64,000 bases of DNA from Truepera sp. bin119 (GTDB lineage: Bacteria > Deinococcota > Deinococci > Deinococcales > Trueperaceae). Each line of letters begins with the position of its first letter. Position 1 is the stretch's first letter. Shown here in pieces: positions 1 through 64,000 of the stretch. The stretch is taken from the NCBI GenBank assembly GCA_002239005.1, contig MPNL01000009.1, forward strand, positions 1 to 64,000, in the 5' to 3' direction. Below the pieces are notes generated by a model, which saw nothing but the letters and a program-made list of their open reading frames with translations, had not been told where the DNA came from and ran no database searches. The position numbers and the translations under genes are program-made.

Positions 1-71
1 CGTACCCGCTCCAGGTGCGCGATACAGGCGTGCTGGTCGGGAAAACTCTTGAAAACTGACACGATGTTCAT
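1..71 (-). CDS. IS1595-family transposase, N-terminal 23 codons (partial)
   Basis: Translation from ATG at 71-69 gives MNIVSVFKSFPDQHACIAHL followed by ERV. This matches the start of the transposase at 28634 (MNIVSVSKGFPDQHACIAQL, then ERV) with only a few substitutions. The reading frame is open to the window edge. In this family the segment precedes a zinc-ribbon DNA-binding domain and a DDE-type catalytic domain, neither of which is visible here. The call rests on the in-window comparison. Function of this copy is unknown. Confidence 0.65.
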   Translation of the reverse strand, partial: MNIVSVFKSFPDQHACIAHLERV

Positions 72-127
72 GTCCTTATTGTGGCATGAATGGGCTCAAA
101 AGTCAAGCCCGTAACCGCTCATTCCGT
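1..127 (-). mobile_element. IS1595-family element, end portion cut by the window edge
   Basis: The sequence read on the minus strand matches the upstream end of the IS1595-type element at 28578-29593, both in the transposase N-terminus and in the terminal sequence. The terminal stretch AACGGAATGAGCGGTTACGG here corresponds to AACGGAATAAGTAGATACCG there, so the element's outer end lies near position 127. The two copies have clearly diverged. Only the first ~127 bases lie in this window, so whether the rest is intact cannot be judged. Confidence 0.6.
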
Positions 128-136
128 TGTATAATC

Positions 137-631
137 TCAAGTCTCACACAAAGTCCGACAGGCTGCTAGCCCTAACGAATCCAAAAACTCTCGCTCTGCA
201 TCTGGATGGATCGGGGGGTTGCTCCCCCTTTGGATGAGCTTCCTGATCGCCCCGGTCACCCTGCGGACCGTCTCGGGAGCGACAAAGGTGGCCGGACTGC
301 GCGCCATCCAGCATTGACGAAATTCTTTCGAGACGTCCATCAGAGAGGGGGAGGATCGGAGTCTTCCACCGGCTGTCGTATATCTGCACTGCCACCCTGT
401 TCGATCGAGCGTGGCATCGTTCCACAGCACTCTGACCTGAGTGGGTGATTCGGTCACTTCTTCGATCTGCGAATCCCGTGAGTCTGCATCGGTGTCACAG
501 GTACCCCTGCAAGCGGGGAAACCTCGACATCCCCAGAAGGAGCTCCCCGCTCTCCGGTTCATGCGGAGAACCATTGGGCCTTCACACAAGGGACAACGCG
601 GCGTTGTTACTGAATCATCTCTCTCGGCCAT
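137..631 (-). CDS. Small protein with topoisomerase-type C4 zinc finger
   Basis: A 164-residue protein. Residues 13-41 contain Cys13-x2-Cys16, Cys35 and Cys41 in a context (CPLCEGPMVLR, then FWGCRGFPAC) typical of the C4 zinc fingers found in the C-terminal part of type IA topoisomerases. Those fingers also occur in stand-alone proteins of mobile DNA, where they bind nucleic acid. The remaining ~120 residues match no family I recognise. No topoisomerase catalytic domain is present, so this is not a topoisomerase. It begins 8 nt after the HTH-type gene on the same strand and ends next to an IS end, so it probably belongs to a mobile or decaying accessory region. Confidence 0.55.
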   Translation of the reverse strand: MAERDDSVTTPRCPLCEGPMVLRMNRRAGSSFWGCRGFPACRGTCDTDADSRDSQIEEVTESPTQVRVLWNDATLDRTGWQCRYTTAGGRLRSSPSLMDVSKEFRQCWMARSPATFVAPETVRRVTGAIRKLIQRGSNPPIHPDAEREFLDSLGLAACRTLCET

Positions 632-638
632 TCTTTAC

Positions 639-821
639 TCAACTTGCCTTTCGTCTCACTCCTCGCTGAGGGTCCGGATCATTCGCACCAGTGGTCTTCA
701 CACACTCGTCCACTTCGAAAAGCCCGAAGCGTAACAACCGTCCTACTCGGTGGGCGGGAAAACCTTTCGTGTTGACCCAACAGTATACGGAGTCCTTAGC
801 CACGCGTAGATGGGCCGCCAC
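639..821 (-). CDS. Excisionase/MerR-like helix-turn-helix protein, probably 5'-truncated
   Basis: The product (60 aa from a GTG at 821-819) contains VAAHLRVAKDSVYCWVNTKG followed by FPAHRVGRLLRF. This is the pattern of HTH_17 (excisionase/AlpA-like) DNA-binding domains. The frame stays open upstream and encodes a plausible continuation (WLLEEGWGGVGD) back to a stop, but that extension has no ATG, GTG or TTG start. The natural N-terminus may therefore have been lost. It lies 8 nt upstream of the zinc-finger gene, suggesting co-transcription. This could be a remnant of an excisionase from an integrated element. Confidence 0.4.
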   Translation of the reverse strand: MAAHLRVAKDSVYCWVNTKGFPAHRVGRLLRFGLFEVDECVKTTGANDPDPQRGVRRKAS

Positions 822-959
822 ATCCCCTACGCCGCCCCATCCCTCCTCAAGTAGCCACCCGCACTCTCAAGAATACCAATGAAATCGGTATGCGGTACAC
901 TTGGCACGCGGCGGCTAGCCCTCGTTGGTAAATTCAGCCGCCGCTGGGGAAGTGGTTTT

Positions 960-1820
960 GTGGGACATCAGGCCGACGCCCGCCTTGCGGAGTACAGGCG
1001 GCTGGGCTACACAGTCTTCGAAGGGGTCTACGACGAGGGTCAGATGCAGCTATGGCGGGAAGAGTGCCTGCGCCTCGAGGCCAGTTCCCCAGGTATCTAC
1101 GCGCCAGGCAGTCGGAGTTGGTGGTTCGGCAACATGCTCGAGCGGTCTCCGGCACTGATGTGGCCGGCCGTCTCCAATCCGCTGCTCCTCGACTTTGCCG
1201 AGCGGGTGGTGGGGCCCTTCGCGCAGCTCGACAACCTGACCCTGGCGGCGTTCCCCAGCGTCTCCAAGGAGGAGGCTGCGGGCAAGGTGAGTGGTTGGCA
1301 CCGTGACCGCTGGGCCCACATGCCTAGCGGCCACTACGAGCGCCCGACGGCCTGGAACACCATCTGCTACCTGCAGGGTCTGACTGACGAGTACGGCCCG
1401 CTGCGGGTGATCCCTGGCTCTCACATCGACCCGGTGGCGATGGATGAACATGAACAGACCCGTCCCCACCCAGAAGAGGTCGTGCTCTATCCCAAGGCGG
1501 GGGATGTGGTGTTCACCCACAACGGCCTGCTGCATTCGGGAACGCCTAATACCTCGGGCCAGCGGCGCTACTTCTTCTCTATCTATTACAATACCAGCTG
1601 GTTCAAGCAGACCGACACCATGGGCGGCCCCAACTGCCAGCAGCTCATCCGCTGGGCCCGCAAGCGCAACGACCACCGCTCGTTACGGCTGCTGGGGGTG
1701 GATGAGCAGTTGCAGCCACGTGCCAACAGCGGCTTCCTCCAGCCGGACGAAGTGCGCTGGGAGGGCTGGCTGGAAGCGGACAAAGGGGCGCTTACAGTGA
1801 GTGAAGAGGGGGAAGGGTAG
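960..1820 (+). CDS. Phytanoyl-CoA dioxygenase (PhyH) family Fe(II)/2-oxoglutarate oxygenase
   Basis: The protein has the PhyH-family layout: N-terminal LAEYRRLGYTVFEGVYDEG, an iron-binding HxD in SGWHRDRW, and the distal His in GDVVFTHNGLLHSG. A basic stretch (NTSGQRRYFFS) follows where 2-oxoglutarate is normally held. Members hydroxylate unactivated carbons of small molecules or lipids in the cytoplasm; the substrate cannot be told. I chose the GTG at 960, with GGGGAAG just upstream, because residues encoded before it look unlike the family. The frame is open from an ATG at 879, which would add 27 residues. It is a single gene with no evident operon partner. Confidence 0.75.
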   Translation: MGHQADARLAEYRRLGYTVFEGVYDEGQMQLWREECLRLEASSPGIYAPGSRSWWFGNMLERSPALMWPAVSNPLLLDFAERVVGPFAQLDNLTLAAFPSVSKEEAAGKVSGWHRDRWAHMPSGHYERPTAWNTICYLQGLTDEYGPLRVIPGSHIDPVAMDEHEQTRPHPEEVVLYPKAGDVVFTHNGLLHSGTPNTSGQRRYFFSIYYNTSWFKQTDTMGGPNCQQLIRWARKRNDHRSLRLLGVDEQLQPRANSGFLQPDEVRWEGWLEADKGALTVSEEGEG

Positions 1821-2160
1821 AAGTAACAGAAGGTTAAGGGGGCGACTTGGGCCTAGATGCTGGCAGCGGTGCTGGAAAATGGTTGCTGCGCTTTGGGGAA
1901 CATGGATGCACCGGCGCCGCCAGGTTGCTCTAGGCAAGAGACTGGTCAGAGATGAGGTGCGGGATGTGACGAGCCTGCCCTTTGGCCGCGAAGTCTTTCG
2001 ATACCCACTACCAGACTCTGGCAGGGACTCTCGACTGCGACTTGTGAACTAAGAGACTCTGTCAAGCGGCGAACCCTACCGCCAAAAGTCCTGGATAGGT
2101 TCAGTGTGAGGGAGTAGTGAATGATTAACCTTGAGACAAGTCGGACAGGCTGAAGCGAGT
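1821..2160 (+). other. Intergenic region, nothing recognised
   Basis: About 340 bases between the PhyH gene and the RND pump. Short open frames exist, but none has a plausible start or recognisable product. I see no clear promoter, hairpin or repeat. The pump gene's control region should lie in its 3' part. Confidence 0.4.
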
Positions 2161-5100
2161 ATGCGTTTCATCACCGCTGCAGCCATCAAAAATAGGTCGG
2201 TCACCATGCTGGCAGTGGTCATTCTCTTGGCCGCTGGTGTCTTCTCCTACAATTCCCTCCAGATAGAGCTCTTCCCCGAGATCGAGTTTCCTCTGGTGGC
2301 CGTGTCCACCGCCTACCCGTCAGTCGATCCGGAGGGGGTAGTCCGGGACGTTACTTCGCCGATCGAAAGGGCCATTTCGGGTACCGAGGGGCTGGAATCC
2401 GTCCAGTCGACCAGCTTCGAGGGCAATTCGCTGGTGCTGGCGACCTTTCGGTTCGGGACCGACATGGCCGACGCGGAAGGTGCTATCGAATCCGCTGTGA
2501 ATAGCATCTCCTTCCCAAGCGGCGTAGAAAGGCCCACAGTAGGCCGGTTCAATCCTGACCAGATTCCGGTCCTGCAGTTCAGCGTGGTCTCTGACCAGGG
2601 GGTCGATGTGGTGGCCCCGGTAGTGCAGTCGCAAATCCTTCCCGAACTCTTGGACATCGAAGGGGTAATGCAGGTGCAGGTCGACGGGGAGGTCCAGCAG
2701 CAGGTGCGGGTGGCCGTCGACCCAGACCGGTTGCAGGCCAGTGGGGTCTCACTCCCCCAGGTCACTGCCGCCCTGAGTGAGAATAACGTCACCCTGCCCG
2801 CCGGTCTACTATTCGGTGCTGGTCAATCGGTGCCGGTGAAGACTACCCATACCTTCGGCTCGGTCGAGGATATTCAGAACCTCGTGGTCGGTTCATCCCC
2901 CTCAGGTCCGGTCAGGTTAGCCGATGTGGCCAGGGTCGCCCTGACAGATGCGACCCCCACCAGAATCTCCCGTACCAACGGTAAACCCGCTATCAATGTG
3001 TCGATTGTGAAGGACGCCGAGGCCAATACCATTGAAGTGACCAAGGCTGTGCGGGAGGTGCTGGACGGTCTCACTGGGCTGCCCTCCGGAGTCGAGGTCA
3101 TCGTCGTTTCGGATCAGGGTCCAAGTATCCGGGATCAGATCGATACGCTGCTTCTAGAGGCGATCTTCGGCTTCCTGTTCGCGGTCTGTGTGGTCTTCAT
3201 CTTCATGCTGACGATTAGGCCGACGCTGGTTCGGGGGCTGCTCACCACCCTGCGCCCTACCGTTGTCATCGGACTGACCATCCCGCTCAGCGTGCTGACC
3301 GGCGTGCTGCTCATGAACTGGCAGGGTATGTCTCTAAATTTCATGACCTTAGGCGGGCTGGCTATCTCGGTGGGCCGGGTGGTCGATGATGCCATCGTCG
3401 TGTTGGAGAACGTGTACCGGCATATTCAGGCTGGAAGGGAGCGGTGGCGGGCGGCGCTGGACGCCACCGTCGAGGTCGGTCCGGCTATTTTCGCCTCGAC
3501 CCTGACCACTATCGTCGTTTTCGCCCCCCTGGCGTTCATCGAGGGATTGGTGGGGGCTTTCTTCCTGCCCTTCGCCCTCACCATCAGCTTCGCGCTGGCG
3601 GCGTCACTGGTAGTGGCACTGACCGTCGTTCCGGTGCTGGGGGCGTACCTGTTGCGGCCCGGTGACCTGTCCGAAGGGGTCGGTGAAGACGACCTCGCTT
3701 TCGTCCGCGAGACCTGGATGCAGCGGGCCTATACCCCGGTGCTGCGGTGGGTGCTGGGGCATAAGGCCGTCACCCTGACCGGCGCTGCCCTCATTACCGG
3801 GGCCAGCCTGATTCTGCTACTCTTCATTCCGGTCACGCTCTTTCCCACAAGTTCGGTCCGTGAACTGGAGATTGAAGTGAGCCTCCCGCCGGGAACGCCT
3901 CCCGACCAGACTCTGGCCGAGGTTATCGAGATTGAAGGCCGGGTCCGTGACTTGTCAGAGATATACACTGCTACGGTCGGCGCGACCGATCTCGGCTCTG
4001 GAGGCCTTCCGGGAGGCTTTAATCAGGCCGGTATGCTGGTGGTGCTGCAGCCGGATGCACCGGAGGACCTGGCCGGCACCCTGAGGGCGGAGTTGGAAAA
4101 ACCGGGCCGGAAGGTGACGGTCAACGAGATAGTTGATGGACCGCCAGCCGGCGGAGTGGAGATCAGCATATCCGGGTCAAATTACGACGACATCGCAGCT
4201 GTCTCCCAGGAGTTGATGACCTCTCTCGCCACCTTAGATGGGGTGGTTAATCTGGAGAGTGATGTCGCCCAGGCCCGGGATGAGGTTGCCATAGAGGTTG
4301 ACCCCGCCGCCGCCGCTCGCATCGGACTCAACACACGCCAAGTTGGATTCCAGTTGAACCAATTCCTGATAGGCCGCACCGTTACCACAGTCGACATTGA
4401 TGGCGAGGCAATCGATGTGGTCGTGTCCGGGGACCGGCAAGCCGTGGGCAGCATCGACAACATCCAGAACCTAGTTATCGCTGGTCCCGGGGGTGCCGCT
4501 CCGCTCCGCGAACTGGCCGAGGTGGTTGTCAGACAGGGGCCGGTCACCATTAGCCGGACCGACCGCCAGCGGTCCACCAGCATCACTGGGGAGATCACTG
4601 CCGAAGATACCCAGGCCGTGGGACAAGAGATTGACGCCAAGATCGAAGCGCTATCCCTGCCAGCGGGCGTGAGCGTTACCAGCGGCGGGATATTTGCCGA
4701 CATTGCCGAGGGATTCCAGGCGATCTTCCTCTCCATAGCTGTGGGGATCCTACTGATGTATCTGGTGATGGTGGTCAGCTTGGGGTCGTTGAGAAACCCC
4801 ATCGTTATCGTCTCCAGCCTCCCCCTGGCCCTGATCGGGGTCCTGGTGTCGCTAGCCGTCACCGGCCGCACCCTGGGGCTGCCGGCCATGATGGGCACCC
4901 TGTTGCTTGTCGGGATCGTCGTTACCAATGCCATCGTGCTCATCGCTTTCGTCGAGCAATTGAGGGCTAGGGGAATGTCTGTCTCCGAGGCCCTGATCAC
5001 CGGCGGTCGCGTTCGGCTGCGCCCGATTCTGATGACAGCGCTAACCACAAGCTTCGCACTCCTGCCCCTGGCGACCTTCTCCGGCGGTGAGGGCGGCATC

Positions 5101-5235
5101 ATCAGCGCAGAGCTGGCCACGGTAGTCATCGGGGGACTGATCAGTTCCACCGCTCTGACACTTATCGTGGTGCCCATCGTCTACTACCTGTTCAACGTCG
5201 GCATCCCCGGTCTGTTCCAACGGAGCGCTCGCTGA
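2161..5235 (+). CDS. RND superfamily efflux transporter (AcrB/HAE1-like)
   Basis: A 1024-residue inner-membrane proton-driven pump. It shows the RND order: a first TM helix at residues ~13-33, a large periplasmic porter loop (LFPEIEFPLVAVSTAYPSVD onward), TM2-6, a second periplasmic loop, and TM8-12. The proton-relay aspartates are visible in GRVVDDAIVVLENVYRH (Asp409/Asp410). Length agrees with AcrB-type pumps. I chose ATG 2161 because the family starts just before the first helix (MRFITAAAIKNRSVTM); a TTG at 2131 is also in frame. No membrane-fusion protein or outer-membrane channel gene is adjacent, so partners must be encoded elsewhere. The substrate cannot be inferred. Confidence 0.9.
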   Translation: MRFITAAAIKNRSVTMLAVVILLAAGVFSYNSLQIELFPEIEFPLVAVSTAYPSVDPEGVVRDVTSPIERAISGTEGLESVQSTSFEGNSLVLATFRFGTDMADAEGAIESAVNSISFPSGVERPTVGRFNPDQIPVLQFSVVSDQGVDVVAPVVQSQILPELLDIEGVMQVQVDGEVQQQVRVAVDPDRLQASGVSLPQVTAALSENNVTLPAGLLFGAGQSVPVKTTHTFGSVEDIQNLVVGSSPSGPVRLADVARVALTDATPTRISRTNGKPAINVSIVKDAEANTIEVTKAVREVLDGLTGLPSGVEVIVVSDQGPSIRDQIDTLLLEAIFGFLFAVCVVFIFMLTIRPTLVRGLLTTLRPTVVIGLTIPLSVLTGVLLMNWQGMSLNFMTLGGLAISVGRVVDDAIVVLENVYRHIQAGRERWRAALDATVEVGPAIFASTLTTIVVFAPLAFIEGLVGAFFLPFALTISFALAASLVVALTVVPVLGAYLLRPGDLSEGVGEDDLAFVRETWMQRAYTPVLRWVLGHKAVTLTGAALITGASLILLLFIPVTLFPTSSVRELEIEVSLPPGTPPDQTLAEVIEIEGRVRDLSEIYTATVGATDLGSGGLPGGFNQAGMLVVLQPDAPEDLAGTLRAELEKPGRKVTVNEIVDGPPAGGVEISISGSNYDDIAAVSQELMTSLATLDGVVNLESDVAQARDEVAIEVDPAAAARIGLNTRQVGFQLNQFLIGRTVTTVDIDGEAIDVVVSGDRQAVGSIDNIQNLVIAGPGGAAPLRELAEVVVRQGPVTISRTDRQRSTSITGEITAEDTQAVGQEIDAKIEALSLPAGVSVTSGGIFADIAEGFQAIFLSIAVGILLMYLVMVVSLGSLRNPIVIVSSLPLALIGVLVSLAVTGRTLGLPAMMGTLLLVGIVVTNAIVLIAFVEQLRARGMSVSEALITGGRVRLRPILMTALTTSFALLPLATFSGGEGGIISAELATVVIGGLISSTALTLIVVPIVYYLFNVGIPGLFQRSAR

Positions 5236-5672
5236 AGAAGCCTCTCTGTCCAGGCCGCCATATCCGAGGCCGGCTTCACGCTAGTAGGGTCGGGACGGAA
5301 CCTGCCGTCACCACGTGACTCGGATGACTCCTTGCAGGAGTGCATTGCCGAGAACTCCGGCGGTGCCAACCTTGTCCGCCTCACGGACCACGCCAGCCCC
5401 TTCGGTGTTCGTCTCCGGTCTAGCCCCTTGATGGCGTAGCTGACCGAACTCCGAAACTCTTTCGCGGCTCCCAGAGAATCGCGAAAGAGCGATCACTGTG
5501 GTCGCCTGGTGTTGATCCCGGCACCAGATCTCGCTCTCGTATTGAGCCGTCTTGCTTTCCGTGTGTCTTTTGGCAGGCTACTCAGTCTCACCAGCCGGTC
5601 CGTCGGTTGGGCAACATGGATTTGGCCTCTCAGGATGCTAGAATGATAGCCCTTCTAGGGGGCACTTTACGT
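5236..5672. other. Intergenic region upstream of ssrA
   Basis: About 437 bases between the RND pump and tmRNA. It holds one strong inverted repeat (annotated separately). A TAGAAT hexamer at 5639-5644 could be the -10 of the ssrA promoter, giving a start ~22 nt before the mature 5' end, but I see no convincing -35. Short minus-strand frames are not recognisable as genes. Confidence 0.35.
5457..5489. repeat. Perfect 10-bp inverted repeat (hairpin)
   Basis: CTCTTTCGCG at 5457-5466 pairs perfectly with CGCGAAAGAG at 5480-5489 across a 13-nt loop. No T-tract follows on either strand, so it is not a typical intrinsic terminator. It lies 220 bases past the RND gene and may stabilise or end that transcript. 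Confidence 0.45.
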
Positions 5673-6033
5673 GGGGGCGACACGGTTTCGACGTGAGTCA
5701 CTGAGGGTTCGGTTGCAAGCCGAGGATGGCGGTTGGCCTCGTTAAAATCCGCCAAGCCTTCAAACGGCAACCAAAGCGACTCGTTCGCACTCGCTGCTTG
5801 ATAGCAGCGCGCCCGCTAGAAGCTCGGCCGTTGGCTCGCTAGTTGAGGCGCTCTAATGACGGCTAGGTCCTGAGTTCGTGCGTTGACTCCTGACCGAAGA
5901 TGAAGACGCATAGGCACTGGGCAGACGCCCGTTCCTGAGCCGACCCAGTGCCGAAATTTGATCGGGGACTAAGCTTGTAGAGGCCCACCTGAAGGGCTTG
6001 CGGACGCGGGTTCGACTCCCGCCGCCTCCACCA
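5673..6033 (+). ncRNA. ssrA: Transfer-messenger RNA (tmRNA)
   Basis: The 5' end GGGGGCGACACGGTTTCGAC and 3' end GGGTTCGACTCCCGCCGCCT-CCACCA form the tRNA-like domain. The acceptor stem pairs 5673-5679 with the bases before ACCA, and CCA is encoded. The tag frame begins with the resume codon GCC at 5751 and encodes AKPSNGNQSDSFALAA, ending in tandem stops TGA and TAG at 5799-5804. The -ALAA tail is the usual degradation signal. tmRNA rescues ribosomes stalled on broken mRNA together with SmpB. About 361 nt is a normal length for the one-piece form. Confidence 0.95.
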
Positions 6034-6036
6034 GAT

Positions 6037-6086
6037 AGAAGCGCTCCTGTATTTGAGGCCGGACTCTCCGGGTCTGGAGCGCTTCT
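6037..6086 (+). terminator. Hairpin just after ssrA, possible terminator
   Basis: AGAAGCGCTCC at 6037-6047 pairs perfectly with GGAGCGCTTCT at 6076-6086, three bases after the encoded CCA of tmRNA. The loop is long (28 nt) and itself GC-rich, and no run of T follows. It may be a Rho-assisted end or a 3'-processing structure for tmRNA. Confidence 0.45.
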
Positions 6087-6124
6087 GTATACCATCTCAC
6101 TCGAAATGCTCGCTGCGGGGCGGC

Positions 6125-6137
6125 TATACTCCGGGAC
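6125..6137 (+). promoter_or_regulatory. -10 box of a probable leaderless promoter (MOSC gene)
   Basis: TATACT at 6125-6130 lies 7 nt before the ATG at 6138, and there is no Shine-Dalgarno sequence. Transcription would start at or within a base or two of the ATG. I see no good -35. Confidence 0.5.
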
Positions 6138-6782
6138 ATGCAGCTTCGAGTCAATTCTGTCAATGTCGGCCTTTCCAAGCCCCTGATTTTAGGTAACCGT
6201 ACCGTCTCTTCAGCGATTATCAAGGCACCCGTCGCGGGCCCTGTGGAGGTTACCTGGGACGGTCTCGCTGGAGATGAGCAGGGGGATAAGCGCAGCCACG
6301 GAGGTGCTGATCAAGCGGTCTATCTTTACAGCGCGGAAGACTACGCTTGGTGGGCCGATCAGTTGGGCTTCGAGCTCGCACCCGCCACCTTCGGGGAGAA
6401 TCTGACGCTCTCCAGCTTCGGTGCTGGGCCGGTGCGAGTCGGCGACCGTTTCCGCATCGGCGGGGTGCTGCTCGAGGCCACAGGGCCTCGGATCCCGTGT
6501 AGCAAGCTAGCGACACGGATGGGCGACTCGGGCTTCGCTAAGCGCTTCCGCGAGGCCGGCCGACCTGGGGTCTACACCCGAGTGCTCTCAGCAGGGTGGC
6601 TCGAGGCAGGGGCGCAGGTGGAGCGCCTCGCAGGCTCCGAGTCTGCCCCGACGGTGCCCAGGGTGATGCGGCTCTACCTGGACAAGGAGCCCGACCCCGC
6701 GGAGCTGAGGCAGGCCTTGGCAGCGCCGCTGGCGGAGCGTACCCGAGTGGCGCTCGAGCGGCAGCTCGACAGGGTCGGCTAA
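6138..6782 (+). CDS. MOSC-domain protein, YiiM-like
   Basis: A 214-residue protein of the MOSC (molybdenum cofactor sulfurase C-terminal) superfamily. Hallmarks are GDEQGDKRSHGGADQAVYLY near residue 50, FGENLTL near 85, and the conserved cysteine in GPRIPCSKLATRM near 118. This pattern is closest to YiiM of E. coli, which detoxifies N-hydroxylated bases such as 6-hydroxylaminopurine with a molybdenum cofactor. The C-terminal ~50 residues resemble the 3-alpha domain that often follows MOSC in YiiM-type proteins. It is transcribed alone from a leaderless-type start. The activity is inferred from the family. Confidence 0.8.
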   Translation: MQLRVNSVNVGLSKPLILGNRTVSSAIIKAPVAGPVEVTWDGLAGDEQGDKRSHGGADQAVYLYSAEDYAWWADQLGFELAPATFGENLTLSSFGAGPVRVGDRFRIGGVLLEATGPRIPCSKLATRMGDSGFAKRFREAGRPGVYTRVLSAGWLEAGAQVERLAGSESAPTVPRVMRLYLDKEPDPAELRQALAAPLAERTRVALERQLDRVG

Positions 6783-6986
6783 AGTGATCGGGTAGGGCCG
6801 CAGTTGCGTGATCTCCTCGCAAGCACTGTTCGGCACGACCTTTGGAGCGCACTCTTGCTTGTGGGGGAGGGGGTGCCCAGCGGCCGGGAGACCTCGTAGC
6901 TCGCCGGATCAGAGGCTAGCCGCAGTGCCCGATTCAACTGGATGCCGTTTTAGGGTGGCGCAACCGATCGGATATGGCGCAGTTGG

Positions 6987-7895
6987 CTACCGTGCAAAGC
7001 CCTCGAGCCACGCGCGCACTGCGGCCTCTGCGTCGAGCGCTAGCGCCTCGATCCTCCTCGCGCCAGGCTCGCGCCGGAACCAGGTCCGCTGCCGGCGCGC
7101 GTACTGCCGCGTCGCCAGGGCCACCGCCTCCTTCGCCTCGATCAGGGTGATCCGGCCCTCGAGGTGCGCCACTACCTCCTTATAGCCGATCGCCTGGGTG
7201 GCGGTTAGCCGTTCCGGGTAGCGCTCCACCAGCCTCCGCACCTCGGCGATGAGGCCTTCGGCGAATATCTGCTCGACCCGCGCCTCGATGCGGGGCTCCA
7301 GGGCCTCCATGCTCGGGATGAGCACCAACTTGTCGAAGGTGAAGGCCGGCTTGGGGCGGGGGAAGGCACTCGGCGCTCTGCCGGTGCGTCGCACAATCTC
7401 CAGCGCCCGGATCACCCGCCGCGGGTTGTGCTGCGCTCGCTCTGCATCCGCAGGACTCGCGGTGCGCAGTTCGCGCTCGAGCGGCTCCAGCCCTCGCTCC
7501 TCGAATTGCTGCCACAGCCCTGCCTGGATCACCTCGTCCACCGGTGGCACCGCCGGCAGGCCCTGAGAGAGCCCCCGGAGGTAGAAGCCGGTGCCCCCCA
7601 GCACGAGCGGCACCCTCCCCCGGGCCAACACCCCTCGGATGGCCTCCTCAGCGAGTCTGACAAAGTCCGCCACACTGAAAGCCTCGGCGGGATCTACGAT
7701 GTCGACCAAGTGATGTGGCACTCTCCGCCGCTCTCTTCGGGAGGGCTTGGCAGTTCCCACATCCATGCCCCGGTAGACCTGCATGGCGTCGGCTGAGATG
7801 ACCTCCAAGGGTACGCTCTCGGCCAGTCGCAGCGCCAGCTCTGTTTTGCCCGAGGCGGTGGGCGCGCCCAGAAGCGGGAGGGCTCCCGACGACAC
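6987..7895 (-). CDS. miaA: tRNA dimethylallyltransferase MiaA
   Basis: A 302-residue protein that transfers a dimethylallyl group to N6 of A37 in tRNAs reading UNN codons. It has the N-terminal P-loop GAPTASGKT (residues 10-18), the substrate motif ISADAMQVYRGMDVGTAKPS, and LVLGGTGFYLRGL, all diagnostic of MiaA. The length is typical. The start is a GTG at 7895-7893 with TACCGT 6 nt upstream and no Shine-Dalgarno, so the mRNA is probably leaderless. It is divergent from the small heat-shock gene, and the two starts are only 47 bases apart. Confidence 0.95.
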   Translation of the reverse strand: MSSGALPLLGAPTASGKTELALRLAESVPLEVISADAMQVYRGMDVGTAKPSRRERRRVPHHLVDIVDPAEAFSVADFVRLAEEAIRGVLARGRVPLVLGGTGFYLRGLSQGLPAVPPVDEVIQAGLWQQFEERGLEPLERELRTASPADAERAQHNPRRVIRALEIVRRTGRAPSAFPRPKPAFTFDKLVLIPSMEALEPRIEARVEQIFAEGLIAEVRRLVERYPERLTATQAIGYKEVVAHLEGRITLIEAKEAVALATRQYARRQRTWFRREPGARRIEALALDAEAAVRAWLEGFAR

Positions 7896-7907
7896 GTCCC
7901 CACGGTA
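7896..7907 (-). promoter_or_regulatory. -10-like box of a probable leaderless promoter (miaA)
   Basis: On the minus strand TACCGT (7907-7902) is followed by six bases and then the GTG start of miaA. It fits the TANNNT pattern seen before several genes of this window. Confidence 0.4.
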
Positions 7908-7930
7908 ACAGAGCCCCTGGGGGAGGGTGT

Positions 7931-7942
7931 TACACTCGGCGC
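7931..7942 (+). promoter_or_regulatory. -10 box of a probable leaderless promoter (hsp20)
   Basis: TACACT at 7931-7936 is followed by CGGCGC and then the ATG at 7943. There is no room for a ribosome-binding site. Confidence 0.5.
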
Positions 7943-8332
7943 ATGGAACTGGACAAGTACGGCACCGCCGGCGACATCCAGGAGCTACTCGCCATCCGCG
8001 ACCGGATCGACACCCTGCTCGACTCCCAGACGGGTGACGAGGCCCTAACCCCGCGGGCCGACCTCCTCGATGCGGGCGACGCCTATCATCTCATTGTCGA
8101 GGTTCCAGGCGTTCCCCAGGAGAACCTCGAGATCGCCCTCCAAGACCGCGAGGTTATCATTGCCGGGATCCGCGAACCCCTAGACGGTGATGAAGGCGTG
8201 AAGCTGCTATTTGGCGAACGTCCGAGCGGTCACTTCCAGCGGACCCTGACCTTGCCCGGCGAGGTCGATAGGATCGAAGCGACAGCCCACTTGCGAGATG
8301 GACTCCTGATCCTCACGCTGCCGAAGATCTGA
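7943..8332 (+). CDS. Small heat-shock protein, Hsp20/alpha-crystallin family
   Basis: A 129-residue protein whose residues ~37-129 form an alpha-crystallin domain: PRADLLDAGDAYHLIVEVPG, then VPQENLEIALQDREVIIAG, and a C-terminal HLRDGLLILTLPKI. The consensus A-x-x-x-x-G-V-L motif appears as HLRDGLLIL, and the final LPKI resembles the I/V-x-I tail used in oligomer assembly. Such proteins are ATP-independent holdases that keep unfolded proteins soluble in the cytoplasm. The N-terminal arm is short (~36 residues). It is monocistronic and probably leaderless. Confidence 0.9.
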   Translation: MELDKYGTAGDIQELLAIRDRIDTLLDSQTGDEALTPRADLLDAGDAYHLIVEVPGVPQENLEIALQDREVIIAGIREPLDGDEGVKLLFGERPSGHFQRTLTLPGEVDRIEATAHLRDGLLILTLPKI

Positions 8333-8437
8333 GAGGGAGACCGCTCTTTTCCGGCTCATTGGGTAAGGTTCGGTTCGCCCGCACGACTACTTTGAAGAGG
8401 TGTGATGAGCGCGCAGACGGAAGCTTGGGCTCCCTCG

Positions 8438-8920
8438 CTACTCGTAGGTTACTGCGACTACGGTGTAGCTTACGCTTTGCGTACCCAGGTTCAGGTCCAC
8501 TCGGTCGCCCACCCGCTTGCCTACCAGCTGCTGTCCCAGGGGAGACTCATCTGAGATCCGGTTCTCGAAGATGTCTGCCTCGTGCGTGCCCACCAGATGG
8601 AACTTCACCCGCTCGCCGTCGCTGTCCTCGAGTTCCAGGTTTGCCCCCAGTTGTGCTGGCGCGTGGGGTCCTGCTTCTCTCTCCACCAGTACCGCCCGGC
8701 TCAGGAGTTCCTCTAAGTCGGCGATCCGCACTTCATTTGCGCTCTGCAGCATCCGCGCCTCATCGTACGCAGCGCTCTCCCGCAGATCGCCGTCCGCCAA
8801 GGCCGCCCCCATATACTCGGTCAGCTCTTGGCGCTTCTCCTCCTTAAGATAGCGCAACTCCTCACGAATCCTCTCGCGACCGTTCCCTGTCAGATAGATG
8901 GTCTTCTTTTGCTCACTCAC
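8438..8920 (-). CDS. greA: Transcription elongation factor GreA
   Basis: A 160-residue protein with the GreA architecture. An N-terminal coiled coil (residues ~1-75) starts YLTGNGRERIREELRYLKEE and carries the acidic tip region GDLRESAAYDEAR. The C-terminal FKBP-like domain ends in DESPLGQQLVGKRVGDRVDL. GreA binds the RNA polymerase secondary channel and stimulates cleavage of backtracked RNA. The start is GTG at 8920-8918, preceded by a purine-rich GGAAGGGAAAGGA Shine-Dalgarno, in contrast to the leaderless genes nearby. A promoter lies at 8953-8980. Confidence 0.93.
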   Translation of the reverse strand: MSEQKKTIYLTGNGRERIREELRYLKEEKRQELTEYMGAALADGDLRESAAYDEARMLQSANEVRIADLEELLSRAVLVEREAGPHAPAQLGANLELEDSDGERVKFHLVGTHEADIFENRISDESPLGQQLVGKRVGDRVDLNLGTQSVSYTVVAVTYE

Positions 8921-8952
8921 CGGTCGATCCTTTCCCTTCCTTGCAGGTGGGT

Positions 8953-8980
8953 ATTATAAACGCGTCATCCCTTGGGTCTA
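8953..8980 (-). promoter_or_regulatory. Promoter of greA
   Basis: On the minus strand TAGACC (8980-8975, matching TTGACA at four of six positions) is followed by a 16-bp spacer and TATAAT (8958-8953). The start of greA is 33 nt further on, leaving room for a Shine-Dalgarno. Confidence 0.5.
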
Positions 8981-9391
8981 CGTAACCCATTACGCGACTT
9001 GTGGGTGCCCTACTGCCGGATGCGCCCGCTGCCAACCTATCCTCCCTAGAGGTGCCGACCCACGGCTACCCCAGCAGGTGGCCACTCAGCGCTACTGCTC
9101 GGTTGGGTACCTCCTCCAGAGTTCGCAGGCTGCCGCCGACTAGGACGCCCGCCAACTGGCTCTCGTCAGTTTCACCGAGTCGCCTTAGCTCTAAGCCCTC
9201 CGTGAGCCGCTTCGACCTCGATAACTTGCGCGACACCAGCAACACAATCGAGAGACAGCCCGCGGCCCTCTCAACCTATCCTCGCGGGGGCGGAGAGAGG
9301 TCATGGAAGGGGAATAAGGTAGGGAGCAGTCTAGTGAAACGGGTGCGAGTGGGAGGAGTGAGGAGTAAGATGGGGGTGTGGGGCGATCTGT
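8981..9391. other. Intergenic region between greA and tRNA-Ile2
   Basis: About 410 bases. On the minus strand a 59-codon frame (9245-9066, GTG start) would encode a protein-like sequence containing LAGVLVGGSLRTLEEVPNRA, but it has no ribosome-binding site and no family I know. It may be a gene remnant. The last ~100 bases before the tRNA are purine-rich. Nothing else was recognised. Confidence 0.3.
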
Positions 9392-9468
9392 GGGCCCTTA
9401 GCTCAGTTGGTTAGAGCAGTCGACTCATAATCGATTGGTCGTTGGTTCAAGTCCAACAGGGCCCACCA
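9392..9468 (+). tRNA. tRNA-Ile2 (anticodon CAT, lysidine-type)
   Basis: A 77-nt cloverleaf. Acceptor GGGCCCT (9392-9398) pairs with AGGGCCC, followed by ACCA with encoded CCA. The D arm is AGCTCAGTTGGTTAGAGC, the anticodon stem-loop carries CAT at 9426-9428, and the T arm contains GGTTCAAGTCC. The sequence CGACTCATAATCG and the T-arm context match E. coli ileX-type tRNA-Ile2 rather than elongator tRNA-Met. Its C34 would be changed to lysidine by TilS so that it reads AUA. Confidence 0.85.
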
Positions 9469-9630
9469 AAGTTTGTGCGTCAGGGACGTCGTTTCTCGAA
9501 TGGCTCAATAGGATCGACGCAGGCTGAAAACCGGGTTTGTGTGCCTATTGTGTGCCAAAAAAGGGGAGCGGCTCAGGCAGTTTGGCACTGTCACTGGGCC
9601 TGGACCGTTTCCAGGCTCTCCCGAATTCAT

Positions 9631-10037
9631 TTCGAGGACCTGGTGAAAGAACTCTGGAGCTGGCTGACCCCTCGCCACTACTCCACCGACGAGGCCCTTG
9701 CAGGACCGGGTGTGCCGGGCGAAGGTCTGCAGCTGCTGCTTTCCGGCCGGGCTTCCGCCTACGATGGTGCCGGTGCGCGTCTCTATCGGTTCAGCCCTGG
9801 TGACGCGATCTGGCCGCCATACGCATACAAGGGTTCGCTTTCGACAACCAGGGTGCCGTCTTGGGAGCGCAATCGGTAGCCTGCGCCGTTCACGACAGGA
9901 CCGGGGCTGCAGTGGCTGGTCTGTCGATTGCCACACCGGTGGCGCGGATGAGCCGCGACCGATTCGCACGCCTGGTGAGAGACGGGGCTCGGGAGATGTC
10001 GAGGCGTCTGGGACTTCAAGACCCCGTGAGGGTATGA
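9631..10037 (+). pseudogene. Decayed cyclic-nucleotide-binding-domain gene (C-terminal part)
   Basis: From 9631 one frame reads FEDLVKELWSWLTPRHYSTD, then LQLLLSGRASAYDGAGARLY and RFSPGDAIWPPYAY. This is a cNMP-binding (Crp-like) beta-roll, of the kind that ends some SulP-type anion transporters. The homology breaks near 9830. It resumes in another frame as VAGLSIATPVARMSRDRFAR and ends RRLGLQDPVRV at the stop 10035-10037. No upstream membrane domain remains; the fragment begins ~160 bases after tRNA-Ile2. I read it as the 3' remnant of a transporter or regulator gene lost by deletion. The parent family is uncertain. Confidence 0.55.
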
Positions 10038-10155
10038 GCCAAGTTCGGCCCACATCGAGCGACATTGAGCCGCCGGGACGGGAGCCAATTCCCCGCCATG
10101 AACGCTAGGTCCTCCAGGGATTGTCCTAGACCGCCACTACGTCGGCATATCAGCC

Positions 10156-11391
10156 TTACCACCAGCGCACCTGACACCGATTTAGCCGTTCCACCCCATC
10201 GACGGTAACCCGCCACATGTCCTCCCAGCAGGCGGTTCCGAACTCCTTGCGGACCAGCATCGGTTCGAAGCAGAACACCATATTCTCCTCGAATTGGGCG
10301 GGGTTGCCAGGCGCGATGGAGGGGAGGTCGTGGGTGGCGCAACCGATGCCGTGACCCCGGAAGTAGAGGTACTCCTCATACCCGGCACTCCTAGCCATGT
10401 CGAGTCCGACCTCGGCGATGGACGCGACCCTGGTTCCGGGGCGGATCATGTCTGTGCAGGCCTCGACAATGTCTATCTGAGCCTCCATGAAGCGGAGCTG
10501 CTCGTCGTTAGGCGTGCCGCAGACGCACTGTCTGGAGCAGTCACTGTAGTAGCCCATGTAGCGGCCGCCGACATCGATGTAGACGAGATCGCCATCCCGG
10601 ACGGTGTAGTCGGTAGGTGCCATGTGCTTAAAGCCCGACCGGGGACCGGCAGTCACAGCGATAGGGAACGACAGGTGTTCTGCCTGCTCCCTGAACAGGG
10701 CGAATACCGCTTCGGCCGCTATGTCAAATTCGGTCACACCTGGGCGGACCGCGTCCATGGCGGCCTGCATGGCTGCGTCGGCGAGGTGGGCCGCCTTGCG
10801 GAGGGCCTCGATCTCTAGTGGACTCTTGAGCTTTCGCATCTCAATCATAACTGCGTCGGCGGGAACCAGTTCACATCTGGGGAAGGTGGATTCGAGGAAG
10901 GCAGTGAACTCTGGGGTCGCTGCCACCAGCCCCAGCCTCCCACCCTCGAGGCCGGCTTCCAGCAGGAAATCCTCCACATGATCGAAGATGCTTACGGCTT
11001 CGGCACTACCCGTTACGGTCTTTGGCGAGGCGGCGCAGCGGACATTCTCCAGCCACGCGTCCTGGATGCCGGAGTGCATCGGCTCGCCGTGCATCACCCC
11101 GTCAGTGGTGAGGCCCGCTTCTCCGTTGGCCGGTACGACGACGACCTGCCGTCCCCCAGGGTAGAAGACCTCGAAGTTCGTGAGGTAGCGGATATTGCCG
11201 TTGTCCGAAGGGCTGCCCATAACCACCATGGCATCAAGGTTCCATGCAGCCATCAGCTGGCGCAGCCGTGCGAGGCGTCGATGGTACTCCTCCACTGGGA
11301 ACGGCAAGTTCATCCATGGCCACCTCTCTTCGTAGCTATAACCGACCCTTCCCCAGCCGTAAGGCATCTCCGGACGTCCACCTGCACCCAT
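10156..11391 (-). CDS. M24-family metallohydrolase (creatinase/prolidase fold), first of two in the operon
   Basis: A 411-residue 'pita-bread' enzyme. The N-terminal creatinase-like domain (~30-185) contains GNIRYLTNFEVFYPGGRQVV. The C-terminal catalytic domain carries all five metal ligands of metal-dependent M24 enzymes: Asp273 (YIDVGG), Asp284 (YYSDCSRQ), His347 (FRGHGIG), Glu376 (CFEPML) and Glu390 (CWEDMW). The family includes Xaa-Pro peptidases, ectoine hydrolase and the metal-free creatinases; complete ligands favour a dinuclear metal amidase or peptidase. It shares the unusual N-terminal GWGRV segment with the paralogue at 14656-15882. It is the last gene of the minus-strand operon. 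AGGAGGT lies 6 nt before the ATG. Specificity is unknown. Confidence 0.8.
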   Translation of the reverse strand: MGAGGRPEMPYGWGRVGYSYEERWPWMNLPFPVEEYHRRLARLRQLMAAWNLDAMVVMGSPSDNGNIRYLTNFEVFYPGGRQVVVVPANGEAGLTTDGVMHGEPMHSGIQDAWLENVRCAASPKTVTGSAEAVSIFDHVEDFLLEAGLEGGRLGLVAATPEFTAFLESTFPRCELVPADAVMIEMRKLKSPLEIEALRKAAHLADAAMQAAMDAVRPGVTEFDIAAEAVFALFREQAEHLSFPIAVTAGPRSGFKHMAPTDYTVRDGDLVYIDVGGRYMGYYSDCSRQCVCGTPNDEQLRFMEAQIDIVEACTDMIRPGTRVASIAEVGLDMARSAGYEEYLYFRGHGIGCATHDLPSIAPGNPAQFEENMVFCFEPMLVRKEFGTACWEDMWRVTVDGVERLNRCQVRWW

Positions 11392-11537
11392 GTCGTTACC
11401 TCCTAAAGCCCTTCAACCCCTCGTCGTGTCGTGCCGCCAGCCGCAGATAAGTGCCTCTGCAGGGCAGGTGCAAGGGTGACTTGTGTTCGCTCCTCGGTCG
11501 AACCCGCCTGGTTCCCGGTCACAGTTCATAAGGCGAC

Positions 11538-12596
11538 CTATAACACCTTTAGCCCGTGACCCGTGACCGGTACGACTACCGTCTCTTTGTCACCGATTAC
11601 ACCTTCGCTGTGGAGTGCTTCGAGGCCAGCCAGCGCCACTGCCGAGGTCGGTTCCATCAGAACTCCCCCCCGTGCAGATCGCCGCCACCAGTGCAGGATG
11701 GAGTTCTCCTCAGCGGCTAGGGCACATCCCCCGGTTGCGCCGAGGGCGGTCAGGATCTCGGGTAGCCGAAGTGGTTCGGGAATGCGGATCCCCTCCGCCA
11801 AGGTCGCTACCGTCTTGGCTAGAGCGGTGCTCTTCGAGACGGCCTGCACCACGGGCTGGCAAGCACGCGTCTGCACCACATGGCAGCGGGGGGGTGCGAT
11901 GTTCCGGTCTCGCGCTGCGGACAGAAAGCCGGATACGGCACCCAGATAGAGGCTGCCGTGCCCTACCGGAAAGACAATATGGTCGGGCAGATTCCCCGAA
12001 AACTGCTCTATCACCTCATACGCGAATGAGCGTGTTCCCAACGCGAAGCAGGGATGCCAGTAATGGCTGGCGTAAAAGGATTCGTTCGCTGCCGCCTGGG
12101 CAGCACGAGCGGCGTCTTCTCGATCTCCGGGAACGCGCACTAAGTCGGCACCGTACGCTTCGATCTGCCGGAGCTTTCCCTCGGACGTTTCAGCAGGCAC
12201 AAATACCCGGCAACCGATGCCTGCTGCCGATGCGAAGGCTGCAATGGCTGCCGCCGCGTTCCCGGAGGAGTCGCAGATGACCTCAGGGGCGCTGCACTTC
12301 ACCGCTAGCCCCACCAGTACCGCCATGCCCCGATCCTTAAATGAGCCGCTAGGATTAGCGCCCTCGAGCTTCAGGTGGAGGCGGCCAGCTCCCTCGAACG
12401 GTGCCGGGATGAGCGGGGTCTCTCCCTGCCCAAGTTCGGGGATCTGCAGTGCCGCGAATCGCGAGTGTTCGGGGTTGTCGAGGAGACGGAAGGGCTCTCC
12501 ACAATCGCAGCGCCAAGCGGTGAGTGACCGGGCTGGTTCGCCACACACCCGACAGACAAGTCCGGCACTCACGCTGTTCGGGTCGGCTTCAGACAT
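11538..12596 (-). CDS. Threonine-synthase-like PLP-dependent enzyme (fold type II)
   Basis: A 352-residue enzyme. It begins with a small Cys cluster (Cys15-x2-Cys18, Cys30-x-Cys32) like the zinc-ribbon-type N-terminus of many threonine synthases. NPSGSFKDRGM follows, with Lys87 as the PLP Schiff-base lysine, then CDSSGNAAAAIAAFA as the phosphate-binding Asn/Gly loop. The family catalyses beta/gamma-elimination and replacement on amino acids. There are no threonine-pathway neighbours (no thrB or hom); instead it sits among amide hydrolases and an ornithine-cyclodeaminase-like enzyme. That context suggests a catabolic lyase or dehydratase, reminiscent of the EutB/EutC pair of hydroxyectoine use (inference). 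I chose the ATG at 12596; it overlaps the stop of the upstream small gene, implying translational coupling. Confidence 0.75.
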   Translation of the reverse strand: MSEADPNSVSAGLVCRVCGEPARSLTAWRCDCGEPFRLLDNPEHSRFAALQIPELGQGETPLIPAPFEGAGRLHLKLEGANPSGSFKDRGMAVLVGLAVKCSAPEVICDSSGNAAAAIAAFASAAGIGCRVFVPAETSEGKLRQIEAYGADLVRVPGDREDAARAAQAAANESFYASHYWHPCFALGTRSFAYEVIEQFSGNLPDHIVFPVGHGSLYLGAVSGFLSAARDRNIAPPRCHVVQTRACQPVVQAVSKSTALAKTVATLAEGIRIPEPLRLPEILTALGATGGCALAAEENSILHWWRRSARGGVLMEPTSAVALAGLEALHSEGVIGDKETVVVPVTGHGLKVL

Positions 12597-12930
12597 TGCC
12601 GTCTCCCAGTTCCACAACCTCGGTTTCATACAGCGCCTTGAGCAGGTCGCGTTCGAACCTGCTCAGTTGCCCGGTTTGGCGGGCGCGGATCGCTGCAAAC
12701 TCGGAGTCACTCTCAGCGGTACGGCTCAGGAGAGTTCGCTCGGCGAGGTCAAGGTAATGGCAGATCCATACGACATCGGGTACGTCGGGTGCCTTGGCCT
12801 CCGCCGGCGTTAGGGTGACGCCAGTTGGGAGACCCATGGCAGCGAGACGCCTCGAGGCTTCGAGACGGGTCTCCAGGACCGCCTCGGCCATTCCGGGGCG
12901 GGCGTAGTAGCGTTGGATCACCGTTACCAT
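12589..12930 (-). CDS. Small protein, possibly NIPSNAP/dimeric alpha-beta barrel type
   Basis: A 113-residue soluble protein beginning MVTVIQRYYARPGMAEAVLE. The N-terminal strand followed by a helix, and the RRLAAMGLPTG and WICHYLDLAERTLL segments, resemble NIPSNAP-like or related ferredoxin-fold (ABM) proteins, but the match is weak. It lies 10 nt after the cyclodeaminase-like gene and its stop overlaps the start of the threonine-synthase-like gene, so it is clearly part of the operon. It may be an accessory or small catalytic subunit of the pathway. No catalytic residues can be assigned. Confidence 0.55.
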   Translation of the reverse strand: MVTVIQRYYARPGMAEAVLETRLEASRRLAAMGLPTGVTLTPAEAKAPDVPDVVWICHYLDLAERTLLSRTAESDSEFAAIRARQTGQLSRFERDLLKALYETEVVELGDGNV

Positions 12931-12940
12931 GAGGTGCTGT

Positions 12941-13987
12941 TCACCACATCTCCTCTGGGGTCACGTCTCCGAGGCGTCGGCGGAGGCCGAGGCCCAGTTC
13001 GGCGGCGGCTTCGAGGGCCGCGGCCGCTGCAGCGAGGTCCTGCAAGGCGATGCCAGTACTGTCGAACAGTGTAAGGGTGTCGTCATCCTCGCGGCCCGGC
13101 AGGTCGCCGGCACAGATTGCACCGAGCTCGCCATGGATAGTCTTGCGGGAGAGGTGGCCGAGGCGGTGGGCGTGCTGGCACTCACCGATGGTGATGGCCT
13201 GTTTCCAGTCATCGACTACTACGCGGGCACCGATAAACAGTTCCGGATCGAGTTCCTGCTTGCCACGAGTGTCGGCGCCTATGGCGCTGATATGGGCACC
13301 GGGCGCAACCCAGGAGTTCTCGACCAGCGGCTCCCATGAGGGTGTGGCGGTGACGATGATGTCTGCCTCGGCGACGGCCTCTCGGATCGTGGGTGCGCGC
13401 TTCACTTCGAGACCGAGGTTTGCGACGCTGATCCGGTAGCGGTCAAAACTCTCTGGACTGCGGGCGAATACCTTCACCATGGCGAGGTCGGGACGGGCCC
13501 AAGCAAGGGCGTGCGTCTGCGCGACCGCTTGGGAACCAGCGCCGATCAGGGCTGCCAAGCTGCTCTTGGTAGGTGCCAGTGCCTGGGCAGCTAGGGCCCC
13601 TGCAGCCGCAGTACGGATTACAGTAATTACATTGGCGTCTAGAACAGCCCGCAGTTCTCCGGTAGCGGGATTAAATAGCAGCATGGCCGCTTGGTGGGTG
13701 GGCAGGCTCCGCTCGCGGTTCTCAGCCCAAAAGCCGCCCGCCTTGAGACCGAGCGCATCGGCTTCGAGCAGGTAGCCGGACTTCACCCCGAAGATGCCGC
13801 CGCCGGTCGGAAGCTGCTCCCGGACCACAGGATAGGTGAGACCTTCTTTGCGGTGATGAGCAACGAGCGCTTCAGCTACCGCTTCGATGCAGCGCTCGAG
13901 CGGTAAAGCCTGGAGCACCTCACGTCCGGACAGCACCACGACATCGGACGCGCCTCCGTAGCCGGATTCAGGTGGTTGCCGCGACAC
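12941..13987 (-). CDS. Ornithine cyclodeaminase / mu-crystallin family NAD(P)-dependent enzyme
   Basis: A 348-residue protein. It shows the family substrate site Lys69 in IFGVKSGY and Lys82 in GLKAGGFW, the Rossmann motif GAGSQAVAQ (149-157), and the C-terminal signature DSTGIALQDLAAA. Members include ornithine cyclodeaminase, alanine dehydrogenase, ketimine reductases and EutC of hydroxyectoine catabolism; they oxidise an amino group or reduce a cyclic imine. The start is a GTG at 13987 that overlaps the 3' end of the isochorismatase-like gene by 20 nt. In this operon it would act on the amino acid or imine released by the hydrolases (inference). The exact substrate is unknown. Confidence 0.85.
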   Translation of the reverse strand: MSRQPPESGYGGASDVVVLSGREVLQALPLERCIEAVAEALVAHHRKEGLTYPVVREQLPTGGGIFGVKSGYLLEADALGLKAGGFWAENRERSLPTHQAAMLLFNPATGELRAVLDANVITVIRTAAAGALAAQALAPTKSSLAALIGAGSQAVAQTHALAWARPDLAMVKVFARSPESFDRYRISVANLGLEVKRAPTIREAVAEADIIVTATPSWEPLVENSWVAPGAHISAIGADTRGKQELDPELFIGARVVVDDWKQAITIGECQHAHRLGHLSRKTIHGELGAICAGDLPGREDDDTLTLFDSTGIALQDLAAAAAALEAAAELGLGLRRRLGDVTPEEMW

Positions 13988-14666
13988 GGTTCGTTTCGAT
14001 GTAGGTTAGGACATCGGTGAGGGAGACAACGTCAGCGTACTTGGCATCCATCTCAAACAGGGCCATCTCATGGCTCAGGGGGAGGCGGTCGAAGGTTCCC
14101 TCGCGCACCACCGCTACTCGCAGGTTGTAGGAGAAGGCGTCGAGCACGGAGGCGCGGACACACCCGCTGGTGACGCAGCCGACCACGATCAGTTGGTCGA
14201 CCCGCAGGTCGCTAAGATACGACATGAGCGGCGTGCCGAAGAATGCACTGGGTTTCTTCTTTGCGATCACAATCTCATTAGAACGCGGGCCGATCTTGTC
14301 GACGATGCGATTCGCCCGAGGCGAGGGGACCCGTCGGCCGGCATCGTTGCCGAGCTTCCAGGCCCAGGAGCCGAGATCCCAACCATCGCTGCGGTAGTCG
14401 TTGCGGGTGTAGATGATGGGGAGTCTGGCGTCGCGGGCAGCCGAGAGCAGGTGCTTGATCGCTTCGAGGGCGGGCCACGCCACCTCGCCACAGCTGGTGG
14501 GGTAGCGCTTGATGGCCTCGAGGATCGGTTCAGGCTCGTCGCCGGTGAAGCCGTAAGTTACGTCGATGATCAGCATCGCGGGGTGCCGACCGAACCCCTG
14601 ACGCTGACCCCAGCCGCTGGCCTCGAGGATGGCGATCTCGTCGGGTGTCAGGCGATCAGGCCACAC
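13968..14666 (-). CDS. Isochorismatase-fold cysteine amidohydrolase (N-carbamoylsarcosine amidase-like)
   Basis: A 232-residue enzyme with the catalytic triad of isochorismatase-like hydrolases: Asp35 in MLIIDVTYGF, a Lys in IAKKKPSAFFGT (~136-138), and Cys169 in VVGCVTSGCVRAS. Members include nicotinamidase, ureidoacrylate and biuret hydrolases and N-carbamoylsarcosine amidase (CSHase). The long N-terminal extension before the first strand and the GTPLMSYLSDLRVDQL region are closest, in my judgement, to the CSHase-like branch. I chose the GTG at 14666, which overlaps the stop of the upstream M24 gene. It would split a carbamoyl or amide group in the pathway (inference). Confidence 0.8.
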   Translation of the reverse strand: MWPDRLTPDEIAILEASGWGQRQGFGRHPAMLIIDVTYGFTGDEPEPILEAIKRYPTSCGEVAWPALEAIKHLLSAARDARLPIIYTRNDYRSDGWDLGSWAWKLGNDAGRRVPSPRANRIVDKIGPRSNEIVIAKKKPSAFFGTPLMSYLSDLRVDQLIVVGCVTSGCVRASVLDAFSYNLRVAVVREGTFDRLPLSHEMALFEMDAKYADVVSLTDVLTYIETNRVAATT

Positions 14667-15882
14667 AGTGGTCCCCCCAGTTCTTAGCAACTTTGTTGAG
14701 CGCCTCTGCGTGTCGGTCGGTCATGTGCAGGACATTCTCGACCACGGCCGTCCCGAAGCTCTTGCGGACCAGCATCGGCTCGAAGGCGTAGACCATACCG
14801 GGTTCAAATCCGGTGGTACTGCCTGGGAAGAAGGCCGGGGGGACGTGTGTCGAGGTGCCGATGCCGTGCCCGCGGAAATAGAAGTGGCTCCCGTAACCGA
14901 GGTCGTCGGCCAGCCGCTGACCTTCGGCGGCGAGTTCACCGATGGTTATCCCTGGCTTCATCAACTTGAAGATGGTGTCTTCTATGTACTCGGCAGCCTG
15001 AAGAAACTCGAGCTGCTCATCGCTGGCGTGGCCAGCGACGGCGCAGCGCGAGGTATCGGAGAGGTAACCGGCAACGCTACAGCCCATGTCTAGGAAGACC
15101 AAGTCACCATTGCCGAGCGGGTGCGGGCGGGGGAGGGCGTGCTTGAACCCGCTCAGCGGCCCACCCACTACGGAGAGGAAGATAAGATCCTCAGCGCCAG
15201 CGGCATACATCGCCTTCGCTGCCTCGCCCGCCACCACCGTCTCGGGCACCCCGGGCCTGCAGGCGTCCAGCGCGGCGCGGATGCCCGCGTCGGCGGCCAG
15301 TGCTGAGCGGCGCAGCAGTTCGACTTCGTGTGGCGACTTAAAGGTCTGCAGCGTCTCGATTTCGGCGGTGACGTCGATGAGTTCGCAGCCAGGAAGCCGC
15401 TCGCCGAGGCGACGTTCGAGCTCGGCTATGGCACCGTGTCCGGAGATGCCGACGCGCTCGGTTGCGCCCCAATCCTTGAGGAGGACTGTGAGTTCGTCCC
15501 ACAGACCGCCGGATCTGCCGCCGGTGCGGGGGCTCATGATGGCACGGATGTCCCGGAACCAGGTCATCCAGAAGCCTGAATGCATCGGCTCGCCGTGCAT
15601 GACGGAGTTGCTGATTAGTACGGGCTCATCGTTGCTCTGAGGGACGGCGATCAGCGCGTGGCCGCCGAACAGGACTTCGAAATTCGAGAGGTAGCGGATC
15701 GTCCCCTTGTCGGCGGCGTCGCCTACCACCACCACCACGTCTACCTCGTGCTTCGCTGCGGCGTGTCGAACGCCGTCGATCCGGCGCCGCGCTTCGCTTT
15801 CAGGGTAAGGCAGATGCAGCCATGGGCTACGATCTTCCCACTCCCAGGGGACCCTGCCCCAGCCGTGTCCCATGCCAGTCAT
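14656..15882 (-). CDS. M24-family metallohydrolase (creatinase/prolidase fold), second paralogue
   Basis: A 408-residue paralogue of the gene at 10156-11391. The N-terminal MTGMGHGWGRVPWEWEDRSP parallels PYGWGRVGYSYEERWPW there. The metal ligands are complete: Asp265 (FLDMG), Asp276 (YLSDTSR), His339 (FRGHGIG), Glu368 (AFEPML) and Glu382 (VVENVL). The ATG at 15882 follows AAAGGAGG by four bases; the upstream open frame is spurious. It lies just downstream of the importer permease and overlaps the isochorismatase-like gene by 11 nt. It may be a peptidase, an ectoine-hydrolase-like amidase or a creatinase-like enzyme; the family alone does not decide. The two paralogues may have split substrates or form a heteromer. 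Confidence 0.82.
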   Translation of the reverse strand: MTGMGHGWGRVPWEWEDRSPWLHLPYPESEARRRIDGVRHAAAKHEVDVVVVVGDAADKGTIRYLSNFEVLFGGHALIAVPQSNDEPVLISNSVMHGEPMHSGFWMTWFRDIRAIMSPRTGGRSGGLWDELTVLLKDWGATERVGISGHGAIAELERRLGERLPGCELIDVTAEIETLQTFKSPHEVELLRRSALAADAGIRAALDACRPGVPETVVAGEAAKAMYAAGAEDLIFLSVVGGPLSGFKHALPRPHPLGNGDLVFLDMGCSVAGYLSDTSRCAVAGHASDEQLEFLQAAEYIEDTIFKLMKPGITIGELAAEGQRLADDLGYGSHFYFRGHGIGTSTHVPPAFFPGSTTGFEPGMVYAFEPMLVRKSFGTAVVENVLHMTDRHAEALNKVAKNWGDHCVA

Positions 15883-15968
15883 GATGCCTCCTTTGCTGAA
15901 GTGTCGTGCCTGTATCGTCGGTAGAGCTCGGTCGGAAGATGTTTTCCCGGTCGGGGGCGACGTGGGCC

Positions 15969-16865
15969 TCACCTGCGGATGCGGGGGTCGAGTACATCGC
16001 GAAGGCCGTCGCCCAGGATGTTGAAACCCAGTACGGTGATGAAGATAGCGATACCCGGATAGATCGAGAGGTGCGGTGAGGTAAACAGGTAGGTCCTGCC
16101 TGTGCTTAGCATCGCCCCCCACTCCGGCGTCGGCGGCTCGGCCCCGAGGCCGAGGAAGCTTAGAGCCGCGGCGGAGAGGATGCCGGTCGCGACCCGGAAG
16201 GTGGACTGCACGATGAGTGGCGCTGCAGTGTTAGGAAGGATGTGGCGGACGATGACGCGGCCGTCGTTCGAGCCCAGGGATTGGGTGGCGGTCACGTAGT
16301 CGGCCTCCCGCAGCGACAGGACCACGCCGCGCGTGAGGCGCGCGAATGCCGGGGCGGAGGCGAGGCCGACCGCGATCATCACGTTGAATAGTCCCGTCCC
16401 GAGCGTGGCCACCACGATCAGTGCCAGCAGGATTTGTGGGAAGGCGAGCATCAGGTCGACGAGACGCATGATGGGGCCGTCGGCCCAGCGGTAGTAGCCA
16501 GCGATGGCACCAGCGGGGACTCCGAGCACGAACGAGATGATGACCACCGTCGCCCCCACTAGGAGTGAGTAGCGTGTGCCGAGCAGGATCCGGCTGAACT
16601 GGTCGCGTCCGAACTCATCGGTGCCAAGCAGGTGTCCGTCGGCTCCCGGAGGGAGCATCCGGTTGCGGAGATCTTGCTCGAACGGATCGAAAGGGGTAAG
16701 GGCGGGTGCGAGCACTGCGATAGCCAGTTCGGTCACGAGAATGATCGCCCCGATGAGCCCGAGGCGATTGCGGAGCAGCCTGCCGAACCAGGTCCGCTGG
16801 AGAGCCCGGCGAGCGGGGGCTGCCACATCCGAGCGTTCCGGGGAAACGGTGTCACCGGGAAGCAT
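15969..16865 (-). CDS. Peptide-type ABC transporter permease (DppC/OppC family)
   Basis: A 298-residue integral membrane protein with the DppC-type N-terminal cap helix (LLRNRLGLIGAIILVTELAI) and the TDEFGRDQFSRILLGTRYSL segment. The cytoplasmic EAA loop, which contacts the ATPase, reads READYVTATQSLGSNDGRVI. Six TM segments are expected. It forms the membrane channel together with the DppB-like protein at 16867. GAGGT lies 6 nt before the ATG. No ATPase (DppD/DppF) gene is in the operon, so the energising subunits must come from elsewhere. Confidence 0.9.
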   Translation of the reverse strand: MLPGDTVSPERSDVAAPARRALQRTWFGRLLRNRLGLIGAIILVTELAIAVLAPALTPFDPFEQDLRNRMLPPGADGHLLGTDEFGRDQFSRILLGTRYSLLVGATVVIISFVLGVPAGAIAGYYRWADGPIMRLVDLMLAFPQILLALIVVATLGTGLFNVMIAVGLASAPAFARLTRGVVLSLREADYVTATQSLGSNDGRVIVRHILPNTAAPLIVQSTFRVATGILSAAALSFLGLGAEPPTPEWGAMLSTGRTYLFTSPHLSIYPGIAIFITVLGFNILGDGLRDVLDPRIRR

Positions 16866-16866
16866 A

Positions 16867-17784
16867 CTAGTACCTCAGTCTCGGATCGAGTAGGGCATAG
16901 CAGACGTCGACCACTAAATTGGCGGCGGCGACGTTGACGGCTAGTACCAGGATGCTGACTTGGATGACGGGGTAGTCGCGTGACAGGATCGAATCGACCA
17001 CCAGCCGACCCAGCCCGTTAATGTTAAACACCGCCTCGATCACGACCGAGCCTCCAAGGAGGTAGCCGAAGCTGAGACCGGCGATGGTGATGACGGGGAT
17101 GAACGCGTTGCGCAGGGCATGCTTGAACACCACTCGGTTGTGTGTAAGACCCTTCGCACGGGCTGAGCGGATGTAGTCTAGGCCCAGGGTCTCGACCAAG
17201 CTGGCTCGGGTCATGCGGGCGATGAATGCCATCGAGAATACCGAGAGCGCGAGGGCGGGTAGCACGTAGTAGCGTGGGCCTGACAGGCCCGAGGTTGGGA
17301 ACCAGCCGAGTTGGACCGAGAAATAGTAGATCAGGAGTAGCCCCAGCCAAAAGCCGGGGATGGAGATGCCCGCTTGGCTAGCGAGCATGGTGAGCAGATC
17401 CCAGGCGCTGTTGCGGGTGCTGGCCGCAATCATGCCCGCTAGGGTTCCCAATGTCAGGGCGATCGCCATCGCGGCGAATGCCAGGCTGATGGTTGCAGGG
17501 TAGCGCCGTGAGATCATCTCAGCTACGGGGCGGCGCGTGGCGTACGAGGTTCCCAAGTCGAATGTCACGAGCTTGCGCAAGAATGTAGCGTACTGCACCG
17601 GCAGGGGGCGGTTCAGACCGAGATCCTCCCTGATCTCCGCGATATCCTCCTGAGTGGCGAACTGACCTCCGATGATGGCTGCCGGATCTCCCGGCAGGAT
17701 CTGAAGGATCAGAAACACAACCACGCTCATCCCCAGGAGCAATGGGATAAACGCGAGGAGGCGACGTAGTAGGAACAGGGCCAA
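16867..17784 (-). CDS. Peptide-type ABC transporter permease (DppB/OppB family)
   Basis: A 305-residue permease. The N-terminus MALFLLRRLLAFIPLLLGMS is typical of DppB. The family signature ILPGDPAAIIGGQ follows, then the LGTSYATRRPVAEMISRRYP segment and the EAA loop DYIRSARAKGLTHNRVVFKH. Six TM segments. The start appears to be a TTG at 17784 with AGAGGGTGA upstream. The stop precedes the DppC-like ATG by 1 nt, so the two are translated together. They import the ligand of the binding protein at 17855-19375. Confidence 0.9.
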   Translation of the reverse strand: MALFLLRRLLAFIPLLLGMSVVVFLILQILPGDPAAIIGGQFATQEDIAEIREDLGLNRPLPVQYATFLRKLVTFDLGTSYATRRPVAEMISRRYPATISLAFAAMAIALTLGTLAGMIAASTRNSAWDLLTMLASQAGISIPGFWLGLLLIYYFSVQLGWFPTSGLSGPRYYVLPALALSVFSMAFIARMTRASLVETLGLDYIRSARAKGLTHNRVVFKHALRNAFIPVITIAGLSFGYLLGGSVVIEAVFNINGLGRLVVDSILSRDYPVIQVSILVLAVNVAAANLVVDVCYALLDPRLRY

Positions 17785-17813
17785 GCCGGCTCACCCTCTG
17801 ATCTACCGGAATT

Positions 17814-17841
17814 CCTGGTGGAGCCTTCAGGCTCCACCAGG
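17814..17841 (-). repeat. Perfect 12-bp hairpin between binding-protein and permease genes
   Basis: CCTGGTGGAGCC and GGCTCCACCAGG flank a TTCA loop. It lies in the ~70-nt gap after the binding-protein gene. No T-tract follows in the direction of transcription, so it is more likely an mRNA 3' stabiliser or attenuator. Such a structure would allow more binding protein than permease to be made. Confidence 0.55.
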
Positions 17842-17854
17842 CGGAGAGGCAACC

Positions 17855-19375
17855 TCAGTTGCCAATAGTGACGTTGCGAAGGTCGAACTTAGCAGGGTGG
17901 TGGATGTAGCCCTGCACGCTGGCGTTGACGGCCTGTACCTGTTTACGGGCGCGGACCATCAGGCGCGGTGCCTCTTCGGTAAGGCGGGCGACGATCTCTT
18001 TGATGAGTTCGCGTCGCACGTCGGCATCGAGCTCATTGCGCTGCTGGGCAATGAGGGCGTCGATCTCGGCGTTCGAGTAGAGGCTACGGTTGCGGCTGCC
18101 TATGGAGGAACTCTCGAATTCCGGCAGGATGCGGTCGGCGTCGCCGAAGGCGTAGGTGCCGACCACCATCAACTCGTGCTCACCGGCGGCGGTGGCCGAC
18201 AGGAACGTTCCCCAATCGAGGGTACGGATACTTACGTTCACCCCGATGTCGGCTAACTGGCCCTGCACCGCCTCAGCGATGCGGGCGTGCTCGGGCCGGT
18301 CTGCGATCAGGAACTCGATATCGAACCCGTCAGAGAAACCAGCTTCGGCAAGCAGTTCACGCGCCCGCTCCGGATCGTACGGGTAGGGAGAGGCTCCCAT
18401 GGTCTCCGGATCGAAACCCCAGACTCCGGGGGCGAGTGCGACGCCGTAGCGGGTCCCGGTGTTCTCGAGCACAGTCTCGAGGATGAGGTCGAGGTCGATA
18501 CCATAGGCGAGTGCCTGACGGACAGTAGCGCTATCTAGCGGGGGTTTCTGGGTGTTGAACCAGAGCATGTCGGCCAAGTCCGACGGGCCCTCTACCAGGA
18601 CGGTGTCATCGCGCATACCGAGCAGCGGGATCTGACTCGACTCGACGAAGGTCAGCACGTCGACCTCGCCCGTCATGTAGGAGGCGAGGCGGGTGTTGTC
18701 CTCGGGAACGTAGAGGAACTCGGCGCGCTTCACAGCGGGCACCCCGCCCCAGTAGTCGTCTACAGCTTCGACCACTGTGAGGTTGCGTGCCTCGTGAGAG
18801 ACTACACGGTAGGGGCCTGTTCCAACAGGGGCAGAGTTGAAGTCGTCGCCGAGCACCTCGACCGCAGTCGGACTGACGATGAAGGGAATGTAGAAATTCA
18901 GGCCGGACAGGATGCCGGGGTAGGCCCCGTTGGTGGAGATGTCGACAGTGAGATCATCGACGACGCTGGCGCCGGCGTACCAACCGAAGTTGCTGGAGTG
19001 GAGCGACTCGGGTGCCGCCATCCGGTCGAGGTTGAACACAACCGCCTCGGCGTTGAAGGGGGTACCATCGTGGAAGGTGACGCCCTCACGGAGGTGGAAA
19101 CGCCAGGTGGTGTCATCCACGACCTCCCAGGAGGTGGCCAACATCGGTTCGTAGGCGCCGTCGGGGCTGGTGGTAACTAGGTTCTCCATAACGTTGATCA
19201 TGGCGAACCCCATAGTCGAGCTCGATTCCTGAGTGGGATCCAGGTTAAGAAGCGGAGTCCGAACTGCAAGGACCAGCGGATCCTGGGCGAGTGTGGGGGT
19301 GACGAACACCAGCAGGGCGGATACCATTACCAGAACCAGACGCAGTAGCACAGGGGGTCGGGGGGTACGCTTCAC
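17855..19375 (-). CDS. ABC transporter substrate-binding protein, family 5 (peptide/nickel type)
   Basis: A 506-residue secreted protein. It has a signal peptide (~1-30) with a basic start, a hydrophobic LRLVLVMVSALLVFV core and an Ala-x-Ala-type cleavage near TLAQ. Family-5 features follow: FAMINVMENLVTTSPDG, LATSWEVVDDTTWRFHLREG, VTFHDGTPFNAEAVVFNLDR, and a late ALAYGIDLDLI. There is no lipobox cysteine, so it is free in the periplasm. It captures peptides or peptide-like compounds for the adjacent permeases. The start is a GTG with GGAGG 6 nt upstream. Flanking amide hydrolases suggest the cargo is an N-substituted amino acid, short peptide or cyclic amide (inference). Confidence 0.88.
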   Translation of the reverse strand: MKRTPRPPVLLRLVLVMVSALLVFVTPTLAQDPLVLAVRTPLLNLDPTQESSSTMGFAMINVMENLVTTSPDGAYEPMLATSWEVVDDTTWRFHLREGVTFHDGTPFNAEAVVFNLDRMAAPESLHSSNFGWYAGASVVDDLTVDISTNGAYPGILSGLNFYIPFIVSPTAVEVLGDDFNSAPVGTGPYRVVSHEARNLTVVEAVDDYWGGVPAVKRAEFLYVPEDNTRLASYMTGEVDVLTFVESSQIPLLGMRDDTVLVEGPSDLADMLWFNTQKPPLDSATVRQALAYGIDLDLILETVLENTGTRYGVALAPGVWGFDPETMGASPYPYDPERARELLAEAGFSDGFDIEFLIADRPEHARIAEAVQGQLADIGVNVSIRTLDWGTFLSATAAGEHELMVVGTYAFGDADRILPEFESSSIGSRNRSLYSNAEIDALIAQQRNELDADVRRELIKEIVARLTEEAPRLMVRARKQVQAVNASVQGYIHHPAKFDLRNVTIGN

Positions 19376-19433
19376 AGTTGACCTCCTCAGGTCAGAGCGA
19401 GAGTTCGGAGAGGGCGACTATCTGGAACGGATC

Positions 19434-20264
19434 TCACTTCATGGTGGCCTCCTCACGGTCTTTGGCAACGCGTTCGGACCAGATCTCCAGGAACTCGACG
19501 AGGGCCTCAACGAATAGCTCCTGATTGCACTTCCCTAGCTCGGCGGTCGCGTCGCTCGGGTCGAGCAGAGAAATGACCCCTGTATCGGAGAGTTCGTCAG
19601 TAGGAGGTAGGTCCGTGGTGATGAAGCTGAGGAGCTCGGGCCGCTCGCGCACCTCTTTCAAGAGCTGGCGCTGTCCTCCACGCAGGGCGAGTTCGGGCCG
19701 GCGAGCCCGCTCCAGCTTCACTAGGTGGGGGCGGCTAGCGAGAACGCTGGAGGTCTCCCCAACCCCCGCATGGATGTCGAGCTTGTCGATGTTCTCGGAG
19801 AGGTAGATCTTGCGGAGTTGCGCGATACCGAACAGCATGGCTACGGCGTCAGTGCGCTTGGTGATTAGGTGGGCGGCATAGGCCATTGCGACTTCGTTCC
19901 CGCCATGACCGTTTACTAGCGCGATGCGCCGGAAGCCGTGGTGCGCCAGGCACTCCGCCGTCTCGAGCAAGACCGTTACGAACGTCTCTTGGCTCAGTGA
20001 AAGGGTGCCTGGGAAGCCGAGGTGATGCGCCGACACGCCAGCGAACAGTACCGGAGCGACCACTCCCCGGGCGCGCGGCGCTGCCGACCGGGCGAGATCG
20101 AATGCGCCGAAGGTGTCGGTGCCGAGCGGCAGGTGCGGACCGTGTTGCTCGGTCGCCCCGACCGGGATGATAGCGAGATCGGTATGCTCCAGGGCACTTC
20201 TCACCTCCTCCCAGGTCATGTCAGGTAAGAACCAGGGGTCCTTGACGGGGTCGGTGCTGTTCAT
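19434..20264 (-). CDS. Creatininase-family amidohydrolase
   Basis: A 276-residue protein with the creatininase hallmarks: IIPVGATEQHGPHLPLGTD, supplying Glu39, His41 and Asp50, and ALVNGHGGNE with His120. These residues bind two metal ions. The family opens cyclic amides (creatinine to creatine) or hydrolyses related amides such as formamidopyrimidines and mycofactocin precursors. No creatinine-specific residue set can be confirmed by eye. The ATG at 20264 overlaps the stop of the M20 gene (ATGA) and is preceded by GGGGGAGCAGC. Its place beside a peptide importer and M24 and CSHase-like enzymes makes a ring-opening or deacylating step likely (inference). Confidence 0.83.
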   Translation of the reverse strand: MNSTDPVKDPWFLPDMTWEEVRSALEHTDLAIIPVGATEQHGPHLPLGTDTFGAFDLARSAAPRARGVVAPVLFAGVSAHHLGFPGTLSLSQETFVTVLLETAECLAHHGFRRIALVNGHGGNEVAMAYAAHLITKRTDAVAMLFGIAQLRKIYLSENIDKLDIHAGVGETSSVLASRPHLVKLERARRPELALRGGQRQLLKEVRERPELLSFITTDLPPTDELSDTGVISLLDPSDATAELGKCNQELFVEALVEFLEIWSERVAKDREEATMK

Positions 20265-21472
20265 GCTGCTCCCCCCTTTTTGGCTAGACACCAGCGTAGG
20301 ATCACGTTGGCGAGGATGCGTATGGCATCTAAGTACTGGCTGATCTCGAGTTGCTCGTTGGCAGCGTGCCCCTGCGACATATCACCCGGGCCGAAGTTAA
20401 CGGTGGGAATGTCGAGGCTGCGCAGTAGCCGCATGTCGGTACCGGCTAGCAAGCCCCGAGGTTCTCCGCGATAACCGTACCGCCGACTCTCCTCTCCGAG
20501 GAGGTGGACTAAGGGATGACCGGTGGGTGTCTGACTCGCCTCAAAGGCGAGCCAGCTCCAGCGCCACTCCGGCGGGTGCTTGTGAAGCCAGGGATCAGCT
20601 TGTGTGACCTCAGCTACCACCCGTTCAACTCTGGCGCTCATGCTGGCAAGCGTGTCGGGTGGAACCCAACCCACCACTCCCTCGATTTCGCAGGCGGCCG
20701 CTACCGAGGCGAAGGACGAGCCGCCGGCGATGCGACCTAGGTTGAAAACGTAAGGGGTATCGAGTTCTGGCCACAAGTGGGCGTCGGCCCGACAGGCAAG
20801 GTCTCGGTGCAGCGCTTCGAGCGCCTCGACGAAGCGCATGGCTAGGTTTACTGCATTCACGCCTCGGTAGGCCTCGCCGGCGTGTGCGCCTAGGCCTCGG
20901 ACCGCGAGCTGGAACGATCGGGCACCGCGGGTAGCTGTGCTCGGCTGGAGTTCGGTTGGTTCACCAATGATAGCGGCGTCCGGCAGAGGTTTCCCGAGCC
21001 GCTCCTGATCCCGCAGCCAAGCCTCGGTGCCGCCGCCGCTAGCCTCTTCATCGACGACGCTGGTGAGGGTAATGGGCCCGAGCGCATCGCCAGCCAGTTC
21101 ACGTGCAATCCAGACAGCCTGCAGCATGGCTAGGAGCGATCCCTTGGCGTCGGCTGCTCCACGCCCTCTCACATACCCGTCGGCGACGCGGGCCTCGAAG
21201 GGTGCATGGTTCCAGTTGGGCTCATCGGCAGCCACCACATCACAGTGGCCGTTTAAGAGCAGGCTGCGACAACTGAGATTTCCCGGGAGGGCGACCTCGA
21301 CATTCGGGCGCGCTTCGAGATGACTCTCCTGAAGTGTTGCCGGTAGGCCTTTAGCCCTACATAATTTTTGGAAGAAGTGTTGAAATCGTGCCTCGCCCAC
21401 CTGATCGTCGAGACGCTCGACCCGCGCTGGGTTGATGCTGGCGAGCGATACCGCCTCCGCGAGATCGTTCAC
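20261..21472 (-). CDS. M20-family metallopeptidase (ArgE/DapE-like deacylase)
   Basis: The M20 core is complete. SLLLNGHCDVV holds the first metal His and Asp, DGYVRGRGAADAKGSLLAML the bridging Asp, SVVDEEASGGGTEAW the catalytic Glu pair, and IIGEPTELQPS and NFGPGDMSQGHAANEQLEIS the last ligands. The insert between contains a dimerisation/lid domain. Members remove N-acyl or N-terminal groups from amino acids (acetylornithine, succinyl-diaminopimelate) or act as dipeptidases. The N-terminus is uncertain: the frame is open to 21646, but only this GTG is a credible start outside the upstream gene. Its stop overlaps the creatininase start. Confidence 0.82.
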   Translation of the reverse strand: MNDLAEAVSLASINPARVERLDDQVGEARFQHFFQKLCRAKGLPATLQESHLEARPNVEVALPGNLSCRSLLLNGHCDVVAADEPNWNHAPFEARVADGYVRGRGAADAKGSLLAMLQAVWIARELAGDALGPITLTSVVDEEASGGGTEAWLRDQERLGKPLPDAAIIGEPTELQPSTATRGARSFQLAVRGLGAHAGEAYRGVNAVNLAMRFVEALEALHRDLACRADAHLWPELDTPYVFNLGRIAGGSSFASVAAACEIEGVVGWVPPDTLASMSARVERVVAEVTQADPWLHKHPPEWRWSWLAFEASQTPTGHPLVHLLGEESRRYGYRGEPRGLLAGTDMRLLRSLDIPTVNFGPGDMSQGHAANEQLEISQYLDAIRILANVILRWCLAKKGGAA

Positions 21473-21557
21473 GAACTGCTCTTGACGCTCTGTGACTAGG
21501 GCATTGCTCCATTCGTTCCAGGTGTGGTCCGGGATCTCAGCCTGGGATCTCTGTATC

Positions 21558-22952
21558 TCAGGTGATATGGCGAACCACCTCTCCCTTAATCCCCTGCTCT
21601 TGTGCGAAGCTGATCCCAGCGTCGGTGGTGAGAAAGCTCCCACCACTTCCTGTCAGTGCGCCTTCGGCGTAGACCATGTTGCCAGAGGCAACCGTGTAGG
21701 CTATCGAGCCGCGCTCTAGGTCGAGAATTGTGAGGTCGGCCACGCTTCCGGGCCGCAACGTACCGCGGTCAGCGAGATGCAGCATGCGTGCGGGGGCGGT
21801 TGACGCCTTCTCAACGAACTCCGAGAGAGACAGGGCTCCGTAACGCACCAGCGCTAATCCCTGCTGCACCGTGCTGTTTCGTGGGATGGAGCCACCGTCG
21901 GTCGCCAGGGCAGAGACGATGAAATCCCCCTCGTGCCGGGCTGTAGCCAGCAGTGAGGTTACCTCCGGTGGATTCACTGGGAAGCTCACCACCAGCTCAC
22001 CACCGGCTTGGCGATAGTGCTCGATTCCAACGGTCCCTGCCACGAGTTCGGTGCCGGCTAACCCCTCAATGTTGACCTGGGCGTAGCCCATCTCTATCGC
22101 CCGCTCCAAGCCTTCCCTTGTCTCGGGATGACCTCCCAATCGGAGGCAGGTGCGAGTCACGTGGCTCACAGGAACGCCGTCACTGCAGTGGCCCGAGGTG
22201 CCGTTCCAGCGCGACAGATAGCTCTCACTCGCTATCCCCTTGCCCGCCAGGGCACGCAGGGCCCGGCGAGCCTCCTTGATCGGGTCGTTGAGCAGTTGAC
22301 CGCGGCAGTAGCTGTTGACATGCGCGATCTGGACCGGATTGTCGCCTATCAGTTCGATTGCCTCCTCCAGGCCGCGAATATCGCTGCCAGTCTCGGTAGA
22401 GCCACAATGGATAGCAAGGTAGCAGCCGCGTTCACGTGTTAGATCTACGGTTACGCGTATCGCTTCGGGCACGAGTGGATAGTGCCCACCGAGGAGCTTC
22501 ACCCCGAGGGCACCCTGCTTCAGTGCTCTCTCAATCTCGTGCTCTAGCTCAATATGGCTGGGGTTTGAGTTGGAGAGGTTGCGTCCTGGGATGAGTGGTA
22601 GTAGGTAGCCTATGTGAATGCCGCAGCCCCGTTCGCGCAGGCCGCGAGCGAGGTCGGGGCCATCCCCTGCCAGTTCTAGACAGGCGGTCACTCCGGCCCG
22701 GGCAACCATCGCTATTCCGTAGGTCTTGCCGAACGGTATTGAAAGGTGAACGTGTGGATCGATGAGGCCAGGAACAACCACTAGCCCCTCAACTGAGAGG
22801 TGTCGCCGGGCACGGATAAGCTGGCCACTAGGTTCGACCGCTTCGATGTAGCCATGGCGGATGCCTACGTCGACGATCTCGTCGACCCCAGTTGCCGGAT
22901 CGACCACGCGGCCATCGGTTACCACCAAGTCGAGGTCGGCCAAGTTGGACAT
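21558..22952 (-). CDS. Amidohydrolase superfamily, dihydroorotase/hydantoinase/D-aminoacylase-like
   Basis: A 464-residue TIM-barrel metal hydrolase. The metal-site residues are all visible: His67-x-His69 (LIDPHVHL), Lys152 as the likely carboxylated bridging lysine (GVKLLGGHYP), His182 (AIHCGS), His211 (IAHVNS) and the catalytic Asp352 (ALATDGGS). The C-terminal RPGSVADLTILDLERG strand region is typical. The family includes dihydropyrimidinase/hydantoinase, allantoinase and N-acyl-D-amino-acid deacylases. It would open a ring or deacylate early in the pathway (inference). Its ATG shares one base with the stop of the dehydrogenase gene (TGATG), showing tight coupling. Confidence 0.85.
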   Translation of the reverse strand: MSNLADLDLVVTDGRVVDPATGVDEIVDVGIRHGYIEAVEPSGQLIRARRHLSVEGLVVVPGLIDPHVHLSIPFGKTYGIAMVARAGVTACLELAGDGPDLARGLRERGCGIHIGYLLPLIPGRNLSNSNPSHIELEHEIERALKQGALGVKLLGGHYPLVPEAIRVTVDLTRERGCYLAIHCGSTETGSDIRGLEEAIELIGDNPVQIAHVNSYCRGQLLNDPIKEARRALRALAGKGIASESYLSRWNGTSGHCSDGVPVSHVTRTCLRLGGHPETREGLERAIEMGYAQVNIEGLAGTELVAGTVGIEHYRQAGGELVVSFPVNPPEVTSLLATARHEGDFIVSALATDGGSIPRNSTVQQGLALVRYGALSLSEFVEKASTAPARMLHLADRGTLRPGSVADLTILDLERGSIAYTVASGNMVYAEGALTGSGGSFLTTDAGISFAQEQGIKGEVVRHIT

Positions 22953-23992
22953 CAGCTAGCTAGAAGCGGGTGTGTTACGCCGAGCTCGATCGCGACCGAG
23001 GCGATCTCTTCCCAAAGGGCTGGTGTGATCTCGACACCTTCCTGATCGTTCTTCTCGCGTCGGCGGACGCTGCGCTCGCCAGGTAGCAGTACCTCCCTCG
23101 AGCCGCCCTCAGGGGCACTGGCGCGCATGGCCTCTACCAGCGTCTCGAGCCCGCCGAGGAAGGCTTCGTACTCAATGAAAGCGTCGATGGAAAAGGTGCC
23201 GAAGAAGCTGCTACTCTCCTCGGGAGGATAGCCGCCCAGGACACTCGTGAGGATCTCTACGACGAGCGCGAGGCCCGAGCCCTTGTAACCGCCGAGGGGC
23301 GCGAGCGTACCGTGGGGTGGCAGCGCGCGGTGGGGGTCAGTGGTGGGGGAGCCGTCGGTATCGAAGGCCCAACCTTCGGGGATGGTTTCATTGCGCTTCT
23401 GGGCCATAAGGATGGCTCCCCGGGCGATCTGGGTGGTTGCAATGTCGTAGACAATCGGATTGGCGTCGCGCCTGGGTACCCCTACAGCTAGCGGATTGGT
23501 ACAGAACACGGGCGAGACACCTCCCCACGGCGCCTGGGTTGCAAAGCTCTGCGCACCTGCCGCCGCTGCGATACCGATGACGCCCTGTTGCGCAGCGTGC
23601 TCGACGAAGTAACCGAGCCGCCCGAGGTGGCTTGTGTTTAGCATCACCGCGAAGCACGCGCCGCTCTCTCGTGCCTTTTCCGTGCATAGGTCGATTGCCC
23701 TCTTACCCATCACGTAGCCCCAGCCGTAGTGCGCATCGAGCCGGAGGGCACTCGCCGATTCCATGAGCACCTCCATTTCGACATTAGAGCGGGTCCTCCC
23801 CGCCGCTGCGGCCTTGGCGTAGACGGGAAGCCGGACCAGCCCCTGAGAGTCGATGCCCCGGAATTCAGCGTCGACTACCGCTTCCGCGACCACTGCGGCC
23901 TCCTCGCCAGTGGCACCCGCCCGCTCGAGGATAGCGTGGCTCAGGTCGGTAAGCTGGTAGCGGCTGAAGCGGGTGGCGGCTGGTGTTGACAT
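22952..23992 (-). CDS. Ldh2-family NAD(P)-dependent oxidoreductase (malate/L-lactate dehydrogenase type)
   Basis: A 346-residue member of the non-Rossmann LDH2/MDH2 family. Recognisable segments are DAEFRGIDSQGLVRLPVY, the catalytic-His region LNTSHLGRLGYFVEHA, GVSPVFCTNPLAVGVPR, YDIATTQIARG and LGGYKGSGLALVVEIL. Relatives are ureidoglycolate dehydrogenase (AllD), diketogulonate reductase and delta1-piperideine-2-carboxylate/pyrroline-2-carboxylate reductase. Alongside a cyclodeaminase-like enzyme, a role in reducing a cyclic imine or oxidising a 2-hydroxy acid fits (inference). AAGGGGG lies 6 nt before the ATG. It is the first enzyme gene after the regulator. Confidence 0.85.
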   Translation of the reverse strand: MSTPAATRFSRYQLTDLSHAILERAGATGEEAAVVAEAVVDAEFRGIDSQGLVRLPVYAKAAAAGRTRSNVEMEVLMESASALRLDAHYGWGYVMGKRAIDLCTEKARESGACFAVMLNTSHLGRLGYFVEHAAQQGVIGIAAAAGAQSFATQAPWGGVSPVFCTNPLAVGVPRRDANPIVYDIATTQIARGAILMAQKRNETIPEGWAFDTDGSPTTDPHRALPPHGTLAPLGGYKGSGLALVVEILTSVLGGYPPEESSSFFGTFSIDAFIEYEAFLGGLETLVEAMRASAPEGGSREVLLPGERSVRRREKNDQEGVEITPALWEEIASVAIELGVTHPLLAS

Positions 23993-24040
23993 CTCAATCC
24001 CCCTTGCTACCAACTTGGTTAGTCCTGGTGTCCATACTGG

Positions 24041-24746
24041 CTAGATTTCTCTCGGGAGGGTGATGATGTATTCATGGAGGTCCGAACGGATTTCGGCTTC
24101 GAAGTACTCGATTGGGCGGTCGTGGTCAGTATACGAGGTGCGCCGGACGATCAGGAGAGGGAGGCTATCGGGTATGGTCAACACCTGCTGTTCCTCGGCG
24201 GTCGGCGCGCGGGCGGAGATGCGGTCGGTGCCGTAGATAATGAAGTTCTTGCGATCTTTCTCAATAAGCGTGTGAATGCTACTGGTAAAGTCGGCTTCGG
24301 TGCCGACCCATTCGGGCACGTAAGAACGTGGTGATCGAGAAAGGACGGGTCGCAATCTTGCGGGTCCGTTGCACGCGTAGCACACGCTCGCCAGCAGGAA
24401 GGCGCAGGTGCTCACGGATGGCGCAGCTCGGTTCCCGGAGGTCAACATCGACCGACTCAATATCTAGTGGAAGGCCAGCGTCTCTGAGGTGTTCGGTAAG
24501 CCGTTTTAAGGTGGGCTTATGCATTTCGGGTCTGTTGCGCACCACCACCGTGCCGACTCCCGGAGTGGCTTTGACAAGACCCTCGTCCTTAAGTGAGCGA
24601 ATGGCTCTCCTGACAGTGTCTCGGCTGACATTGAACATATCCGAAAGGGTATTCTCTGTCGGCAACTTGTAACCAACCGGTCGTCGGCCCGAGAGGATCT
24701 GGGCGTTCAACGTGTCCTCAACCTGCTGGTAGAGCGGTCTTCGCAC
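24041..24746 (-). pseudogene. GntR/HutC-family transcriptional regulator, frameshifted
   Basis: The 5' part (24746-~24325) encodes a winged-HTH GntR domain: PLYQQVEDTLNAQILSGRRP, then LPTENTLSDMFNVSRDTVRR. The start of a UTRA effector domain follows (RVQRTRKIATRPFSITT). The rest of that domain, SYVPEWVGTEADFTSSIHTL to YIITLPREI, is in another frame. The switch lies around 24323-24330; one extra base in ACGTTCTTACG explains it. HutC-type regulators usually repress a neighbouring catabolic operon until its metabolite binds. This gene heads the operon below it and lies behind the promoter at 24792-24821. Either the repressor is dead or the base is a sequencing error. Confidence 0.75.
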
Positions 24747-24791
24747 GGACTCTCCTCAGTATTGTGCGTAACAGACCCAGCCGGGCCACCC

Positions 24792-24821
24792 ATTTTAGGC
24801 GAAGCCCCATCTGGAAGTCAA
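24792..24821 (-). promoter_or_regulatory. Promoter of the GntR gene and catabolic operon
   Basis: On the minus strand TTGACT (24821-24816), an 18-bp spacer and TAAAAT (24797-24792) form a near-consensus sigma-70 promoter. The GTG start of gntR follows at 24746 behind GAGGAG. I see no obvious palindromic GntR operator. Confidence 0.55.
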
Positions 24822-24935
24822 TTCTGCAGGCGGTGATTCCCACAGCAGAGTCAGTCTCTGGGAGGATTTCTCGTAGAGTGAATGGTTATAATAAATGTGC
24901 GTATAGAAAGATTATTTCTCGAGAGGGGCAGGTTC

Positions 24936-25210
24936 GGGTCGTAACGTGAGATTATCTCTTACCCCCTTCAAGCCATCCTCCAAAATGAAGTTGTCCCCGT
25001 CCGGAAAGCGATATCTCGATAATCATTCCTTCCCCTGGTATGGGCAAAACTCGGTGAAACCTATTCGAGAACCGCCCCTTCACTCTTCATCATGACCCCC
25101 CTACCGGCACCAATTCCAATACCACGGGCTCTGCTAAGGTCTGGTACGCATCTCCAAGGACGGACTCGCTGGATCTGGTAGGGGTGCGGGATAATCTCAC
25201 GTCACCACCC
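24936..25210 (-). mobile_element. MITE-like element, copy A, with target-site duplication
   Basis: A 275-bp non-coding element. Its two ends are inverted repeats of consensus GGGTNGTRACGTGAGATTAT (about 25 bp including less conserved bases). It is flanked on both sides by the direct repeat AGGTTC (24930-24935 and 25211-25216), which looks like a target-site duplication. A related copy in the opposite orientation lies at 47281-47538. No transposase frame is present, so it would be moved in trans by a transposase with matching ends. The strand is given so that both copies read alike. Confidence 0.8.
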
Positions 25211-25458
25211 AGGTTCGGTGGGGCGATCTCTGCGCTGGTTCAGAAGAGACAATAAAGTGAAGACCTGTTGCAAAACCTGCTGGAGTTGCACAAGACTCTT
25301 CAGGCATCCCTCCTCAATTTGGATTGTAGTTCGGGTGTTAGGCAAACGCAGCTAGTCGAGGTGCTTGACCAAGGTCGGGACTGGTCTTCCCATCCTGAGG
25401 TAGCCGGGTTCTCGTTATAGACTCGCTCCAGTTTGATGGCTCAGGAGGGACAGGCGCC
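25211..25458. other. Upstream region of the TPP enzyme gene
   Basis: About 250 bases after the MITE. Nothing recognisable as a gene. AGGAGGGA lies about 9 nt before the ATG at 25459. No convincing promoter hexamer pair was seen, although TTATAGACT near 25416 could hold a -10. Confidence 0.3.
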
Positions 25459-27138
25459 ATGCCCAAGATGACAGGTGGTCGATTCATTGCTGAGACCGTG
25501 CACGGTTACGGCATCAGCCACGTCTTCTTCGTACCCTACATCGCTCCCCGAGCTTTGATGGAGATGGAAAACCTGGGCATCAAGCGGGTTCAGACCCACG
25601 GTGAGAAGGCAGCCGCCTACATGGCTGACGGTTACGCTCGGATCCGCCGTGGTCCTGGACTGTGCATGGCCCAGTCTGTCGGCGCCTTCAACCTCGCTGC
25701 CGGTCTGCAGGACGCTCATCTAGCCCACTCTCCTGTCGTCGCCATTACTGGCCGGCAGACGCAGATCAACCAGCACCGTCACGCCTACCAGGAGGTCGAT
25801 CATGTGAGACCCTTCGACGCGGTCACTAAATATAACGTCCTCATCGACGACCTTGAGCAGCTCCCCCTGTTCTTGCGGCAGGCCTTCCGGGAGGCCACCA
25901 CGGCCACACCGGGCCCGGTGCACCTCGACCTCGATGGCTTCGTTGGCCAGGGCATCGCCGACCGCGAGGCAGATCTAGAGGTCTTCATTGAAGAGTCGTT
26001 CGCCGGGCTGCCACCGTTCAGGCCCGAGCCGGAGTCGCCCCGCATCCGCGAAGCGATCCGCCTGCTGCAGGAAGCTGAACGACCTGTCGTCGTTGCTGGG
26101 GGAGGCGTTACCGCCTCGGATGCCGGTGCTGAACTGGTGGAGCTAGCTGAGGAGTTCAACCTGCCTGTGGCGACATCTCTCAATGCCAAGGAGCAGTTCC
26201 CGCATGATCACCCGTTAGGAGTGGGGGTGTGCGGTCAGTACTCGAGGGCGTGTGCCAACCGGGCCGTGGCCGAGGCGGATCTGGTTTTCTTTATCGGCTG
26301 TGGTGCCGGCGGGATGGTGACGAACGAGTACAAGATTCCGGTGCCCGGCACCCGTGTACTCCAGCTCGACATCGACGCTGCGGAGTTGGGTCGCAACTTC
26401 CCCCTGACGCTTGGGCTCCAAGGTGATGCGAAGGCGTCGTTGCGGAAGATCGTCGATCATGCTGTGCCGACCAGAGAGCGCACTGCCTGGATAGGGCACA
26501 TCCAGGAGCTAGTTCGGGACTGGAGAGAGAGGGTTGCACCGCTCATAGAGTCCGAGCGAGAGCCGATGATGCCGCAAAGGCTGTGTGGAGAGTTGACGGA
26601 GTATCTTCCGTCGGATGCGATTCTCGTCTCTGATACGGGCCACTCGGGCATCTGGACCGGTGCCATGGTCGACCTGAAGTACCCGCAGCAGCGCTACATC
26701 CGCTGTGCTGGTTCACTGGGTTGGGGTTTGCCTGCGGCGATCGGTGCGAAGGCGGCTGCACCGGACCGGCCAGTGCTCTGTTTCACCGGTGACGGCGGCA
26801 TCTGGTGGCACATCGCGGAGTTGGAGTCTGCTTTGAAGGCGGGGATCGACACCGTCACGGTGGTGAATAATAATCACTCGTTGAACCAGGAACAGGGTGG
26901 CGTGGAGGCGATCTATGGGGGGCGGACGTCTGGCTCTGATGAGCTCTGGCTGTTCCCGGACGCCGATTTTGCGAGGATCGCCGAGTCGATGGGTTGCTTC
27001 GGCGCGACGGTGCACAGGCCGGGCGAGCTCGCCAGTGCGCTCGATCAGGCGTTCGCTGCGGGGAGGCCGGCGGTCGTCGACGTCAAGACTCATGTTGAGG
27101 GGATTGCCCCGAAGGCGTGGGAGCCACCGCATGAGTAG
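25459..27138 (+). CDS. Thiamine-diphosphate enzyme, acetolactate-synthase-like
   Basis: A 559-residue protein with the three TPP-enzyme domains. The N-terminal Pyr domain has Glu49 (THGEKAAAYMADGYAR), which activates the cofactor. The central domain contains RPVVVAGGGVTASDAGAELV. The C-terminal PP domain has the GDGG...NN motif (CFTGDGGIWWHIAEL to VTVVNNNHS). The family covers acetolactate synthase, glyoxylate carboligase, oxalyl-CoA and sulfoacetaldehyde enzymes. No small regulatory subunit follows, so it is unlikely to be the biosynthetic acetohydroxyacid synthase. It is paired with an aldo/keto reductase 38 nt downstream, suggesting a two-step 2-oxo-acid/aldehyde pathway. Substrate unknown. 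Confidence 0.8.
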   Translation: MPKMTGGRFIAETVHGYGISHVFFVPYIAPRALMEMENLGIKRVQTHGEKAAAYMADGYARIRRGPGLCMAQSVGAFNLAAGLQDAHLAHSPVVAITGRQTQINQHRHAYQEVDHVRPFDAVTKYNVLIDDLEQLPLFLRQAFREATTATPGPVHLDLDGFVGQGIADREADLEVFIEESFAGLPPFRPEPESPRIREAIRLLQEAERPVVVAGGGVTASDAGAELVELAEEFNLPVATSLNAKEQFPHDHPLGVGVCGQYSRACANRAVAEADLVFFIGCGAGGMVTNEYKIPVPGTRVLQLDIDAAELGRNFPLTLGLQGDAKASLRKIVDHAVPTRERTAWIGHIQELVRDWRERVAPLIESEREPMMPQRLCGELTEYLPSDAILVSDTGHSGIWTGAMVDLKYPQQRYIRCAGSLGWGLPAAIGAKAAAPDRPVLCFTGDGGIWWHIAELESALKAGIDTVTVVNNNHSLNQEQGGVEAIYGGRTSGSDELWLFPDADFARIAESMGCFGATVHRPGELASALDQAFAAGRPAVVDVKTHVEGIAPKAWEPPHE

Positions 27139-27176
27139 AACGCGAGTCCGGGGGATACCCGGCTAGGGAGACGATT

Positions 27177-28157
27177 ATGGCTTTGGAAACACGCCGTATC
27201 GGGACGACCGATATCGAGGTTAGCATCCTCGGCTTTGGAGGTGCACCTTTAGGCTCGGAAGCCTTGAGCGACCCTCAGGCAATCGCCATTGCCGAGCGGG
27301 CCTACCGGGGTGGAGTCCGGTATTTCGATACCGCGCCGCTGTACGGACATGGGGACAGCGAACGGCGTATCGGGGCTGTGCTGTCGCAGCGTCCCCGGGA
27401 CGAGTTCATCCTCTCCACTAAAGTCGGTCGCCTGCTGGCCCCAGCAGGAAACGGCCAGCCGCCCTCCTCAGCGCCCCTCATCCCCCATTATGACTATAGT
27501 TACCCTGCGGCCCGCCAGTCGCTTGAGGAAAGCCTCGTGCGGTTGGGGTTGGGTCGCGTCGATATTGCGCTGTGTCACGACATCGATACCTGGACCCATG
27601 GCGACGCGCAACCGGACATCTTCGAGGTTGCAGCCAGGGGCGCCCTGCCAGCCCTGAACGACCTGCGCAGCGAGGGCGTGATCCGGGCGTTTGGGCTCGG
27701 TGTGAACGAGTCGCGGGTCTGCAATCAGGTCTTGGACCTCTTCGACGTCGACTGCTTTCTGCTGGCGGGTCGTTTCACACTGTTGGAACAGGATCCGCTC
27801 GATGACCTGCTGCCCCGTTGCCTTGATCGTGATGTCTCGATCATCGTCGGCGGGCCCTACAACTCGGGCATGTTGGCGACCGACCGACGCGAACGGGCGA
27901 TGTACGACTACCGGCCGGTAGACGACGAGCGCTGGGCACGGGCCCAGGAGATCCGGCGGATCTGCGACGAACATGGCACCGACATCCGGGCCGCAGCCTT
28001 GCAGTATCCGTTGCAACACCCTGCGGTGGCGTCGGTCATCCCGGGTAGTGCGTCGCTTGAAGAGGTCGAGGCAAATTTCGTCTTGATGGAGGCTCCGGTC
28101 CCTGCCGGGCTCTGGTTGGATCTTGACGCTGCCGGGTTGGTGCGGTCCCTGATGTAG
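27177..28157 (+). CDS. Aldo/keto reductase (aldose dehydrogenase type)
   Basis: A 326-residue (beta/alpha)8 barrel NAD(P)H oxidoreductase. The catalytic tetrad is visible: Asp51 and Tyr56 in YFDTAPLYGHGDSE, Lys82 in LSTKVGRLL and the His in DIALCHDID. The long TKVGRLL region and SYPAARQSLEESLVRLGLGR resemble the branch containing D-threo-aldose/L-fucose dehydrogenase and pyridoxal 4-dehydrogenase. It is co-directional with the TPP enzyme and a GGGAGA ribosome site precedes the ATG. It probably oxidises or reduces the aldehyde/aldose handled by that enzyme (inference). Confidence 0.85.
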   Translation: MALETRRIGTTDIEVSILGFGGAPLGSEALSDPQAIAIAERAYRGGVRYFDTAPLYGHGDSERRIGAVLSQRPRDEFILSTKVGRLLAPAGNGQPPSSAPLIPHYDYSYPAARQSLEESLVRLGLGRVDIALCHDIDTWTHGDAQPDIFEVAARGALPALNDLRSEGVIRAFGLGVNESRVCNQVLDLFDVDCFLLAGRFTLLEQDPLDDLLPRCLDRDVSIIVGGPYNSGMLATDRRERAMYDYRPVDDERWARAQEIRRICDEHGTDIRAAALQYPLQHPAVASVIPGSASLEEVEANFVLMEAPVPAGLWLDLDAAGLVRSLM

Positions 28158-28577
28158 GCGCCTCGACCTATCGGTGCAGAGCTGGCTCGCCGCCACGGCC
28201 ACGTCGTCGGGGGAGACGAACTGGCACCAGAAGGATGGCCCGAGTACGACTCTGCCCACTGCGGGTTGCGGGCAGAAGCCGACTAGAAGAATCCGTTCAG
28301 AGAGCTGTGTCAGTGGTCGAGGCGCTCAATCTCGTTGGCACCTGCGAAGGTGCTGACCAGTCCGACGTGATCGTCGAGGCCGGAAGCCTGCACCATCCGA
28401 CGAAGTCTGCTATTCACAGGCCGGTCGCTCCAGGACTCGGCGGTCTCGGAGACAAGCCTGTACACTATCTTGTAGAGGCTGGCCTCGCAGGTCGCAAACT
28501 GGGTAATTGTCTCTTAGTCAAAAACCACTGAACATTAACGTTCTCAGTCATTTACCGGGTTCTTCGCCGAATCGGTA
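28158..28577. other. Gene-free region before the IS1595 element
   Basis: About 420 bases with no recognisable product on either strand. The composition stays GC-rich and short frames look protein-like, so decayed coding sequence is possible but not identifiable. Confidence 0.3.
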
Positions 28578-29593
28578 ACGGAACAAGTAGATACCGGCTT
28601 AACATTCAAGCCCACCCATGCGATAACCAGGGTATGAATATCGTGTCGGTTTCCAAGGGATTTCCCGACCAGCACGCCTGTATCGCGCAGCTGGAGCGGG
28701 TACGGTTCGATGAGGAGCCCTACTGCCCCTTGTGCGGTAGTGTCAAGGTAGCTCGCAAGGCCGAGAACGATGTTGTAGGTCGTTGGAACTGCCACGGTTG
28801 CAAGTCTTCGTTTAACGTCCTTAGCGGTACCGTGATGCAAAAGACCAAGATTCCCTTGCAAAAGTGGTTTCTAGCTATCTCTCTGGCAGTAACCGCCAAG
28901 GAGAGCCTGTCTAGTCACCAGTTAGCCCCTGACTTGGAACTCAATCAGAAGAGCGCTTGGTACCTCATGCGGCGTGTGCGCGCTGCTATGGCAGCCGAAG
29001 AATCCGCCCTTGGCGACCAGGGTTCTTTCCTGCGGGGCATTGTAGAGGCTGACGAAACCTACATCGGGGGCAAGCCCCGCAAGCGCAACCGCCGTGGTGG
29101 CAGGAAGCCTGCTAAGCGCGGTCGCGGTAGCTCGAAGACCGCTGTACTGGCTGCGGTCGAGCGCGGTGGCAAGGTGAAGGCGATGGTGGCGGATGATCTC
29201 ACAGGTCGAGGCATCTTGCAGTTCATTCAGGACTCAGTGGACCCATAGCCTGCTGATAACGAACGAGTACGCGGCCTACGAGGCCGTGAGCCCGTTCATG
29301 TCTCACCTGGCTGTCAACCACGGCGAGCAATACTCGGACCGTAGCGGAGGGCAGACCAACACCATCGACCCGTAGAGTCCGTCTTTGGGGTTCTGGGCAC
29401 TTCTCAAGCGGGCCTGGTATGGTCAGCACCACCACTACCCCAAGCTGTTCAAGGACGGACTCTTCGGGTCACCCCGCTACATCGCCGAGGCATCGTGGAA
29501 GTACAACCACCGTAGCGATGTAGACCCGTTCGGGTCGTTTATGCGGGCGCTGGTTGGGAGCTAACTAGTCAAGCCGGTATCTACTTATTCCGT
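28578..29593 (+). mobile_element. IS1595-family insertion sequence
   Basis: An element of ~1.0 kb bounded by inverted repeats sharing ACGGAAYAAGTAGATACCGG. The left copy is at 28578-28603 and the right copy is inverted at 29568-29593. It contains one transposase gene (disrupted). The length fits the family. I could not find an 8-bp target duplication, so the exact ends may be a few bases further out. A diverged second copy begins at the left edge of this window. Confidence 0.75.
28634..29564 (+). pseudogene. IS1595-family transposase, disrupted
   Basis: The N-terminus carries a zinc ribbon (EPYCPLCGSVKVARKAEN, then WNCHGCKSSFNV). The ISXO2-like DDE domain follows, with the first catalytic Asp in GIVEADETYIGGKPRKRN. 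Near 29246 the frame breaks after QFIQDSVDP. The product continues in another frame as NEYAAYEAVSPFMSHLAVNH with a TAG at 29373-29375, and then FWALLKRAWYGQHHHYPKLF to the stop at 29562-29564. With one frameshift and one in-frame stop it cannot make a full transposase. Zinc ribbon plus DDE domain is standard for the family. Confidence 0.8.
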
Positions 29594-29778
29594 TTGACTG
29601 GGCAGGTTGTTGCACTCCAGACAATAGGATGCCACCTAGCCCCTGAATGATTTGGGTAAACCACGATATAATTCCCCATCATTAGACCATCACGACGGCA
29701 ACATACAGAAACAACATTAGTCGGAAAAATCGGGATTATTGCCACGGGCTGCTAATAGAAGGACTCTCGCTTCAAGGG
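29594..29778 (+). promoter_or_regulatory. Upstream region of the antiporter gene with a -10 box
   Basis: TATAAT at 29667-29672 is a consensus -10, about 105 nt before the ATG, but I see no good -35. The stretch is noticeably A/T-richer than most of the window. The ribosome site is weak (AAGGG directly before ATG). Confidence 0.35.
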
Positions 29779-31452
29779 ATGGCAGAATTGTTCGACCTCC
29801 AGAGTGCACTAGCACACCAGGGATCTTTGCTGTCCTTGGGGTTGCTGATCATAGTCGCCAAGTTGACCGAGGGCGTTTTCCGCCGTTTGGGCCTGAGGTC
29901 GATTGTCGCCTACGCGACGGCGGGAATACTGCTGGGCCCCGTTCTTCGGTTGTCCGGCATCTGGTGGATTGAGTCTTCGCTGCACCTCGAACTGCTGCTG
30001 ACGCTGGGCATTTTCCTGTTCTTTTTCCTGATCGGGATTGACGAGGTTGACATATCCAGCTTCATGTCATCCATCAGAGGCCGCTACTTCCTCGCTGCCA
30101 TTCTTTCCGTGATCTTCTCGTTGGGGATCTCGATTCTGGTCACTACGGAGGTCATTTTCGATTTCGGACTCCAACTGAGTTTCATGGAGTCGCTGGCCTT
30201 GGCCGGAGTGCTGTCGATGACCAGCCTGGGCATTGTGGCCAAAGTGCTCGCTGACGACGGTCAGTTGAAAGGACCGATCGGGCTGCAGATTTTCACGGTG
30301 GTGATCATCGCCGAGTTGGTCGTGTTGCTGCTGATCGGGTTCAGCATAGGTGAACACAACCAAGAGGTATCCGCAGTCGGGATACTGGTTTTGTTGGCGA
30401 AAATCGTCGGCTTTACGGTGGTGTCTTGGGTTTTGATGTCCCGGGTGCTGCCTCCGGTGATCGCGTTGTTCCAGCGGGTAATCCAGGTTCCGCAGCTTTC
30501 GCTGGGCCTGCTGCTTGGGGTGCTGTTCCTGATGGTTTTCGGCGCGGAAGTGGTGGGCTTGCACGGCTCACTGGGGGCTTTGCTGTTCGGAGCATCGCTG
30601 TCTGGGCTGTCCTATCAGGTGCGGCGTGAGATCATCCCCGGACTCCGCAGCGTTGCGGACGGATTCTTCGTGCCCCTCTTCTTTGCTTCGGCCGGATTGA
30701 GCTTCAGTTTCTCATTCGCAGCCTTGCCGCTATGGACGATGGCCGGGTTGGCGCTGATCCCGCTGTTTGGGAACTTTGCCGGTGCTTTCATTGGCGCCTA
30801 CGTTTCTCGCCTCACGGTTCCGTACGCCGTCGCTTCCGGACTGATGGGGAAAGGAGTGGCGGAAACCGCCCTGCTGCTCGTCCTGTGGGATTCGGGAGTC
30901 CTCGACGAGGGCGTGTTCTCCTTCCTGGTGCTGGTGATGCTCGGTTACATCTTTGTCATGCCGCCGGTGATCAGCTACACAGTCAACCGAGCCAGTCGCC
31001 GGACCGACCTGCCGACCGAGTTGGACGACATTCCCCGGGGCATCGCCCGATTCGCGCTGGATGACGTCACGGTTGACGACATCATGGACCGGACGCAGCG
31101 GCATCCGAGCCCCGCACTGTCGGTGGGTGACCTCACCGAACATTGGATGTCCTCCCGGCAGCACGACTATGTGGTGGTCGATAATGACGACATGGTTGGC
31201 ATCGTCTCTGTGGAGATGCTCAGATACTTGCCTAAGGGTTCGTGGGCCAAAACCCCGCTCAAAGAAGTGATGCGTCGGGAACCCCCGCTGGCTTGGCCTG
31301 ACGAGCATATTGAAGATGTGCTGCAACGTATGTCCGAGAACTCCGTTTCCGTGATGCCTGTCGTAGAACGGGAATCCGAAAAGTTTTTGGGATCCGTTAC
31401 CAGAAGCGACATCGTGGAACTCATGATCGTGCAGGCCACTGGCGAGCATTAA
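29779..31452 (+). CDS. CPA2-type cation/proton antiporter with C-terminal CBS domains
   Basis: A 557-residue protein. Residues ~15-400 hold about 12 TM helices of the Kef/NhaP-like CPA2 family (GILLGPVLRLSGIWWIESS, IFLFFFLIGIDEVD, SMTSLGIVAKVLADDG). Residues ~430-557 hold two CBS motifs (VDDIMDRTQRHPSPALSVGD, DDMVGIVSVEMLRYLP, NSVSVMPVVERESEKFLGSV) that probably sense adenine nucleotides. It would exchange Na+ or K+ for H+ across the inner membrane. Base usage is less GC-biased than in flanking genes, and it lies between IS remnants, which suggests horizontal acquisition. The binding-protein gene follows 114 nt downstream. Confidence 0.85.
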   Translation: MAELFDLQSALAHQGSLLSLGLLIIVAKLTEGVFRRLGLRSIVAYATAGILLGPVLRLSGIWWIESSLHLELLLTLGIFLFFFLIGIDEVDISSFMSSIRGRYFLAAILSVIFSLGISILVTTEVIFDFGLQLSFMESLALAGVLSMTSLGIVAKVLADDGQLKGPIGLQIFTVVIIAELVVLLLIGFSIGEHNQEVSAVGILVLLAKIVGFTVVSWVLMSRVLPPVIALFQRVIQVPQLSLGLLLGVLFLMVFGAEVVGLHGSLGALLFGASLSGLSYQVRREIIPGLRSVADGFFVPLFFASAGLSFSFSFAALPLWTMAGLALIPLFGNFAGAFIGAYVSRLTVPYAVASGLMGKGVAETALLLVLWDSGVLDEGVFSFLVLVMLGYIFVMPPVISYTVNRASRRTDLPTELDDIPRGIARFALDDVTVDDIMDRTQRHPSPALSVGDLTEHWMSSRQHDYVVVDNDDMVGIVSVEMLRYLPKGSWAKTPLKEVMRREPPLAWPDEHIEDVLQRMSENSVSVMPVVERESEKFLGSVTRSDIVELMIVQATGEH

Positions 31453-31566
31453 GGTGACGGCTTCACCTGCAATGCCGAGTCAATTTCCGATGTCGTCGGA
31501 ATTGTTTCCTCAAGGCAATCCGAAATGCCGGCACAATTGATATTAGCTCAACTAAGGAGGACGGAA

Positions 31567-32859
31567 ATGAAGTTGACCAGATGCTTGGTCTTCCGACCGA
31601 TATCTTCGGTGATGACGGCGAGCTTGCTGGTGGCAGCCTTGGGCATGGCGTGTCTGGACGGGCAGGATGAAACCACACAAAAGAACAGCGCAGGAGCAAC
31701 AACTGCACAGTTCACCGCAACGATGGAGCATGAAGATGAAGGAAGCCCGGGGGTTTTCGACTCCCAAGTTCTATTCGGCCAGTCCGCCGCTTTCACTGGG
31801 CCAGCCCAAGAACTGGGCAAGCAGATGCGCTTGGGCATCGAGGCGGCGTTTCACGAGGCCAACCAGGCGGGCGGCGTCCATGGTCGCCAGTTGAAGATCG
31901 AGGCCTTGGACGATGCCTACGAAGATGACTATGCCTATACCAACACCGAGCGGTTGATCGAGAATAACCGGGTATTTGCCCTCATCGGAGCCGTCGGTAC
32001 GCCCACCTCCCGAGCAGCTTCCCCGCTGGCGCACTCGGCAGGGGTACCCTTTCTGGCCCCATTTACCGGCGCGGAATTTCTGCGCGACCCGCGCCTGGAC
32101 AACGTGCTCAACTTCCGCGCCTCGTATTACCAGGAAACCGAGGAGATGGTGGCCCGTCTCACGGAGGATCTGAGCGTTACTCGCGTTGCCGTTCTCTACC
32201 AGAACGATTCTTACGGCCTGAACGGGCTGGAGGGTACGCGGCTGGCCTTGGAACGCCGGGGACTGAAACCGGTCGTGTCCTGGCACTACCAGCGCAATAC
32301 TAGCGCCGTGAAGGGGGCTGCACTCAGAATCACGGCAGCTAACCCGGAGGCCGTCATTATGATTGGCTCATATGCCCCTGTCGCCAGGACTATCAAATTG
32401 CTACGGCGTGACATGGACCCGGTATTTATGGCCGTTTCGTTCGTGGGCAGCAACGCACTGGCGGACGCCTTGGGCGAGGACGGCGCTGGCGTTTACGTTA
32501 CGCAAGTGGTTCCGTTGCCGCAAGATGGCAGCATTCCCGTGGTCGGCCGTTACCACAGCGCGCTATCCGAGTACGAGCCCCAAGCGGAGCCCGGGTTCGT
32601 TTCGTTGGAGGGCTACATGGCAGGGCGTTTGGCCGTCGCCGGTCTCCAAGCCTGCGGCCCAGAACTCAGCCGCGAATGCTTCCTCCGGTCGTTGCACGAC
32701 GCTGAAACCATAGATATTGACGGCATTCAACTAAAATACGGGCCTGACGACAACCAAGGCTCCGATGCCGTATTCTTGACCGTAATCGGTGCCGATGGGA
32801 AGTACCACCAAGTTGACAAACTCGGAGACACTTATTGGGGAAGTCCTGGAACACAGTAG
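31567..32859 (+). CDS. Type-1 periplasmic binding protein (Leu/Ile/Val-binding-like), orphan
   Basis: A 430-residue exported protein. A signal sequence (~1-30) ends LLVAALGMAC, which may act as a lipobox so that the cysteine is lipidated. The type-1 binding fold follows: VLFGQSAAFTGPAQELGKQM, IEALDDAYEDDYAYTNTERL, FALIGAVGTPTSRAASPLAH, VAVLYQNDSYGLNGLEGTRL. Members bind branched-chain amino acids, urea or amides, either for ABC uptake or as sensors. No permease or ATPase genes are adjacent, so it may serve another importer or act as a sensor beside the CBS antiporter. AAGGAGG lies 6 nt before the ATG. The IS1380 remnant begins shortly after the stop. Confidence 0.8.
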   Translation: MKLTRCLVFRPISSVMTASLLVAALGMACLDGQDETTQKNSAGATTAQFTATMEHEDEGSPGVFDSQVLFGQSAAFTGPAQELGKQMRLGIEAAFHEANQAGGVHGRQLKIEALDDAYEDDYAYTNTERLIENNRVFALIGAVGTPTSRAASPLAHSAGVPFLAPFTGAEFLRDPRLDNVLNFRASYYQETEEMVARLTEDLSVTRVAVLYQNDSYGLNGLEGTRLALERRGLKPVVSWHYQRNTSAVKGAALRITAANPEAVIMIGSYAPVARTIKLLRRDMDPVFMAVSFVGSNALADALGEDGAGVYVTQVVPLPQDGSIPVVGRYHSALSEYEPQAEPGFVSLEGYMAGRLAVAGLQACGPELSRECFLRSLHDAETIDIDGIQLKYGPDDNQGSDAVFLTVIGADGKYHQVDKLGDTYWGSPGTQ

Positions 32860-32937
32860 TGTTGACACCCAACTTCACGCGCGATATGCGCAGGATAGGA
32901 CACTGCGGAACCGGGGACCTTGAAGTGAGGATTCGGA

Positions 32938-33817
32938 CGTCGGACGATCCGTTGCACGGCAAGCAGGAGGGACGATGCTTCCACGGCCACTATAAGCGCT
33001 ACTGCTACCTGCCGCTTTATGTCTTCTGTGGAGACCACCTGTTGTGTGCCCGACTCCGCTCGTCGAATCGAGGGGCCGCCCACGGGGTGGTGCCGGAGTT
33101 GAAGCGGATCGTCAGCCAGTTGCGGGAGGCTTGGCCCCAGATTCGGATCACAGTGCGTGGGGACAGCGGATTCTCCAATGACGAGTTGATGGCGTGGTGC
33201 GAAGAGGAAGGGGTCGATTACGTCCTGGGAATGGCCAAGACCCCACGGCTGAAGCGGCGGATTGAGACCCGGAAGGAAGTCATCCGGCAGTTGCAGAAAG
33301 AGAGCGGGGAGGCGGTCCGGCAGTTCCAGGAACTCGGCTACCGGACGCGCCAGAGTTGGTCGCGCGAGCGGCGGGTGGTGGCGAGGTGGAGCACTTGCCC
33401 AAAGGAGCGAACCTGCGGTTCATCGTGACCTCGGTGCCGGTCCAGGAGTGTGATGGACGCACGTTGTACGAGGAGGTCTACTGCGCACGGGGAGACATGG
33501 AGAATCGGATAAAAGAGTAGCAGTTGGGTCTGTTCGCAGACCGCACCTCCTCGAGCCGGATGCAGGCCAATCAACTGCGGCTGTATTTTTCGGCGTTCGC
33601 CTATCTGATGGTCCAGACGTTGCGCCGGGTGGGGCTGGCGGGGACGAAGTTGGCGCGGGGGCGGAGCTGGACCCTGCGTGGGAAGTTACTGAAGATCGGA
33701 GCTCAGGTCCGGGTCACCACGCGCAAGGTCTGGTTGTCGTTTTCCGAGAGCTGCCCGTATGCGGTATTGTTGCGGACGGTCCTGGCCCGAGTGCAAGCTC
33801 ATCCGCTTCGCTGTTAG
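32938..33817 (+). pseudogene. IS1380-family transposase remnant
   Basis: The homology begins with SDDPLHGKQEGRCFHGHYKR and continues CYLPLYVFCGDHLLCARLRS. The second catalytic Asp is in RGDSGFSNDELMAWCEEEG. The frame is lost near 33390. The product resumes in another frame with GANLRFIVTSVPVQECDGRT and GDMENRIKE, then a TAG at 33518-33520 where the family normally has Gln, then LGLFADRTSSSRMQANQLRL to the stop at 33815-33817. The N-terminal ~third is missing, replaced by unrelated sequence after the binding-protein gene. It is therefore truncated and doubly disrupted. Confidence 0.75.
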
Positions 33818-34159
33818 TGCGAACCACCTGTTGGGAAGCCGCCACGTTGGGAGTCCGCAGGGCGGACTCCGCCCTGGAGTCGGAACTTGCAGGAAAAGAG
33901 TGGCTCAGGCGTGAAGGTTGGAGGTCAAATGCCTCCCGAGATCTCTGGTTCTCGGCTTTCGTCGTCCTGTTCGAGCCCGAAAGACGCCTCTTGAATACCC
34001 ATAGACAAAAGACCCACTGAAATGTGGCTAAACAAATCGACTATTGTTTCTCCGGTGAGAAGTGCAGGCTAGCAGCCCTTGGAAAAAGTCTCGCGCGTAG
34101 TCCTGTTTGACCGGGTTAGTATACCGTTATACAGGGGTTTTTCCCAAAGGAGATCGGCG
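33818..34159. other. Gene-free stretch between IS1380 and IS1182 remnants
   Basis: About 340 bases of IS flank. It holds the hairpin at 33850-33870. No gene was recognised. The last ~100 bases probably belong to the 5' end of the IS1182-type element and carry its AAAGGAGA ribosome site. Confidence 0.4.
33850..33870 (+). terminator. Hairpin after the IS1380 remnant
   Basis: GGAGTCCGC and GCGGACTCC pair perfectly over a three-base loop, 32 bases past the transposase stop. No T-tract follows. It may be the element's own transcription end or part of its terminal region. Confidence 0.35.
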
Positions 34160-34940
34160 ATGGCGATGGGCAGGTGGCGCAAGGGGCGGCAGCAAGAGAT
34201 GTTCGTGGCGGCCAGTGAGATCCGCGCTGGGCAACCCATTTTACCGTGCGCTGAACCGGCTGCTTGCGGAGCACGATTTCGACGAGTTTGCGGAAGAGGT
34301 GTGCCGCGAGTTCCATGCCGAGAAGCGGGGTCGGCCGAGCATTCCGCCCGGGGTGTATTTTCGGATGCTGATGGTGGGGTACCTGGAAGGGATCGGCTCG
34401 GAGCGCGGGATCGCGTGGCGGTGCGCGGACGAAGAACCCGCCGGAGCATTCAAGCTTGTCGAAGACGCGGAAGCAACTGAGCGTGGAGGCGCACGCGGCG
34501 ATGCGCTCGATCGTGCGGCGCGACGACGGCAGCGGCTACGAGGAGTGGCTGGAGCAGGTGGCGCGGGCGTCGGGGATCGAGACGCCGACACGGCAGGACC
34601 TGGCGAAGCTGGACCGGAAGCGCCCGAAGAAGGGGTCGAACAAAGACTGGGTCCATCCCCACGACCCGGAGGCGCGGATCACGAAGATGAAGGACGGCAG
34701 GATGCGCCTGGCCCACAAGTTCGAGCAGGCGGTCGACATGGAGACCGGGGCGTTGGTCGCAGTGACGGTACAGACGATGGACGGCGGAAGACACGGCTTC
34801 TCTGCCGTTAACGCTGGACGAGGTACAGCGGCAGTTGGCGGGGGTGGAGGCGGAGCCCAAGGAAGTCGTGGCGGACAAGGGCGCACCTGCCGGCCCTCGC
34901 TGGCGACATTCTCGGCGAAACAGTTGGCCAGCTCCGGTTA
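34160..34940 (+). pseudogene. IS1182-family transposase remnant
   Basis: ATG at 34160 with AAAGGAGA upstream gives MAMGRWRKGRQQEMFVAASE. A frameshift near 34225 then leads to LGNPFYRALNRLLAEHDFDE and IPPGVYFRMLMVGYLEGIGS, the standard start of IS1182 transposases. After AWRCAD a segment is missing. The middle part (HAAMRSIVRRDDGSGYEEWL, ARITKMKDGRMRLAHKFEQA) follows in a third frame, and the C-terminal catalytic part is cut off around 34890 next to the ferritin gene. It is a multiply broken relic. Confidence 0.75.
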
Positions 34941-34946
34941 GGCGGC

Positions 34947-35450
34947 CTATTCGTTCTCCGCGTCGACCTCTGCATCCTCGGCACTGGGGAGGTGCTGCTG
35001 GGCCTCGAACAGGTTGACCCCGCTCTTCACGAGGTCGACCAGCTTGCCCATGGTGGCCTCTTCCTCTACCTGCTCACTGATAAACCACTGCAGGAACTGC
35101 AGGCTCCGGTAGTCACGGTTCTCAGTCGCCAGTGCGGCTAACGCATCGAACTGGCCACTCACTTTGCGCTCGGAGGTGAGGGCGCTGCACACGGCCTCGA
35201 GGGCGTCGGCGAAGTCTGTCCGCGCCTCCGCTACGGCCGGCAAATGGATCTCCGCGTCGTTGTCGATGAGGAACTGGAGGATCTTTAGTCCGTGCCCCCG
35301 CTCCTCCTCGGACTGCCGGTGGAAGAAGTCGGCCCAGCCGTCGAGGCTGCCCAAGGCGAAGTAGGCGGCGATGGCAAGGTAGTGGTTGCTGGCGGTGAAT
35401 TCCGAGGCGATCTGACCGTTCAACGCTTTGGTTAGGGCGTCACTGATCAT
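34947..35450 (-). CDS. Ferritin
   Basis: A 167-residue bacterial ferritin-type four-helix protein that stores iron in a 24-mer shell in the cytoplasm. The ferroxidase residues are present: Glu17 (ASEFTAS), Tyr24, Glu50 and His53 (SEEERGHG), Glu94 (TSERKVS) and Gln127 (ISEQVEEE). The C-terminal acidic tail is short. The mRNA is probably leaderless, since TAGCCT lies 6 nt before the ATG. The IS1182 relic abuts its 3' end, leaving little room for a terminator. No regulator gene is adjacent. Confidence 0.92.
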   Translation of the reverse strand: MISDALTKALNGQIASEFTASNHYLAIAAYFALGSLDGWADFFHRQSEEERGHGLKILQFLIDNDAEIHLPAVAEARTDFADALEAVCSALTSERKVSGQFDALAALATENRDYRSLQFLQWFISEQVEEEATMGKLVDLVKSGVNLFEAQQHLPSAEDAEVDAENE

Positions 35451-35462
35451 GCCTTCAGGCTA
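35451..35462 (-). promoter_or_regulatory. -10 box of a probable leaderless promoter (ferritin)
   Basis: On the minus strand TAGCCT (35462-35457) is followed by GAAGGC and the ATG. GAAGGC could weakly serve as a ribosome site, but the spacing to the TANNNT box matches the leaderless pattern. Confidence 0.4.
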
Positions 35463-35489
35463 CCACGCTTGAGCGATTTCGAACGCAGC

Positions 35490-35588
35490 CTAGCGACCAT
35501 GTAGCGGCCTGATCAGTTCCGGCTCGGCGATCTGCAGCTGTACCGGCGGTAGCCCTCCAGCCATGAGTTCGATGTCGTCGATAGCCAT
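35490..35588 (-). CDS. Possible 32-residue small protein
   Basis: An ATG at 35588-35586 follows GGAGGGTGG by four bases, an unusually good Shine-Dalgarno for this window. The frame encodes 32 residues beginning MAIDDIELMAGGLPPVQLQI and ends at TAG 35492-35490, 28 nt before the ferritin -10 box. It matches no family I know. It may be a real small protein upstream of ferritin, or the front of a gene whose rest was lost. The surrounding 35451-35746 region holds nothing else recognisable. Confidence 0.3.
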   Translation of the reverse strand: MAIDDIELMAGGLPPVQLQIAEPELIRPLHGR

Positions 35589-35746
35589 CCGACCACCCTC
35601 CGCTCGTGACGGCTTGAGGCGGTCGGGGACTGGGGTCTGCCTGGCCGCTGCCTATGCTGACTCTATCCCCGAGAGGTGCGCCGCTCCACCACTCGAGGGC
35701 CCGAGGATTAGGATAAGGTCTACTTTGCGAGAATAGAGGTGATCGG

Positions 35747-36787
35747 GTGCGCTGGAAGAGGACCGTAACGGTAGTGGGGTGTCACGCTGAGGGCGAGGTC
35801 GGCCGGGTGATCACCGGCGGTGTTCTGCCCCCGCCGGGCGAGACCATATTCGACCAGAAGCGGTACCTCGAAAAAGAGGCCGATGGGCTACGTCGATTCC
35901 TGCTGTTCGAGCCCCGTGGTGGCGTCTTCGTCCACACCAATCTGGTCGTTCCACCGACCCGGCCAGAGGTCGACGCAGCGTTCATTATCATGGAACCCAC
36001 CGACTATCCTCCGATGTCGGGGTCGAACTCCATCTGCGTGGCGACCGTCCTACTGGAGACGGGTATGGTGCCGATGACCGAACCGGAGACCCGCCTGCTG
36101 CTCGAGGCTCCAGGCGGCCTGGTCGAGGCGGTCGCGACCTGCAGGGATGGGAAGTGCGAGCGGGTAAGGGTACGCAACGTTCCCAGTTTCGTGAACGCTC
36201 TGGATGTCGATATCGAGGTGCCAGGCTTGGGCTCTCTGAAGGCAGACGTCGCCTACGGTGGGGCTTTCTTCGCTATCGTCGATGCGCCCGCCCTCGGCTT
36301 CGCACTGACGCCCGACGAGGCTCGGGACCTGGTTGAGGTGGGGGAGAGGATCAAGGCGGCAGTGGTTGAGCAGCACCCCGCAATCCACCCCGAGAACTCT
36401 GAGATCCACACGGTGACCTTCACGCAGTTCGCGGCCCCCGTCGAGACCGATCCGGAGGGGGTCAAGACCGGCCGCAACGCCGTTGTCATCTCGCCGGGGA
36501 AGATCGACCGCTCTCCCTGTGGAACGGGAACCTCCGCTCGTCTAGCCGTCCTGCACGCCCGTGGTAAGCTCCGCGTCGGCGAACCCTATATCAGTCGCTC
36601 TCCCCTCGAAACGGTGTTCCACGCTCAGATCACCGCGACCACCACCCTGAAGGGTGTCCCGGCCGTCCTCCCCTCGATCTCGGGCCGCGCATGGATTACG
36701 GGTCTTCACCACTACGGCCTCGACCCGACCGACCCCTTCCCCGAAGGCTACGCCCTCACCGACACCTGGTACCGAGTGCCAAGCTGA
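35747..36787 (+). CDS. Proline racemase family enzyme (hydroxyproline epimerase/dehydratase type)
   Basis: A 346-residue enzyme with the family layout. The first catalytic position, normally Cys in MCGH, is Ser91 here (PPMSGSNSICVATVLLE). The second is the normal cysteine, Cys258 in RSPCGTGTSARLA. Proline racemase and 4-hydroxyproline epimerase use two cysteines; replacement of one is known in trans-3-hydroxyproline dehydratases and some epimerases. A Ser-Cys pair therefore argues against proline racemase itself. The start is GTG 35747 with AGAGGTGATC upstream. No other hydroxyproline genes are adjacent. It probably takes part in D/L-hydroxyproline catabolism (inference). Confidence 0.82.
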   Translation: MRWKRTVTVVGCHAEGEVGRVITGGVLPPPGETIFDQKRYLEKEADGLRRFLLFEPRGGVFVHTNLVVPPTRPEVDAAFIIMEPTDYPPMSGSNSICVATVLLETGMVPMTEPETRLLLEAPGGLVEAVATCRDGKCERVRVRNVPSFVNALDVDIEVPGLGSLKADVAYGGAFFAIVDAPALGFALTPDEARDLVEVGERIKAAVVEQHPAIHPENSEIHTVTFTQFAAPVETDPEGVKTGRNAVVISPGKIDRSPCGTGTSARLAVLHARGKLRVGEPYISRSPLETVFHAQITATTTLKGVPAVLPSISGRAWITGLHHYGLDPTDPFPEGYALTDTWYRVPS

Positions 36788-36838
36788 CCTGTGGCCCTCC
36801 TTACGTTCCCGGGGACACTGCAGGGTGGAAGGATGTGA

Positions 36839-36849
36839 GATAATCGCCC
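36839..36849 (+). promoter_or_regulatory. -10 box before the leader ORF of floA
   Basis: GATAAT at 36839-36844 lies 5 nt before the ATG at 36850. It could drive a leaderless transcript beginning at the small leader frame. Confidence 0.4.
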
Positions 36850-36948
36850 ATGACCAAAAACGACTGTCCGTTCCGCTCCAGGCCCGAGTTCTCGAATGCC
36901 TGCCAGTCGTCCCGGCAAGCCGGGTCGGAAGGTAGGTCCACATGCTAG
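36850..36948 (+). CDS. Possible 32-residue leader peptide overlapping the floA start
   Basis: ATG 36850, just after a GATAAT box, opens a 32-codon frame starting [20 protein letters not shown]. It ends at TAG 36946-36948 and overlaps the floA ATG (36942) by 7 nt. GGAAGGTAGG inside it serves as the floA ribosome site. This arrangement would couple floA translation to the leader. No family match; it may be only a 5' untranslated region that happens to be open. Confidence 0.35.
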
Positions 36949-37883
36949 GGGCCATCCCGACTCTCCTGCTGGTCGTCGCTGCGGTCGCGATCCTTTTCTT
37001 TATTATCCTGCTGAATGTCGTCCCGGTAGGCCTGTGGATCTCGGCGCTGGCTGCTGGTGTCCGAGTCAGCCTGATCAGCCTCGTCGCAATGCGGCTGCGG
37101 CGGGTGCCCCCCCGCAGCATCATCCTGCCGCTGATCAAGGCCGACAAGGCCGGTATCAGCGTCGAGCAGAACCAACTCGAGGCGCACTTCCTTGCTGGCG
37201 GCAATGTCGACCGGGTCGTCGACGCCCGGATCGCGGCGGACAAGGCGCGTCTCAGCCTCTCCTACGATCAGGCCGCCGCCATCGACCTTGCTGGCCGGGA
37301 CGTGCTCGATGCCGTTCAGGTATCGGTCAACCCCAGAGTTATTCAGACTCCGAACATCTCTGCGGTCGCCAAGGACGGGATCGAACTGATCTCCACCGCG
37401 CGGGTCACGGTGCGGGCCAGCCTCGAGCGGCTGGTGGGGGGTGCTGGGGAAGAGACCATCATCGCCCGAGTTGGTGAGGGGATCGTCTCCTCGATCGGCT
37501 CAGCAGAGAGTCACAAGCTGGTGCTCGAGAACCCCGATTCCATCTCAAAGACCGTGTTGGCCAAGGGTCTCGACAGCGGCACGGCCTTCAACATCTTGTC
37601 GATCGACATCGCCGACGTGAACGTCGGGCGCAACATCGGGGCGATCCTGCAGACCGATCAGGCGGAGGCGGATAAGAGTGTCGCCCAGGCCAAGGCTGAG
37701 GAGCGCAGGGCGATGGCGGAGGCCCAGGAGCAGGAGATGAGGGCCCGAGTGGAGGCGATGCGAGCCAAGGTGGTCGAAGCCGAGGCCGAGGTGCCCAAGG
37801 CCCTGGCGCAGTCCTTTAGGGATGGCAACCTCCTGGCCACACCGAGATCTGGCGACTCTGGCGCCGGAGCGGGCAACGGCTGA
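36942..37883 (+). CDS. floA: Flotillin-like protein FloA (UPF0365 family)
   Basis: A 313-residue membrane-associated scaffold. An N-terminal hairpin or TM segment ([18 protein letters not shown]) is followed by [20 protein letters not shown], the characteristic start of this family. An SPFH-like domain ([40 protein letters not shown]) and an Ala/Glu-rich coiled coil (~240-290) follow. FloA organises functional membrane microdomains. No NfeD partner gene is adjacent. GGAAGGTAGG precedes the ATG. Confidence 0.9.
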
Positions 37884-38012
37884 CGGACTGTTCTGGTAGA
37901 CTTCGGGCGGCTGTCAGCCTTGGATCCATGGCCTCCCGAACACCGGCACCTCGGTCGGGGATGCCGGAGGGGAGGCGGGTGGGTCAGGTATCCTCACGGC
38001 CACCCGGCGGGG

Positions 38013-38480
38013 CTACGGCTCCGTCAGAGTGAAGTGGAAGATTGCAATCCCGACCCGGTTCTCCTGTCTGAGGCGATGTGGGTCGGTGTTCGTGCCGGTG
38101 AACAGCTGCAGCACCAGGGCATATCTGCCTAGCTGGGCACGGCTGCGCAACCGGAAGCTGATGGTGGTAGAGATACCCTCGCGCAGGGCCTCGCCACTGA
38201 GCACTCGCCGGAAGATGTCGTGGTCGGCCTCTGCGGTCGCGAAGAGTTGGTGGGTCGCCTGGACGTAGTCCTCGCTGTCGCGGTAGCGGATCGCGTTCAG
38301 GAAGAGCACCCCCTCCGCAACGAGGGCGCCGGGATCCTCGAGGAGGACGCTGATGGCGATCAGCCCCTCCTCCCCGGGTCGGTAGCCAGGGGCGACATCG
38401 GCCTCGACCAGCAACCGCTGGGCGGTTGCAGTGGCGGCGAGCAACAGCCAGGTGGCGAGGGCGACCTGCAGCTGGCGCAT
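38013..38480 (-). CDS. Secreted protein of unknown function
   Basis: A 155-residue protein with an N-terminal signal peptide (LQVALATWLLLAATATAQ, likely cut after AQ). The mature part contains several probable beta strands (EGLIAISVLLEDPGA, TTISFRLRSRAQLGRYALVL, RVGIAIFHFTLTEP), suggesting an Ig-like or beta-sandwich exported domain. I recognise no family. The ATG at 38480 overlaps the neighbouring aldo/keto reductase's last codons by only a few bases and is preceded by GAGG, so the two are probably co-transcribed. Confidence 0.6.
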   Translation of the reverse strand: MRQLQVALATWLLLAATATAQRLLVEADVAPGYRPGEEGLIAISVLLEDPGALVAEGVLFLNAIRYRDSEDYVQATHQLFATAEADHDIFRRVLSGEALREGISTTISFRLRSRAQLGRYALVLQLFTGTNTDPHRLRQENRVGIAIFHFTLTEP

Positions 38481-38482
38481 CC

Positions 38483-39298
38483 TCAGTGATCCCAATCGGG
38501 CCCGTTCTCTGGATCGACTAGGCGCTGGTTGTGCGCGAGGCCGTGGATGACTTGCATCTCTTCCTCCGACAGTTCGAAGTCGAAGATGTCGAAGTTGGCC
38601 ACCCGATGTTCGTGCCGACTCGCCTTGGGCACGGCGGCGACCCGGTCCTGCTGAGCCAGCCAGCGCAGGGTCACTTGGACCGGATTCTTGCCGTGACGCC
38701 CCCCGATCTCAACCAGGGTCGGCTCGTCCAGGACCCGACCTTTGGCGATAGGGCTGTAGGCCGTTAGCAGGTGACCGTGCTGGCGGGCTTGCTCGAGCAG
38801 CCACGTCTGCGAGAGGAAGGGGTGGTACTCGACCTGGTTACAGAAGATATCGGTCATAGACTGCGCCCGCTCGACCAGGGAAGAGGGGAAGTTGCTGACC
38901 CCGAGGTGGCGGACTGCACCCTCCTCGACCAGGCCGGAAAGGCTTTCGAGTGTCTCCTCGAGTGGAACCTCGTCATTGGGCCAGTGTAGGAGTAGGAGAT
39001 CGATGGTGTCCGTACCCAAGGCGTCCAGGCTTTCCAAGGCGGAACTCCGGGCCCTGTCACGAGCGAAGTTGCCGGGTCGCACCTTAGTAGTGAGAAAGAT
39101 CTCGTCTCGTGGAACGCTGGAACTGCGTATGGCTTCCCCTACCTCCGCCTCGTTCTCGTATGCCTGTGCGGTGTCCAGGTGGCGATAGCCGATCGCTAGG
39201 GCGTGCCCTACCCCCTCTCTACACTCTCGGCCCCGCATGGGCCAGGTACCGAAACCGAGGGCTGGCACCGGTACCCCGCGGACATTCACATAGATCAT
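38483..39298 (-). CDS. Aldo/keto reductase (2,5-diketogluconate reductase type)
   Basis: A 271-residue NADPH-dependent barrel enzyme. The tetrad is complete: Asp42 and Tyr47 ([14 protein letters not shown]), Lys72 (LTTKVRPG) and His104 (LLLLHWPND). [14 protein letters not shown] and [20 protein letters not shown] are typical of the AKR5/prokaryotic branch. It lacks the short C-terminal extension of some members. GGAGG lies 6-7 nt before the ATG. It reduces aldehydes, methylglyoxal or keto sugars; the actual substrate is unknown. It is divergent from the polyphosphate glucokinase gene. Confidence 0.87.
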
Positions 39299-39354
39299 TC
39301 GAAATCCTCCTGCCCCAGTCTACCGCTGCGACCGGAGCGATCCCCTTCATCTGG

Positions 39355-39369
39355 TACACTTCTGCTGTC
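39355..39369 (+). promoter_or_regulatory. -10 box upstream of ppgK
   Basis: TACACT at 39355-39360 lies 9 nt before ATG 39370 and there is no Shine-Dalgarno. It is likely leaderless or nearly so. Confidence 0.4.
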
Positions 39370-40170
39370 ATGGCGAACTCGGGCAGCACTGTGGTTCTCG
39401 GTATCGACATAGGCGGTTCCGGTATCAAGGGGGCCCCGGTCGACATTGAGAGCGGAGCGCTGACCGCCGAGCGTCTCCGGGTTCCCACCCCCTCGAGTCC
39501 CGAGGCGGTGGCTGAGGTGGTGGCCAGGATCGTCGAGCACTTCGGCTACGAAGGTCCTATCGGCTGCGCCTTCCCAGCGGTGATTCGTAGGGGCGTGGCC
39601 TGTTCAGCTGCCAATGTAGACGACGCCTGGATCGGGACCGATGCGGCCGATCTGTTCCGCCAGGCAACCGGACAGCCGGTTCACGTTTTCAACGACGCTG
39701 ATGGTGCAGGGGTGGCGGAGATGGTCTTCGGGGCGGGTCGGTGTGAGCGGGGTGTGGTGCTGATGCTCACCTTCGGTACGGGCATCGGCAGCGCCCTGTT
39801 CGTCGACCGCAAGCTGGTGCCCAACACCGAGTTGGGCCACCTCGAGCTGAACGGGCGCAGGGCCGAGCCCTGGGCCGCGACTCGGGCCCGCAAGGCCGAG
39901 AAGCTAAGCTGGAAACAGTGGGGCCGGCGGGTTCGCAAGTACCTCCGTCACCTCGAGTTCCTATTCTCCCCCGCCCTGTTCATTATCGGCGGTGGGGTGA
40001 GCCGTCGGAGCGAGAAGTTCTTCCCCTACCTCAAGCTCGACACTCCGATCACCCCGGCGCAACTAGCGAACGAGGCGGGTATCGTGGGGGTCGCCTACGC
40101 AGCCAGTCGCCCGGAGAGCTTTGACGACTGTGGGCGGGTGGCCCTTTCTGCGCTGCCCCAGGCGCTATAG
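39370..40170 (+). CDS. ppgK: Polyphosphate glucokinase (ROK family)
   Basis: A 266-residue ROK kinase. The N-terminal phosphate loop reads [20 protein letters not shown], and [17 protein letters not shown] follows as in polyphosphate-dependent glucokinases. Later segments include the glucose-site [19 protein letters not shown], the second phosphate motif [12 protein letters not shown], and [14 protein letters not shown]. The usual ROK zinc-finger Cys cluster is absent, as in PpgK. It phosphorylates glucose with polyphosphate and possibly ATP. The frame is open further upstream, but the ATG at 39370 is where homology starts. Confidence 0.88.
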
Positions 40171-40208
40171 CCTCTGCCTGTGCCATTACCCTAACTTAGG
40201 AGGTGGAC

Positions 40209-40580
40209 ATGCCGACACTTGTGATCGACGGTCGCTCTAGCGACGTTGCGGCTGAGAAGCGCTTGGTCCTCGCCATCAAGTCGATGGATATCGACATCGG
40301 GCACCGCTGCGGCGGCAAGGCGCGCTGCACCACCTGTCGCGTCGAATTCCTCTCTGGGGAGCCTGAAGGGATGACCCGGGCCGAGTTCGAGAAGCTCTCG
40401 GAGCGGGGGCTACTCGGCCGTTACCGACTCTCTTGCCAGTTGACCTGCTCGCAGGACATGCAGGTGGTCGTGGGGATGACTAAGGCCTCTGAGGGCTGGC
40501 CCGACACCGGTCCACCCCCGGACGAGCGGGTGCAGCCCGAGGCGGTATGGTTCTTAAGGGAGGAGCTTGAAGGGGGCTGA
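40209..40580 (+). CDS. [2Fe-2S] ferredoxin
   Basis: A 123-residue electron carrier with the plant-type cluster motif Cys34-x5-Cys40-x2-Cys43 (RCGGKARCTTCRVEFLSGE) and Cys76 (YRLSCQL). AGGAGGT lies four bases before the ATG. The C-terminal ~25 residues (GPPPDERVQPEAVWFLREE) extend beyond the usual ferredoxin fold. No dedicated oxidoreductase gene is next to it, so its partner is unknown. Confidence 0.88.
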   Translation: MPTLVIDGRSSDVAAEKRLVLAIKSMDIDIGHRCGGKARCTTCRVEFLSGEPEGMTRAEFEKLSERGLLGRYRLSCQLTCSQDMQVVVGMTKASEGWPDTGPPPDERVQPEAVWFLREELEGG

Positions 40581-40774
40581 CGGGGACTCTCTCAGCCCTG
40601 CGGAGGTGAGATCGGGAGGGGTTGCTGGCCCCCTCACGATCTGAGGGTCCTGCTGGCCCTGCTTGGAGGATGCGCCGTGGCTGCTCAAGCCCCCCCCGAA
40701 GTGGCAGCTACTGAGCATCCTTGGGTTCCCTATCGACCAGACTCGACCGGACGTAGCCTGCTGAGGAGCCGACC

Positions 40775-42463
40775 ATGCCTGAGCTTCAGTTCGACACCTA
40801 CTACCGCTACGACGACCTCACGGAGATCCTCAGGGCCTTCGCTGCGGAGCGCCCGGATCTGGTGACGCTCTCGAGTATCGGGACTAGCTTCGAGGGGAGG
40901 GAGGTGTGGCTGGCGACTGTTACCAACGCAGCCACCGGACCGGCGGAGGAGAAACCCGCGCTCTGGGTCGACGGTAACATCCACGCTACCGAGGTCTCAC
41001 CTTCGACGGCCTGTCTTTATTTCTTGAACTTCCTCGTCCGCGAGTGTGGGCGGCGTGACGATGTCACTTGGGCGCTCGACAGCCGCACCTTCTATCTCTG
41101 TCCACGCGTCAACCCCGACGGGGCGGAGTGGGCCCTCGCCGATCGGCCCAGGATCATCCGCTCCTCGACCCGTCCCTACCCGTTCGACGAAGAGCCGATT
41201 GAGGGCCTCAGGCAGGAGGATGTCGACGGTGACGGGCGCCTGCTGATGATGCGGATCCCCGACGACAACGGTCCCTGGCGGGTGAGTAAGGAGGAGCCGC
41301 GCCTCATGGTCCAGCGCGGCCCGACCGAGGTTGGCGGGCACTATTACCGGCTTATGCCTGAGGGAGTGCTCGACGCCTACGATGGGGTGACCCTGAAGGT
41401 GCAGCGTGACAGGGAGGGGCTCGATCTGAACCGCAACTTCCCGGCCAACTGGCGCCAGGAGGATGAGCAGACTGGGGCCGGACCCTACCCGACTTCAGAG
41501 CCCGAGGTGCGCAATCTGGTCGAGTTCATTTCCCGCCGACCGAACATCACCGGTGGAGTGACCTTCCATACCTGGAGCGGGGTGATCCTGCGGCCCTACA
41601 GTCACAGCGCAGACGAGGAGATGGTGGCTGAGGATCTGTGGACCTACAAGAGCATTGGGGCAAAGGGGACGGAGGTCACGGGCTACCCTAACATCAGCGT
41701 CTACCACGACTTCCGCTACCACCCTAAGGAGGTCATTACCGGCACCTTCGACGACTGGCTGTTCGATCATTTAGGGGTGTTCGCCTGGACCGTCGAGATC
41801 TGGAGTCCGCAGCGGCAGGCCGGTATTGAGGATTACAAGTTCATCGATTGGTACCGTGACCACCCCTTCGAAGACGACCGCAAGCTACTCACCTGGAGCG
41901 ACCGTGAGCTTGGTGGCGAGGGCTATGTGGACTGGTATTCCTTCGAACACCCCCAACTCGGTCCGGTCGAGTTGGGGGGATGGAACATGATGCTCGCCTG
42001 GCGTAATCCGCCCCCCAAATTCCTCGAGCGCGAGGTCGCGAAGTTCCCCGAGTGGCTGCTCTGGCACGGTCTTATCTCGCCTCGCCTCGAGCTGCATTCG
42101 GACGAGGTCGAGGCCCTCGGCGGTGGCAATTATCGGCTGCAGGCGGTGGTCCAGAATAGCGGTTGGCTCCCCACCTACGTCACCAAGCGGGCCCTCGAAC
42201 GCCAAGTCGTCCGCGGCATGGTGGTGGAGTTGGCGCTCCCGGACGGGGCGAGCCTAAAAAGCGGTAAGGTGCGTGAGGTTCATGGGCAGCTCGAGGGACG
42301 AGCGTACAAGGCTTCGTCGCCAACCGTGTGGAGCGCAGCCGATGCCACCAACGATCGGCTGAGGCTTACCTGGACGGTGCACGCCCCCGGGGGCGGGCAG
42401 GTAGGGGCCATCTTCCGGCATGAACGCGCTGGGACGGTGAGGCACGTGTGGACCCTCGAGTGA
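40775..42463 (+). CDS. M14-family zinc carboxypeptidase
   Basis: A 562-residue protein. The zinc site is His70-x2-Glu73 (DGNIHATEVSPS) and the His in GGVTFHTWSGVILRP, with a catalytic-type Glu in AWTVEIWSPQ. REGLDLNRNFPANW is the substrate-binding Asn-Arg motif. No signal peptide is visible at the N-terminus (MPELQFDTYYRYDDLTEILR), so it is probably cytoplasmic. The C-terminal ~150 residues form an additional beta-rich domain (VEALGGGNYRLQAVVQNSGW). It removes C-terminal residues from peptides. GAGGAG precedes the ATG. The aminotransferase gene follows. Confidence 0.87.
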   Translation: MPELQFDTYYRYDDLTEILRAFAAERPDLVTLSSIGTSFEGREVWLATVTNAATGPAEEKPALWVDGNIHATEVSPSTACLYFLNFLVRECGRRDDVTWALDSRTFYLCPRVNPDGAEWALADRPRIIRSSTRPYPFDEEPIEGLRQEDVDGDGRLLMMRIPDDNGPWRVSKEEPRLMVQRGPTEVGGHYYRLMPEGVLDAYDGVTLKVQRDREGLDLNRNFPANWRQEDEQTGAGPYPTSEPEVRNLVEFISRRPNITGGVTFHTWSGVILRPYSHSADEEMVAEDLWTYKSIGAKGTEVTGYPNISVYHDFRYHPKEVITGTFDDWLFDHLGVFAWTVEIWSPQRQAGIEDYKFIDWYRDHPFEDDRKLLTWSDRELGGEGYVDWYSFEHPQLGPVELGGWNMMLAWRNPPPKFLEREVAKFPEWLLWHGLISPRLELHSDEVEALGGGNYRLQAVVQNSGWLPTYVTKRALERQVVRGMVVELALPDGASLKSGKVREVHGQLEGRAYKASSPTVWSAADATNDRLRLTWTVHAPGGGQVGAIFRHERAGTVRHVWTLE

Positions 42464-42506
42464 TCCGGTACGCTTGTGGACACCCCGTCTGGTCGGGAGG
42501 GGAGAT

Positions 42507-43694
42507 GTGATCAGGGCCGCGCGCCGCGTAGACGATCTGTTCGAGTCGGTCATCCGCAGCATCACCGTTCATGCCCTCTCGTTGGGTGCCATCAATCTGG
42601 GGCAAGGGTCGCCCGACTTCGATCCGCCCGAGGAGCTCGTGGAGGCGGCCAAGCGTGCCCTTACCGAGGGCTATCACCAGTACGTTCCCACCTGGGGCCT
42701 GCCCGAACTTCGGCGCGCCATCGCCGATAAGACGGAGCGCTTCTACGGCTTCCGGCCCGATCCCGACAGCGAGATCACCGTCACCTGCGGCGTGACCGAG
42801 GGGGTGATCGCATCGCTGATCGGTGTAGTCGATCAGGGCGAGAGGGTGGTAATCCTCGAGCCAGCCCATGAGAACTACCATGCCGGTGCGATCTTTGCGG
42901 GTGCCGAGCCGATCTGGCTCCCACTGAGACCTCCCGACTACCGGATCGACCCTGAGGAGCTTGAGCGTGCCTTCCGTAAGCCAGAGGTGCGGGCATTCAT
43001 CTTCAACACCCCGCACAACCCCAGCGGTCGGGTGTTCAGTCGCGAAGAGCTCGACGCTATCGCCGAGCTCTGCATCCGCTACGGCGTCGTCGCCATCAGC
43101 GACGAGATCTACGAGCATATGGTCTACGACGATCACGAGCACATCCCGATCGCCACCCTGCCTGGCATGAGTGATCGCACCATCACCATCAGCGGTCTCT
43201 CGAAGAGTTACTCGGTCACTGGCTGGCGGGTCGGCTATGCCATCGCCTCGGCACCGCTCACCGAGGGTCTACGCAAGATTCACGATTTCACCACGATCTG
43301 CTCCCCGTCGCCCCTGCAGAGGGCAGCGGTAGCAGCCATCGAGTTGGGCGACGACTACTACGACTGGTTGAAGCGCTACTACGCTGAGCGCAGGGAGAAG
43401 ATGATGACGATCCTCGCTGGGGCTGGGTTCGACGCACCTACGCCCGAGGGAGCCTACTACACGGTGGCCGAGTTCACCGCCATCTCGGAGGCCTTCGGAC
43501 TCACGGACGACGATGACGCCTTCGCCCACTGGCTGATTGACGAAGTCGGGATCGGTTCGGTTCCGGCCTCGAGTTTCTACCGGAGCGACCCATCACTGGG
43601 TCGGGGTCGAGTCCGCTTTGCCTTTCCCAAGCGTGACGAGACCTTATGCGAGGTCGAGCGGCGCTTTGAAAAGCTGCGAGATGCCATGCGCTGA
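42507..43694 (+). CDS. Class I/II PLP-dependent aminotransferase (kynurenine/methionine aminotransferase-like)
   Basis: A 395-residue fold-type-I aminotransferase. GAINLGQGSPDFDPPEEL is the usual N-terminal loop, NTPHNPSGRVFSREEL the substrate site, AISDEIYEHMVYDDH the PLP-ring Asp/Tyr, and SGLSKSYSVTGWRVGYA contains the PLP lysine. The pattern is closest to YbdL/kynurenine aminotransferase types that use methionine, glutamine or aromatic amino acids. I chose the GTG at 42507 because GGGAGGGGAG precedes it closely. It is 43 nt past the carboxypeptidase gene, so both probably feed amino-acid turnover. Confidence 0.85.
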   Translation: MIRAARRVDDLFESVIRSITVHALSLGAINLGQGSPDFDPPEELVEAAKRALTEGYHQYVPTWGLPELRRAIADKTERFYGFRPDPDSEITVTCGVTEGVIASLIGVVDQGERVVILEPAHENYHAGAIFAGAEPIWLPLRPPDYRIDPEELERAFRKPEVRAFIFNTPHNPSGRVFSREELDAIAELCIRYGVVAISDEIYEHMVYDDHEHIPIATLPGMSDRTITISGLSKSYSVTGWRVGYAIASAPLTEGLRKIHDFTTICSPSPLQRAAVAAIELGDDYYDWLKRYYAERREKMMTILAGAGFDAPTPEGAYYTVAEFTAISEAFGLTDDDDAFAHWLIDEVGIGSVPASSFYRSDPSLGRGRVRFAFPKRDETLCEVERRFEKLRDAMR

Positions 43695-43722
43695 CAGGCT
43701 GGCGGAGGGATTTGGTCTCTAG

Positions 43723-45276
43723 GTGGACACACCTAGGCCCTCGAGTGCCCGTAGCACCTTCACCCTCATGGTCGGCACCCTGGCGAGCCGAGCGACGGGA
43801 CTGCTGCGCAATTCACTCTTCAATCAGCTCTTCCCTCAGGTCGTCACCGACGCCTTTGCCGTGGCCTTCAAGGTGCCCAACCTGTTTCGTGAACTCTTGG
43901 CCGAGGGGGCGCTTACCAACGCGTTCGTGCCGGTCTACCGGGGGCTGGGGCGCATTGAGGCGAAACGTCTCTCGGGCGCGCTATTCAGCCTGCTTCTGCT
44001 CGTCAACGCGCTGCTGGTGCTGGCGTTCACACTGGCGGCTCCCTGGCTGGTGCGTCTGCTTCTGGGGTCCGAGGGGGGCGTGGACTTCGGTCTAGCGGTG
44101 CAGCTCACTCGGGTGGTGTTTCCGTTCCTCGCCGCCATCTCGCTCTCCGCTTTCGCCATGGGCGTTCTCCAGGCTGAGGAGCGCTTCTTCGGCCCGGCCT
44201 GGGCGCCGGTGGCGTTGAACCTAGTCACGGTGGTGCTCATGCTCACCTTCCCAGGGCGGGCGGTGCCACTGGCTCTGGCCTTCGTCTGTGGTGGGGTTGC
44301 GCAGTTTCTCGTTCAGCTCCCCTTCCTGATCCGCTTCGGCCTGTTCCCCCGGCTTGGGCTCCGGTGGCACCCCGAGTTGGCGGCGGTGCTGATCCTGGCG
44401 GGTCCGCTCGCCTTCACCACCGGTGCCCGGCAGGTCCTCAACGTGATCTCCACCCGTATCCTTGATACCCTCGAAGCCGGCAGCCAGACCGCCTTCTTCA
44501 ATGCCGACCTTTTCCTCGGCTTAGCGTTGGGCCTGTTCAGCATCTCCCCGGCACTGGCCTACTATTCCAGGCTCAGCGCCAACGCTGCCGACGAGCCCGA
44601 CGCCTTCGCCGGGACGCTCCTCGAGGGACTCCGCCTGATCGCCTTCCTCACCGCCCCCGCCGGGCTGTTGCTGTTGCTGTTGCCCGACGCGGCTGTCCAG
44701 AGTGTCCTGAACTGGATCACGGCCTTCCGGCCCAGTGCCGGGACCGACCCGCGGACCCTTGCCCTGTCGGCTGTGGCTCTGGCCCCGCTCGGCTTGGCAG
44801 TCTTCCCCCTTGGGCTCTCGAACCTGCTGATCAGGACCTTCTATGTGCGGCGTGAGGTGCGCCTTCCGCTCTCTATATCGATGGGTTTCGTGGTGGTGAG
44901 CGGAGTCCTCTATGCGCTCTTGGCCCCCCGCTTCGGGATCGCGGGCCTCTCCTGGGGACTCACTCTGGCAGCCTGGGGCCAGTTCGGAGTACTGCTGGCC
45001 CTGGTGGGTCGGCGGGAGCGGTTCGGACTCCTAGCCTTCGGGCGCTACGTGCTCACGGTTTGGCTTGCAGCGGGGTTGGCCGCAGTCGTGACCTTCTTAC
45101 TCCTTCGGGCTGTCCCCTTTGGAGTTGGCTGGTTTGGTTTCTTCGGGCAGGCCTTGCTTGGGGTCAGTGCTCTGTGTGTCCTCTACGCCCTGCTGGGTCT
45201 GGCGTTGCGGCTTCCCGAGCTTGAGAGGTTAAGCAGGCGGTCGCGGCGCCGAGATTCGGTCCATGATCAAGGATAG
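43723..45276 (+). CDS. murJ: Lipid II flippase MurJ
   Basis: A 517-residue MOP-superfamily membrane protein with ~14 TM helices. The MurJ signatures are TLASRATGLLRNSLFNQLFP near the N-terminus, VTDAFAVAFKVPNLFRELLA with the FRELLAEGALTNAFVPVY motif, and GVLQAEERFFGPAWAPVALN. The charged central-cavity residues come from the first helices. It moves the peptidoglycan precursor lipid II across the inner membrane and is usually essential. The start is a GTG at 43723, 28 nt after the aminotransferase stop. Confidence 0.93.
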   Translation: MDTPRPSSARSTFTLMVGTLASRATGLLRNSLFNQLFPQVVTDAFAVAFKVPNLFRELLAEGALTNAFVPVYRGLGRIEAKRLSGALFSLLLLVNALLVLAFTLAAPWLVRLLLGSEGGVDFGLAVQLTRVVFPFLAAISLSAFAMGVLQAEERFFGPAWAPVALNLVTVVLMLTFPGRAVPLALAFVCGGVAQFLVQLPFLIRFGLFPRLGLRWHPELAAVLILAGPLAFTTGARQVLNVISTRILDTLEAGSQTAFFNADLFLGLALGLFSISPALAYYSRLSANAADEPDAFAGTLLEGLRLIAFLTAPAGLLLLLLPDAAVQSVLNWITAFRPSAGTDPRTLALSAVALAPLGLAVFPLGLSNLLIRTFYVRREVRLPLSISMGFVVVSGVLYALLAPRFGIAGLSWGLTLAAWGQFGVLLALVGRRERFGLLAFGRYVLTVWLAAGLAAVVTFLLLRAVPFGVGWFGFFGQALLGVSALCVLYALLGLALRLPELERLSRRSRRRDSVHDQG

Positions 45277-45329
45277 TGTGGATTTGTGGCCCCCTCTTTC
45301 CACTTTTTGTAACCGCCTGAAGAAAACAT

Positions 45330-45358
45330 CCCGCCAGGAAACGCAGTGGCCTGGCGGG
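45330..45358. terminator. Bidirectional hairpin terminator between murJ and the methyltransferase
   Basis: CCCGCCAGG (45330-45338) pairs perfectly with CCTGGCGGG (45350-45358) over an 11-nt loop. It lies between convergent genes. On the minus strand it is followed by GATGTTTTCTTC, a T-rich tail, so it best fits termination of the methyltransferase transcript. Confidence 0.6.
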
Positions 45359-45399
45359 GTGCTAGGGGGAGTGATCACACTCAGTATTGAGGTTGAATG

Positions 45400-46203
45400 T
45401 CAGGGCAAGATCATGTCTTTCTGTGCTACCAGCGTGTAGCATAGTGGCGGTCTCTTCTTCAGGTCCTGGAGCGACCGAAAGACCGTTGAGATATCGTGAT
45501 CATGCTCCTCGAACACCCGCAGTGCGAGTCCGTGGCGGAGGCAACCGCCGATGATGTCGGAGAGCTTGTGATGGAACCAGAACGAGGTGGCTTCAACGAT
45601 CCGTTCGGGGTCGTAGTAGTCGGGATCGTCCGTGCTCTCGAAGGGCTCGCTCCGGAAGTACGAGTGCCTGATGGCGAGATCCCCATCCGCGTCGAACATG
45701 TCGAGGATCGGGTGCATCTCGTAGACAAACAGGTGCCCGCTTGGGCTCAGCAGACGATCCACCGTGGCGAAGTAGTGATTGAGGTCGGGTAGCCAGCCTA
45801 GTGCGCCGACGGTGACATAGACTAGGTCAAATGTGCTGTTGTAGCGGGTCGGGATGTCGTAGACATCGGTGCAGACGAATTCGACTCGCTCCTCGAGGTG
45901 GGCTGCTGCGGCGAGTTGATTCGCCTGGTCGATGAACGCGTCGGAGATGTCGAAACCGACACCGCCCGAGGCACCGAGGCGCACCACCGAGAGCAGCTCT
46001 CGGCCGTTGTTGCACGACAACTGTGCGACCCACTTCCCGGCTACTCCCAACTCCGTGAGGATTTGGCGCTCGGTGTTGTCAAGGAGGTTGTAGTCGGGGT
46101 TACGGAATCCGTTGAGGAGGTCTGCCAGTTTGAGGTCGGCATGGATGGCGGCCGTCTCGTTCCACATCCGTCGGTTGGCCTCGGTGTAGTCGCCCAGTTT
46201 CAT
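45400..46203 (-). CDS. Class I SAM-dependent methyltransferase
   Basis: A 267-residue protein. The SAM-binding strand/loop reads VAQLSCNNGRELLSVVRLGA, where SCNNGRE replaces the usual DxGxGxG. GVGFDISDAFIDQANQLAAA, FVCTDVYDIP and FDLVYVTVGALGWLPDLNHY are motifs I-III, and LLSPSGHLFVYEMHPILDMF comes after. It resembles uncharacterised Methyltransf_25-type enzymes acting on small molecules. I chose the ATG at 46203, preceded by both AAGGGAG and a TACACT box at 46217-46212. It is divergent from the formylglycine-generating enzyme gene. Confidence 0.8.
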   Translation of the reverse strand: MKLGDYTEANRRMWNETAAIHADLKLADLLNGFRNPDYNLLDNTERQILTELGVAGKWVAQLSCNNGRELLSVVRLGASGGVGFDISDAFIDQANQLAAAAHLEERVEFVCTDVYDIPTRYNSTFDLVYVTVGALGWLPDLNHYFATVDRLLSPSGHLFVYEMHPILDMFDADGDLAIRHSYFRSEPFESTDDPDYYDPERIVEATSFWFHHKLSDIIGGCLRHGLALRVFEEHDHDISTVFRSLQDLKKRPPLCYTLVAQKDMILP

Positions 46204-46268
46204 CTCCCTTGAGTGTACTGCGGACGGGTTGCGGGAGGGCATGCGCTCGCGCCAGGCGGGCCGCGTGC

Positions 46269-46283
46269 TAGTGTCTGAGGGAT
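46269..46283 (+). promoter_or_regulatory. -10-like box upstream of the FGE gene
   Basis: TAGTGT at 46269-46274 lies 9 nt before ATG 46284. It fits the TANNNT pattern and there is no clear ribosome-binding site. Confidence 0.3.
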
Positions 46284-47237
46284 ATGGCTGAGGGGATCCT
46301 CAAGCCCTGCTGTGCACCCTTGCGCGAAGCCGACGGGTCGACCGACGGAACCGAAGCAGAGTTCTCAGTGGAAGCCAGTTCGTACCGGGACATGGTGAAG
46401 CTCGAGGGAGGACGCTTCTTAATGGGTGGATCCGACCCGTCGTTCCCCGCCGATGGAGAGGGTCCCGTTCGCATTGTCGAAGTCGACCCCTTCTGGATCG
46501 ACCGGTACGCGGTGAGCAACGCCGACTTCACCAAGTTTGTAGAGGCTACCGGCTACAAAACTGAGGCCGAGCGCTTCGGCTGGTCCTTCGTCTTCTACCA
46601 GTTCCTCCCTGAGCACTTTCCCCCGACCCGAGGCGTGGCGGAGGCACCCTGGTGGCGTCAGGTCTACGGTGCCGACTGGAGCCACCCCGAGGGACCCCAC
46701 TCGGACCTCGATGGGCGCATGGACCATCCGGCCATCCATGTCTCCTGGAATGACGCTGACACCTTTGCCACTTGGGCCGGCAAACGCCTCCCCACCGAGG
46801 CTGAGTGGGAGTACGCGGCACGTGGCGGTCTTGAGCAGAACACCTACCCTTGGGGCAACCGCCTCACGCCTAAGGGTAAGTACCACTGCAACATCTGGCA
46901 AGGTACCTTCCCGGGCAACAACACCGGCAAGGATGGTTTCTTGGGGACCGCTCCGGTCGACTCCTTCATCCCGAACGGCTACGGTCTCTACAACGTTTCA
47001 GGCAATGTCTGGGAGTGGTGCGCCGACTGGTTCAGCGCTGACTACCACCGGCACCGGAATGGGCCAGCTAGGGATCCAACGGGGCCACCCAGGGGTGACC
47101 AGAAGGTTATGAAGGGCGGTTCCTACCTTTGCCACGCTTCCTACTGCAACCGCTACCGTGTTGCCGCTCGGACCCGTAACACTCCCGACAGTAGCACCGG
47201 CCACATGGGCTTCCGCTTGGTCCACGCGGTCGATTGA
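46284..47237 (+). CDS. Formylglycine-generating enzyme (SUMF1/FGE type)
   Basis: A 317-residue protein of the FGE-sulfatase fold. Both active-site cysteines that bind copper are present in GGSYLCHASYCNRYRVAAR (Cys283 and Cys288), which separates true FGE from the many SUMF1-fold proteins lacking them. Other family blocks are GGRFLMGGSDPSFPADGEGP, HVSWNDADTFATWAGKRLPT and VSGNVWEWCADWF. An N-terminal CCAP motif resembles actinobacterial FGEs. It oxidises a Cys in CxPxR of sulfatases to formylglycine. No sulfatase gene lies in the window. The start is ATG 46284. Confidence 0.9.
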   Translation: MAEGILKPCCAPLREADGSTDGTEAEFSVEASSYRDMVKLEGGRFLMGGSDPSFPADGEGPVRIVEVDPFWIDRYAVSNADFTKFVEATGYKTEAERFGWSFVFYQFLPEHFPPTRGVAEAPWWRQVYGADWSHPEGPHSDLDGRMDHPAIHVSWNDADTFATWAGKRLPTEAEWEYAARGGLEQNTYPWGNRLTPKGKYHCNIWQGTFPGNNTGKDGFLGTAPVDSFIPNGYGLYNVSGNVWEWCADWFSADYHRHRNGPARDPTGPPRGDQKVMKGGSYLCHASYCNRYRVAARTRNTPDSSTGHMGFRLVHAVD

Positions 47238-47280
47238 AACGGCCTGTCGACCCTTGTGAAGTATCGAACGCTAGCAGGTT

Positions 47281-47538
47281 GGGTGGTGACGCGAGATTAT
47301 CCCGCACCCCCACCAGATCCGGCGAGTCCGTCCTTGGAGATGCACATCAGACCTTAGCAGAGCCCGTTTGGAATTGGTGCCGGTAGGGAGATCGTGGAGT
47401 GAAGGGGCGGTTCTCGAGTAGGCTTGACCGGGTTTTGCCCATACCAGGGGAAGAATAATCGAGAGATCGCTTTGCAGACGGGGATAACTTCAAGAGCGGT
47501 TTGAAGGGGGATTAAGAGCTAATCTTGCGTTTACGCCC
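47281..47538 (+). mobile_element. MITE-like element, copy B (degraded)
   Basis: About 258 bp closely similar over its whole length to the reverse complement of 24936-25210. Shared blocks include GCGAGTCCGTCCTTGGAGAT, CAGACCTTAGCAGAGCCCGT and TTTTGCCCATACCAGGGGAA. The left terminal repeat (GGGTGGTGACGCGAGATTAT) is well kept; the right one is eroded. No target duplication is evident. It is non-coding and lies between the FGE gene and the 3' end of fabF. The rest of 47238-47606 holds nothing recognised. Confidence 0.75.
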
Positions 47539-47606
47539 CGGCTGTTGGAGACTTTGATGAAATGGGAATCGGGAGATCATCTCTCCTAAGTGAGTCCCCA
47601 CCCTAC

Positions 47607-48833
47607 CTACACCCGCTTGAACACCAATGCTGCATTCTGGCCGCCGAAGGCGAAGTTCTGGCTGATGGAGTACTCCACCCGCACCCCCCGTGCCTCGTTG
47701 GGGATATAGTCGAGGTCGAGGTCGGGATCGGGGTCATGGAGGTTTCTGGTGGGGGGAAGGACGCAGCTGTGCAACGCTTGGATGGCAGCAATACCTTCGA
47801 TCCCCCCGCTGGCGCCCAGTAGGTGGCCAGTCATCGACTTCGTTGAGGAGACAGGCGGTACCGAATCGGCACCGAAGACGGTTTTGAGGGCCCGCGTTTC
47901 GTTGAGATCGTTGGCTGGGGTGCTGGTGCCGTGGGCGTTGATGTAGCCGATCCGGTCAGGGTCGACTTGGGCTGACTTGAGCGCCCACCGTAGGCAGCGC
48001 ACGGCGCCGCTACCACCTGGGGCGGGAGCGGTGATGTGGTGGGCGTCGGCGCTGGTGGCGTAGCCGACCACCTCAGCGTAAATACGGGCTCCGCGCCGGC
48101 GGGCGTTCTCGTACTCCTCAAGCACCACGATACCGGCCCCCTCGCCAGCTACGAAGCCGTCGCGGCTGGCGCTGAATGGCCTGCTGGCCGTCTCGGGGCT
48201 GTCGTTGCGAGTCGAGAGAGCCCTCATAACGGCGAATCCGGCGATCCCCATGGGAGTGACGGGGGCCTCACTGCCCCCGGCGATCATATAGGTGGCCTCA
48301 CCGCGCTGGATGATCCGGAAGGCGTCCCCAATTGCGCCTGAGCCAGTGGAACAGGCGGTTACCACGGTGCTGGATGGGCCCAGTAAGCCGTAGCGCATGG
48401 CCACATGGCCGCTGGCCATGTTGGCTATGAGCATAGGGATGAAGAAGGGGCTCATGCGCATCGGGTCTCGCTCGAAGCGCACCACCGATTCCTTTTCCCA
48501 GGTTTCGATGCCCCCGATGCCGCTGCCGACTAGTGTACCGGTCTGCTCGCCCGCGACCTCATCCTCGCTGAGACCGGCGTCTTCAAGGGCAAGGGTCGCA
48601 CCGATAAGGGTTAGGTGGACATAGCGATCAAGGCGCCGCGCCTCGCGACGGGATATGTGCGCCTTGATGTCGACATCTACTTCCCCAGCGATCTGGACAC
48701 TCAGGCTGCTGGCATCGAATCTCGTGATACGACGGATACCGTTCTTGGCCTCGTGCTGGGCCTGAAGATACGCCTCCGCCCCCACACCTATGGGGGTGAC
48801 GGGGCCAACGCCCGTGACAACGACTCGTTTCAT
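47607..48833 (-). CDS. fabF: Beta-ketoacyl-ACP synthase II (FabF)
   Basis: A 408-residue thiolase-fold condensing enzyme of fatty-acid elongation. The nucleophile is Cys161 (VVTACSTGSGAIGDA). The two histidines are in INAHGTSTPANDLNETRA and KSMTGHLLGASGG, and TGVGPVTPIG opens the protein as in FabF. It condenses malonyl-ACP with acyl-ACP. It is the last gene of the fab cluster, 60 nt after acpP. No FabA/FabB or other unsaturation genes accompany it. Confidence 0.95.
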   Translation of the reverse strand: MKRVVVTGVGPVTPIGVGAEAYLQAQHEAKNGIRRITRFDASSLSVQIAGEVDVDIKAHISRREARRLDRYVHLTLIGATLALEDAGLSEDEVAGEQTGTLVGSGIGGIETWEKESVVRFERDPMRMSPFFIPMLIANMASGHVAMRYGLLGPSSTVVTACSTGSGAIGDAFRIIQRGEATYMIAGGSEAPVTPMGIAGFAVMRALSTRNDSPETASRPFSASRDGFVAGEGAGIVVLEEYENARRRGARIYAEVVGYATSADAHHITAPAPGGSGAVRCLRWALKSAQVDPDRIGYINAHGTSTPANDLNETRALKTVFGADSVPPVSSTKSMTGHLLGASGGIEGIAAIQALHSCVLPPTRNLHDPDPDLDLDYIPNEARGVRVEYSISQNFAFGGQNAALVFKRV

Positions 48834-48893
48834 GATTGAAACCCCTCGTTTCGGGCTGGGTGGACGGAGAGGGGGGCGCTGAGTGCCCTGGGG

Positions 48894-49133
48894 TCAGGCT
48901 CTTTCAGCGATGAATTTAACAGCGTCTCCGACAGTCCGGATGCTCTCTGCCTCTTCATCACTTATTTCAATGGCGAATTCGTCCTCAAGGCCCATAATCA
49001 GTTCGACCACGTCGAGCGAGTCGGCGCCCAGATCATCCACGAACGAGGCCTCGGCCACGATGTTGCCCGGGGCGCTGTCTAACTTGTCGGCAATCACCTC
49101 TCGAACCTTGTTGAGAATCTCTTGCTCGTCCAC
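48894..49133 (-). CDS. acpP: Acyl carrier protein
   Basis: A 79-residue acidic carrier. The phosphopantetheine attachment site is Ser39 in the classic [20 protein letters not shown] motif. Its length and four-helix pattern are typical. It carries acyl chains between Fab enzymes. The start is a GTG at 49133 behind AAGGAGG, a strong ribosome site suited to a highly made protein. Confidence 0.97.
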
Positions 49134-49227
49134 AGTTCCCTCCTTGCGTTCTCTATCTTTTTGTACAATTCCTTATCTTGCTCGTGAAGGTATTTGAGCC
49201 AAGCGATTCTAACATGGTGTTTGCCAG

Positions 49228-49980
49228 CTATGACATTACCATCCCGCCATCTATGGTGAGGGTCTGACCGTTGATATAGGCTGCCCCTTCGCTAGCCAGG
49301 AATACCACCGCCTCGGCGACCTCGTACGGCCGGCCGAAGCGCCCGGCGGGAATCTGCTCGAGATAGCGCCCCTTCAACTCGTCGGCCAGCCCAGCCGTCA
49401 TGTCGGATTCGATGAAGCCGGGTGCAACAGCATTGACGGTGACACCCCTGGCAGCGTACTCGCGCGCTAGGACCTTAGTGAGCCCGATGATCCCGGCCTT
49501 GGCGGCTACGTAGTTGGCCTGCCCCACGTTGCCTATGAGGCCACCAACGGATGAGATGTTGATGATGCGCCCATGATTTTGCCGTAGCATGCCACGCAGC
49601 GCCGCCTTGGCAAGGAAGAAGGCCGAGGAGAGGTTGGTGTCGATCACCGCCCGCCAATCCTCCTCCCTCATCCGTAGCGCTAGGGTGTCGCGGGTGATAC
49701 CGGCATTGTTGACTAGGACATCGAGGCCGCCGAACTCCGCGATCACTTCCTTTACGAGTGCTTGGCAGGTGTCGGCGTCAGCAACATCTCCCTCGAATAC
49801 ACGGGCCTCTCCTCCTGCACCTCGAATCCGGTCGGCCACCTCTTCGGCAGAGGCTTGCGAGCGGACGTAGTGCACCGCCACACTGTAGCCCCGCCTGCCG
49901 AACTCGAGGGCCATGGCGCGCCCGAGCCCCCGGCTCGAGCCTGTGACTAGTACCCGCTTTGTACTCTTTGCCTCACTCAT
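49228..49980 (-). CDS. fabG: 3-oxoacyl-ACP reductase FabG
   Basis: A 250-residue short-chain dehydrogenase. The cofactor motif TGSSRGLGRAMALEFG, the NNAG block (VLVNNAGITRDTL) and the catalytic Ser144, Tyr157 and Lys161 (NISSVGG, NYVAAKAG) are all present, as is the C-terminal INGQTLTIDGGMVMS. It reduces 3-ketoacyl-ACP with NADPH. The ATG overlaps the fabD stop by four bases (ATGA-type), so the two are translationally coupled. Confidence 0.95.
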   Translation of the reverse strand: MSEAKSTKRVLVTGSSRGLGRAMALEFGRRGYSVAVHYVRSQASAEEVADRIRGAGGEARVFEGDVADADTCQALVKEVIAEFGGLDVLVNNAGITRDTLALRMREEDWRAVIDTNLSSAFFLAKAALRGMLRQNHGRIINISSVGGLIGNVGQANYVAAKAGIIGLTKVLAREYAARGVTVNAVAPGFIESDMTAGLADELKGRYLEQIPAGRFGRPYEVAEAVVFLASEGAAYINGQTLTIDGGMVMS

Positions 49981-50903
49981 AACCCCTCCCGAGTGGCTTT
50001 TTGAACACCTTCCATATCTGTCACGGCTACCGCCTCTACCCTCTCGAGGGTTCGACCGACGAGACCGGTGAGGACCCTTCCAGATCCGAACTCGAGAAAG
50101 CGGTCGACACCGAGTGCTGCGAGGCGCTCAACGGTCTCCTGCCAGCGCACGGGAGCCGTGACCTGCCTGGTGAGGGTTGCGGTGGCGTCGTGGACATCGT
50201 GTAACAGATCGGCAGTGACATTGGTGACGATACCGAAGGCGGGCTCGCGGAAGGTGACCTGCTGCAAGTCGATCGCCAGGCGTTCGGCCGCTGGTGCCAT
50301 GAGGCTGCAGTGGAATGGAGAGGAGACCTTTAGGGGAACGACCCGCGCACCCCCCTTCCGGAGAGAGCGGGAGGCCACAGCCACAGCTTCTGCCTCACCC
50401 GAGATGACGGTCTGGCCCGGAGAGTTGAAGTTCGCGGGCTCGACCGCACCCTCGGTCTCGCTGCACACCCGTTCGACCTCCCTGCGGTCGACCTTGAGCA
50501 CGGCGACCATCGCCCCCTTTCCCTCGGGAACGGCCTCCTGCATGTAGGTCCCGCGCTTTCGGACCAGTCGGAGTGCCTCCGCAAGTGGGAGGGAGCCAGC
50601 GGTCACGTGGGCGGTATACTCTCCGAGGCTGTGTCCGGCCGCGTAGTCGGGGAGCGCCCCACCGGCGCTGCGATAGGCACCGAAGGCTGCAGCACCGGCT
50701 GCGACCAGGACCGGCTGCTGATTGGAGGTGAGTTGGAGCACCTCAGTGGGGCCTTCGAACATCAGCCTCAGCAGGCCGGGAAGAATCGCCTCAGCCTCAT
50801 CGAGCACACGCTGCGCAGCAGGACTGTTCTCGTAAAGGTCGCGGCCCATCCCGATCGTCTGTGAGCCCTGACCAGGAAAGAGGGCAGCTAGCTTTCCACT
50901 CAC
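49977..50903 (-). CDS. fabD: Malonyl-CoA:ACP transacylase FabD
   Basis: A 308-residue acyltransferase. The opening ALFPGQGSQTIGMG, the nucleophile Ser92 in GHSLGEYTAHV, the Arg-bearing region LVRKRGTYMQEA and the catalytic His in KVSSPFHCSLM are all as in FabD. It loads malonyl groups onto ACP. I chose the GTG at 50903, which overlaps the fabH stop as GTGA. The longer in-frame start inside fabH is unlikely. Confidence 0.95.
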   Translation of the reverse strand: MSGKLAALFPGQGSQTIGMGRDLYENSPAAQRVLDEAEAILPGLLRLMFEGPTEVLQLTSNQQPVLVAAGAAAFGAYRSAGGALPDYAAGHSLGEYTAHVTAGSLPLAEALRLVRKRGTYMQEAVPEGKGAMVAVLKVDRREVERVCSETEGAVEPANFNSPGQTVISGEAEAVAVASRSLRKGGARVVPLKVSSPFHCSLMAPAAERLAIDLQQVTFREPAFGIVTNVTADLLHDVHDATATLTRQVTAPVRWQETVERLAALGVDRFLEFGSGRVLTGLVGRTLERVEAVAVTDMEGVQKATREGL

Positions 50904-51889
50904 GCGCCGCCCCAGGTGAGTACGCTCGCCCCCCAAGTCAGTCCGGCTCCGAACGAGACCAGCAAGAGGTGGTCGCCCGCTTCGACACGGCCCTCATCAA
51001 GGGCGTGCTTGAGCGCTAGCGGGATGCTGGCTGTCGAATTGTTGCCATACTCGTCCACGGTCACCACCACGCGCTCCTGTGAGAGGCCGAGCAGTTCGCG
51101 CGCCGCTTCGATGATTCGCGAGTTGGCTTGGTGGGGCACGAGCAGGCTGATGTCACTGTTCGATAGCTCCGCCTTCTCGACCGCCTCGACAGTAGAGGTG
51201 TGCATGACCCGGACCGCGAACTTAAACACCTCGCGGCCGTTCATGTAGAGGGTGTCGGAGAGGGGCTCCCCATTCGGTAGACAGCAGCCGGTCGCCCGCT
51301 TGTGCAGATGATGGGCCCCACCTCCGTCTACGCCCAGAACTATCGACTTGAGGCCGTACGGTTCGGGTACGGCCTCCACTACGCTGGCGCCTGCGCCGTC
51401 CCCGAAGAGCACCGCGGTGGAGCGATCCTCCCAATCGAGCACCTTGGTGAGGGCCTCGGCGCCGATGGTCAGTACCTTCCTGTACTGCCCTGATTCGACG
51501 TAGGCCTTGGCTACCGAGAGAGCGTAGATCCACCCGGGGCAGGCCGCGAGAAGGTCGAAGGCCCCCGCCTTGAGTCCGAAGTGATCCTGTACCAGAGCAG
51601 CGGTGGCGGGGAAGAGAGCGTCCGGGGTGTTGGTCGCCACGATCACGAACTCGACCCCGTCGAGGGCACCCTCTCCATGTCGAGCGACCAAGTCCTCTAC
51701 GCTGCGCACAGCCAGATCGGAGGTGAATTCGTTATCTGCCGCTACGTGCCTCTTGCGGATTCCGGTGCGGGTCCGAATCCACTCGTCGGAGGTGTCCAGG
51801 ACCTTTTCCAGGTCGGAGTTGGTGATGACTTTCGGGGGTGCATATGCACCCAAGGCAGTCACGCCCGCACGTGCGGCTCTCGAGGTCAC
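50900..51889 (-). CDS. fabH: Beta-ketoacyl-ACP synthase III (FabH)
   Basis: A 329-residue initiating condensing enzyme. The triad is Cys117 (FDLLAACPGWIYAL), the His in VPHQANSRIIEAA and the Asn in VTVDEYGNNSTASIP. Position 118 is Pro where many FabH have Ser (ACSGF); this is a minor deviation. It joins acetyl- or branched acyl-CoA with malonyl-ACP to start chains. The start is a GTG at 51889. It lies ~150 nt after rpmF without the intervening plsX found in many genomes. Confidence 0.93.
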   Translation of the reverse strand: MTSRAARAGVTALGAYAPPKVITNSDLEKVLDTSDEWIRTRTGIRKRHVAADNEFTSDLAVRSVEDLVARHGEGALDGVEFVIVATNTPDALFPATAALVQDHFGLKAGAFDLLAACPGWIYALSVAKAYVESGQYRKVLTIGAEALTKVLDWEDRSTAVLFGDGAGASVVEAVPEPYGLKSIVLGVDGGGAHHLHKRATGCCLPNGEPLSDTLYMNGREVFKFAVRVMHTSTVEAVEKAELSNSDISLLVPHQANSRIIEAARELLGLSQERVVVTVDEYGNNSTASIPLALKHALDEGRVEAGDHLLLVSFGAGLTWGASVLTWGGA

Positions 51890-52037
51890 ATCATCACATC
51901 CAGTCCTGTGCTGTTACGTCGCTGCCGGCCGCGGCCATGCGCATGATAAGGGTGAAGACGACCCGGAAGCAGCCCATTCTAAGCAATTCGCTGTTGGGGG
52001 GCGGGGAGGGTTCCGAGCCCGGGACCTTTCCCGGTCG

Positions 52038-52226
52038 TCAGGTATCGACCTCGATCACTTGGCGACCGGCGTAGGAACCGCACTCGGGACACACAACGTG
52101 AGGCGGCTTCATGGTCCTGCATCCGGGGCACTCCACCAGTTCCGGTGCGGTTAAGGCGTGGTGGCTGCGGCGCTGATCGCGACGAGCCTTCGAGGTGCGT
52201 TTCTTGGGGAGGGGGCGCTTGGCCAT
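52038..52226 (-). CDS. rpmF: 50S ribosomal protein L32
   Basis: A 62-residue basic protein. MAKRPLPKKRTSKARRDQRR is the L32 N-terminus. Cys-x2-Cys (ECPGCRTMK) and Cys-x2-Cys (VCPECGSYAGRQV) make a complete zinc ribbon, i.e. the C+ form. AAGGAG precedes the ATG. It follows the DUF177 gene by 27 nt, the usual bacterial arrangement. Confidence 0.96.
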   Translation of the reverse strand: MAKRPLPKKRTSKARRDQRRSHHALTAPELVECPGCRTMKPPHVVCPECGSYAGRQVIEVDT

Positions 52227-52253
52227 GGGGTTTCTCCTTATGGTGGATCTGCA

Positions 52254-52814
52254 CTACAGATCTAGATCCTTTAGGGTGGCGAACGGGGAGGTGGTAGGGG
52301 GGCTCCGTTCCCCCTCCAACTCGGGGTATTCGTTGAGGTTCACCCCGTCGAGGGAGAGCCCCTTACAGCTGTTCTTACATAGCGCAGTCAGCGGCAGGTC
52401 GATAGCGAACAGCTGTGCCAACATCGGGCCGAAGTCCACTTCGGGGTGGCCGAACAGAAGTCGTTCCTCCTCATCCTCGCTGGTCTCAGCTAGCGTGAGT
52501 CGCTCCGTGGCCGGCTGATAGGTCATGGGGTAGAGGAAGCTCGAGGCGACCGGAATCGGGACATCCGCGAGGCAGCGGCGGCACTCGAGGAGCGCGGCCC
52601 CTGCGACCTCGCCCTCGGCAAGGAAGTCGTCGTCACCACCAGCATTGCGGATGGTGAGGCGCCAGGCGAGCGGCCCATTGAGCCGCAGGCCGATCTCACT
52701 GAGGTGAGTTCCGTCCGGATCGAGTAGACCCTCCCCCCCCACCTCATCTGGAGAATTCGGGGCATGATTGAGCAGCATCGCTAGGTTGAGCGTTGCGTCC
52801 CGTCGAGACACCAT
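52254..52814 (-). CDS. DUF177 (YceD-like) protein
   Basis: A 186-residue protein of the YceD/DUF177 family. The paired-cysteine segments are ECRRCLADVPIP near residue 78 and ALCKNSCKGLSLDG near 158, and a central acidic loop reads ETSEDEEERLLFG. Family members are encoded next to rpmF and in plants and E. coli affect 23S rRNA accumulation; the exact role here is inferred. It is the first gene of the DUF177-rpmF-fab transcript, driven by the promoter at 52821-52850, and the mRNA appears leaderless. Confidence 0.88.
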   Translation of the reverse strand: MVSRRDATLNLAMLLNHAPNSPDEVGGEGLLDPDGTHLSEIGLRLNGPLAWRLTIRNAGGDDDFLAEGEVAGAALLECRRCLADVPIPVASSFLYPMTYQPATERLTLAETSEDEEERLLFGHPEVDFGPMLAQLFAIDLPLTALCKNSCKGLSLDGVNLNEYPELEGERSPPTTSPFATLKDLDL

Positions 52815-52850
52815 CTCTCAAAGGTAAGGGTTCTTAAGAGGGGGTGTCAA
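52815..52850 (-). promoter_or_regulatory. Promoter of the DUF177-rpmF-fab cluster
   Basis: On the minus strand the perfect -35 TTGACA (52850-52845) is followed by an 18-bp spacer and the -10-like TACCTT (52826-52821). Only six bases separate the latter from the ATG. A full promoter this close to the start strongly implies a leaderless mRNA. Confidence 0.7.
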
Positions 52851-53092
52851 GCGCCTCGGCGACCCACCTTTGGGCACCCTGGTTCGAGCGAGCGTGGGGG
52901 TCGTCAACCCAGCTGCAAACCGCTTCTGGGGTGGCGGGAGGTGTGACCCCGGACCTCGGTAGTTGCGATGCCCCCTTGTCAACTCTGTTCGGGTCCCTGG
53001 CTGCGCTCTACTGGGGAGTTCGCGAGATCCTAATCCGCTGGATCCCCTGACCTCGTCCGACGGCTCACACCGTTACCTGGGGTGATATGCTT

Positions 53093-53104
53093 TATACTTC
53101 GCCG
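53093..53104 (+). promoter_or_regulatory. -10 box of a probable leaderless promoter (hisA)
   Basis: TATACT at 53093-53098 is followed by six bases and ATG 53105. It decides the start: an upstream in-frame ATG at 53087 would lie before the -10 box. Confidence 0.5.
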
Positions 53105-53914
53105 ATGTTCCTTGTGATCCCCGCTGTCGATATCCAGCAGGGCCGGGTGGTCCGCCTGTTTGAGGGCGATCCCGAGCGTGAGACGGTCTACTTCGACCGA
53201 CCCCTCGACGCCGCTCGTCACTGGGCCGGATTGGGGGCCGAATGGCTTCATCTAGTCGATCTTGATGCCGCCTTGGGGCGGGGCAATAACAGGGCTGAGA
53301 TCCTCGAGATCGCTGGGGCGGGTCTTGCCTGCGTCGAGGTGGGCGGCGGCATCCGCAGCCTCGAGGGGGCCCGCGACTGGCTCCCCCCGGGTGGGCGGGG
53401 GGGGCCGGGGGCCGGCCCCCCCCCGCTGCCCGGGGGGGGTGCGGAGGTGGGGGGGGGCATCCGCAGCCTCGAGGTGGCCCGCGACTGGCTCGACCGGGTT
53501 GAGCGGGTAGTGCTGGGTACCGTCGCCACCCAGTTGCCAGAGGTGGTCGAGGCGCTGGTCGCCGATTTCGGGCCCGAGCGCGTCGCTGTCTCGATCGATG
53601 CTTACGAGGGCAGAGTGGCGGTGCGAGGTTGGGCCGAGGTCACCGAGGTGGAGACGGTCGGGTTGGCGGTAAGAATGGCGGGTCTGGGCGTGCGCCACCT
53701 CATCTACACCGACGTTAGCCGGGACGGGACCCTGCGCGGGGTCAACGCCGAGCCGGTGCGGGCGCTCCGCGCCGCTTTCCCCCATACCCTGATTGCGGGC
53801 GGTGGGGTTGCGACCGATGCCGACCTCGACCTTTATGAGCAACTCGGGCTCGACGGATGCCTCGTCGGTCGTGCCCTTTACGAGGGGAGAGTTCACTATC
53901 CCCGAACTCCCTGA
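53105..53914 (+). CDS. hisA: HisA (ProFAR isomerase) with an internal duplication
   Basis: A (beta/alpha)8 barrel isomerase of histidine synthesis. [20 protein letters not shown] holds the first catalytic Asp (Asp9). [16 protein letters not shown] holds the second, and VEVGGGIRS and [14 protein letters not shown] form the phosphate sites. The frame is 269 residues, but a 36-residue insertion sits in the middle: [15 protein letters not shown] occurs twice, separated by a Gly/Pro-rich run encoded by G and C homopolymers. Removing it gives ~233 residues, a normal size. The insertion is either a misassembly or a real in-frame duplication. No other his genes are adjacent. Its end overlaps mutM by 17 nt. 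Confidence 0.8.
53336..53473 (+). repeat. 108-bp tandem duplication with G/C homopolymers inside hisA
   Basis: GGCATCCGCAGCCTCGAGG begins at 53349 and again at 53457, a period of 108 bases (36 codons). Between the two lie runs such as GGGGGGGG and CCCCCCCCC, unlike anything else in the window. This looks more like a sequencing or assembly fault than evolved coding sequence. Confidence 0.7.
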
Positions 53915-54716
53915 GGTCGAGACTGTCCGCCGTGAACTCGAGCCTTGGCTCGTTGGGAGAACCATCCTCCAGGCCGAGCGGGTCGAGGCCCCGCCAAGCC
54001 CGAAGTATGCTAGCCTCGAGCGGGCTGCGGGCCAGCGCATCGGGGCTGTGAACCGTCGCGGCAAGTTCCTGCTTCTGCCGCTTTCGCTCGGTGACGAGTT
54101 GGTTGTTCATCTAGGCATGACCGGTGTGGTGAGCCCGGATCCCCCCGAGGCACATCTGCGGGTGAAATTGACGCTCGACCACGGTCCAGATCCCACGCTC
54201 TACTTCTGCGATGTGCGTCGGTTCGGGCGCTTCCTAGTCGTGCCAGCTGGCGACTACCGGTCGCTCCCGACGCTCCACGGCATGGGTCCAGAACCGCTCT
54301 GCGATACCTTCACGGCAGCTGGCTTCGCCCAAGCACTTAAGCGCTCGGGCACCCCCATCAAGAGCTACCTCCTCTCTCAGAAGCCTGTTGCGGGGGTCGG
54401 CAATATCTACGCTGACGAGGCCCTGTGGCGCGCCGGCGTAAGTCCGCTGACCCCGGCAAACCGCGTCTCGGTTTGCAAGGTCGGGCCGCTCTGTGATGCC
54501 GTCCGGGAGGTCCTTGCGGCTAGCATCGAGGCTCAGGGAACCACCCTCAACGACTACCGCACCGTTAGCGGAGGGGTGGGCAGCTACCTCAAGGGGTTAA
54601 ATGTCTACGGTCACGCCGATGAGCCCTGTCCCCGCTGTGGCAGAGCGATCTGCAAGGTTAGGCTGAGCAGCAGGAGCACATATTTCTGCCCCCGTTGCCA
54701 GCCGGCTCGTACCTGA
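53898..54716 (+). CDS. mutM: Formamidopyrimidine-DNA glycosylase MutM (Fpg)
   Basis: A 272-residue base-excision repair enzyme that removes 8-oxoguanine and FaPy lesions and nicks the strand. The N-terminus [17 protein letters not shown] must begin with Pro2 as the catalytic nucleophile, with the Met removed. NRRGKFLLLPL carries the beta-turn Lys, YADEALWRAGVSPLTPA is the H2TH region, and the C-terminal zinc finger is CPRCGRAIC...CPRC. The codon directly before Pro is ATC (53898-53900), not ATG. GAGGGGAGAG lies at the right distance upstream, so initiation at ATC, or a miscalled base, is implied. Starts further upstream inside hisA would bury Pro2. Confidence 0.9.
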   Translation: MPELPEVETVRRELEPWLVGRTILQAERVEAPPSPKYASLERAAGQRIGAVNRRGKFLLLPLSLGDELVVHLGMTGVVSPDPPEAHLRVKLTLDHGPDPTLYFCDVRRFGRFLVVPAGDYRSLPTLHGMGPEPLCDTFTAAGFAQALKRSGTPIKSYLLSQKPVAGVGNIYADEALWRAGVSPLTPANRVSVCKVGPLCDAVREVLAASIEAQGTTLNDYRTVSGGVGSYLKGLNVYGHADEPCPRCGRAICKVRLSSRSTYFCPRCQPART

Positions 54717-54930
54717 AGGGATCCTGGCTACCGTTAGTACAGCTTGCGGATCGTTCTCCCCGGGGTGGATTCCTCGGTTATCCCGAGGTGGTCGTATCCG
54801 ATATGGAGCCAGCCTCTCGGCTTCGAGTCGAGAACCAACCTCGGAGGTCGCCTCGAAAGGTCGCTGGATTAGGGGGTCCCTACTAGTGGCGATCCTATTG
54901 ACCGTTCGGTCCCTCCCTGCGGAGTGGGCG

Positions 54931-54941
54931 TATGCTACCTC
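54931..54941 (+). promoter_or_regulatory. -10 box of a probable leaderless promoter (thioesterase)
   Basis: TATGCT at 54931-54936 lies five bases before ATG 54942, without a Shine-Dalgarno. Confidence 0.45.
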
Positions 54942-55334
54942 ATGCCGTACCGTACCGATATCCAGGTCCGATTCGCCGATACCGATGCCCTGGGACATGT
55001 CAACAACAGTGCTTTCGCCCACTACGCCGAGCATGCCCGGATCGAGTTCTTCCAGCACCTAGGTGGTCGGGTGGGCGGTCTGATCTTGGCCCGACTCGCT
55101 ATCGACTTCCGGCGCCAAGTCCACTTCGGCACGACGGTCATGGTGGAGACTGAGGTCGAACGGGTCGGGACCAGCAGCATCGCTCTGCGGCAGGGCATCT
55201 ACGCTGTAGGGGACACCGCCGAGGTCGCTGCCGAGGTCGAATCGGTGGTGGTGCACTTCGACTACAAGACCAACCAGCCCCGGCGTGTCCCCGGTGGTCT
55301 GCGGGGGAAGCTGGCCGCGTTCGCGGCGTTGTAG
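54942..55334 (+). CDS. Hotdog-fold acyl-CoA thioesterase (YbgC/4HBT-like)
   Basis: A 130-residue single hotdog domain. RFADTDALGHVNNSAFAHYA carries the catalytic Asp15 and the central helix start typical of 4-hydroxybenzoyl-CoA thioesterase/YbgC enzymes. The later GTTVMVETEVERVGTSSIAL strands complete the fold. It hydrolyses acyl-CoA thioesters in the cytoplasm. No tol-pal genes are adjacent, so a Tol-linked YbgC role is not supported. The ATG at 54942 follows a TATGCT box. Confidence 0.87.
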   Translation: MPYRTDIQVRFADTDALGHVNNSAFAHYAEHARIEFFQHLGGRVGGLILARLAIDFRRQVHFGTTVMVETEVERVGTSSIALRQGIYAVGDTAEVAAEVESVVVHFDYKTNQPRRVPGGLRGKLAAFAAL

Positions 55335-55697
55335 GGCGCGAGTAGGTAGCTGGCGGGGGTGAGGTAACACCCTACGACGCGATCCCTGGGGAAGTGTGCA
55401 GCTACTGAGTAGGTTAAGGTCAGTGGCCGGTTGCCTCTTGGCGTGCCGGCTTGGGGAAGGGGTCGGTCTCTGAATCGGTGACCTCGGAGTCTCTATCGCC
55501 CCTGAAGTCGAGAGGGGTGTCGTTCGTGCTAGATTGGGTATAGATAGAGTCTGTCTGAGGCAATAGTACGGGCTGTAACACGGTTTATAGTGAAACTGCA
55601 AGGGTCGACATGTCTGAAGCAGAAATCGAGACTTATCGTGATGAAATCGGGAACATTATAATTCTAGTCTGGTAGGGTGAAAGGTGGACCGCTTAGT
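55335..55697. other. Intergenic region before the TlpA gene
   Basis: About 360 bases without a recognisable gene. The last 70 bases are A/T-rich. TATAAT at 55657-55662 is a consensus -10 for the downstream TlpA-CcdA genes, with no clear -35. GAAAGGTGG at ~55679-55687 can serve as ribosome site. Confidence 0.4.
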
Positions 55698-56225
55698 ATG
55701 AAGTTGCAGCTAAGGAAAAGATACCCGCAGATCCTAGTGGCCACAGTTTTGACCGTGCTGGGCATGCAAGCCCTAGCGCAGGGGGAGCGCTCCGATTGGC
55801 ACACCCTCGAGTTGACCGACGCTCGTACCGGTGCGGTCTTTACGCTGGCTGGCTTTGGGGACAGGACGGTCTTCGTAGAGACCATGGCGACTTGGTGTGT
55901 CCGCTGCGCCCGGCAGCTTGACAACATGGCAGTTGCGCGCACCGACCTGTCCGAGGAGGAGGTTGTCTTCGTGGCGGTCTCCGTCGAGGGCAACCTGCCC
56001 CCGGAACGCCTAGCTAGCTACGCCGAGAGTCGCGGCTTCGACTGGATCTTTGCGGTGGCTACACCGGAGCTGCTGACCGCTCTGGTTGAAACCTTTGGCC
56101 GAACCATCACCAACCCTCCTTCGACCCCCCACTTCCTCATCTACTCGGACGGGACCTTCACCGAGTTGGCTACGGGGATCAAGCAGCCTGAGGAGATTAT
56201 CGCCTTAGTCCAAGATAGTCTCTGA
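55698..56225 (+). CDS. TlpA-like exported thioredoxin
   Basis: A 175-residue redox protein. The signal peptide or anchor (~1-28, ILVATVLTVLGMQALAQ) directs it outside the cytoplasm. The thioredoxin domain has the active site Cys67-x2-Cys70 in METMATWCVRCARQL-like context (TMATWCVRCARQLDNMA), followed by VVFVAVSVEGNLPPERL and the cis-Pro region NPPSTPHFLIYSDG. It passes electrons to extracytoplasmic proteins. The CcdA-like gene 10 nt downstream would keep it reduced. Confidence 0.87.
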   Translation: MKLQLRKRYPQILVATVLTVLGMQALAQGERSDWHTLELTDARTGAVFTLAGFGDRTVFVETMATWCVRCARQLDNMAVARTDLSEEEVVFVAVSVEGNLPPERLASYAESRGFDWIFAVATPELLTALVETFGRTITNPPSTPHFLIYSDGTFTELATGIKQPEEIIALVQDSL

Positions 56226-56235
56226 CCCAGACTTC

Positions 56236-56901
56236 ATGAGCCAGCTGCTCGAGGCCTTCCTCCTAGGCAACGGCGCGATCCTGACCAATGTCTGTCTGCT
56301 GCCGCTCTACCCCGGCCTGATCGTGTTCCTTGCCAGCACCGCCTCCGATGAGCGCACCCGCCGCGCAAGCGGCTGGCTAGGTCTCCTGGTACTCGCCGGG
56401 GTCTTGACCCTGATGATCCTCGTTGGCCTCGCTCTCTCCCTCCTCCGTGCCTCCTTCGGTGGCCTGCTCCCCTGGCTCCTACCCACGATCTATGGCGCTG
56501 TCCTTATCCTGGGCGCCACGATGCTCTTGGGGGTCAACCCCTTCTCCCGCCTGTCGGGGCTGAACGCACCACTGGTACGCAACCCTGTGCAGAGCGCCTA
56601 CCTCTACGGGCTACTGTTGGGGCCCATGACCCTGCCCTGTACCGGCCCCATCGTGCTGGGCGCCTTCCTGGTCGGTGCAGGGAGCGTCACTGCCCTTGCC
56701 GACGGTCTCCTCTACTTTCTGGTCTTCGGCCTCGGTTTCGGCTGGCCGCTGGTGCTGCTGCCCCTGCTGGCACTGCCCCTACAGCGCCGCGCTACCGGCT
56801 GGCTCACCCGGCATTATCGGGTCCTCACCCGTCTGTCGGGGATACTACTGCTGGCGATCGGGACGTTCGGGATGGTCACCGAGGTAGCGCCGAATCTGTA
56901 G
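56236..56901 (+). CDS. CcdA/DsbD-like thiol-disulfide transmembrane protein
   Basis: A 221-residue polytopic membrane protein with about six TM helices. The redox cysteines are Cys20 in ILTNVCLLPLYPG and Cys135 in GPMTLPCTGPIVLG, in helices 1 and 4 as in CcdA. GFGWPLVLLPLLAL matches the family's last third. It carries electrons from cytoplasmic thioredoxin to the periplasmic TlpA-like protein encoded just upstream. The pair may serve cytochrome c maturation or protein-thiol repair; no ccm or res genes are in view. Confidence 0.86.
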   Translation: MSQLLEAFLLGNGAILTNVCLLPLYPGLIVFLASTASDERTRRASGWLGLLVLAGVLTLMILVGLALSLLRASFGGLLPWLLPTIYGAVLILGATMLLGVNPFSRLSGLNAPLVRNPVQSAYLYGLLLGPMTLPCTGPIVLGAFLVGAGSVTALADGLLYFLVFGLGFGWPLVLLPLLALPLQRRATGWLTRHYRVLTRLSGILLLAIGTFGMVTEVAPNL

Positions 56902-56954
56902 GACCCGGAGGTCCCCAGGGCAGCTACGGGTGCGCCCACCTTGGTGGACGTGCC

Positions 56955-58136
56955 ATGATGGATCTCGTCGTGTCGACCAACCCCCCTGAAATCGGTTCGA
57001 GAGACGAGTTTCACACCGAGCAGATCGTCACTATCGCCGGGGGACACTTCGTCCACGACACCTACACAGCCTTCGTTGCCCCGCTGCTGCCGCTGCTGCG
57101 CGAGCGCCTCGGGATCGGCTACGCCCTTGCGGGCGGGCTGGCGATCTTCACCCAACTCCCCAGTCTGCTCAACCCCCTGATCGGCTACCTGGCTGACCGG
57201 GTGAGTTCGCGCTATTTTGTGATCCTCGCCCCAGCGGTCACTGCCACCCTGGTGAGCATCATAGGGCTGGCTGGCGACTACCTGACCCTAGCCTTGTTGC
57301 TCTTGGCGGCTGGGGTGAGCGTGGCGGCCTTCCATGCGCCGGCCCCTGCGATGATCGCCCAGGTAACGGGCCCCCGGGTCGGTGCCGGAATGAGCATCTT
57401 CATGGCGGCCGGCGAGCTAGGTCGCACCCTGGGCCCGGTGGTGGTGGTCGCCGCGGTGGGCTGGTTCGGCCTCGAGGGACTGTGGCGCGTGACCTTCGTA
57501 GGCTGGGCGGTCTCCGGGATCCTATACTGGCGGCTGCGCAACGTGCGGGCGCGGCCCGTTTCGGGCCCTGGCTTTCTGCCTTGGGACAGAGTCCGGCGGG
57601 TGTTCCCGGCGCTCACCTGTCTGATGCTGTCGCGGACGCTAATGATCGCGGGGCTGACCACCTTTCTACCTCTGTTCATGACCGAGGTTCGCGGGGGCGG
57701 ACTGTGGTTGGCTGCGGCGTCGCTCACCATCCTCGAGGCTGCCGGGGTCGTAGGGGCCCTCGGCTCGGGTACCGTGAGTGATCGCTTCGGACGCGCCCGG
57801 GTACTGCTAGTACTGTTCGCCATCGCGCCGGTACTGATGCTGGTGTTCCTGGTGGCTCCACCCTGGCTGTCGATCCCGCTCCTAATCGGCTTGGGGCTCA
57901 CTGCCATCTCGCCCACCCCGGTCTTCCTGGCCATTGTCCAGGAGGAGTTCACCGAGAGCCGAGCGCTGGCCAACGGCACACTCCTGGCGCTAAATTTCCT
58001 GATCCGGGCGCTAGGTGTGTGGCTAGTGGGGTTGCTGGCGGACGGGTTCGGGCTCGAGCAGGCGTTCCTGGTAAGCGGGGTGGTGGCATTTGCGGCGCTG
58101 CCAGCGGTAGCGTTGTTGAGGGGAGCCTCTAACTGA
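56955..58136 (+). CDS. MFS transporter (fosmidomycin-resistance/YnfM-like branch)
   Basis: A 393-residue transporter with 12 predicted TM helices. IAGGHFVHDTYTAFVAPLLP at the first helix resembles the FSR-type MFS family. GYLADRVSSRYFVIL matches the conserved loop 2-3, and GTVSDRFGRARVLLVL is the equivalent in the second half. It is a drug- or metabolite-type efflux carrier driven by protons; the substrate is unknown. It ends 61 nt before the separately promoted ArsR gene. Confidence 0.87.
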   Translation: MMDLVVSTNPPEIGSRDEFHTEQIVTIAGGHFVHDTYTAFVAPLLPLLRERLGIGYALAGGLAIFTQLPSLLNPLIGYLADRVSSRYFVILAPAVTATLVSIIGLAGDYLTLALLLLAAGVSVAAFHAPAPAMIAQVTGPRVGAGMSIFMAAGELGRTLGPVVVVAAVGWFGLEGLWRVTFVGWAVSGILYWRLRNVRARPVSGPGFLPWDRVRRVFPALTCLMLSRTLMIAGLTTFLPLFMTEVRGGGLWLAAASLTILEAAGVVGALGSGTVSDRFGRARVLLVLFAIAPVLMLVFLVAPPWLSIPLLIGLGLTAISPTPVFLAIVQEEFTESRALANGTLLALNFLIRALGVWLVGLLADGFGLEQAFLVSGVVAFAALPAVALLRGASN

Positions 58137-58162
58137 AGCACCGGAGGGGGGCGGGCAACATA

Positions 58163-58197
58163 TTGACAAATTTCGATGCATCGAATATCATCGATAT
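58163..58197 (+). promoter_or_regulatory. Leaderless promoter and ArsR operator
   Basis: TTGACA (58163-58168), a 17-bp spacer and TATCAT (58186-58191) form a strong promoter ending six bases before ATG 58198. The spacer contains the perfect palindrome TTCGATGCATCGAA (58172-58185), and a second dyad, ATATCATCGATAT, overlaps the -10. Both are ideally placed for the product to repress its own gene. Confidence 0.75.
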
Positions 58198-58512
58198 ATG
58201 GAAGAGTTGGCTACGCAATTCAAGGCATTATCGGATCCTGCGCGGCTGAAGATCCTCGACTTCCTGCTCGAGCCTGATCGGAGTCGCTGCACCCGAGAGG
58301 AAGGTGTCTGCGCCTGTGATGTCGAGGGGGTGTTGGGGCTCTCCCAGCCGACGGTGAGCCACCATATGAAGCTCCTGGTCCAGGCTGGCTTCGTCACCGC
58401 TGAGAAGCGGGGCCGCTGGGCCTTCTACACTATCAACCCTGACGCCTTCAGGGTGCTCGCTGGCTCGCTCGAGAAGTATCACTTGGCCCCGGTCCTGGCC
58501 TACTGCTGCTAA
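58198..58512 (+). CDS. ArsR-family metal(loid)-sensing repressor
   Basis: A 104-residue winged-helix protein. LATQFKALSDPARLKILDFL opens the domain, SQPTVSHHMKLLVQAGFV is the recognition helix region, and GRWAFYTINPDAF the wing. GVCACDVEGVLG supplies cysteines at the place where ArsR-type sensors bind arsenite (CxC in helix 3). More cysteines lie at Cys40 and in the C-terminal tail YCC. It probably represses itself through the palindrome in its promoter until a thiophilic ion or oxidant binds. No arsenic-resistance gene follows directly. Confidence 0.87.
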   Translation: MEELATQFKALSDPARLKILDFLLEPDRSRCTREEGVCACDVEGVLGLSQPTVSHHMKLLVQAGFVTAEKRGRWAFYTINPDAFRVLAGSLEKYHLAPVLAYCC

Positions 58513-58681
58513 CGCCGCGTAGGACTCTGCTCAGGATACCTGTCCCTCGGGGGGCGGGTGCCCCTCCTTGCCTCGACACCCTTTGTTGCGCGCTCACGAC
58601 TCGGTCCAGAGCCGGAGGGCGACGGACGCTATAATCGTCTGACCGATCAGAGTTCGGTGGCAGCTTAAGCCCCTCCCTACG

Positions 58682-59597
58682 ATGTTCAAGAACGGACGAC
58701 CCCTCCTCCCGCTCATCCTGGCGATTGTCGGCCTCTTCGCCATCGCCGCAGGGCTCTCCAACTTGAACCTCCGCCCCGGTGAGCCGACGATCAACCTCTT
58801 CCAGTTGTTGCTCCAGGGCCTGTCAGCTATCCGTCCCCAGGGTGCGGCTCCAGAGGCGCTTCCGGGTGGGGACAGCTTTCTCTGGTTTGTCCGGCTCCTT
58901 ATCTGGTTCGCGCTCCCCGCCGCCCTCATCTACGCCTTTATCTCCTCGAAATTCCGCAAACGGCTGCTCTCTACCCTGGCTCTCACCTTCCTGATCACGC
59001 TCCTCCTGGAGCGGATCGGCTCACTAAACCCGAGAGAGGGACGGGAGGTTGAGGAGGGTGCAGCTAGCGGGGCACTGGGGGGTGCCGGGGGAACACTGCC
59101 GCCCCCGCCCGAGATCGTCGCGTCGCCACCGGCCTGGCTCACGGCGGTGGTTACTCTGGGCCTGGCGCTGCTGATCGTCGGGGCCATCGGGTTGGTGTGG
59201 AGGCGACTAAGGAGCCTTAAGCCGGACGCCCGTTCTGAACTGGTGGGGGCTGCGGAGCAGGCGCTCGCCGCTCTCGACCGCGGTGTCGATGTGAGAGATG
59301 CGGTGCTTCGCTACTACGCCGATATGATCCTCCACTTCGGTGCCACTCGAAAGCTCAGGCGGCGTGAGGGTATGACGCCGCGGGAGTTCGATGTCCACCT
59401 GGCCGCTGTGGGCATAGATGACGAGCATATCCACAGGTTGACCCGACTCTTCGAGTCGGTCCGGTACGGAGGGCAAGGCTCGGGGTGTGCCCCGGTTTTT
59501 GGGTGCGGTCCGTGAGGGGGGCAAAGTCTGGGAGGAGCCGATGGTGCGGGAGGCGAGGGCGTGTCTGCGCTCAATTGTGAGCACCTATGGAGGGTAG
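58682..59597 (+). CDS. DUF4129-containing membrane protein, apparent frameshift near the 3' end
   Basis: A membrane protein with TM segments at residues ~8-26, ~62-84, ~92-107 and ~158-178. A cytoplasmic DUF4129 segment follows (AVLRYYADMILHFGATRKLR, MTPREFDVHLAAVGIDDEHI, RLTRLFESVRYGG). In its own frame it stops at 59513-59515 after an odd tail. In another frame the DUF4129-like end EEPMVREARACLRSIVSTYG runs to a TAG at 59595-59597, just two bases before the next gene's GTG. I infer one gene with a single-base frameshift around 59475-59500. DUF4129 proteins accompany MoxR and DUF58 genes. A TATAAT lies at 58630-58635. Confidence 0.65.
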
Positions 59598-59599
59598 CG

Positions 59600-60238
59600 G
59601 TGAGTGCCCCTGAACAGGGCTCGGACGAGCCCCGGACGACCTGGCACAGGTTGCTCCCTCTGGTTGCTGTCCTGGTAGGGACCTTCGTGCTCGCTATCCT
59701 GGTGCAGGGTTTCGTGGAGCGGGTAATCGTAGAGCCGGCCCTGTACTTGGCCTGGATCGTCTCGCTCCTACTTCGCAGCGTCCCCGAACCGCTGTTCTGG
59801 CTCCTGTTCGTTCTGCTCGTGCTGGTGGTCGCGATCAGGAGCCTTAGGCTCTGGATGGTGGGGGGGCGCGAGGGGAGGAGGGCTGGTGAGACCGTCTACG
59901 GTCCCGTGGGCAGGAGGGCTCGGCTCCTCCAGAACGCCACTGCTCCGGGCTACTCCCGTTGGCGGCTCGCCCGGGAACTCGGCAGGCTCGCAGGGGAGTT
60001 GGCGTGGCCGGGGAGGAGCTTCAGTGCGGAGCGCCAGCGTGCCTGGTTGACCGATCCCAGCAGCGGCATTCCGCCGGAGATCGCGGCCTATTTCTTGGCT
60101 GGCTTGGACCCCTACCGGCCGGTCCACCTCCCCTGGTACCGGCGGGGAGTGCGCCGGCTACCGTCCCCGCTAGACCTCGACCCCGGCGCTGTCATGGGCT
60201 TTCTTGAGGAGCTGCAGGGGTGGGGGAGCGGGCCGTGA
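59600..60238 (+). CDS. Membrane protein of the MoxR-DUF58 operon, unknown function
   Basis: A 212-residue protein with two strong TM helices (LPLVAVLVGTFVLAILVQGF and LFWLLFVLLVLVVAIRSLRL) near residues 22-41 and 65-85. A basic cytoplasmic part of ~120 residues follows (GRRARLLQNATAPGYSRWRL, RQRAWLTDPSSGIPPEIAAY). The start is a GTG at 59600 with GGAGGG upstream. The stop overlaps the MoxR start as GTGA. No family is recognised beyond its constant partners. Confidence 0.7.
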   Translation: MSAPEQGSDEPRTTWHRLLPLVAVLVGTFVLAILVQGFVERVIVEPALYLAWIVSLLLRSVPEPLFWLLFVLLVLVVAIRSLRLWMVGGREGRRAGETVYGPVGRRARLLQNATAPGYSRWRLARELGRLAGELAWPGRSFSAERQRAWLTDPSSGIPPEIAAYFLAGLDPYRPVHLPWYRRGVRRLPSPLDLDPGAVMGFLEELQGWGSGP

Positions 60239-61203
60239 GTGCGCCGCTCGGGCCCGCCGATGTCGCCGCTAGGGCTGAGGCTGTGGTGAGGGAAGTTGGT
60301 CGCGCGGTTGTTGGCAAGCGGGAGCTCCTCGACCACATCATGGCCACAGTGTTGGCTGGCGGCCATGTCCTGTTTGAGGACTATCCGGGGTTGGCCAAGA
60401 CTCTGATAGCTCAGAGCTTCGCCACCGCCCTGGGCCTCGGGTTTAGGCGCATCCAGTTCACGCCAGATCTGCTGCCCGGCGACATCACCGGGGGCTACAT
60501 CTTCGACCGGACCCGGGGAGAGTTCGAACTCCACCGGGGTCCGATCTTTGCCAACATTGTCCTGGCCGACGAGATCAATCGTGCCTCACCCAAGACGCAA
60601 TCCGCCCTGCTTGAGGCTATGCAAGAGCAGCAGGTAACGCTGGAAGGAGAGACGCTATCCCTGCCCGAACCCTTCCTCGTCATGGCTACCCAGAACCCGA
60701 TCGAGTATGAGGGTACCTTCCCGCTCCCGGAGGCGCAGTTGGACCGCTTCCTGATCAGGCTAAAGGTAGGGTATCCCTCCCCGGATGAGGAGCGGGAGAT
60801 CCTGAAGCGTCGGCGCGAACGCCGCGCAGATGCGTTCCGTCTCGAACGGGTCATGGATGGGGAGACGCTCCTGGCAATGCAGGCCTCGGTGGAGGATATC
60901 TACCTGGACCCAGATCTCGAGGGCTACATTGTGGACTTGGTCCAGCGGACCCGTCGTGACAGTCGCGTGGCTGTGGGTGCGAGCCCGCGCGGCTCGCTGG
61001 CGCTACTCAAACTGGCGCGAGCCCGCGCGGCGCTGGACGGTCGCCACTACGTGCTTCCCGACGACATCAAGGAGTTTGCCGGGCCGGCCCTCGTGCACCG
61101 ACTGATCCTCAACCCCGATCTCTGGCTGCAGAGCGACGCAGCTGAGCAGGTCCTCGAGGCGATCGTGGCCACCACGGCCGTCCCGGTGGTCGGCGGCACC
61201 TGA
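60235..61203 (+). CDS. MoxR-family AAA+ ATPase
   Basis: A 322-residue AAA+ protein. The P-loop is the MoxR variant EDYPGLAKTLIAQSFATALG (residues 48 onward). Walker B reads VLADEINRASPKTQSALLEAMQ, and sensor 1 lies in MATQNPIEYEGTFPLPEAQL. GASPRGSLALLKLARARAAL matches the lid domain. MoxR proteins act as chaperones that assemble or insert metal-dependent or VWA-domain complexes; here the partner is the DUF58 protein encoded next. I chose the GTG at 60235, overlapping the previous stop. Confidence 0.92.
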   Translation: MSAPLGPADVAARAEAVVREVGRAVVGKRELLDHIMATVLAGGHVLFEDYPGLAKTLIAQSFATALGLGFRRIQFTPDLLPGDITGGYIFDRTRGEFELHRGPIFANIVLADEINRASPKTQSALLEAMQEQQVTLEGETLSLPEPFLVMATQNPIEYEGTFPLPEAQLDRFLIRLKVGYPSPDEEREILKRRRERRADAFRLERVMDGETLLAMQASVEDIYLDPDLEGYIVDLVQRTRRDSRVAVGASPRGSLALLKLARARAALDGRHYVLPDDIKEFAGPALVHRLILNPDLWLQSDAAEQVLEAIVATTAVPVVGGT

Positions 61204-61219
61204 CGGGAGCGTACTCTGC

Positions 61220-62500
61220 GTGTCCCGCTCCCTCCTGCTGGTCCTGCTGATCTACGGACTGGTACTGGCAGGGCTAATCACCCTGCGGGGCGAGTTGCTG
61301 GTTCTAGCCCTGCCCCTTCTTCTCTATCTGGGTGCCAGCCTGGTCTATCGACCCAGTGCTGTCCACCTCTCCGTCGACCGAAGGCTTGATGCCAGCCGCG
61401 TGATCGAGGGTCAGCCCGTTCGGGTCACCCTGTCGATCACCAACCTAGGTGCGCCACTCGAAAATCTTCAGATCGGAGAGGTCATCCCGTCCGGACTTCG
61501 GGTGATCGAGGGGGAGACCCGAGTCGTCGGCGCGCTTGGCGCCGACGAAGGTGTCGAGCTAGCCTACACAGTTGCAGGTCCGAGGGGACTGTACGGCTTT
61601 TCCGATGTCCGGGTTAGTGCCGGAGACACCTTCGATCTGCAGACAGAACAGATCGTGGAACGCTCTGGCGGACGGGTGTTCGTCCTTCCGCAGGTCGAGA
61701 AGTTGTCCCGGGCGATGATACGGCCCCGCCGCACCCGCATCTTTGCAGGCCTCGTTCCTGCCCGTAGGGGTGGGCCCGGGGTAGAGTTCTTCGGGGTTCG
61801 CGAGTACCAATCTGGAGATTCGCGGCGGTGGATCAACCAGCGGGTGAGTGCACGCTTCTCTGGAGAGATCTACGTCAACGAGTTCGAACAGGAACGGGCA
61901 GTCGACATAGGACTTATCCTCGACGCGCGCCACTCCGCCAATGTCCTGGGCGGGGATCATTCGCTGTTCGAGAAGAGTGTCCAGGCCACCGCGACGCTCG
62001 CCGACGCGTTCCTGACCGGTGGCAACCGCGTGGGCCTGTTCATCTATGGGGGATCGGTGAGCTGGACCTATCCCGGCTACGGTAAAGTCCAGCGGGAACG
62101 CATCCTCCAGGCGCTGGCTCGCGCCCGGATTCAGCAGAGTCCGGTGTTCGAGGGGCTGGACCTGCTGCCTGCGCGCCTGTTTCCGATCCGGTCGCAGCTA
62201 GTCATGGTCAGCCCGCTTAGGGTGGACGACGCCTGCGACCTCATCCGCCTCCGGGCCCGGGGTTACCGGGTGCTCTTGGTCGCCCCCGACCCTGTCGATG
62301 CCGAGGTGAGGCTCCTCGAGGGGCGCAAAGGCGTCGAGGTCGCCGCCCGCATCGCCCGTCTGGAGCGAGCACACCTGAATCGCCGACTGGCCCAGGCAGG
62401 CGTTCGGGTCCTCGAGTGGAGGACGGAGGTCCCCTTTCAGGTGGGGGTCGGTGGGGTGCTCGCTCAGCTGCCGCTGTGGGAACGGGGGCCGGGGAGGTGA
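61220..62500 (+). CDS. DUF58-domain membrane protein
   Basis: A 426-residue protein. Two N-terminal TM helices (LLLVLLIYGLVLAGLI, LLVLALPLLLYLGASLVY) precede a beta-rich region (~50-150). The DUF58/VWA-like domain contains GVEFFGVREYQSGDSRRWIN, the hallmark R-x-Y-x-x-G-D. IGLILDARHSANVLGG is the MIDAS-like strand. DUF58 proteins work with MoxR ATPases. The stop overlaps the next gene by GTGA. Function beyond the MoxR partnership is not established. Confidence 0.87.
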   Translation: MSRSLLLVLLIYGLVLAGLITLRGELLVLALPLLLYLGASLVYRPSAVHLSVDRRLDASRVIEGQPVRVTLSITNLGAPLENLQIGEVIPSGLRVIEGETRVVGALGADEGVELAYTVAGPRGLYGFSDVRVSAGDTFDLQTEQIVERSGGRVFVLPQVEKLSRAMIRPRRTRIFAGLVPARRGGPGVEFFGVREYQSGDSRRWINQRVSARFSGEIYVNEFEQERAVDIGLILDARHSANVLGGDHSLFEKSVQATATLADAFLTGGNRVGLFIYGGSVSWTYPGYGKVQRERILQALARARIQQSPVFEGLDLLPARLFPIRSQLVMVSPLRVDDACDLIRLRARGYRVLLVAPDPVDAEVRLLEGRKGVEVAARIARLERAHLNRRLAQAGVRVLEWRTEVPFQVGVGGVLAQLPLWERGPGR

Positions 62501-62985
62501 CGATCCGGACCCTCTCCGTAAGCGGAATCGCGCTCGCCGCCTTGCTCCTAATCGTTGCCAACATCGCAGTCGGGCGCTTCTCCTGGGCACTGGCGGCACT
62601 CCTCCTTGGCGGCACTTGGCTGGCTCTGGGGAGAGGGCGGCCCGTGGTGGCCGGGATCGGCTTCGCTGGGCTCATAATCCTGGCTGCCCTGGGCACAGGA
62701 GCCTCGCAGCCGCTTCTTTGGATGATGACCGCCGCCGTCGTTGCCCTCGTCGCCTGGGACCTGGACCACTTCCTGGCCGTTACTGAGAGTGGGGAGCAGG
62801 TCTATAATCGGGTCACGCTTGAAAGAATCCACCTGCGGCGCCTGCTGGCGGTCGCTGTCGCCGGGGTGGTCCTGGCGATCATCGCCGGGAGTGTCGACCT
62901 CCGGTTCGGCCTGGTCGCAGCGCTGTCGCTAGGCCTGCTGAGCCTGTTCGCATTGAGGAGCGTGGTGCGCAATCTGAAGCGTTGA
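62497..62985 (+). CDS. Small polytopic membrane protein at the end of the MoxR-DUF58 operon
   Basis: A 162-residue hydrophobic protein with about six TM segments in three tight pairs (IALAALLLIVANIAVG, WALAALLLGGTWLALG, VVAGIGFAGLIILAALG, LLWMMTAAVVALVAWDL, LLAVAVAGVVLAIIAG, GLVAALSLGLLSLFAL). A soluble loop (ESGEQVYNRVTLERIHLRR) lies near residues 92-110. The GTG start overlaps the DUF58 stop, so it belongs to the operon. Family unknown. Confidence 0.7.
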   Translation: MTIRTLSVSGIALAALLLIVANIAVGRFSWALAALLLGGTWLALGRGRPVVAGIGFAGLIILAALGTGASQPLLWMMTAAVVALVAWDLDHFLAVTESGEQVYNRVTLERIHLRRLLAVAVAGVVLAIIAGSVDLRFGLVAALSLGLLSLFALRSVVRNLKR

Positions 62986-63322
62986 GTTCGACGGGAGGGG
63001 CCGCTACCCTACAACGATCTGATATGAGGCAGAGGATCGGCATGGTCATGAATGGGATCGCGGGGCGGATGGACAAGAACCAGCACCTCTCCCGGTCGAT
63101 GCTGGCCCTCTGAGAGGATCGTGCTCCTCACCCAAATGGGATCACTTCCGGATGGTGGGCGGCCTCGATAGGGGTCGTTCGACGCTGCACCTGGGTCGGG
63201 ATCTTCAAGTTGGCCGGCCGGGCCGGCCTAGCCACGACCGGCCCCAGCCCAGATGCGGAGCGCTTAGGGCCGCCGTGGTAGCGACGTGACAGGCGACCGC
63301 CCAGAGGGTAGGCTAGGGGGTA
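62986..63322. other. Intergenic region before the class IV aminotransferase
   Basis: About 337 bases. No gene was recognised on either strand. GGCCGGCCGGGCCGGCC near 63213 is a GC-rich quasi-palindrome, possibly the operon's 3' hairpin. TAGGCT at 63310-63315 is the -10-like box for the next gene. Confidence 0.35.
63310..63322 (+). promoter_or_regulatory. -10-like box of a probable leaderless promoter (aminotransferase)
   Basis: TAGGCT lies seven bases before ATG 63323. AGGGGG sits between them too close to the start to be a normal ribosome site. Confidence 0.4.
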
Positions 63323-64000
63323 TGGACTTTCATGGCATCAATGGGGAGATCGTCTGCTATGACGACGCGAGGTTACACCTCTCCGATATCGGGTTCCGCC
63401 GCGGCTATAGCGCCTTCGACTACCTGCGGATTGTCAGGGGCTACCCCCTGTTCCTTGAGGATCACCTCGACCGCTTTGAGAACTCCGCCTCTATCCTGGG
63501 TCTTGATCCGCCGCTGGGCCGCGCTGACCTCAGGGCCCACCTGCTCGAACTCATTGAGCGAAACGGTATAGCTGGGGCCGGGCTACAACTCTTCTTAAGC
63601 GGCGGGCCGGCCGACGACGGCTTCACCCCGGTCGCGCCTCAGCTCTACGTCTATCTCGGTCGGCTGCCGCGGTTCGAACCTGTCCTCTATGACAGGGGGG
63701 CGAAGCTCATCACCCATCGTTATCTGCGCGACCTACCCGAGGCCAAGACCACCAACTACCTGATGGCGGTCCATCTGAGCACCGCCATGCGCTCGGCGGG
63801 TGCGGTAGACGCGCTCTATCACGACGGTGAGCGGGTCCTCGAGGCCACCCGGTCGAACCTCTTCGTGGTAACCGAGACCGGGGTGCTCGCGACGCCGGAA
63901 CGCGATATCCTCGCGGGGGTGACGCGCAAGAATATGCTCCGGGCCCTGGATGGAGAGGTCGAGGTGGAACTCCGCGACGTCTCCCTGGCGGAACTCCGAA
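63323..64000 (+). CDS. Class IV aminotransferase (branched-chain or 4-amino-4-deoxychorismate lyase type), 3' end missing
   Basis: The first 226 codons of a fold-type-IV PLP enzyme; the window ends inside it. RLHLSDIGFRRGYSAFDYLR is the N-terminal block with the conserved Arg/Gly. The catalytic-lysine region is LRDLPEAKTTNYLMAVHLST, and the cofactor loop is VLEATRSNLFVVTETGVLAT followed by ILAGVTRKNML. The family includes IlvE, D-amino-acid transaminase and PabC. PabC or a D-amino-acid type are both possible; the sequence alone does not settle it. Confidence 0.85.

Follow-up and report, generated by a model that had tools for sequence, protein, structure and literature searches.

Within the window, that is, the 64,000 nucleotides of Truepera sp. 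bin119 contig MPNL01000009.1 that were analysed, the ORF list and family profile searches place 14 genes, all on the minus strand and running from 24746 to 10156, and every enzyme family that the first-pass annotation had named for this interval was found there on that strand. The features are listed below in order of transcription, with reference to a second copy of the cluster found in a genome from another genus of the family (G010).

24792..24821, minus strand: candidate promoter TTGACT-18-TAAAAT ahead of GntR (10/12 consensus matches), from a scan that was overall no better than chance (4 found vs 2.7 expected)
24041..24746, minus strand: GntR/UTRA (HutC-type) regulator gene, in PF00392 and PF07702 halves, broken near 24330 by a frameshift of one base
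22952..24013, minus strand: Ldh2-family NAD(P) dehydrogenase (PF02615, E=8e-97; equivalogs all under cut-off)
21558..22952, minus strand: cyclic-amidohydrolase/D-aminoacylase-like binuclear metallohydrolase (PF01979; ligands H67, H69, K152, H182, H211, D352)
20261..21646, minus strand: M20 ArgE/DapE-type deacylase (PF01546/PF07687; true start probably near 21496)
19434..20291, minus strand: creatininase-family hydrolase (PF02633, E=3e-64)
17855..19375, minus strand: oligopeptide-type solute-binding protein (SBP_bac_5; PF00496, E=9e-90)
16867..17784, minus strand: DppB/OppB-type permease (PF00528/PF19300)
15969..16865, minus strand: DppC/OppC-type permease (PF00528/PF12911)
14656..16122, minus strand: M24a metallohydrolase (PF00557; start probably 15882)
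13968..14690, minus strand: isochorismatase-superfamily amidase, CSHase/maleamate-amidase branch (PF00857; D43, K144, C177, R202)
12941..13987, minus strand: OCD/mu-crystallin-family imine reductase, BhcD-like (signatures GLKAGGFW and IGECQHA)
12589..12930, minus strand: small protein of 113 aa, without Pfam or NCBIfam match, missing from the G010 copy
11538..12629, minus strand: threonine-synthase-like PLP enzyme, fold type II (PF00291; N-terminal Cys-rich ribbon)
10156..11391, minus strand: M24b metallohydrolase, a paralogue of M24a, 146 nt past the PLP enzyme gene and missing from the G010 copy

The description of a co-directional, mostly overlapping set holds, neighbouring genes mostly overlapping or lying 1-86 nt apart depending on the start codon chosen; the original count of 13 genes does not, and the stretch of 146 nt before M24b, the last gene, is the single large intergenic gap. 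The regulator gene is split by its frameshift into an HTH half (24279-24746) and a UTRA half (24041-24460), and comparison of the DNA of both copies shows that the orthologue in G010 is unbroken (236 aa, L051:7235-7945). No operator motif common to the upstream regions of the window and G010 copies was found.

SBP_bac_5 and two permeases, the combination by which an oligopeptide/dipeptide ABC importer is recognised, are both present and point to import, and no ABC ATPase (DppD/DppF) was found among the cluster ORFs. The small protein gave no tblastn match in G010 and a structure model (pLDDT 58) of too low confidence to be informative.

Family scores and catalytic residues of the enzymes

A motif check found complete catalytic residues in five hydrolases of the cluster. 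The metal ligands of the amidohydrolase are invariant across ten homologues, and its structure model (pLDDT 86) has N-acyl-D-amino-acid deacylases and allantoinase/hydantoinase as top fold matches, with an allantoinase profile score of 44 bits vs a cut-off of 358. The M20 protein has the M20 metal-site motifs and scores 203.5 bits on TIGR01910, below the cut-off of 217.6. Alignment with PDB structures indicates that the creatininase-family protein keeps the region of E48, H50, D59, H129 and E179, constituting most of the metal ligands; it scores 105.8 bits on TIGR04448 (cut-off 235) and is also below the cut-offs of IolN and of MftE, the top equivalog of that family. Its tryptophans are found at positions 20, 27 and 271 of 285 only, none of them in the catalytic half, the active-site tryptophans of creatininase presumably being W154 and W174.

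M24a and M24b are 41% identical, have an N-terminal 'GWGRV' block in common and both keep the full D-D-H-E-E metal site (motif check), creatinase being an M24 fold without metal ligands. The ectoine hydrolase model NF038259 gives 84 bits for M24a and 127 bits for M24b (cut-off 575), the EutD model TIGR02993 86 bits for M24b (cut-off 613), and the PepQ profile 82-122 bits for the M24 proteins, nearly equal to DoeA. For the isochorismatase-type amidase, the best PDB match is N-carbamoylsarcosine amidohydrolase (26st, 122 bits), and the triad D43/K144/C177 is invariant.

The PLP enzyme is under the cut-offs of the ThrC equivalogs and scores 60 bits vs 550 for BhcB and 48 vs 413 for EutB. Aligned with 1uim, it lacks the threonine synthase phosphate-binding residues, which we take to be N154, S155 and R160 in T. 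thermophilus numbering, and has H/Y/F instead (HYWHPCF), as does the G010 enzyme. The top family of the OCD protein is NF045643 BhcD (270 bits, under the cut-off of 500; 6rqa 225 bits), with EutC at 201.5 bits (cut-off 471.7) and SbnB at 130 bits (cut-off 327); judged by these scores, it is most similar to the iminosuccinate reductase BhcD, and closer to it than to EutC. No characterised pair is orthologous to the PLP and OCD proteins. The Ldh2 protein scores 185 bits on the AllD profile (cut-off 496), and alignment with 2x06 shows the 'SHG' family motif (residues 56-58) as 'SQG' in both the window and G010, making its role doubtful, because the conserved active-site His is absent.

The second copy and its distribution

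G010 carries 12 of the 14 cluster genes in the same order, its copy being without M24b and the small protein. In the 11 genes compared codon by codon, amino-acid identity between the window and G010 is 67-83%, and differences per codon position amount to 0.42-0.61 at third positions and 0.07-0.20 at second positions. The collinearity of 12 genes and the bias of codon differences to third positions confirm that the cluster is genuine and more than a chance arrangement, and on the evidence of the same codon comparison these are collinear copies in two genera under purifying selection. The first-pass annotation had proposed that the gene order be sought in other genomes, and it is indeed retained in G010; it had also named scattering of the genes in close relatives as grounds for refutation, and here 12 of the 14 lie together in the one carrier, the small protein and M24b excepted.

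Among 111 Deinococcota genomes, with phylum membership judged by EF-Tu, the cluster is present in two and absent from all others, and it is therefore thinly sampled. The operon identity between the two genera is similar to that of two housekeeping genes (60% and 77%), a level compatible both with horizontal transfer and with its absence.

Comparison with known pathways and the predicted route

The cluster had been described as mixing creatinine, ectoine and ureide pathways, and this fails as a matter of membership because the scores are far below the creatininase, ectoine hydrolase, EutB, EutC, AllD and allantoinase cut-offs; apart from the isochorismatase-type amidase, whose triad and best solved relative would also suit N-carbamoylsarcosine amidase, the enzymes belong only to the broad superfamilies of those pathways and fall short of either cut-offs or residue signatures. 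For instance, allantoin/ureide utilisation has the amidohydrolase and Ldh2 superfamilies in common with the cluster but differs in that the allantoinase and AllD cut-offs are missed and the Ldh2 catalytic-motif His is replaced. The accompanying claim that the cluster matches no known pathway was supported: NCBIfam equivalog cut-offs were unreached, and a full-text search for this gene combination returned no paper. The cluster is a new combination of known modules.

Gene content, order, conservation and catalytic residues were observed, and from these we infer the catalytic steps and the substrate class. Our best explanation is a regulated catabolic operon, not yet characterised and with its genes predicted to be co-transcribed, which would serve the breakdown of some amino-acid derivative with an amide bond, whether peptide-like, cyclic or N-acylated; taken as a whole, we rate its chance of being correct as about even. 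The earlier outline of import, amide opening and then amino acid or imine chemistry is supported in general terms, as an importer and many amide hydrolases are present. Uptake of the compound would depend on the binding protein and the two permeases of DppBC type, for which another locus of the genome would supply the ATPase. The amide, cyclic or N-acyl, would be opened by the binuclear amidohydrolase, the creatininase-family hydrolase or both, a carbamoyl or carboxamide group taken off by the isochorismatase-type amidase, and acyl or aminoacyl parts by the M20 and M24 metallohydrolases. The amino acid set free in this way may then lose a beta-substituent through elimination by the threonine-synthase-like PLP enzyme, after which the BhcD-like reductase would convert the resulting imine into a common amino acid; the Ldh2-type enzyme may handle a hydroxy- or keto-acid fragment. 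All of these steps are read from families and residues, and their order is unconstrained by the data. This last point speaks against the reading, as do the thin sampling, the want of a characterised pair orthologous to the PLP and OCD proteins, the frameshifted regulator of the window, the dissimilar PLP gene of the Sulfitobacter set described below and the doubtful role of Ldh2.

General scavenging of peptides or N-acyl amino acids, with the OCD, PLP and Ldh2 enzymes serving ordinary amino-acid interconversion and no special substrate, would account for the SBP_bac_5/Dpp-type transporter, the M20 and the two M24 proteins, all standard peptide-use genes, and is in keeping with MftE (a peptidyl-dipeptidase) as top creatininase-family equivalog and with another Dpp/M24 set on the same contig. 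It is nevertheless rather unlikely, having no place for the isochorismatase amidase, the cyclic amidohydrolase or the BhcD-like reductase, and the cluster is rare whereas peptide scavenging is not.

A divergent ectoine/hydroxyectoine-type route, with an M24 enzyme as EutD/DoeA-like ring opener, M20 as deacetylase and PLP/OCD as a EutB/EutC-like pair, appears quite improbable, since the DoeA, EutD, EutC and EutB cut-offs are all missed, PepQ almost equals DoeA and the OCD protein is closer to BhcD. Ectoine utilisation (EutDE, EutBC) does resemble the cluster in its M24 enzyme(s), M20-type protein and PLP and OCD partners, both M24a and M24b have an ectoine hydrolase model as their best NCBIfam match, and a 2026 paper (PMC13188858), counted in its favour, reports for other phyla putative ectoine clusters that are not syntenic and contain two eutD genes; the cyclic amidohydrolase, creatininase-family and isochorismatase genes are, however, foreign to it, and Ldh2 is a further extra.

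Degradation of creatinine or N-methylhydantoin by creatininase, creatinase and N-carbamoylsarcosine amidase would match the PF02633 member, the M24 creatinase-like fold and the best solved relative of the amidase, but is very hard to credit, given a creatininase equivalog score of 106 bits vs 235, the missing creatininase signature with no Trp in the catalytic half, two M24 metalloenzymes whose ligands are absent in creatinase, and no ATP-dependent HyuA/HyuB or sarcosine oxidase within the cluster. A biosynthetic amino-acid or natural-product cluster, modelled on the SbnA/SbnB PLP and OCD pair that makes 2,3-diaminopropionate, has next to no probability, as an importer and six hydrolases are present, a synthetase or ligase is absent and the SbnB cut-off is missed.

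For the amide-catabolic operon that we prefer, precedents for pairing a lyase with an OCD protein are BhcB/BhcD (PMC11166783) and, as a proposal, EutB/EutC (PMC5924519). The beta-hydroxyaspartate cycle resembles the cluster in its PLP fold-type-II lyase and OCD-family imine reductase, the cluster protein having the BhcD signatures GLKAGG(Y/F)W and IGECQHA, but differs in that the cluster PLP enzyme is threonine-synthase-like and no aminotransferase or aldolase (BhcA, BhcC) was found within the cluster by ORF list and Pfam, many hydrolases standing in their place. More tentatively, and with doubt prevailing, the cluster may encode an undescribed pathway that takes up a beta-substituted amino acid in the form of a cyclic or N-acylated amide, uses as many as six hydrolases to open and deprotect it, and passes the product to a new couple of threonine-synthase-like lyase and BhcD-like imine reductase, which would yield a common amino acid in parallel to the two precedents. 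If true, this would be the third example of beta-substituted amino acids leaving by way of a PLP lyase coupled to an OCD imine reductase. The cluster also offers a defined, testable set of unassigned superfamily members (creatininase, M24, isochorismatase, amidohydrolase) that are usually annotated by guessing from the superfamily name, and its substrate, once named, would explain the niche of a little-studied Deinococcota branch.

Related gene sets elsewhere

A scan for M24a across the whole sequence collection found no relative, and an amidohydrolase alignment scan gave six true relatives among the matches listed, with the operon beside none of them. Rejected as related sets were homologues of CSH encoded on plasmids, rhizobial ones among them (at most 53% identity), with unrelated neighbourhoods, plasmid matches of the PLP and creatininase-family proteins, which are without a syntenic set, and M24 matches on plasmids, at merely about 25-30% identity.

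Gene sets elsewhere that again place the amidohydrolase beside M20 proteins and transporters count in favour of the amide-catabolic reading. On the Sulfitobacter W027 plasmid (L063), a threo-3-hydroxyaspartate ammonia-lyase (577 bits, cut-off 452), a BhcD-like OCD protein, an M20 protein, TRAP transport and an amidohydrolase 40% identical to that of the cluster are found within 10 kb. This set is like the cluster in its amidohydrolase, OCD, M20 and hydroxyaspartate-lyase-type PLP proteins but differs in having TRAP rather than ABC transport, in that creatininase-family, M24 and isochorismatase genes are not annotated there, and in its PLP gene, which belongs to another subfamily and lies on the other strand. 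In Oceaniovalibus (L071), the amidohydrolase is accompanied by M20, TRAP and a protein resembling N-carbamoylputrescine amidase, in L068 and L073 it adjoins oligopeptide transporters, and a dihydroorotase-family protein is paired with a CSH homologue on an Antarctobacter plasmid.

Gene content and conservation of the cluster

Fourteen co-directional genes occupy the minus strand at 10156–24746 (window ORFs): a first gene of the GntR/UTRA type, members of the Pfam families Ldh_2, Amidohydro_1, Peptidase_M20, Creatininase, SBP_bac_5, BPD_transp_1 (two), Peptidase_M24 (two, M24a and M24b), Isochorismatase (CSH), OCD_Mu_crystall (OCD) and PALP (PLP), and a 113-aa protein for which no family was found in Pfam. 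The cluster is a new combination of known modules to which no pathway is assigned, and it is moderately interesting and open to direct experimental test. Adjacent genes mostly overlap or lie less than 90 nt apart, M24b is preceded by a 146-nt gap, and GntR carries an apparent frameshift (either genuine or due to misassembly), its HTH half closing in one frame and its UTRA half running on in another. The one-directional, multi-family set described in the first-pass annotation is confirmed, with its details corrected on these points and its gene number raised from 13 to 14.

Upstream of GntR lie:

25459–28157 (+): a divergently oriented TPP enzyme of the acetolactate-synthase superfamily, below every cut-off shown, and, by eye, an aldo/keto-reductase-like gene; start about 700 nt from GntR

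28634–29248 (+): by eye, an ORF resembling the first part of a zinc-ribbon transposase, at a distance of about 4 kb from the operon

The best solved relative of the host EF-Tu is that of Thermus (741 bits), with a nearly gap-free alignment, E. coli-type proteins being about 10 residues shorter, and from this we infer the phylum Deinococcota. In a relative of the same family and another genus (G010), contig C44 is collinear with the window for GntR, Ldh2, the amidohydrolase, M20, the creatininase-family gene, the SBP, both permeases, M24a, CSH, OCD and PLP; the small protein and M24b are absent from this copy, where the next downstream gene, read by eye, is an unrelated PLP decarboxylase on the opposite strand. 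GntR, intact there at 236 aa, is 56–60% identical across its two parts; the other eleven shared genes are 67–83% identical and differ mainly at third codon positions, so that selection maintains all of them. The amidohydrolase is present in two of 111 genomes of the phylum, and close orthologues (74–75%) of M24a and CSH were found, among the phylum genomes searched, only in those same two. Since two housekeeping genes diverge similarly between window and relative (MiaA 60%, FabF 77% identity), no conclusion is drawn on horizontal transfer. At the G010 cluster locus, a palindrome ATTTGTCCGTACAAAT and a similar TATTTGTACGTACATTT lie upstream of the intact GntR (L051 6931–7235), whereas the region preceding the window's frameshifted GntR yielded no counterpart; at 1975–6929 the cluster adjoins genes resembling, by eye, parts of a contractile-tail (phage-tail-like) locus, a different setting from that in the window.

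Comparison with known pathways

None of the catalytic proteins exceeded the cut-off of any NCBIfam equivalog. Scores fell short for creatininase (106 vs 235), ectoine hydrolase (84 and 127 for the M24 proteins vs 575), EutC (202 vs 472), EutB (48 vs 413), AllD (185 vs 496) and allantoinase (44 vs 358), while threonine synthase models gave 139–213 against cut-offs of 167–301, no equivalog being reached. The residues agree: M24a and M24b both retain D-D-H-E-E and are therefore metalloenzymes rather than creatinases; from residue 28 to residue 270, the stretch which in creatininase holds the active-site Trp pair, the creatininase-family protein lacks Trp altogether; Ldh2 has SQG in place of the SHG of its family; and in the PLP protein, which retains the PLP lysine, the positions of the phosphate-binding residues N154, S155 and R160 of Thermus threonine synthase are H, Y and F. 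The proposed mixture of creatinine, ectoine and ureide logics is thus a likeness at the superfamily level and not at the pathway level.

Enzyme resemblances, neighbourhoods and a possible route

OCD is nearest to the iminosuccinate reductase BhcD (270 bits by HMM, 225 bits to 6rqa), with which it shares GLKAGG(Y/F)W and IGECQHA. In the amidohydrolase, H67, H69, K152, H182, H211 and D352 are invariant among ten relatives aligned; its predicted model (pLDDT 86) best matches the folds of N-acyl-D-glutamate deacylase and D-aminoacylase (TM 0.65–0.68), followed by allantoinase, dihydroorotase and hydantoinase, and the conserved lysine favours a carboxylysine, hydantoinase/dihydroorotase type as more likely than a D-aminoacylase type. 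CSH retains the D-K-C triad and Arg 202, which we take to be the carboxylate-binding residue of N-carbamoylsarcosine amidase. Among the matches listed, amidohydrolase relatives (36–43%) adjoin transporters, frequently together with M20:

Sulfitobacter W027 (L063): threo-3-hydroxyaspartate ammonia-lyase, BhcD-like OCD, acetylornithine-deacetylase-type M20, TRAP, amidohydrolase

Oceaniovalibus (L071): N-carbamoylputrescine-amidase-like protein, M20, TRAP, amidohydrolase

Rhodobacteraceae MAG (L068): amidohydrolase adjoining oligopeptide-type ABC genes

Desulfosarcina MAG (L073): amidohydrolase adjoining oligopeptide-type ABC genes

On an Antarctobacter plasmid, a dihydroorotase-family gene is followed by a CSH homologue. 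These neighbourhoods are independent hints that the amidohydrolase, M20, OCD and a PLP lyase may form a working module.

Gene set, order, conservation and catalytic residues are observed, and from the families the reactions might run as follows: a substrate would be imported via SBP/DppBC, an amide or ring opened by the amidohydrolase and/or the creatininase-family enzyme, a carbamoyl or carboxamide group removed by CSH, and the product trimmed by M20 and M24, after which PLP would catalyse an elimination and OCD reduce the imine, with Ldh2 serving a hydroxy/keto-acid step. For the final PLP/OCD couple, BhcB/BhcD is a published precedent (PMC11166783) and EutB/EutC a proposed one (PMC5924519).

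Other amide- or imine-related genes were seen on the same contig and in G010:

Window 35747–36787 (+), 11 kb from the operon: proline-racemase-family protein, top match trans-3-hydroxy-L-proline dehydratase (495 bits vs a cut-off of 550)

Same contig, about 76000–86400 (L055, L056), beyond the window, minus strand: grouped genes for a protein that by eye resembles HyuA, for two hydantoinase-B proteins and one M24 protein, and for a further SBP/DppBC set

G010 contig C33 (L053), 877–6421: second CSH homologue, 44–45% identical to that of the window, with luciferase-like monooxygenase(s), SBP_bac_5 and an OCD protein

The product of the protein at 35747–36787 would need an imine reductase, usually an OCD- or Ldh2-type protein. 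The set at 76000–86400 is a second amide-related import cluster, also with no ATPase among the ORFs seen, and that in G010 a further, unassigned amide/ring-cleavage cluster.
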